A stretch of 22,358 nt of DNA, taken from positions 1 through 22,358 of the IMG/VR virus record IMGVR_UViG_3300006736_000100, one strand, 5' to 3'. The translations under genes were made by a program, and so were the position numbers. The stretch comes from a virus. The notes under the pieces are model-generated. The model saw only the letters and a list, made by a program, of their open reading frames with translations, was not told the DNA's origin and did not search any database. This document shows positions 1 to 22,358 of the stretch, in pieces. How positions within the stretch are numbered: the stretch's first letter is position 1; every line of letters begins with the position of its first letter.

Positions 1-321
1 CAAAACGTAGAAGCCATTAAAAATATGGATATTGATGTGGCCAAAACAGCATTGGTGCCCAGAAAGAACAGTTGGAGACACCATGGGCAACTTAAAAAGG
101 CGATGCCCCAATATTTTCAAGACGGGGATGTTGTTGGAATATCGCTAGGTCCAACTGCCAGAGTGTTAGTGAGACAATGGTTTGAAGAGTTTCCCAATGT
201 AACCTTTATAGACATGGGGAGTAATTTGGACCCATTTACAAGAAACGTATGGCACAATTGCCACAAAGGGTGGGAGGAAACAGGTTTTAATCTAGCTAAG
301 CCCTGTAAGGAGTGTAACTAG
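1..321 (+). CDS. GT-D-like glycosyltransferase domain protein, C-terminal part (5' end outside window)
   Basis: The frame is open from base 1 to the TAG at 319-321, so this is the last 106 codons of a longer gene; the ATG at 25 is probably internal. The visible part contains GISLGPTARVLV followed by FIDMGSNLDPF. This pattern resembles the GT-D fold (SP_1767-like, DUF1792-type) in which a glycine-rich SLGPTA strand-turn precedes a D-x-G segment. The C-terminus has a Cys/His cluster: HNCHKGW, then KPCKECN at the very end, which could be a small metal site or a structural disulfide. The gene abuts the next one with no gap (TAG then GTG), so they are probably co-translated. It opens a run of sugar-modifying genes, which supports a glycan role. 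The family assignment is from remembered pattern only, and the donor sugar cannot be predicted. Confidence 0.55.
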   Translation, partial: QNVEAIKNMDIDVAKTALVPRKNSWRHHGQLKKAMPQYFQDGDVVGISLGPTARVLVRQWFEEFPNVTFIDMGSNLDPFTRNVWHNCHKGWEETGFNLAKPCKECN

Positions 322-1050
322 GTGAAGATATATTTAATAACATCAAATAAGTATACGCATGTATGTCCTATCAATATCCATTTTTTGAATAAATATTGGC
401 CTGGTCAAGACATTTCTTTATTGGGGTATGACCAGGCTGCCACATTAAAAAACTTACCAGAAAATGTAACATTAGAAATTTTAGGAAAGCAAAGTGATTT
501 TGGCAATAGCTGGACAGACGCTTTAATACCGTTTTTTCACAAAGTACCAGAAGATTATTTTATTATTTTATTAGATGATTTGATACTTTTAAACAAGATT
601 GATGAAGATAGGATTAAATTACTTGAAAAGCAGTTTTTGCTTGGTAAAGCAGATAAGGCCGTAATTGGCGGGGGGCTATCGTTATCTTTGACCACCAAAT
701 TAGAAAATAATTTATTATTATTTAATCAAAATATTGATTATAGAACAACTTTGCATCCTTCTATATGGACTAAAAAATATTTTTTGAAATATTTGAAACC
801 AAATATGACCGCATGGGGGTTTGAAACAGAGAACAATGAAGAAGCAAAAAACGATGGAGCCACAATAATTACGAATAATTATTCATATCCGCAAGAGCCT
901 GATCCATTTTTGATTTTAGGTTTGTATAACAAAGGAAGGCTAACGATAGACGAAGATGGAAATGTCTTCAGAGGAGGCCCACCGTCATCGAGAAAATTTT
1001 TTAACAAAGAAGATTTAACGTATATTTGGGAGAGAGTTCATGCGTTATAG
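322..1050 (+). CDS. Putative GT-A-like glycosyltransferase
   Basis: A 242-aa protein starting with GTG directly after the preceding stop codon. The N-terminus (MKIYLITSNKY) looks like the first beta strand of a GT-A fold. Residues 78-92 read DYFIILLDDLILLNK, where the paired Asp85-Asp86 sit at the end of a hydrophobic strand, as expected for a DxD-like metal/nucleotide-sugar site. A central Trp/Phe-Glu segment (AWGFETENNEEA) could supply acceptor or catalytic acids. I do not see a signature that fixes a CAZy family, so glycosyltransferase is an inference from the fold-like pattern and from the neighbours (GT-D-like protein upstream, DegT and methyltransferases downstream). Its last 11 nt overlap the next gene, indicating translational coupling. 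The gene is very A+T-rich (11 G/C of 60 in 541-600). No signal peptide is visible. Confidence 0.5.
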   Translation: MKIYLITSNKYTHVCPINIHFLNKYWPGQDISLLGYDQAATLKNLPENVTLEILGKQSDFGNSWTDALIPFFHKVPEDYFIILLDDLILLNKIDEDRIKLLEKQFLLGKADKAVIGGGLSLSLTTKLENNLLLFNQNIDYRTTLHPSIWTKKYFLKYLKPNMTAWGFETENNEEAKNDGATIITNNYSYPQEPDPFLILGLYNKGRLTIDEDGNVFRGGPPSSRKFFNKEDLTYIWERVHAL

Positions 1051-1645
1051 TCCGTGGGAAATTGTTAGAATGTTTGAAGAAAGCGTGGCTGATTATTGCG
1101 GATCCAAATATGCGGTGGCAATAGATAATTGCACCGACGCTCTTCTGGCGTGTTGTAAATATTTTGATGTTCAAGAGGTTACTATTCCTTGTAAGACATA
1201 TTTGTCGGTACCTCAATCGATTATGCATGCCGGCGGAACAGTAAAATTACGAGACTATAAATGGTCAGGCATTTATCAGTTAGAGCCATATCCCATTTAT
1301 GATGCGGCAAAAAGGTTCACGTCGGGTATGTATATACCGGGCACATTTATGTGTCTTTCATTTCATGCCAAAAAACATCTAAAAATTGGTAAAGGGGGCA
1401 TGATTTTGACGGATGATAAAAACGCCGTTGAGTGGTTTAAGAGGGCTCGGTATGAAGGCCGCGACCACGTTGTAGACGATATAGAGATTAATGGGTGGAA
1501 CATGTACATGACGCCAGAGCAGGCGGCTCGCGGCCTCACACTGCTTCAAATTTTTCCTGAGCATACGGAGGACTTACTAGAAGAGCCGGAATATAGGGAC
1601 CTAAGAACAATGCCACTTTTTGAAGACTGCAAGGTGATAAAATAA
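1040..1645 (+). CDS. Short DegT/DnrJ/EryC1/StrS-type PLP aminotransferase-like protein
   Basis: A 201-aa protein of the DegT family, whose members are normally about 370-400 aa and transaminate keto-sugar nucleotides using PLP. Recognisable blocks in order are FEESVADYCGSKYAVAIDN (12-30), the IPCKTYLSVP strand (49-58), the IYDAAKRF block (86-93) with Asp88 at the position that binds the PLP pyridine nitrogen, and SFHAKKHLKIGKGG (107-120) with Lys112 at the Schiff-base lysine position. It then runs through KRARYEGRD and a WNMYMTPEQAARGL block, equivalent to the N-Y-R-M-x-xxQAA region of full-length members, and stops soon after. The small C-terminal domain is therefore largely absent. The ATG at 1040 lies 11 nt inside the previous gene behind GGGAGAG. 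Being intact and in frame, it looks like a genuinely short version rather than a decaying pseudogene. Whether it is catalytic is uncertain. Confidence 0.8.
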   Translation: MRYSPWEIVRMFEESVADYCGSKYAVAIDNCTDALLACCKYFDVQEVTIPCKTYLSVPQSIMHAGGTVKLRDYKWSGIYQLEPYPIYDAAKRFTSGMYIPGTFMCLSFHAKKHLKIGKGGMILTDDKNAVEWFKRARYEGRDHVVDDIEINGWNMYMTPEQAARGLTLLQIFPEHTEDLLEEPEYRDLRTMPLFEDCKVIK

Positions 1646-1647
1646 AA

Positions 1648-2289
1648 ATGGAGTTAAAAGCAAAATATTCTGAACTTGGCTTGGGAATTCAAAGGTATCG
1701 TGGCGACATTGATGCGGTTAATCCAAAAAACTCTCTGAATTCTTTTCATCTGGAAATCTGGCCGCGGATCCAGAAATATTTTTTGAAAGACAAAGAGATT
1801 TTAGATGTTGGATGTGGCAATGGAAGATTTGCAGCATATTTTAGTTCACATGTAAAGAGAGTAATAGCTATTGATCCCTGGAGAGAGCTAAATGCACACT
1901 TTAGAAGACAAAATTTAGTTTTTTATAAGGATAGTTTACAAAGCTTTGAAATTGAAAACAGTTATGACATTGTATATTTGCATGGCGTTTTTTATTTACA
2001 ACAAAATTGGGGCACTTCTGAAGCATTTAGAAAGATAATTTCTAAAACCAAGCCCAACGGTTATATAATTATTGTCGATGATAAAAGGAGAGACGTTGAC
2101 TCGAACTCCCCGGCACTTGGCGAATATAATACAAAGCAACTCTGTAGAGAAAATAGTGTACAAATAGTAGACTCTTTTATACAGGATAATAATGAACTAA
2201 AAATCATTGTTATAAAAAACACGCGGGAGGCAATCTTCAAGAAGAACCGCGCCGCGTTTTTTAAAAAACACACAGGAGGAGCAAAATGA
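1648..2289 (+). CDS. Class I SAM-dependent methyltransferase
   Basis: A 213-aa protein with the Rossmann-like SAM site ILDVGCGNGRF at 51-61 (motif I, G-x-G-x-G) and VIAIDPW at 72-78, where Asp76 fits the acidic residue that binds the SAM ribose. SYDIVYLHGVFYL is a typical motif IV region, and PNGYIIIVDD a motif VI strand. The tail (210s) is rich in Lys, Arg and Ala, ending HTGGAK. It starts two bases after the previous stop, without a strong Shine-Dalgarno, and overlaps the next gene by 4 nt (ATGA), so translation is probably coupled. The substrate is unknown; the context of glycosyltransferases and NDP-sugar enzymes suggests O- or N-methylation of a sugar. It is one of four methyltransferase genes in this island and does not look like a copy of the others. 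Confidence 0.85.
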   Translation: MELKAKYSELGLGIQRYRGDIDAVNPKNSLNSFHLEIWPRIQKYFLKDKEILDVGCGNGRFAAYFSSHVKRVIAIDPWRELNAHFRRQNLVFYKDSLQSFEIENSYDIVYLHGVFYLQQNWGTSEAFRKIISKTKPNGYIIIVDDKRRDVDSNSPALGEYNTKQLCRENSVQIVDSFIQDNNELKIIVIKNTREAIFKKNRAAFFKKHTGGAK

Positions 2290-2942
2290 GATTGGTTAAA
2301 TTGGGGGCGGGCTTAAATCATATAGTGAACATGGATCTTATTAACCCAACATCGATTATAATTGATGCCGGAGCAAATGTTGGCGCATTCATAGAAAAAA
2401 TGCGTACTTTAACAGATTCAAAAATTTATGCCATCGAGTGTTCTTCTAGAAATTGTGCAACCATTAAAAATAAAAATTTTGAAAATATCGAAATTATAGA
2501 GAAAGCACTAGTAGGGAACAACGACGGCCCGGTCACGTTTACGGAGTATAGCGGAGTTTTAAAGCCGAATTACGCTGCTCCGGCAGGACAGATAAGCCGT
2601 CACCGGTATCATCAATGGTCTAATATTTTAGGCAATCATCGCGATAAATTTGCTAACAACTCGTCAGTTAAAACCGAACAGTATGAAGTGGTACCAGTGA
2701 CACTTTCTGAATTAATTGAACAATACGATCTTAAATCGATTGATTATTTGAAAATGGACATAGAGGGCGCCGAGTATGACGTTTTTGAACATATGACTCG
2801 CAAGGAGACTGATATTATTAAACAAATATCTCTAGAGGTTCATGACAAAAATAAAAATAAATCTCTTTTTGCTAAAATACGCGAATTGGGCTTTGTAGTA
2901 CGTGAACTGGAAGACAACGAAGTTTACGCCTATCGAAAATAA
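2286..2942 (+). CDS. FkbM family methyltransferase
   Basis: A 218-aa protein with the FkbM hallmark blocks. IIIDAGANVGAF at 24-35 is the SAM-binding loop, and YAIECSSRN at 48-56 supplies the acidic ribose contact Glu51. VPVTLSELI at 137-144 and DYLKMDIEGAEYDVFE at 153-168 form the second conserved segment that defines the family. FkbM enzymes O-methylate polyketides and sugars, and are common in LPS/capsule clusters and in viral glycan loci. The ATG overlaps the preceding TGA as ATGA and is preceded by a strong AGGAGG, which makes the start secure. The middle of the protein (about 80-130, from GPVTFTEYSG) is more G+C-rich at the DNA level than the flanks. A sugar hydroxyl as target is an inference from neighbours. 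Confidence 0.9.
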   Translation: MRLVKLGAGLNHIVNMDLINPTSIIIDAGANVGAFIEKMRTLTDSKIYAIECSSRNCATIKNKNFENIEIIEKALVGNNDGPVTFTEYSGVLKPNYAAPAGQISRHRYHQWSNILGNHRDKFANNSSVKTEQYEVVPVTLSELIEQYDLKSIDYLKMDIEGAEYDVFEHMTRKETDIIKQISLEVHDKNKNKSLFAKIRELGFVVRELEDNEVYAYRK

Positions 2943-2963
2943 GATAGGAGCAATGGAGGAAAA

Positions 2964-3599
2964 ATGGGAAGAAAAAAGAAATCAGATTGCAAAATAAATT
3001 TATCGCTTTGGGAAAACTATAATCAATATTTAGAATATCTTGATGCCGATCGCGGATTAGCTTTCACAAATGCGTTTCCGTTTAATGAAATTTTAGGAAC
3101 GCCCCTTTCTTATAATGATGCAATGATGCAAGAGCGGCTTTGTAGAATAGAAGACATCTTTCCAAAACCATCACTTAAAATTATTGAAATCGGCGGCGGC
3201 TATGGGAATTTTTGCAAGAACTATAAAAATAAATATCCGGAAGCAGAATATACAATTGTTGATAATCCCGTCATGCTAAAGTTCGTTAAAGTTTTTTTAG
3301 ATGTAAATAATGTGAATGTTAACCTTGTCAGCCCGGAAGACATTCTAACTATTGATGGTGAATTCGATTTATTTGTGGCCTTCAGTGTTCTGTCGGAAGT
3401 TACAAAAGATTATAGGGAAGCTTTATTAGAACACTTATTACCTAAATGTAAATCAGTTATTATTGGAGAAATGCAAAAAGATAGTCTTATATTCACGGAA
3501 TATTTAGAGAAATATTTTAAACACTATAAGACAACAGCGATAGATCAATCCCTTTATCCGAAACACACACTATACACAGCCACCAAAGAAGGGGTCTGA
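2964..3599 (+). CDS. Putative sugar O-methyltransferase
   Basis: A 211-aa protein with the SAM loop KIIEIGGGYGNFCKNY at 72-87 and the acidic residue in YTIVDNP (Asp100). The EIGGGYG variant, followed by a long gap to IVDNP, is typical of proteins annotated as putative sugar O-methyltransferase in polysaccharide clusters (TIGR04371-like). An N-terminal helical segment with many aromatic residues (LWENYNQYLEYL) and QERLCRIEDIF precedes the core, also usual for that group. The start is supported by GGAGG six bases upstream in the 21-nt gap after the FkbM gene. It has no resemblance to the preceding two methyltransferases beyond the Rossmann motif, so this cluster carries distinct methylation activities. 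The exact hydroxyl methylated is unknown. Confidence 0.75.
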   Translation: MGRKKKSDCKINLSLWENYNQYLEYLDADRGLAFTNAFPFNEILGTPLSYNDAMMQERLCRIEDIFPKPSLKIIEIGGGYGNFCKNYKNKYPEAEYTIVDNPVMLKFVKVFLDVNNVNVNLVSPEDILTIDGEFDLFVAFSVLSEVTKDYREALLEHLLPKCKSVIIGEMQKDSLIFTEYLEKYFKHYKTTAIDQSLYPKHTLYTATKEGV

Positions 3600-3624
3600 A
3601 AAATGAGACGAGAGGTAATCTAAC

Positions 3625-4308
3625 ATGGGAATTTTAGTATTAAGTTGTGGTAGAACCGGCACTAACATGCTTCTAGAGATAATGAGAGGGTCAAGCAAGC
3701 TGACAGCTACTCAGGTTGCCGAACACAAACAGTTATTTAGAAGCTGCCCAAAATTACCAGACGATTATTTAAGCAAATGCGATACTTGTTATATTGACAA
3801 TCTGCTACAAGTTAAAAAGGTATTGGATAAAAACGAAAATTTAAAAATTTTGTGGACAATAAGAGATTTGAGGGATTGTGCTTTGTCAAAGATTTATAGG
3901 GGACAGCCAGGCAATGATTGTCATGAGTTGGCCGACGATGCCAGCTTTAAGGGCTGTTTACAGGATATAGAGCGGATGAAGCAAATTTATGATTTTATTA
4001 AAGCCAAATATCCTGAAAGAATTCTGCTTGTCAAGATGGAAGATATAATATCCAACTTCGAAGACACAATGCTAAATGTTAGCACCTTTAGCGAAGTACC
4101 ATATGAAAAAGCAATGAAAGATTTTATAAACAGATATCGAGTTACTCACAAGGCAAAAAGATATAAAACTTTAGATAAAAATCAGATAGCACTGTATAAA
4201 AGAAGGTATAAGATATATAATAGTTTTTATGAGCATTACGATATTGATCTAGATCTGTTGTTCGAAAAGCTAGAGAAATATTTGAGAGAATTTAAATATG
4301 AAATTTGA
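3625..4308 (+). CDS. Sulfotransferase family protein (PAPS-dependent)
   Basis: A 227-aa protein with both PAPS-binding signatures of sulfotransferases. At the extreme N-terminus, ILVLSCGRTGTNMLLEIM (3-20) is the 5'-phosphosulfate-binding loop (P-loop-like, S-x-x-R-T/S-G-T/S). WTIRDLRDCALSKIYR (77-92) is the 3'-phosphate-binding motif, with Arg80 and Ser88 in the expected R-D-x-R-D-x-x-x-S arrangement. VKMEDIISNFEDTM fits the conserved Y/K-E-D-L block preceding the C-terminal helices. It would transfer sulfate from PAPS to a hydroxyl, most likely on a sugar given the neighbours. It would depend on host PAPS, since no PAPS synthesis gene is visible here. The protein is slightly shorter than most bacterial carbohydrate sulfotransferases (about 250-300 aa) but complete. 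The start follows GAGAGGT in the 25-nt gap. Confidence 0.85.
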   Translation: MGILVLSCGRTGTNMLLEIMRGSSKLTATQVAEHKQLFRSCPKLPDDYLSKCDTCYIDNLLQVKKVLDKNENLKILWTIRDLRDCALSKIYRGQPGNDCHELADDASFKGCLQDIERMKQIYDFIKAKYPERILLVKMEDIISNFEDTMLNVSTFSEVPYEKAMKDFINRYRVTHKAKRYKTLDKNQIALYKRRYKIYNSFYEHYDIDLDLLFEKLEKYLREFKYEI

Positions 4309-4317
4309 GGTGATAAG

Positions 4318-5025
4318 ATGAAACTACTATTAACAACGAGAGCAGACCAAACGGTTAGCGGGTGGGCCGAACTGGTTCATCCTGTTTTCAAAAGGTATGC
4401 TGATAGAGTTGGAGCTGATTTTGCTATCTTAGACGAATCTTCAAATTGTGAAGAAGCATCGAGTGGCATTGGAGATGGACTTTGGCATTTTAGAATTATG
4501 AAGCACTATGATCTTCACGAAGAATATGATAGAATACTTCATTTAGATAGTGATATTTTGCTGACCCCGGAGTGCCCCAATTTATTTGAGTACGTGCCCT
4601 ATGACTCTATTGGTACCGTGTTCGAAGATATTGGCTCCAGAAGACAACATCGAATTAACTGCATGGTGCAAGGCCAAAGGAAGTTTGGCTATATTGGCTG
4701 GGATCGAGGGTATGTTAATACAGGCGTTTTCTTAACCTCTGAATGTCATAGAGACATTTTTCAGAAAACTAATGGCGAATACTATACCGATTGGGGTACT
4801 GATGACGTTCACATCGGATACCGAATTAAAAAGCTGGGACATAAAGTAAAAGAGCTGCCATATCAATTTAATCATATGGCGATGTATTCGGAAGCTTGGA
4901 ATGGCAATCCTGATAGGTTTCAGTCCCATATAATTCATTACGCCGGCCGCGGCATCTTTGAAGAAGGAAAAGCAGCCAACAAGTTGGAACAAGCAAAATT
5001 AGATTATAAAAGGCTATATGAATGA
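4318..5025 (+). CDS. GT8-like glycosyltransferase (GT-A fold)
   Basis: A 235-aa GT-A enzyme. RILHLDSDILLT at 72-83 contains the DxD metal/nucleotide-sugar motif (Asp77-Ser-Asp79). GYVNTGVFLTS resembles the N-x-G-x-x-L block of GT8 and related families, where Asn and Gly line the donor site. GTDDVHIGYRIKKLGHKVKELP supplies the acidic residues downstream, and the C-terminal IIHYAGRG resembles the I-I-H-Y/F-x-G metal/phosphate-binding His motif. The order DxD, NTG, D-D, HYAG matches the GT8/GT-A arrangement, so glycosyl transfer from a UDP- or GDP-sugar is a confident class-level call, while donor and acceptor are unknown. The start has GAGGT upstream and the gene overlaps the next one by 4 nt (ATGA), suggesting coupled synthesis of two glycosyltransferases. 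No membrane segment is visible, so it should act in the cytoplasm. Confidence 0.8.
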   Translation: MKLLLTTRADQTVSGWAELVHPVFKRYADRVGADFAILDESSNCEEASSGIGDGLWHFRIMKHYDLHEEYDRILHLDSDILLTPECPNLFEYVPYDSIGTVFEDIGSRRQHRINCMVQGQRKFGYIGWDRGYVNTGVFLTSECHRDIFQKTNGEYYTDWGTDDVHIGYRIKKLGHKVKELPYQFNHMAMYSEAWNGNPDRFQSHIIHYAGRGIFEEGKAANKLEQAKLDYKRLYE

Positions 5026-5840
5026 AAACGCTGATTGCCGGCCCATGGGTTGGAGAATTCGGATGGGAGCTTTTTGCGTGGCATGGATATATTAGAGCCT
5101 TGTCTAGAAAGTATGATAAAACCATTATCATCTCTAGAGAAAATTCAAAAGCGCTATACGACGATTTTGCAACTGAGTTTATAGCTTACAGCCCGACGGG
5201 CGGCACCCCGGATGCGTTTTTTATGCACAATGTTGATGTAAAGAAATGTTTCTTCGAGGCACTAACAAAAAATAAAATTCCTTTAAATGAGGAGACCACA
5301 TTGCTTTTGGCCAGAAGAATAGGGGCGCCCCCTCATACACACTATGACCAGAGCATTGTTTTTGGAAAATATTTAATCAAACCAGAGTATATTTGTTTTG
5401 GCGAAGAAGGTCAAAAGCTGTATGATTTTGTTTTTCACATTAGAGACAGGAGCCTGAGAAAAGAAGACAATTGGAATTTAGAAAACTGGTTTAAACTTAA
5501 AGAGCTATTGGGAGATAAAAAAATAGCTTGTATAGGCACAAAGAATAATTCAGGCCACGTAGAGGGCACTGAAGACTTGAGAGACCTTGATTTAAAAAAG
5601 GTTTTTGATGTTTTAAGGAACGCTAGCTGTACATTTGGCTCTTCCTCGGGACCCATACACTTAGCCAGCTTGTGCGGATGCCCCCACATTGTTTGGGGCG
5701 ATCGCTCTCTGTCGCAATACAGATATGAAGAAAACTGGAACCCGCTGCGAACCAGGGCTTCGTTTTTATCTGAATTTGGCTGGCATCCCACTGCTGAATA
5801 TGTATATGAAAAATTTACAGAACAAAACCACAAAGGATAA
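5022..5840 (+). CDS. GT9-like glycosyltransferase (heptosyltransferase-like GT-B)
   Basis: A 272-aa protein. Near the C-terminus, residues 206-227 hold FGSSSGPIHLAS followed by LCGCPHIVWGD. This matches the donor-binding block of ADP-heptose:LPS heptosyltransferases and other GT9 enzymes (S/D-x-G-x-x-H-x-A...G.P...-G). The N-terminal GPWVGEFGWELF (7-18) resembles the glycine-rich acceptor-side loop of GT-B enzymes. Residues 165-172 (DKKIACIG) look like the start of the second Rossmann half. At 272 aa it is shorter than typical GT9 proteins (about 320-350 aa). ATGA overlap with the GT8-like gene and a 4-nt gap to the next gene place it in one translational unit. Heptose transfer is not implied; the donor could be any NDP-sugar. 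Confidence 0.65.
   Translation: MKTLIAGPWVGEFGWELFAWHGYIRALSRKYDKTIIISRENSKALYDDFATEFIAYSPTGGTPDAFFMHNVDVKKCFFEALTKNKIPLNEETTLLLARRIGAPPHTHYDQSIVFGKYLIKPEYICFGEEGQKLYDFVFHIRDRSLRKEDNWNLENWFKLKELLGDKKIACIGTKNNSGHVEGTEDLRDLDLKKVFDVLRNASCTFGSSSGPIHLASLCGCPHIVWGDRSLSQYRYEENWNPLRTRASFLSEFGWHPTAEYVYEKFTEQNHKG
5832..5837 (+). promoter_or_regulatory. Ribosome binding site that fixes the start of the UXS-like gene
   Basis: AAAGGA lies 7 nt upstream of the ATG at 5845. A same-frame ATG at 5689 would give a 52-residue longer protein, but that extension lies wholly inside the GT9-like gene, has no comparable Shine-Dalgarno, and encodes residues unlike any epimerase N-terminus. With the 5845 start the NAD-binding loop falls at residues 35-41, as usual for the family. 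Confidence 0.7.
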
Positions 5841-5844
5841 AAGA

Positions 5845-6885
5845 ATGGACACAAAGCATAAAATTTTAAAACGAGACAATTTGCACATTTATAAAAATCT
5901 AAAAGGAAAAACCGACTCTCTAAAACATAGCAGGGTTTTAGTTACAGGCTCTGATGGCTTTTTGGGCAAAACAATTGTTTCTTTTTTACAATTTTTGAAC
6001 AACACGAAATTCAATAAAGAAGAGCAGATTGAAATTATTGCAATCGATTACAAAGAGCATGATATATGTAACTCTTTAGAGTCCTTTGTACCGGAAGGAA
6101 AAATAGATTATATTATTAATTGTGCCGGCATTGCTTCTCCTAAGAAATATTTAAAATCTCCGATAAAAACACTGGACGTATCTTACTTGGGAACTAAAAA
6201 TATTTTCCAATTGGGGATGCTTAGGAATACAAAATCAATTTTAATGTTTTCTTCTAGTGAGGTATACGGCACTCCGCCTCCTGACAGGATCCCGACCCAA
6301 GAAGAATTTATTGGCTCGGTCACAACATTCGGAAATAGAAGTTGTTATGATATTGGCAAGAATGTTTTAGAGGCTCTTTCATATGTATATCACAACAACT
6401 ATGATGCGCCCGTCAATGTTTTGAGACCGTTTAATTTATACGGACCATTAATGTGTTTAGATGACGGAAGGATGATTCCTAACGTCTGTAAGTCTATGAT
6501 TGGCGGAAAAGATTTTTCAGTTTACGGCTCTGGAAACCAAACCAGAACCTATTGTTATGTAACAGATGCCATGGTATACCTTTTTCATATTCTTTTTTCA
6601 GATAAATTTGGACAAATTTACAACATTGGCTCGGAAGATGAAGAATTGTCGGCATTGGAAATAGCAGAAAAAACTTATTCGCTCATCGAGCCTAAGAATT
6701 CCGACTTTATCAAAAGACCGTATCCAAAAGAATATCCAGACAGTGAGCCCCAGCGGCGATGCCCAGATATTTCTAAAGCTAAAGCCGAGTTTGGATATTC
6801 GCCACAATATACTTTTGAACGCGGATTTGTTTCTTGCTATGAATACTTTTGCTCTTTAATGACATCATCGCATATGATATCATAG
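5845..6885 (+). CDS. NAD-dependent epimerase/dehydratase, UDP-glucuronate decarboxylase (UXS)-like
   Basis: A 346-aa extended SDR enzyme. The NAD-binding loop VLVTGSDGFLG is at 31-41 (G-x-x-G-x-x-G). FSSSEVYGTPPP at 135-146 carries the S-S-E catalytic cluster. CYDIGKNVLEAL at 167-178 gives the Tyr168-x-x-x-Lys172 pair. NVLRPFNLYGP at 191-201, DDGRMIPN, VYGSGNQTR and CYVTDA follow. The R-S-C-Y-D-x-G-K context and Q-T-R-T-Y-C-Y-V-T-D are characteristic of UDP-glucuronate decarboxylases, which form UDP-xylose. Relatives such as dTDP-glucose 4,6-dehydratases share parts of this pattern, so the precise reaction is uncertain. An N-terminal extension of about 28 residues (basic) precedes the Rossmann core. 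The start at 5845 is chosen because AAAGGA lies 7 nt upstream. It sits 4 nt after the GT9-like gene and 18 nt before fcl, forming a nucleotide-sugar supply block with fcl and gmd. Confidence 0.8.
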   Translation: MDTKHKILKRDNLHIYKNLKGKTDSLKHSRVLVTGSDGFLGKTIVSFLQFLNNTKFNKEEQIEIIAIDYKEHDICNSLESFVPEGKIDYIINCAGIASPKKYLKSPIKTLDVSYLGTKNIFQLGMLRNTKSILMFSSSEVYGTPPPDRIPTQEEFIGSVTTFGNRSCYDIGKNVLEALSYVYHNNYDAPVNVLRPFNLYGPLMCLDDGRMIPNVCKSMIGGKDFSVYGSGNQTRTYCYVTDAMVYLFHILFSDKFGQIYNIGSEDEELSALEIAEKTYSLIEPKNSDFIKRPYPKEYPDSEPQRRCPDISKAKAEFGYSPQYTFERGFVSCYEYFCSLMTSSHMIS

Positions 6886-6903
6886 AACATAATTGAGGAA
6901 CGT

Positions 6904-7842
6904 ATGTATAGAACGTGGTCTACGGAGAATACGATTAATAAAAATATATTGATTACCGGCGGAAATGGCTTGGTAGGAAGTACTATTACTGGACAATTAC
7001 GACCGACCAGCAAAGAACTGGACCTTAGAAATGCCGGACAGACGTATCGTTATTTTGAAAAGAAAGCCCCTACACACGTAATACATTGTGCCGCTAAGGT
7101 TGGTGGCCTCCTAGCCAATATAGAGGCCAATGGAGAATTTTTTTATGACAACGTTCAAATAAACTTGAATGTTCTAGAAGCTTGCCGTCGTTACGGCGTT
7201 AAGAAGTTGGTCTCGTTTCTCTCTACGTGTATATATCCAGATAACGTTGAATATCCCCTGACCGAAGAAAAGATTCATTTAGGCCCCCCGCACAGTTCTA
7301 ATTATGGATACGCATATGCTAAACGGATGTTGGAAGTTCAAAGCAGGGCATACAATGAACAGCATGGAACCAAATTTGTTACCGTAATACCCACAAATAT
7401 TTACGGCCCTAGGGATAATTTTAATATTGAGAAGGGTCATGTTATTGGTGGCTTGATTAATAAATGCTTAACGGCCAAGAAAAATAATACTGAATTTTTG
7501 GTTTGGGGATCGGGAAAACCGTTGAGAGAATTTATTTACTCTGAAGACATTGGAAGGCTAACCGATTGGGCACTAGAAAACTATGAAGAGGCCGATCCTA
7601 TTATATTTTCTAATAGTCAAGAAGTTTCTATTAAGAAATTGGCTTATCTCATTGCTGAAACTTTAGAATTTGATGGGCCAATAATTTTTGATACTAACAA
7701 ACCAGACGGACAGTTTAGAAAGCCCACAGATAATTTCAAGTTAACGAGCCTCCTTCCTGATTTTGAGTTTACTCCAATCGAGATGGGTATTAAAAAAACT
7801 ATTGATTGGTTTATATCTCATCAGAGCGAGGCTAGAAAATGA
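6904..7842 (+). CDS. fcl: GDP-L-fucose synthase
   Basis: A 312-aa bifunctional 3,5-epimerase/4-reductase that converts GDP-4-keto-6-deoxy-D-mannose to GDP-L-fucose with NADPH. The cofactor loop ILITGGNGLVG is at 15-25. The catalytic residues known from E. coli GMER (Ser107, Cys109, Tyr136, Lys140, His179) are all present, and by my count at the same residue numbers: LSTCIYP at 106-112, GYAYAK at 135-140, and KGHVI with His179. The family motifs KVGGLLAN (65-72), PTNIYGPRDNF (163-173) and GSGKPLREFIY are intact. The length matches the usual 310-320 aa. It overlaps the next gene by 4 nt (ATGA), and the partner enzyme gmd lies one gene downstream, so the phage carries both dedicated steps from GDP-mannose to GDP-fucose. 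A GAGG five bases upstream supports the start. Confidence 0.95.
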   Translation: MYRTWSTENTINKNILITGGNGLVGSTITGQLRPTSKELDLRNAGQTYRYFEKKAPTHVIHCAAKVGGLLANIEANGEFFYDNVQINLNVLEACRRYGVKKLVSFLSTCIYPDNVEYPLTEEKIHLGPPHSSNYGYAYAKRMLEVQSRAYNEQHGTKFVTVIPTNIYGPRDNFNIEKGHVIGGLINKCLTAKKNNTEFLVWGSGKPLREFIYSEDIGRLTDWALENYEEADPIIFSNSQEVSIKKLAYLIAETLEFDGPIIFDTNKPDGQFRKPTDNFKLTSLLPDFEFTPIEMGIKKTIDWFISHQSEARK

Positions 7843-8369
7843 AACTACACCTAGGATGTGGTGATAAAAGACTGGAAGGTTTTATTAATATAGATTGTAG
7901 GGAAACTAGCGCCACCGATATGATTGCCAATGTGGCCATATTGGAAGACTTTGATCTTAACTCAATTGAATTAATTTATGCTTGTCACGTTCTAGAACAT
8001 TTTGACCGGCATGAGTATAAAAAGGTTCTTAAGCGCTGGCATGAAATTTTAAAGCCCGCGGGCATTCTTAGGCTAGCTATTCCTGATTTTGGCTCTATAG
8101 TTAAATGGTATCAAAAAACAGGCGACTTGGAGCCCCTGCGCGGCCTTCTCTACGGTGCACAGAATTATGCAGAAAATTATCATCATTGTTGCTGGGACTT
8201 GAAATGTCTAAAGAATGATCTGGAAACTGTTGGCTTTGCCTCCATTGTGCCGTGGGAGTGGAGAAATGTAGAGCACAGCTCGATAGATGATTATAGCCAG
8301 TCTTATCTCCCCCACATGGATAAAAACAATGGAACACTGATGAGTCTCAATCTGGAGGCGACTAAATGA
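7839..8369 (+). CDS. Small SAM-dependent methyltransferase (COG4627-like)
   Basis: A 176-aa protein beginning MKLHLGCGDKRLEGFINID. Its SAM loop HLGCG lies at 4-8 and the acidic ribose contact is Asp19. YACHVLEHFDRHEYKKVL and HEILKPAGILRLAIPDF are the conserved motif IV-VI region of small predicted methyltransferases often found in LPS and O-antigen loci. The Rossmann core starts right at residue 2 with no N-terminal cap, and the whole protein is near the minimum size for the fold. It is inserted between fcl and gmd, with ATGA overlaps on both sides, so the three are made as a coupled unit. This suggests, but does not prove, that it methylates a deoxyhexose-containing product. Confidence 0.85.
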   Translation: MKLHLGCGDKRLEGFINIDCRETSATDMIANVAILEDFDLNSIELIYACHVLEHFDRHEYKKVLKRWHEILKPAGILRLAIPDFGSIVKWYQKTGDLEPLRGLLYGAQNYAENYHHCCWDLKCLKNDLETVGFASIVPWEWRNVEHSSIDDYSQSYLPHMDKNNGTLMSLNLEATK

Positions 8370-9340
8370 AAAATAAAACAGCACTAATAACCGGTATTGG
8401 CGGTCAAGATGGAAGTTATTTATCGGAATATTTGTTTTCGCTGGGATATCGCGTATACGGTATTATTCGGCGCCACTCGGTTGCGGAAAATCAAAATTAT
8501 CGATTACACAATCTTGATTTAGATATTGAGTGCCTTTATGGTGATTTGTTGGACTATCCCTCCCTGGTGAGAGTTATTAGTAAAGTACAGCCAGATGAGA
8601 TTTATAATCTAGGCGCCATGAGCCATGTTCGAATTAGTTTTGATATGCCATCATATACAATACAAACAAATGCTCTCGGTGTTTTAAATATGTTAGAGGT
8701 CTATAGAGTTCTGTGCCCATCTGCTAAATTTTATCAAGCTAGTTCTTCTGAGATGTTCGGAAACTCTGTTGACACTGACGGCATTCAGAGGATAACGACG
8801 CCTATGAATCCTGTAAGTCCATATGGATGCTCTAAGGTAATGGGGTATAATCTAGTACGTCATTATCGACACGCTTATGGATTGCATGCTTGTAATGGTG
8901 TTTTATTTAATCACGAATCACCGCGGCGAGGCTCCAACTTTGTTACAAACAAGGTTGTTAAAACGGCTGTGGAAATTAAAAAAGGACTGCGTAACAAGCT
9001 AGAATTAGGAAATTTAGATTCACGTCGCGACTGGGGGCACGCCAAGGATTATGTAAAGGCCATGCATATGCTTTTAAACTATGATATTCCTGGCGATTGG
9101 GTGGTAGCTACCGGGATTACGCATTCGGTTCGCGATCTTTGTAAATATGTATTTAGTAGCCTAGACATGAACTATAAAGATTATGTTGTTCAAAATCCTA
9201 TATATATGCGCGCAGAAGAACTTAAATATTTAAAAGGAGATAGTTCAAAAACTAGAGATGTGTTGAACTGGATACCAGAATATACATTTGAAACCATGTT
9301 AGATGAAATGATCGAATATTGGATGCAATTGATAGATTAA
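8366..9340 (+). CDS. gmd: GDP-mannose 4,6-dehydratase
   Basis: A 324-aa extended SDR enzyme that converts GDP-D-mannose to GDP-4-keto-6-deoxy-D-mannose, the first committed step to GDP-L-fucose and also to GDP-rhamnose or perosamine. ALITGIGGQDGSYL (6-19) is the NADP loop with the Gmd-type G-Q-D-G-S-Y-L. The next basic block, IIRRHSVAENQ, binds the 2'-phosphate. ASSSEMFGN (125-133) holds the catalytic Ser/Glu129, and SPYGCSK (151-157) the Tyr153/Lys157 pair. FNHESPRRGSNFVTNK is diagnostic of Gmd substrate binding. The length is slightly below the common 340-370 aa but nothing essential seems absent. The ATG overlaps the preceding stop as ATGA. It provides the substrate for fcl two genes upstream. 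It is the last recognisable sugar gene of the island. Confidence 0.95.
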   Translation: MKNKTALITGIGGQDGSYLSEYLFSLGYRVYGIIRRHSVAENQNYRLHNLDLDIECLYGDLLDYPSLVRVISKVQPDEIYNLGAMSHVRISFDMPSYTIQTNALGVLNMLEVYRVLCPSAKFYQASSSEMFGNSVDTDGIQRITTPMNPVSPYGCSKVMGYNLVRHYRHAYGLHACNGVLFNHESPRRGSNFVTNKVVKTAVEIKKGLRNKLELGNLDSRRDWGHAKDYVKAMHMLLNYDIPGDWVVATGITHSVRDLCKYVFSSLDMNYKDYVVQNPIYMRAEELKYLKGDSSKTRDVLNWIPEYTFETMLDEMIEYWMQLID

Positions 9341-9353
9341 TAAGGAGATAAAA

Positions 9354-9587
9354 ATGAAACTTAGCAACCAAGCCCTGGGGGCATTAATGATGGCATTACA
9401 AAAATGCCTTTTAGAAGAAATTGATATTGTTTTGCTGCTACAAGACACAAATTGGGAAGTCGACGAACGTGGAATATTGTTTGTCACAAACCCTCCTGTA
9501 GTGGCTCTGGAAGGCACAGAAGAAAGCGATATAACAGATTTTGTTAATGAAGCTATGGTCGATGAAGCGTCTACAGAAGAGTGCTGA
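9354..9587 (+). CDS. Small acidic hypothetical protein
   Basis: A 77-aa protein preceded by a good Shine-Dalgarno (AAGGAG, 7 nt spacing). It begins MKLSNQALGALMMALQKCLLEE, an amphipathic Met/Leu-rich helix. A short beta-like segment follows, ending in NPPVVALEG, and then an acidic tail (EESDITDFVNEAMVDEASTEEC). I do not recognise an enzymatic domain. The pattern of a short N-terminal L-x-x-A-L-M-x-A-L-Q-K helix followed by an N-P-P motif is reminiscent of small conserved proteins of T4-like aquatic phages, but that is recall, not a database match. It overlaps the next gene by one base (TGATG), suggesting co-translation with the zinc-ribbon protein. Confidence 0.75.
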   Translation: MKLSNQALGALMMALQKCLLEEIDIVLLLQDTNWEVDERGILFVTNPPVVALEGTEESDITDFVNEAMVDEASTEEC

Positions 9588-9835
9588 TGCCGCGCTACGC
9601 TTATAGCTGTAGTGCCTGTAATATTGAATACTTAACAAGACACGCCTCTAATGATATACTAGAGGTGTGTGAAAAGTGCGGCATTTCTGGTACACTAACC
9701 AAACTTCTGACGAAGCCCATCTCTGGTTTTAAAAAGAGGAGTGTTTCGAAGATAGGCGAAGTAACAAAAGATTTTATTGAGGATGCGCGCAAGGAATTAA
9801 AAGAACAGCGCAAGGAATTAAAAGAACAGCGATGA
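9587..9835 (+). CDS. FmdB-like zinc-ribbon protein
   Basis: An 82-aa protein of the FmdB zinc-ribbon type. It starts MPRYAYSCSACNIEY, with CxxC at Cys8/Cys11 and the second pair CxxC at Cys28/Cys31, then GTLTKLLTKPISGF. This is the usual F/Y-Y-x-C-x-x-C ... C-x-x-C-G ... architecture of this small regulatory or nucleic-acid-associated family. I chose ATG 9587 because the motif begins immediately after it and it overlaps the upstream stop as TGATG; a GTG at 9581 would add only two residues. The C-terminus is a basic/acidic helix ending in a perfect duplication of the heptapeptide KELKEQR, encoded by a 21-bp tandem repeat that runs to two bases before the stop region. It overlaps the next gene by 4 nt (ATGA). 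A role near transcription is inferred from the nearby sigma gene. Confidence 0.8.
   Translation: MPRYAYSCSACNIEYLTRHASNDILEVCEKCGISGTLTKLLTKPISGFKKRSVSKIGEVTKDFIEDARKELKEQRKELKEQR
9788..9829 (+). repeat. Perfect 21-bp tandem duplication inside the zinc-ribbon gene
   Basis: Two identical 21-bp units (9788-9808 and 9809-9829) encode two copies of R-K-E-L-K-E-Q. The next bases begin a third copy (CG) before the ATGA junction. As 21 is a multiple of three, copy-number change would lengthen or shorten the helix without shifting frame. Confidence 0.95.
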
Positions 9836-10179
9836 CATATCTAATATTAGGCTTAATTTTATCTGTGGTGCTAAATGTTTTATTGCTTTGGTATACCAGC
9901 AAAGTATTGGCTAAACTACTTTATACGTCGGATAATTTAGGCGATTTATATATTGTTTTTCGTATGTATGAAGATTTTGTCGGCTCTTTGTATCAAATGG
10001 AAATGTTTTACGGAGAGCCAATTCTACAAGAGTTGTTTGATAAAACAAGATTAGTGCGAGAAGAAATGGAGAAGTTCGAAGAGATATATAGTCTTACAAC
10101 TGACACAGAGCGGCTAGAAGAAGATTTAAAAGAGGAATTGATGGATGATGACTGGGCCACCGAAGAAGAAACGCCGTAA
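9832..10179 (+). CDS. Hypothetical single-TM membrane protein
   Basis: A 115-aa protein with one clear N-terminal hydrophobic segment at about residues 3-22 (from YLILGLILS through VLLLWY). A basic lysine follows, then a long predicted alpha-helical, acidic cytoplasmic or soluble part: LYQMEMFYGEPILQELF, then EEMEKFEEIYSL, then an Asp/Glu-rich tail. The segment lacks a cleavage motif, so it looks like an anchored protein rather than a secreted one. The ATG overlaps the previous stop (ATGA). Its last 35 nt overlap the start of the sigma gene in another frame, so the two are probably translationally coupled. I recognise no named family; a holin or spanin role is not supported by the sequence. 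Confidence 0.75.
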   Translation: MTYLILGLILSVVLNVLLLWYTSKVLAKLLYTSDNLGDLYIVFRMYEDFVGSLYQMEMFYGEPILQELFDKTRLVREEMEKFEEIYSLTTDTERLEEDLKEELMDDDWATEEETP

Positions 10180-10852
10180 GAGGCAGAAAAATTATTATTT
10201 TACGCAAGTACATGAAGATGCGATTGTAGAATATGCCAAGATAACTTGTAATAAAAGACGAACTATATTATATGTGGATTTTATTCGGCCGGCTTTTGAT
10301 GAAATGGTTAATAAGATAATATTCACTTATCGATTTACGACACTCCCCAATATCGATTCTTTACGAGACGAATGTAAGATTTGGCTCACAACTATTTTAG
10401 ATAAATATGATCCCAACAAAGGATCGAAGGCCTTTTCATATTTTAGTGTAGTAACCAAGAACTGGTTTATTCACAAAGTAAAGCAGAATGCGCGCCGCAA
10501 CAGAAGAGAGATTTTTATTGAGGATATGATCAACCAGCTCGAAGAGGAGGTGGTATCAAAAGAAAAACAATATCCTGAAGCCCGCGAGGAACAAGAATTT
10601 TGGAGCCGTTTTTTTATTGAGCTAGCTAGCTGGGATGGAGATATGCTTAAAGAAAATGAAAAGAAAGTTCTTGAGGCGGTTAAAATTCTTTTTGAGTCTT
10701 CAGGTGATATCGATATTTTTAATAAAAAAGCTATTTACTTATACTTACGGGAGATTACTGGACTTAATACAAAACAAGTTGTCAACAACCTCAATAAATT
10801 GCGTAAGAAGTATAGGGTGTTTAAAAACAAATGGGAAAGCGGCGAAATTTAG
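10145..10852 (+). CDS. gp55-like RNA polymerase sigma factor for late transcription
   Basis: A 235-aa protein resembling the divergent sigma factors of T4-like phages (T4 gp55 is 185 aa). These replace sigma70 on host core polymerase and direct late genes. The N-terminus is strongly basic (PKKKRRKRQK). The central block at about residues 73-122 (LRDECKIWLTTILDKYDP, then SKAFSYFSVVTKNWF, then IHKVKQNARRNRREI) resembles sigma region 2, the polymerase- and -10-binding part (Y-D-P-x-K-G-x-x-F-x-x-Y/F-x-x-x-x-x). The C-terminal 60 residues contain an HTH-like pattern (KKAIYLYLREITGLNTKQVVNNLNKL). Start 10145 has AGAGGA 8 nt upstream; Met2 at 10148 is an alternative. It overlaps the membrane-protein gene by 35 nt and the next gene by 22 nt. 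Known biology of T4 late transcription would link it to the tail genes downstream. Confidence 0.85.
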   Translation: MMTGPPKKKRRKRQKNYYFTQVHEDAIVEYAKITCNKRRTILYVDFIRPAFDEMVNKIIFTYRFTTLPNIDSLRDECKIWLTTILDKYDPNKGSKAFSYFSVVTKNWFIHKVKQNARRNRREIFIEDMINQLEEEVVSKEKQYPEAREEQEFWSRFFIELASWDGDMLKENEKKVLEAVKILFESSGDIDIFNKKAIYLYLREITGLNTKQVVNNLNKLRKKYRVFKNKWESGEI

Positions 10853-11127
10853 AAGAATACATCGATGAGGCCACGCGTAACATTAAGGAAGATCGTGCAT
10901 TAGCCAAGTCACTTCTTCTGGATGCGATGACAGATATGAAAGCTAGCGACGTCGCAAGGCGCGAACTAGGCTCGATCGCGGCTAAGTATGTTGAAAACCT
11001 ACAGCGCTCTAATGAGCAAATGGTCAAACTGTCTGCTCTGTTGCAAAAACAGCAGGGAACAATTACCGGCCTCTCAGAAGAAGACAAAGAAGATCTTTAT
11101 GAAATGCTCGGCAACGAGGACAAATAA
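10831..11127 (+). CDS. Small helical hypothetical protein
   Basis: A 98-aa protein that is probably all-helical: EEYIDEATRNIKEDRALAKS, then LLLDAMTDMKAS, then KYVENLQRSNEQMVKLSALL, with few prolines and a heptad-like spacing of hydrophobics, so a short coiled coil is plausible. It starts inside the end of the sigma gene (22-nt overlap) and its TAA shares one base with the next ATG (TAATG). No metal, nucleotide or DNA-binding motif is obvious. The tight coupling to the late sigma factor could mean it is a partner or simply part of the same transcript. I do not recognise the family. Confidence 0.7.
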   Translation: MGKRRNLEEYIDEATRNIKEDRALAKSLLLDAMTDMKASDVARRELGSIAAKYVENLQRSNEQMVKLSALLQKQQGTITGLSEEDKEDLYEMLGNEDK

Positions 11128-11699
11128 TGGGTTCTGAAAGATTTATAGAGTTTGTAAGCAGATACCCAAAAAAATCATATGGTGCTCCTTCTGACGCTCC
11201 CAAAGTAGACACACGGCAGAATACTGGTTTGGATATGGTTGCACATGCCACACGAGCTTATTATACAACAGGCCATCTTATGTCTGACTTCGATGATGCG
11301 ATTGTTTGCGCTATTCTGCGTCATGAAGAGCCCGAAGGATCGTCGCTTAATCCCGAATTAAATATCATAGCCAGCAGCAACGAAGTGTATGATCTTAAGT
11401 GCTTTGTTTTGACGCGTCCGCTGACTAGCCACATAGGGTACAAAAACATAGCTTCATTGGACCCTGTATATGTCAGTTTGCTTCCAGCATTTAAAGCCAC
11501 ATTGGAATGCTCTGAAGTTCGACCGAAGCTGGGAGACGTAGTTGTAGTAAAATATGATAGTCTTACGTATACCAGCGGCGTTTATATAAAGCCAACAGGG
11601 ATAAACGTTGCTGATATGTTTTCGGACAGTCTGGCCGAAAAGAGTTTGCCTGACCAGTTTCGCGATAGCCCGCGATATGAACCTCCCGGGGATGTATAG
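11127..11699 (+). CDS. Hypothetical phage protein, possibly tail/baseplate-associated
   Basis: A 190-aa protein. The N-terminus (MGSERFIEFVSRYPKKSYGA) is polar. A beta-rich domain follows from about residue 45, with strands such as AIVCAILRH, VYDLKCFVLTRP and LDPVYVSLLPAFKATLEC, then GDVVVVKYDSLTYTSGVYIKP at about 136-157. The G-D-V-V-V-V-x-Y pattern resembles the strand-turn of an OB-fold or a capping barrel as seen in baseplate hub proteins, but I cannot establish homology. It ends in a proline/acidic tail (RYEPPGDV). Three nt separate it from the next gene, a putative baseplate protein, so a structural role is the best guess. Four cysteines occur, without a CxxC arrangement. Confidence 0.6.
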   Translation: MGSERFIEFVSRYPKKSYGAPSDAPKVDTRQNTGLDMVAHATRAYYTTGHLMSDFDDAIVCAILRHEEPEGSSLNPELNIIASSNEVYDLKCFVLTRPLTSHIGYKNIASLDPVYVSLLPAFKATLECSEVRPKLGDVVVVKYDSLTYTSGVYIKPTGINVADMFSDSLAEKSLPDQFRDSPRYEPPGDV

Positions 11700-11702
11700 T
11701 AC

Positions 11703-12767
11703 GTGGTTGCCAAGAAGAAGCCGTTTGATAAAACGAAAGCGTACGCTCTAGCGCCACGCCCGGATAGGAATGTTGACCTAGGGCTCGCCGATCCTGCAAA
11801 GTTAAGAGCACTTCTTGAAGCGCCGATTGATTTTCAGTTTAATCAATCCGGTGTTGGCGGCCGCAGTTCTATAGAGCCAGTACCAAATTTTGCTCGGCTA
11901 GAAAGTGAAAAAGTAATTTGCAATAATAGAAATGCGTGGATAGTTTTGGGCACTGATCGAACCGGGCCGGCTTTGTCGGGATATGGCGGGAAGGGAGAAA
12001 CTCAAGTTGCTGCCATCGATATTGTTTGCGGTCGCATGGGCCCCTATGTTCGCGAACGAGATGACGAAGGTAAACCAATAGAAGTCAACCCAGACTTTAC
12101 ACTTGATACTGCTAGAATATATATTAGCCAAAAAGCCGATATTGATGAATATTTTGATTTGCCATATGGGAAGGTAGGAAACCCCATCGCATCGTCGGCA
12201 ATAGCTTTAAAGGCAGATGAGATACGAATGATATCTCGCGGCGGCATTAAAATCATTACGGGACAAGACGCAAGAGACGCCAGAGGTGAGCGCGTCAACA
12301 CCAAAGACGGGATAAAAGGGATAGATTTGATCGCGGGCCCGGATCCGCAAGGCGCCTCGTACCAGTCGCCTCAACAGCCGCTTGCTAAAGGAAATAATCT
12401 TGTTGCGTGCCTTGGCACCGTGGACACAAATCTACCCCTGATCATGCAGAGTCCTCCCGGTTTAGCGGCTCAAATAAATGCCTTAAGGGGGATACTACAT
12501 TCATTTATATTATATCAAAAAGAATTCAACCAGGCGGTTCAGATGCATAACCATATATCTGGCTGGCAGATTACTCCCGCGAAGCCAACATTTAGTCTAG
12601 AATCTATTCCACTTGTTGTGGCAGGAGCAAAAATGAATACTCAATTAACAGCGCAAACAGAAATGTCTATTGCGAGCCACGCATTCAATATGGGCCAATG
12701 GGAGGCCAATTACTTAAAGCCGGGATTTGAGAAATATATTTGTAGTGATTTCAATACCACAAATTAA
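11703..12767 (+). CDS. Putative baseplate/spike-associated structural protein
   Basis: A 354-aa protein with a GTG start, 3 nt after the previous stop. Residues about 90-170 form a beta-rich core (AAIDIVCGRMG, ARIYISQKADIDEYF, SAIALKADEIRMISRGGIKIITG). It continues into KGIDLIAGPDP and QQPLAKGNNLVACL, then a helical segment LRGILHSFILYQKEFNQAVQMHNHISG with a His-rich end. I-x-L-I-A-G and A-x-x-I-x-x-I-S-x-x-G-I-x-I strand repeats are common in beta-helical spike and hub proteins (gp5/VgrG-like). The Q-P-L-x-K-G-x-x-L-V followed by an F-N-x-A-x-x-x-H-x-H segment resembles structural proteins of aquatic T4-like phages. This is motif-level recall only. Its position directly before the giant gene and gp25/gp6 supports a baseplate role. 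Confidence 0.6.
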   Translation: MVAKKKPFDKTKAYALAPRPDRNVDLGLADPAKLRALLEAPIDFQFNQSGVGGRSSIEPVPNFARLESEKVICNNRNAWIVLGTDRTGPALSGYGGKGETQVAAIDIVCGRMGPYVRERDDEGKPIEVNPDFTLDTARIYISQKADIDEYFDLPYGKVGNPIASSAIALKADEIRMISRGGIKIITGQDARDARGERVNTKDGIKGIDLIAGPDPQGASYQSPQQPLAKGNNLVACLGTVDTNLPLIMQSPPGLAAQINALRGILHSFILYQKEFNQAVQMHNHISGWQITPAKPTFSLESIPLVVAGAKMNTQLTAQTEMSIASHAFNMGQWEANYLKPGFEKYICSDFNTTN

Positions 12768-12778
12768 AAAAAGATGTT

Positions 12779-15700
12779 ATGAGCAAACAAATAAGAGAAA
12801 ATCTTTTAGCTGAGCGCCGCTGGTATCAACGTCAGGTAAACAAACCTTGGGAAGAAGACGGATTTATTAAAATATCGGTCAAGGGCGCCCTATCTATGAC
12901 CCCAGGTACGGTCGATTATAATAATGACGAGCCGACGGCTGTGGCTAAAATATATGATTTTTATGGCAAAGTAACCCCCGCGACAGTCAGTAATATCATA
13001 GGCGAAGATAGTCATTTTTATCAGCGGCCCATGATGCGGCCGTTATTGTTATATTCTATACCCAAAGCAGATGTTGAAAGCGCTATTAAAAAAAGTGCCG
13101 GAAGAGATCCGTCAATATTGACAGCCGATCTAGCAGCTTTGGCTTATTCGCGAAGCTATTCGCTAACCAAATTTGATCGACAAATAACAGAAATATCTGA
13201 TATGTTCACAGTATTTCAAAAGCAAAGTAAATTTTTTGCTGGTAGTACAAAGCCGGCAATTAATTTTATACAAGACTATAATAAGCTCGTGCTGGCTCAT
13301 GAGAAAATAAAATCATTTATTCGGTTTAATGGATTACAATATAGAACCGATGAGGCCGACAAAGTACGGATTGAGTTTGCTGCTAATTATCGCATTATTA
13401 ATATAATATTAGTTCAAGGAGCAATAGACAAATATTTGTTTAAGGGCTCTGCATATTATCTACAAGATACGCCCGGGCTTCAAAACTTGCGTGTTAACCA
13501 ATTATTATCACAGCTTAATGAAATACATCGTTTAACGAAAGAACCAGAGTTGCCCACCTGGACAGAATTTATTAATAATTTTCTACCAGGTGTTGAAATA
13601 AACTTTTTTGGGCGCCCCCATACTCCGCCTCCTGGTGCACCTCCTCATGAAGGTGGTTATTCGGCCACCATGCTTGGCGTCGGCAAGCCTTATATGGACG
13701 AGGCAGCAAAGTTAGAAGACAGAAAAAAGCTTAAAGATCCATGGGTTCAAGCACAGCTTCTCCGTGAAGCGATGAAGAAGGATCCCAAAAGAAAAAAGAT
13801 GGAAAAAAAGATGCAGGAAACAGCCGAAAAAATGAAGGCTGCTTCAGAAAAGGTTGAATTAGTTCGCGAATTTATAAGTAAATGGGGCATTGACAACCTT
13901 ATCTATGCTGCTCTAGAATGTTTAGCTATAAGGTCAGGGATGGCTGTTAATTCTATTCCACCCATTCCGGGTCTTAATCCATATGATATAATGCCAAAAC
14001 CAATTATTATAAAAATTCCCAAGATGAGCTTTCAAATGCCTACAGTTGATTATCTTCAAGCCCTGGCTGATCAACTTAAAGAAGGGGTGATCGGCGCCGC
14101 TTATGATGCATTAATGGCTGTATCCCAAACCTTGGCAGAAATAATTCTAGCTTTATGTCAAGAGAAGGACGAAGAGGAAATTACCGAATCTACTCCTATT
14201 AATGATTTAATTAAATTATATCCACAGCCCGATGAAATTGAAAAGCCAGGCCATGAGCAGTCTTGTTTAGAAGCGTGTTATGAACAGACGGGGATTGATG
14301 ATTTAGAAATAGGGAATTTATTTTTATCTGAAGTGGCCCGACGCCTAACACCTCGCGAAACTTGTGATTTGATTAACTCTGCCATGTCACAGATGGTAAT
14401 AGAAATTGTTAAAAACACATTGGTTTCAGACACTCAATTCCAGCCAATTCGTGCAGTATTAACCAATGATGATGAAATAATAGAATTTTTTGCGAACATT
14501 GGTCGTTGCGTTTCTTCTGAGTATTGTGAATCAGTTTATGCTGAGTCACCGATAGATATAAGCGATTTAGACCCTTGTACAATTGAAGATTTATTGGTAG
14601 ATCAATTGCCTCCAAACATTTTTGACGCATTAATAGACGCCCTTAATGCAGATGATTTGATGGCCGGCGCAATGCCCGATTTGGGCTGCGGCGCAGGAAT
14701 AATGCCGGCAATTGCAGATATCCCTGTTCTAAACTATTCCATTACCAATACATTCATTAACATGTTTGAGCCCCCCTCGTCGGCATTTATAAATGATATT
14801 TCGCTCCTGAAAGACATTTTGCTTACCCCTACTGCCAGATGCCTTGATGGAATGGATCCCGGCAGTGCAGCACTGTTGCAAGAATTAGAAGATGCTGGTC
14901 TTATGCCGAATCCGGGCCCGAAACGAGACGACGACGGTAAGAAGGAAAAGCGTATTACGGAGAAGCAATTAAGGCCTTTGATAAATTTGTTTCCGGAAGA
15001 CCTGAGAAGAAACGGACAGATCGCGAATATAATAAATCTAATGGAGGGAGCAGTGGCCGATCCCGTCGCTGCAGCATGCACTAATATTGGCTTCACATAT
15101 GAAGTCGCGCCACAATACAAAGAGAATTTATCCGAGTTGGATAAATTTATGGGCACAATGTGGAGCCGGCCGGCCGCTTCAGCTGACTCAGTCGCGGATT
15201 ATGGCAATATGTATTTCTGGCTTATATTACCGGAACCCCGAGCCGGCATCGGTACTTCACCGACGACCATAGGTTATGACGCTATATATTTTTCTCCTGG
15301 TCACGGCGCCAGGCCCGAGGCCACTCATCTGAATCAATTCACTTACAACTTTGACTCTATCTACACGCGCATAGAGGTCTTTACTGATCAGCAACCCGCG
15401 GCCACTACATTTAATTGCGCCGACGGCGGCGCCGATTTTGATGAAGATTACCCTTGTGCCGTTAGGGGACGCTTACAACTTGAGTTCGGCAAAATGGTTT
15501 TTGGGAATGTTCTCGCCGCCGTGGGAGATCCCGCGGCTTACCAAATGCCGGGCGGCGATAACACTTATGGTTCCAGGAAGTCTGCCGCTCGACGGTATAT
15601 GGCGAAGAATCTGTATTTTCCTGCTTATAAGTCTTTATTTAATTCAACAGCGGCCAACATAGCAAACTCAAAACTTTTTGAAGTACATGAACTCCAAAAA

Positions 15701-18700
15701 TTGTCATTAATACCGGCGCCCTGTTCCGACGGAAGCAGAGTTGGAAATGACCTTTTTGATATTTATACCATAATTCAAGAAGCCCTAGACGAATTTAAAG
15801 AAAATTCATGCTCAGATAAGACTTGCGCCATAGGGCCGGTTGAGGATGCACTGATATACGCTGCTTTAAATGCATATATGCAAATTCTTTTATTAGAGCA
15901 GCTTCTCAAAAATATCTTTTTATTAGATGCGTATGGCCTGGGAAGCTATTTGGCCCCTGCCAGTGATGATCTCGAAGCGCAGCGTAAGAAAGACTTTATT
16001 GTCGATAACATAATGCAAGAAATTTATGTTAGCATTGGCGCCAGAACTATAGCCAGTGAGGATCCGCTAACCGGGTCAACTCTCGGCGATATTCGAGCCG
16101 CAAGTCTGCAGACGCGTAAAAATATGTTAAGAGCGTTGTACAGCGCATCAATAATATTTGTTGATAAATTAAGAATTCGCACCGTAGATCCGGCCACTGG
16201 TCTGGTCCCTGAATATATATCCTCGCTCGCTGATCCGGTTTTGCTCGCAGCCGGCCGATACCAGCCCATCGTTGGTACACTATTACCACATCCAGATAAT
16301 CCGGCCGACCAGATAGCAATTCCCGACAACGTCTTAGATTGGGTAGACTCATCAACGGAATGGGCCAAGCAGGCATATGGAGAATATGCATTCGAATATA
16401 TGGTTAAAAGAAGATTATCGCGACTAATTCCAAAAATTAACGAGCTTTTTAACAAGCCGACCACTGAGGGCCCAGACACCAGCTTCCTTTTATATGGCCT
16501 TCCGGAAACCGATCTACTTCATTTGCCAAAGGTGACTGTCGGAGAAGCACCGCCTACTCCAGCGGGCTCTACACCCGCCGAGGCGCCTATAGAAAAGTGG
16601 CTGCGTTCGTCGGAATGGGATACTACCCTCTTCGGCGGTGCGACGCCCACCGTATCAAGAATCCCCACAATGGGACTTCAGCGCCCAAACACTGCCGAAG
16701 AGGGAGAACCAATACCAGAGCCAACTCCAATAAATTATAATTATGGTTTAAATCTTAAAGACTATGGTATTATGAGGGATACAATCTCTCCTGATGAGGC
16801 TCTGTACGCGCGCGAGAATGGTGTTCTTGCCCGCGAAAATTATATTGAGTTTAAAGTGAATCACGATAACTTGCAAGCGCTCCTTCATGCTCCGTCCTGG
16901 ACTCCTGAGATAGCCGCCGAGTACTTCGGTTATGAGCCGCCAGCGCCGGTCGACATCGATTTCGACCCGGACACAGAAGGGGTCCAGGAATACGAGCCGT
17001 GTGGCCCCGATGGCCCAAATCCGTGGAGAGAGGCTCGCGAAGGGTTGATGCAAAGAGCCGACGTCAATCTTGAGGGTGTGCCCCCGATAGAAAGAAACGC
17101 CATTCAACAGCGCGCCAAACGTCTCAAGGGCTGGTTGTTCGATGGAGGTCTTCTTCCTACCCCGGAACTTGCAGACGTCTCCCTTGCCGGCGAGGCGGGG
17201 AACGAAGGCGGCGAGTATGTATATCCACGTGGTTGGAGCAAGATAAAAGTTGGTATTGATCAATTTAATACTTTTGTAAACTCAATTAGACGTGAGGACA
17301 CGCAGCCAGATCCAAGCTTGGACAATATAAGAGTCACTTATATTATAGAGACAATATGTCCTCTCAATTTTAGTGCCCATGACTGGACGACCAGCATGGA
17401 CAAATTAGGAATGATGCCCTTTGATACGGGCATGGGTTTAAATAACGAAAACGATACCAACTCCGGCGGCCGCGTGGGCCCGCTATATTATCATGCTATA
17501 CAAGGTCCTTTGAATAAAAATAATTATGGCGCAATTAGGTTTTGGTTAAATGAAGTAGTTAATACTGCCGCTACCGTAGCTTCCCGGGATCCGGAAAACT
17601 CCGGGCAATATCCCATGCCGGCCATGAGGCCCGAGCTCGGCGACATCCCCGCAAACGCCGCCGATCGAGAAGATATCTGGTCGGGCCCGTACGGTGCGAA
17701 GTCAGTGTCACCCACTATTGCAATAGTGGGTTTTGAGAGGATGAATGAATTTCATGAGGCCTCATCATATAGAAAGGCCCACACTCGCAAGTTGTCGCTA
17801 CCAATAATAGATAGATGGAGCGCTCCATTTACAGATGTTCCCCACGGCGGCGGGTGGGATACCGCGCGCGCCAGTCAGGGTGGTGTTGAGGCGCGCCTTG
17901 AATTTCACGGTGTCGTCACGAGGACGGCTGCGTCGACGACACCGTACGAGGCTCTTTTCGGTCAGAATCCATATCACGGCCTTTACAATCCAGCGGATCC
18001 GGAAGCGGGCTTCTATGCCAAATGGCGGTTTTCCAGCATGGCCGGCGCCGCAGGCATTGGCTGGTACCGGGAGAAGAAAGTATATTCCGGCGGCGGCGTT
18101 CGGCAGGTCTACTTAAGAAAACAACTCCACGATCGGCACCTCGAGGTTGATGATCGACCCGGCACTTCCCCTTACCCCGATCTACATGGCAGGATATCAA
18201 TTACTCATCATGGCAATGCGCGCGGCCAGCCAGTACAGATGGATGCGGGCAATAGTTGGGACCACGATAACCCGGGCCGCTACGACCAGGGCGGCGCCTA
18301 CGACTACTATTACGGCCTCGATTTAGCAGCGGAATTTGCCGGCACCGACGAGGAAGCCGAGTACGACTCGGAACGTAGAAACAACCCCAAATACCGCCAG
18401 TACCGGAATGGACTTGTACAATTTCGTCTTCGTAAGAGTGATTTGTATGAAAGCGATTATAACCAGGCCATATGGACTGGATTTGATATCAATACCTTGC
18501 GAGGATATACAAAGAACTGGTGGGGAAATCAGAAGAATGTAAATATCAAGCCTGAAGGCACCGCGAACATCGGATTCTGGGAACATATTCGTGAACACCG
18601 ACGTGGCCCAGACTGGAAGAATGACAATGACGAGGTTGTGAAATGGCGCATGGGAGACCAGGCCTCTGTGAGGCACCTAAAGTGCACCGAACCAGACGGC

Positions 18701-20956
18701 GCCAACCTGGGGGGTATTGTGATCACCGGTGATGCTAGCGCTGACGGTTTTGGTGATTGGGCAGCGCCTTTGGACCATAACAATCTACCGGCCGATGACC
18801 CCGGTGGATCATTTTTCACATATCCCAATAATCCTGAAAATGATGCCCTCTGGGCCGATATGTATGTCGGCCCGGAGCCGTTAACGGATCCCCTCGGCGG
18901 CACAGGCGACGCTATAGTGGAGCGCAGGCAGAACTTTCGTAGCAAATTTTTGCCAGACCTCATCCTCAAGGAGAAGCTGATCAGCGCCTACGACGGCCAC
19001 CTACAGCCTGCTGCAGCCGAAAATGGTCCCGGTACGGGTACACCGATTGCTGCCTCGATTCCGGCGCCGCTACCAATGGAACCATGGCCTCCCACAGGTC
19101 CCCCACCGAACCACCAGGCCTTCGGGGGCTTTGCAGGCTTGGCTACTGGCCACTTTAGGGTGGTGGCGATAACGCTAGGTGGTGCCGAAGATCCCAACAA
19201 CCCCGGAAGCGCCGTCAAACAAGTTGATGGGGATGGCAATATTATTGATATGGAGGAGTGGAATATTCCCGGGATCGAAAATATAGTAAGAGAGAATACT
19301 TGGGATCAATTCAACGGCCTATTTAATGCTCCGGAAACCAATCCCCCACCTGGTGGCTTCGGCGGCCTTGCAGGATCTAATCTCTGCACAGGGTCGGCTG
19401 TCTGTGCCGAAGAATGCCCCCCCGACTCTTTCATTCCGGTCATGCTCGAACGGTCCCCAGAAGACATGATGCGAGCGGCCATGGACATGATGAACTCGTT
19501 ATTGGGTCCGGATTTTTCATCAGATCGTGCTAATTGGCCCATATCTACGGGATTTATAACTGGCGATAGACGCTTTGATAATGAGATAAGCAAAGTTATT
19601 AGACAAATTGAGGTTGGTACGCGAATAGTATATCTATCGCCAATACTTGATACCTCCTACGCTAACCAATTAGGCGCGCTCGTGAGCTCACCCCGCGCGG
19701 TCAGCCTCAAAGGCGCCCAGACCGAGCTAGACTACTACTACGCGAAGGGCCTCCAAAGACGACAATATTATAAAGAAAAATCTGATTGGATTATAGATGC
19801 CGGTAGTGAAGACACTTATGGTAATTCCGGAAAAATTTTGCATGCTAATACCGGCATTACCGGCAGCGTCCATCTGGCCACTACCTTGGGCGGACTTGAA
19901 TATTCTTCTTATACGCTAGATTCACTAAATCTTGGCGGAGGAAGAGAAAGCAAATATATTGATACACGTGTATTTGATGTTATACGACCGTGGCTAAAAG
20001 AAGGCGAGCCTGGACCCGGGAACATGATTGCGAAAGAGATAGCTAGCGATCCTCAATATCAATTATTATTTAAACAAGTTTACGATACAGATGCACTACT
20101 TCAATTCATGTTTCTCTCCGGCCTGCGTTCAGCTGACATGCTATCTAACAAATTTACAATCATGTTTAACGACACAAAACAACATCTTCGAATAATATTG
20201 CGCGCCGCTCTTGCGGGCGATGATTATACCCACAGAGATCCAGAGAGCACCTCTTCTTCGAATATTGCTGCTGCCGCCGCATTGGATTTGATGGGAGCCG
20301 GCTTATTACCATTTGTAGATATGGGCTCGTCTTTTATACAGAAGATGCTTATAGAGACAGGCAAGCGTTTAGTTAAGGGCTTGGCAGAAATGTTAGACCC
20401 GCATGTGATAATCGGAAAAATAATTAGAGATGTTAGCGGGCAAGTAATCGACCAAGCTGAGCAGATTTATGGTCTTGCTGGCCAGATCGCCGGCACCGCT
20501 GCCGGACTGGCCGAGGACCAACGGTACCAGGATACCTCCGGTGAAGTATTCGAGAAGACGATCAGAGAGCATATGAGAGATGGGATTAAAGAAGAGTGGG
20601 GCGATATTTGGAAGCCGATGCGGCCAAAGATTTCGGACGCTTCGGGTCTGGATTTAATAGGCACTTTCCCATATTTTCTTTGCATCCCTCCAACGCCATT
20701 GGGAATAGCTTATATTCTTTTAAATCTTCATTTTGATGAAAACGAAGCTGCCAATTCTGAAATGCGAAGGTTGTTGAGCGATCCTCTAGCGTGTGCCGGC
20801 GGCACACCTCGGCCACAACTGCGCACGCCCAAGATAGGAGGAGATATTGAAGAAGGTGCCAAGTACACTTGTAAGGAAGGAGAAGACCCGGATGGGATTC
20901 AGGTTGTTGAAGAGGATGTCTCATCTGTCCCAGGCGACGACCCGTGCCCAACGTGA
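12779..20956 (+). CDS. Giant 2725-aa putative virion (tail/baseplate-associated) protein
   Basis: One uninterrupted frame of 2725 codons, the largest gene of the window. I recognise no catalytic domain. Visible regions: 1-270, mixed alpha/beta; 270-310, Pro/Gly-rich linker (HTPPPGAPPHEGG); about 332-372, a strongly charged coiled coil (KKDPKRKKMEKKMQETAEK); 373-700, helical with long hydrophobic helices and paired cysteines (SCLEACYEQ, PRETCDLI, GRCVSSEYCES). About 790-2260 is dominated by Asp/Gly/Pro/Trp/Tyr-rich irregular sequence, interspersed with ordered blocks. About 2250-2690 is again helical, including an Ala/Gly-rich hydrophobic stretch (2496-2580) and FPYFLCIPPTPLGIAYILL. The last 60 residues are acidic with a few cysteines. 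The start is supported by position but has only a weak AAGAT upstream. The location before gp25 and gp6 suggests a baseplate or tail component; a host-adhesion role is inferred. Base composition changes sharply within the gene. Confidence 0.7.
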   Translation: MSKQIRENLLAERRWYQRQVNKPWEEDGFIKISVKGALSMTPGTVDYNNDEPTAVAKIYDFYGKVTPATVSNIIGEDSHFYQRPMMRPLLLYSIPKADVESAIKKSAGRDPSILTADLAALAYSRSYSLTKFDRQITEISDMFTVFQKQSKFFAGSTKPAINFIQDYNKLVLAHEKIKSFIRFNGLQYRTDEADKVRIEFAANYRIINIILVQGAIDKYLFKGSAYYLQDTPGLQNLRVNQLLSQLNEIHRLTKEPELPTWTEFINNFLPGVEINFFGRPHTPPPGAPPHEGGYSATMLGVGKPYMDEAAKLEDRKKLKDPWVQAQLLREAMKKDPKRKKMEKKMQETAEKMKAASEKVELVREFISKWGIDNLIYAALECLAIRSGMAVNSIPPIPGLNPYDIMPKPIIIKIPKMSFQMPTVDYLQALADQLKEGVIGAAYDALMAVSQTLAEIILALCQEKDEEEITESTPINDLIKLYPQPDEIEKPGHEQSCLEACYEQTGIDDLEIGNLFLSEVARRLTPRETCDLINSAMSQMVIEIVKNTLVSDTQFQPIRAVLTNDDEIIEFFANIGRCVSSEYCESVYAESPIDISDLDPCTIEDLLVDQLPPNIFDALIDALNADDLMAGAMPDLGCGAGIMPAIADIPVLNYSITNTFINMFEPPSSAFINDISLLKDILLTPTARCLDGMDPGSAALLQELEDAGLMPNPGPKRDDDGKKEKRITEKQLRPLINLFPEDLRRNGQIANIINLMEGAVADPVAAACTNIGFTYEVAPQYKENLSELDKFMGTMWSRPAASADSVADYGNMYFWLILPEPRAGIGTSPTTIGYDAIYFSPGHGARPEATHLNQFTYNFDSIYTRIEVFTDQQPAATTFNCADGGADFDEDYPCAVRGRLQLEFGKMVFGNVLAAVGDPAAYQMPGGDNTYGSRKSAARRYMAKNLYFPAYKSLFNSTAANIANSKLFEVHELQKLSLIPAPCSDGSRVGNDLFDIYTIIQEALDEFKENSCSDKTCAIGPVEDALIYAALNAYMQILLLEQLLKNIFLLDAYGLGSYLAPASDDLEAQRKKDFIVDNIMQEIYVSIGARTIASEDPLTGSTLGDIRAASLQTRKNMLRALYSASIIFVDKLRIRTVDPATGLVPEYISSLADPVLLAAGRYQPIVGTLLPHPDNPADQIAIPDNVLDWVDSSTEWAKQAYGEYAFEYMVKRRLSRLIPKINELFNKPTTEGPDTSFLLYGLPETDLLHLPKVTVGEAPPTPAGSTPAEAPIEKWLRSSEWDTTLFGGATPTVSRIPTMGLQRPNTAEEGEPIPEPTPINYNYGLNLKDYGIMRDTISPDEALYARENGVLARENYIEFKVNHDNLQALLHAPSWTPEIAAEYFGYEPPAPVDIDFDPDTEGVQEYEPCGPDGPNPWREAREGLMQRADVNLEGVPPIERNAIQQRAKRLKGWLFDGGLLPTPELADVSLAGEAGNEGGEYVYPRGWSKIKVGIDQFNTFVNSIRREDTQPDPSLDNIRVTYIIETICPLNFSAHDWTTSMDKLGMMPFDTGMGLNNENDTNSGGRVGPLYYHAIQGPLNKNNYGAIRFWLNEVVNTAATVASRDPENSGQYPMPAMRPELGDIPANAADREDIWSGPYGAKSVSPTIAIVGFERMNEFHEASSYRKAHTRKLSLPIIDRWSAPFTDVPHGGGWDTARASQGGVEARLEFHGVVTRTAASTTPYEALFGQNPYHGLYNPADPEAGFYAKWRFSSMAGAAGIGWYREKKVYSGGGVRQVYLRKQLHDRHLEVDDRPGTSPYPDLHGRISITHHGNARGQPVQMDAGNSWDHDNPGRYDQGGAYDYYYGLDLAAEFAGTDEEAEYDSERRNNPKYRQYRNGLVQFRLRKSDLYESDYNQAIWTGFDINTLRGYTKNWWGNQKNVNIKPEGTANIGFWEHIREHRRGPDWKNDNDEVVKWRMGDQASVRHLKCTEPDGANLGGIVITGDASADGFGDWAAPLDHNNLPADDPGGSFFTYPNNPENDALWADMYVGPEPLTDPLGGTGDAIVERRQNFRSKFLPDLILKEKLISAYDGHLQPAAAENGPGTGTPIAASIPAPLPMEPWPPTGPPPNHQAFGGFAGLATGHFRVVAITLGGAEDPNNPGSAVKQVDGDGNIIDMEEWNIPGIENIVRENTWDQFNGLFNAPETNPPPGGFGGLAGSNLCTGSAVCAEECPPDSFIPVMLERSPEDMMRAAMDMMNSLLGPDFSSDRANWPISTGFITGDRRFDNEISKVIRQIEVGTRIVYLSPILDTSYANQLGALVSSPRAVSLKGAQTELDYYYAKGLQRRQYYKEKSDWIIDAGSEDTYGNSGKILHANTGITGSVHLATTLGGLEYSSYTLDSLNLGGGRESKYIDTRVFDVIRPWLKEGEPGPGNMIAKEIASDPQYQLLFKQVYDTDALLQFMFLSGLRSADMLSNKFTIMFNDTKQHLRIILRAALAGDDYTHRDPESTSSSNIAAAAALDLMGAGLLPFVDMGSSFIQKMLIETGKRLVKGLAEMLDPHVIIGKIIRDVSGQVIDQAEQIYGLAGQIAGTAAGLAEDQRYQDTSGEVFEKTIREHMRDGIKEEWGDIWKPMRPKISDASGLDLIGTFPYFLCIPPTPLGIAYILLNLHFDENEAANSEMRRLLSDPLACAGGTPRPQLRTPKIGGDIEEGAKYTCKEGEDPDGIQVVEEDVSSVPGDDPCPT
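17711..17730. repeat. Perfect 20-bp palindrome followed by TTTT, inside the giant gene
   Basis: CCCACTATTGCAATAGTGGG equals its own reverse complement and is followed at once by TTTT. In RNA it could fold as an 8-bp stem with a 4-nt loop, like a weak intrinsic terminator or pause hairpin. It lies in a coding stretch (PTIAIVG), so chance under codon constraints is possible. Confidence 0.9.
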
Positions 20957-21036
20957 TAACGAATGATGAAGTACACCTTCTGCTTATAATTGTATTAAAA
21001 TAACTTTTTCACAACTAATTAAAAAGGTTAAAAAAT
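20957..21036 (+). promoter_or_regulatory. 80-nt A+T-rich intergenic region, possible promoter for the baseplate wedge genes
   Basis: This is the only gap longer than 25 nt in the window. It contains TATAAT at 20985-20990 within TATAATTG, which matches 6 of 8 bases of the T4 late promoter box TATAAATA; no -35-like TTGACA is evident. Downstream, AACTTTTT (21002-21009) can pair with AAAAAGGTT (21021-21029) with one bulge, a weak A/U-rich hairpin that would include the AAGG Shine-Dalgarno of gp25. Both assignments are tentative. No G+C-rich terminator for the giant gene is visible here. Confidence 0.3.
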
Positions 21037-21432
21037 ATGAAAGGTTTATCGCCAAAGTTTCCTCTTCGATATGACAATCAGTTCGGGTTTTATAGTTTAA
21101 ACGTAACTTATAAAGATATGGTTCGTCAAAATATAAAGAATTTATTGTTAACAAATCAAGGCGAACGCGTTATGGATATTAATTTCGGTGTCGGAATACG
21201 ATCTTATTTTTTCGAGCCCATGACTTCTGCTGTTTATGGCCGCATCGCTGAGAGCGTACACGCTCAAGTCGCAAAATATATGCCTTTTGTTACAGTAAAC
21301 GGAGTCGATTTTCACAGCGGAGAAGAGTTAAGTGGCACCGGCAATGTACTGGGAGTTTCAATTAGATATACAATCGACCCTATACAAGAGACCGACAGAA
21401 TTACCATACGCGAAAGCGCTACGGGAATATAA
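21037..21432 (+). CDS. gp25-like baseplate wedge protein
   Basis: A 131-aa protein matching the gp25/GPW family (T4 gp25 is 132 aa), a core wedge subunit of contractile-tail baseplates that initiates the sheath. The diagnostic segment is NLLLTNQGERVMDINFGVG followed by IRSYFFEP (about residues 35-61), with the G-E-R-x-M...F-G-x-G-I-R...F-E-P pattern conserved from phages to type VI secretion TssE. The rest follows the family: AVYGRIAESVHAQVAKYMPFV, then a beta hairpin ending in IRYTID. The ATG has AAGG 9 nt upstream. It follows the 80-nt intergenic region and is 14 nt before gp6, the partner with which it forms the wedge in T4-type baseplates. Confidence 0.93.
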   Translation: MKGLSPKFPLRYDNQFGFYSLNVTYKDMVRQNIKNLLLTNQGERVMDINFGVGIRSYFFEPMTSAVYGRIAESVHAQVAKYMPFVTVNGVDFHSGEELSGTGNVLGVSIRYTIDPIQETDRITIRESATGI

Positions 21433-21446
21433 ATTGAGGATATAAA

Positions 21447-22358
21447 ATGGCTTCTAACTCTAAAAAAAAATTAAAGGCAGTAAATTATACTAGTCGTGAT
21501 TTTAGCGCGATTAAAGCCGATTTAATAAGCTACGCCAAGCGATATTATCCAGAAAGCTATAAAGATTTCAATGAAGCAGGCTTTGGTGCTTTGGTATTGG
21601 ATTCAGTTGCTTACGTAGGCGACATATTATCGTTTTATTTAGATTATCAAGTGAACGAGTCCTTTCTAGATAGCGCTTTAGAATATGATAACGTTCTTCG
21701 TTTGGCGCGCCAGCTGGGATGGAAATTTACTGATAGTTCCACTTCTGTCGGCACGGCGCAGTTTTATGTCACAGTTCCATCGGATGCATCTGGCGCGCCC
21801 GATACGACGTATTATCCTACTCTTCGAGTCGGCAGCCAGTTCGTTTCTGTAGACGGCAAAATGTTTACTTTAACTGAAGATGTTTATTTTGGTGCTACCG
21901 GCAATGAGGTTATAATTACGACTGTTAATGCAACAACAAATTCGCCAATTGAGTTTGCCGTAAAGGCTTCGGGAAAAGTTATATCAGGGCGCACTGAGCG
22001 CGAAACTAAAACCATTGGTGCTTATCAAAATTTTTTAAAGATACCTTTGGCAAGCCCCTCTATAACGGAAGTAATTTCTGTAATAGATAGTGAAGGCCAT
22101 AGATATTATGAAGTAGACCATTTAGCCCAAGAAATAATTTATAAAGCCGTAAGGAATAATAATGCAGATAGAAACAGCGTTCCATCTATTTTAAAAGCGG
22201 TCCCGGTAGCAAGAAGATTTACTCTAGAAAGGACCCGCGGGGGCGCTTTCTTACAGTTTGGCTATGGGAGTGATACGGAACTAACAAACGAATCGGTTAT
22301 AGATCCTAATAAGATTACATTACAATTGCATGGTCGCGATTATACAACCGAAAAAGAA
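21447..22358 (+). CDS. gp6-like baseplate wedge protein, N-terminal part (3' end outside window)
   Basis: The frame is open for 304 codons from ATG 21447 to the end of the window, with no stop; T4 gp6 is about 660 aa, so roughly half is missing. The N-terminus has NYTSRDFSAIKADLISYAKRYY and then FNEAGFGALVLDSVAYVGDILSFYLDYQVNE, followed by NVLRLARQLGW. This is the classic start of gp6/BaseplateJ proteins, in which the first domain packs on gp25. GAFLQFGYGSD near the end matches the conserved F-G-x-G block. GAGGA with 6-nt spacing supports the start. It follows gp25 by 14 nt, the conserved wedge gene pair of T4-like phages. It confirms that the right-hand third of the window is the baseplate module of a contractile-tailed phage. 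Confidence 0.92.
   Translation, partial: MASNSKKKLKAVNYTSRDFSAIKADLISYAKRYYPESYKDFNEAGFGALVLDSVAYVGDILSFYLDYQVNESFLDSALEYDNVLRLARQLGWKFTDSSTSVGTAQFYVTVPSDASGAPDTTYYPTLRVGSQFVSVDGKMFTLTEDVYFGATGNEVIITTVNATTNSPIEFAVKASGKVISGRTERETKTIGAYQNFLKIPLASPSITEVISVIDSEGHRYYEVDHLAQEIIYKAVRNNNADRNSVPSILKAVPVARRFTLERTRGGAFLQFGYGSDTELTNESVIDPNKITLQLHGRDYTTEKE

What the first reader, a model, noticed from the sequence alone, without database searches (positions are those of the whole stretch)
12779..20956. Giant 2725-aa open frame of unknown function next to the baseplate wedge
T4 has no protein of this size at the gp25/gp6 position. The protein combines a coiled coil, hydrophobic helical ends and a central Asp/Gly/Pro/aromatic-rich half, with no enzyme motif. 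It may be a new class of baseplate-periphery, tail-fibre-like or DNA-ejection protein.
Basis: partly seen in the sequence, partly recalled or inferred. Interest (0 to 1): 0.65.

Follow-up and report, generated by a model that had tools for sequence, protein, structure and literature searches.

The report
Giant cysteine-bearing phage baseplate-locus protein family
The 2,725-residue protein is real and belongs to a previously undescribed family of giant proteins (about 1,600 to 3,100 residues) encoded next to the tail spike and baseplate genes in a large group of uncultured T4-like phages; it is probably a baseplate part with a swappable middle section, but its presence in virus particles has not been shown.

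Summary
The open frame (12779-20956, 2725 aa) is real, intact and not an assembly fusion. A gp6-guided scan of IMG/VR gave a clade of T4-like phage contigs with the same order: late sigma factor, p98, lysozyme-carrier p190, spike p354, GIANT, gp25, gp6. About 110 related ORFs share an N-core (residues 1-1130, with a confident alpha/beta head at 1-280) and/or a C-core (2400-2680). The centre (about 1136-2260) is lineage-specific; in one close pair its silent sites are saturated while the flanks are not, which indicates recombinational swapping. Seven cysteines are invariant: six in the N-core (35/35) and one in the C-terminal tail (36/36); 29 of 68 distinct tails end exactly in Cys. No Pfam, PHROG, PDB-sequence or PDB-fold match and no tblastn hit in 50,697 phage records. 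The tape-measure role appears taken: a 171-kb relative has a separate 805-aa tape-measure candidate. Best reading: a single-chain baseplate protein beside spike and wedge, with a replaceable, probably host-facing middle. Virion presence is inferred from locus only. DNA ejection and assembly fusion are disfavoured. Fission into two genes occurs only in a nested clade, not in the closest relatives.

The parts
12779..20956 (+). Giant protein, 2725 aa (about 300 kDa)
   Evidence: single-chain homologue L087 2526 aa; 110 related ORFs
12779..13618 (+). N-terminal alpha/beta domain, residues 1-280
   Evidence: AF2 pLDDT mostly 70-93; no PDB fold match; profile-profile matches to remote groups g2 and g3, probability 93-95%
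13700..15088 (+). Helical body, residues 308-770; holds invariant Cys381, 460, 529, 583, 600
   Evidence: AF2 helices; Cys 35/35
15458..16183 (+). Block B, helical, residues 894-1135; invariant Cys1011
16184..19558 (+). Central lineage-specific module, residues 1136-2260, G/P/D/N/aromatic-rich, GC3 0.51 against 0.37 and 0.42 in the flanks (circular-shift fraction 0.029)
   Evidence: shared in full only with L086 (37%) and L087 (27%); fast-evolving; GC3; AF2 pLDDT about 30, no usable model
19976..20818 (+). C-core, residues 2400-2680, helical; motifs 'KGL.E..DPHV' and 'PP.PLG..YLL'; invariant tail Cys2672
20792..20794 (+). Codon of invariant tail cysteine C2672
   Evidence: 36/36 in A13; all 68 unique family tails have Cys in the last 60 aa, 29 as the last residue
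10145..10852 (+). gp55-like late sigma factor candidate (locus context)
   Evidence: weak PHROG late sigma hit, E 0.027; homologues with 28-32% identity in T4-like phages
11127..11699 (+). p190: OB-like spike/hub domain; relatives carry exchangeable peptidoglycan hydrolases after it, this one does not
   Evidence: alignment A12; Pfam lysozyme, M15, M23, Amidase_3, GH19 in relatives; the OB-fold label is inference
11703..12767 (+). p354: spike-like protein with HxH motif (H282, H284)
   Evidence: alignment A11; HxH iron sites in phage spikes and fibres (PMC6116203); no PDB profile match
21037..21432 (+). gp25 baseplate wedge subunit
   Evidence: PF04965 E 1.9e-14
21447..22358 (+). gp6 baseplate wedge subunit, cut by the contig end
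   Evidence: phrog_10646 E 6.9e-15; tblastn E 4e-38 to phage Mel-JY01

Best explanation
The protein is a structural component of the contractile-tail baseplate of a T4-like phage clade known here only from metagenomes. Its N-core and C-core form a conserved scaffold that sits where the spike/hub meets the gp25-gp6 wedge ring. The roughly 1100-residue middle is a replaceable module that projects from this scaffold and most likely faces the host (receptor or envelope contact, or sensing that triggers contraction). Seven invariant cysteines, one in a flexible acidic C-terminal tail, probably staple the two cores or bind neighbours through disulfides or a metal. Shown: gene integrity, synteny, family, conserved blocks, invariant cysteines, modular divergence and recombination, and a separate tape-measure candidate in a relative. 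Inferred: presence in virions, position in the baseplate, host-facing role, disulfides.
For: Order sigma-p98-p190-p354-giant-gp25-gp6 holds across the clade. p190 is the tail-lysozyme carrier: exchangeable lysozyme, M15, M23, amidase and chitinase modules in relatives. p354 has a spike-type HxH motif. The relative G001 has sheath (E 6e-71), tube, hub (phrog_150) and an 805-aa tape-measure candidate (E 5e-4) elsewhere. The N-core and C-core are conserved in dozens of contigs, the centre is not. Pair L105/L106: fourfold-site identity mostly 60-90% across the gene but 17-45% over residues 1361-1680; dS 0.32 in the N-core against 1.93 in the centre. Six N-core Cys 35/35 and the tail Cys 36/36, while gp6 has almost no Cys. 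Precedents: disulfide-locked baseplate of phage Milano (PMC10811340); a proposed gp10-gp7 disulfide in T4 (PMC3004832).
Against: No virion proteomics. No fold or sequence match to any baseplate protein. Gene position can mislead: assembly factors are also encoded in tail operons. The central module has no usable model (pLDDT about 30) and no recognised binding domain. The centre's divergence could reflect relaxed constraint rather than host contact. Cytoplasmic assembly makes disulfides less natural than metal binding.
Confidence: 0.5

Rival explanations
1. It is itself a receptor-binding adhesin or fibre anchored at the baseplate: the whole chain is host-facing, with the cores serving only as anchor.
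For: Fast, modular, recombining centre; unusual size; glycan and nucleotide-sugar genes occur in the same contig.
Against: The conserved cores make up at least half of the protein; no fibre, spike or carbohydrate-binding Pfam domain in about 65 scanned sequences apart from one LysM; fibre genes normally lie distal to the wedge genes.
Confidence: 0.15
2. A non-virion assembly factor (chaperone or scaffold) for the spike or wedge, absent from mature particles.
For: No family match; co-operonic with assembly genes; T4-like operons do encode catalytic assembly proteins (established knowledge).
Against: Very large for a catalytic factor; strict retention with a hypervariable, swapped centre fits surface exposure better than chaperone work (inference).
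Confidence: 0.15
3. A DNA-ejection or pilot protein carried in the particle and released into the cell.
For: Hydrophobic helices in the C-core.
Against: Hydropathy only borderline for membrane spans; locus is spike/wedge, not head or internal proteins; no internal-virion PHROG match; a large G/P/aromatic-rich centre with invariant cysteines is not typical of proteins threaded through a tail tube (inference).
Confidence: 0.08
4. Tape measure protein.
For: Giant length varies between phages; Foldseek lists weak tape-measure models (E 0.14-0.3).
Against: Relative G001 has a separate 805-aa tape-measure candidate next to hub, tube and sheath genes; the length variation lies in the centre rather than in a uniform helical rod; the gene is not in the tube/sheath cluster.
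Confidence: 0.03
5. Assembly or annotation fusion of separate genes.
For: Ten or more relatives have an N gene and a C gene (e.g. L010 1532+597, L125 1780+500, L152 1566+513).
Against: Closest relatives (L087, L088, L090, L091, L102) are single-chain and come from different contigs; splits sit in one nested clade.
Confidence: 0.01

Closest known systems
T4 baseplate wedge protein gp7 (119 kDa, monomer, peripheral)
   Same: Large single-chain multi-domain protein at a T4-like baseplate; T4 gp7 has eight cysteines and a proposed disulfide to gp10 (PMC3004832)
   Different: No detectable sequence or fold similarity; different gene position; related phages also have a second giant (about 3.3-4.2 kaa) downstream of gp6 that sits nearer to the gp7 position
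Giant ORFs after gp6 in cyanophages (e.g. Prochlorococcus phage Syn1 Syn1_094, 3274 aa)
   Same: Giant protein of unknown function beside gp25/gp6
   Different: Downstream of gp6 rather than between spike and gp25; no BLAST or phmmer similarity
BFVD models A0A516MAR9, A0A1B1IUZ9, A0A1B1IUR6, A0A516M7H3
   Same: Same fold by Foldseek, probability 1.00, E 1e-6 to 9e-16: deposited but unnamed likely members of this family
   Different: 12-14% identity; no function assigned; origin not shown by the tool
Phage Milano disulfide-linked tail and baseplate (PMC10811340)
   Same: Precedent for cysteines that lock a contractile tail
   Different: Different system, not compared by sequence here; disulfides in the giant are only inferred

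Membership tests
T4-like contractile-tail phage, baseplate locus | gp25 and gp6 homologues adjacent | tested here: met
   PF04965 and PHROG baseplate wedge hits; gp6 tree
T4-like contractile-tail phage, baseplate locus | Sheath and tube genes in the genome | tested here: inconclusive
   Seen in relative G001; the window contig is only 22 kb and lacks these regions
T4 gp7-type wedge protein | Sequence or fold similarity to a solved baseplate protein | tested here: not met
T4 gp7-type wedge protein | Six copies bound in the wedge | not testable with these tools
   needs virion structure
Tape measure protein | Lies in the tube/sheath gene cluster and is the only such gene in the genome | tested here: not met
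   Separate 805-aa candidate beside hub, tube and sheath in relative G001
Tail fibre or receptor-binding protein | Fibre, adhesin or carbohydrate-binding domain | tested here: not met
   No Pfam hit in giants except one LysM in L028
Tail fibre or receptor-binding protein | Hypervariable, recombining module | tested here: met
DNA-ejection protein | Internal-virion family match or clear membrane-spanning helices | tested here: not met
This giant family (new) | N-core, C-core, seven invariant Cys, position between p354 and gp25 | tested here: met

The most novel reading that the evidence does not exclude
A single-chain giant baseplate scaffold held together, and to a neighbour, by cysteines: six in the N-core and one near the tip of a flexible C-terminal tail form a covalent (disulfide) or metal lock around the spike, while a swappable module of up to about 1,100 residues senses the host. 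A second protein of 322-346 aa from the same structural locus, encoded after a second giant, ends in a cysteine in all four genomes inspected and could be the partner.
Probability: 0.18. Interest if true: 0.78.

Novelty: new variant of a known kind. Interest (0 to 1): 0.58.

Why it matters
T4-like baseplates are the reference for how contractile injection machines trigger. This clade, well represented in IMG/VR but without a match in the 50,697 deposited phage records searched, inserts a protein of about 300 kDa exactly between spike and wedge genes, which no described baseplate model accounts for. The invariant cysteine set and the recombining centre make clear, testable predictions (covalent or metal lock; host-range module) and give a marker for assigning these phages and perhaps their hosts.

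Tried and rejected
Pfam and PHROG scans of the giant and about 65 related sequences: nothing except LysM in L028 and marginal endolysin, unknown-function or coiled-coil hits. tblastn of four giants or pieces, and of p354, against 50,697 phage records: no match. PDB profile searches with N-core, C-core and p354: only chance hits. Foldseek against PDB with both models: no significant hit. A first scan with the single giant sequence found nothing, so gp6 was used as bait. A scan for the central module found only the two contigs already known. Small proteins between spike and gp25 in outgroup phages (Mel-JY01, immuto, LR756508) are not detectably related to the giant blocks. A genome-contig scan with p354 gave one short MAG contig (Actinomycetes MAG JAUVQD010000088), too little to name a host. 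The central-module model (pLDDT about 30) was not interpreted. The tape-measure and assembly-fusion readings were considered and rejected.

Full report
OBSERVATION. The window is a complete IMG/VR record of 22,358 bases. The frame 12779-20956 encodes 2725 residues without a stop. It starts 11 nt after the preceding gene and is followed by gp25 (PF04965) and gp6 (PHROG baseplate wedge). No family library, PDB sequence or deposited phage record matches it.

RELATIVES. A scan with the giant alone found nothing. gp6, aligned with Mel-JY01, immuto and LR756508, was used instead. In the loci whose gp6 is about 45-60% identical to the window's, a giant gene of 926 to 3140 codons lies between a spike-like gene (p354) and gp25, in the order late sigma, p98, p190, p354, giant, gp25, gp6. 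Exceptions are L024 (two tandem paralogues of 307 and 462 aa) and the minimal 926-aa L036. This retrieval did not use the giant, so its regular presence is an independent observation. A second scan with the C-terminal block gave 163 matching stretches; the 80 best loci were kept and nearly all showed the same synteny. The closest complete relative, L087, lies on a 170,861-base contig and encodes a 2526-aa single chain, 46% identical over 2379 residues.

ANATOMY. An iterated profile (110 ORFs) shows two conserved regions: the N-core (1-1130) and the C-core (about 2400-2680). The centre (1136-2260) is shared along its length only with L086 (37%) and L087 (27%). Profile-profile comparison extends the N-terminal domain or helical body to remoter giants of the clade (g2 93%, g3 95%, g8 92%), so they probably form one superfamily. 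AlphaFold2 with 35 sequences models residues 1-280 as a confident alpha/beta domain followed by a mostly helical body; no PDB fold matches. Four unnamed viral proteins in BFVD match with probability 1.00, so the family has been sequenced before but, as far as these searches show, not described. The second model gives a helical C-core and an uninterpretable centre; it has no PDB match.

CYSTEINES. Six N-core cysteines (381, 460, 529, 583, 600, 1011) are present in 35/35 aligned members and the tail cysteine (2672) in 36/36, although most members are only 15-40% identical. Of 68 distinct C-terminal tails all have Cys within the last 60 residues and 29 end exactly in Cys, against a Cys frequency of 0.76%. 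gp6 has almost none. The 322-346-aa protein encoded after a second giant downstream of gp6 also ends in Cys, or has it one residue before the end, in four of four genomes. Across all ORFs of G001 and G002 a Cys near the C-terminus is not enriched (7 against 6.6 expected; 10 against 8.4), so this is specific. Disulfide or metal binding is inference; disulfide-locked contractile tails exist (phage Milano, PMC10811340).

EVOLUTION. On a gp6 tree the giant-bearing loci form one group (SH-aLRT 93). Splitting into an N gene and a C gene occurs in one nested set of 13 rows (L008-L010, L125, L149, L152 and others), which also holds the single-chain L118; L018 has a separate small N-terminal paralogue. 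In the pair L105/L106 fourfold-site identity is mostly 60-90% across the gene but 17-45% at residues 1361-1680, with dS 1.93 in the centre against 0.32 in the N-core and omega about 0.15 in both: a swapped segment under purifying selection. L126/L131 show a recombination boundary near residue 720. In the window GC3 rises to 0.51 in the centre (flanks 0.37 and 0.42); a circular-shift control gives 0.029, and most relatives tested do not reach that level, so this is weak support.

LOCUS LOGIC. p190 relatives carry lysozyme, M15, M23, Amidase_3 or GH19 modules after a shared N-terminal domain: this is the exchangeable tail-lysozyme carrier. The window's p190 (190 aa) lacks such a module. p354 has an HxH motif of the kind that binds iron in phage spikes and fibres (PMC6116203). 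G001 encodes sheath, tube, hub and a tape-measure candidate elsewhere, so those roles appear filled. The giant therefore lies between spike and wedge genes; in T4, gp25, gp6 and gp53 form the dome around the hub (PMC3004832).

MECHANISM. Most likely (0.5): a baseplate scaffold between hub and wedge with a replaceable middle that faces the host, possibly stapled by cysteines. Shown: gene, family, synteny, blocks, cysteines, swapping. Inferred: virion location, host contact, covalent lock. Rivals: adhesin or fibre (0.15), non-virion assembly factor (0.15), ejection protein (0.08), tape measure (0.03), assembly fusion (0.01).

LIMITS. Retrieval capped at 80 loci per scan is biased toward closer relatives. 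Host and environment are unknown. E-values from scans refer to candidate stretches. The OB and spike labels of p190 and p354 rest on alignment and motif, not structure. The gp6 tree is a quick tree, and the window's gp6 is partial.

Noticed in passing
window 322-9340: Dense cluster of glycan or nucleotide-sugar genes by sequence appearance (glycosyltransferase-, methyltransferase-, NAD-epimerase-, GDP-mannose-dehydratase-, aminotransferase- and sulfotransferase-like ORFs) directly upstream of the baseplate genes. Relatives G001 and G002 seem to have a similar cluster. May modify phage glycoproteins or host surface sugars.
   Followed up: no
window 11127-11699: The window's tail-lysozyme carrier p190 ends after its N-terminal domain, while many relatives carry a peptidoglycan hydrolase there (lysozyme, M15, M23, Amidase_3, GH19) or a GDSL-like module. 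The window phage may lack a tail hydrolase or encode it elsewhere.
   Followed up: partly
G001-G004 (L171, L172, L179, L187, L188): A second giant protein (about 3270-4250 aa) follows gp6 and a 513-548-aa protein in related phages; no similarity to giant 1 or to cyanophage Syn1_094.
   Followed up: partly
L171:11392-12429, L179 (G002 83502-84542), L187:5978-6958, L188:13101-14069: 322-346-aa protein after the second giant ends in Cys (or Cys-Glu) in all four genomes; in G001 and G003 it is the protein's only cysteine.
   Followed up: partly
L028:3203-9559: The giant of L028 holds a LysM domain at residues 189-236 (Pfam E 2.3e-7), the only clearly recognised domain in the family.
   Followed up: no
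L024:34-2339: In place of a giant, two tandem paralogous genes (307 and 462 aa) lie before gp25.
   Followed up: no
L018:1280-2149: A 290-aa gene before the giant repeats the giant's first 60 residues: partial duplication of its N-terminus.
   Followed up: no
L126 vs L131 giants, residue about 720: Silent-site identity jumps from about 30% to above 80%: an intragenic recombination boundary in the N-core.
   Followed up: partly
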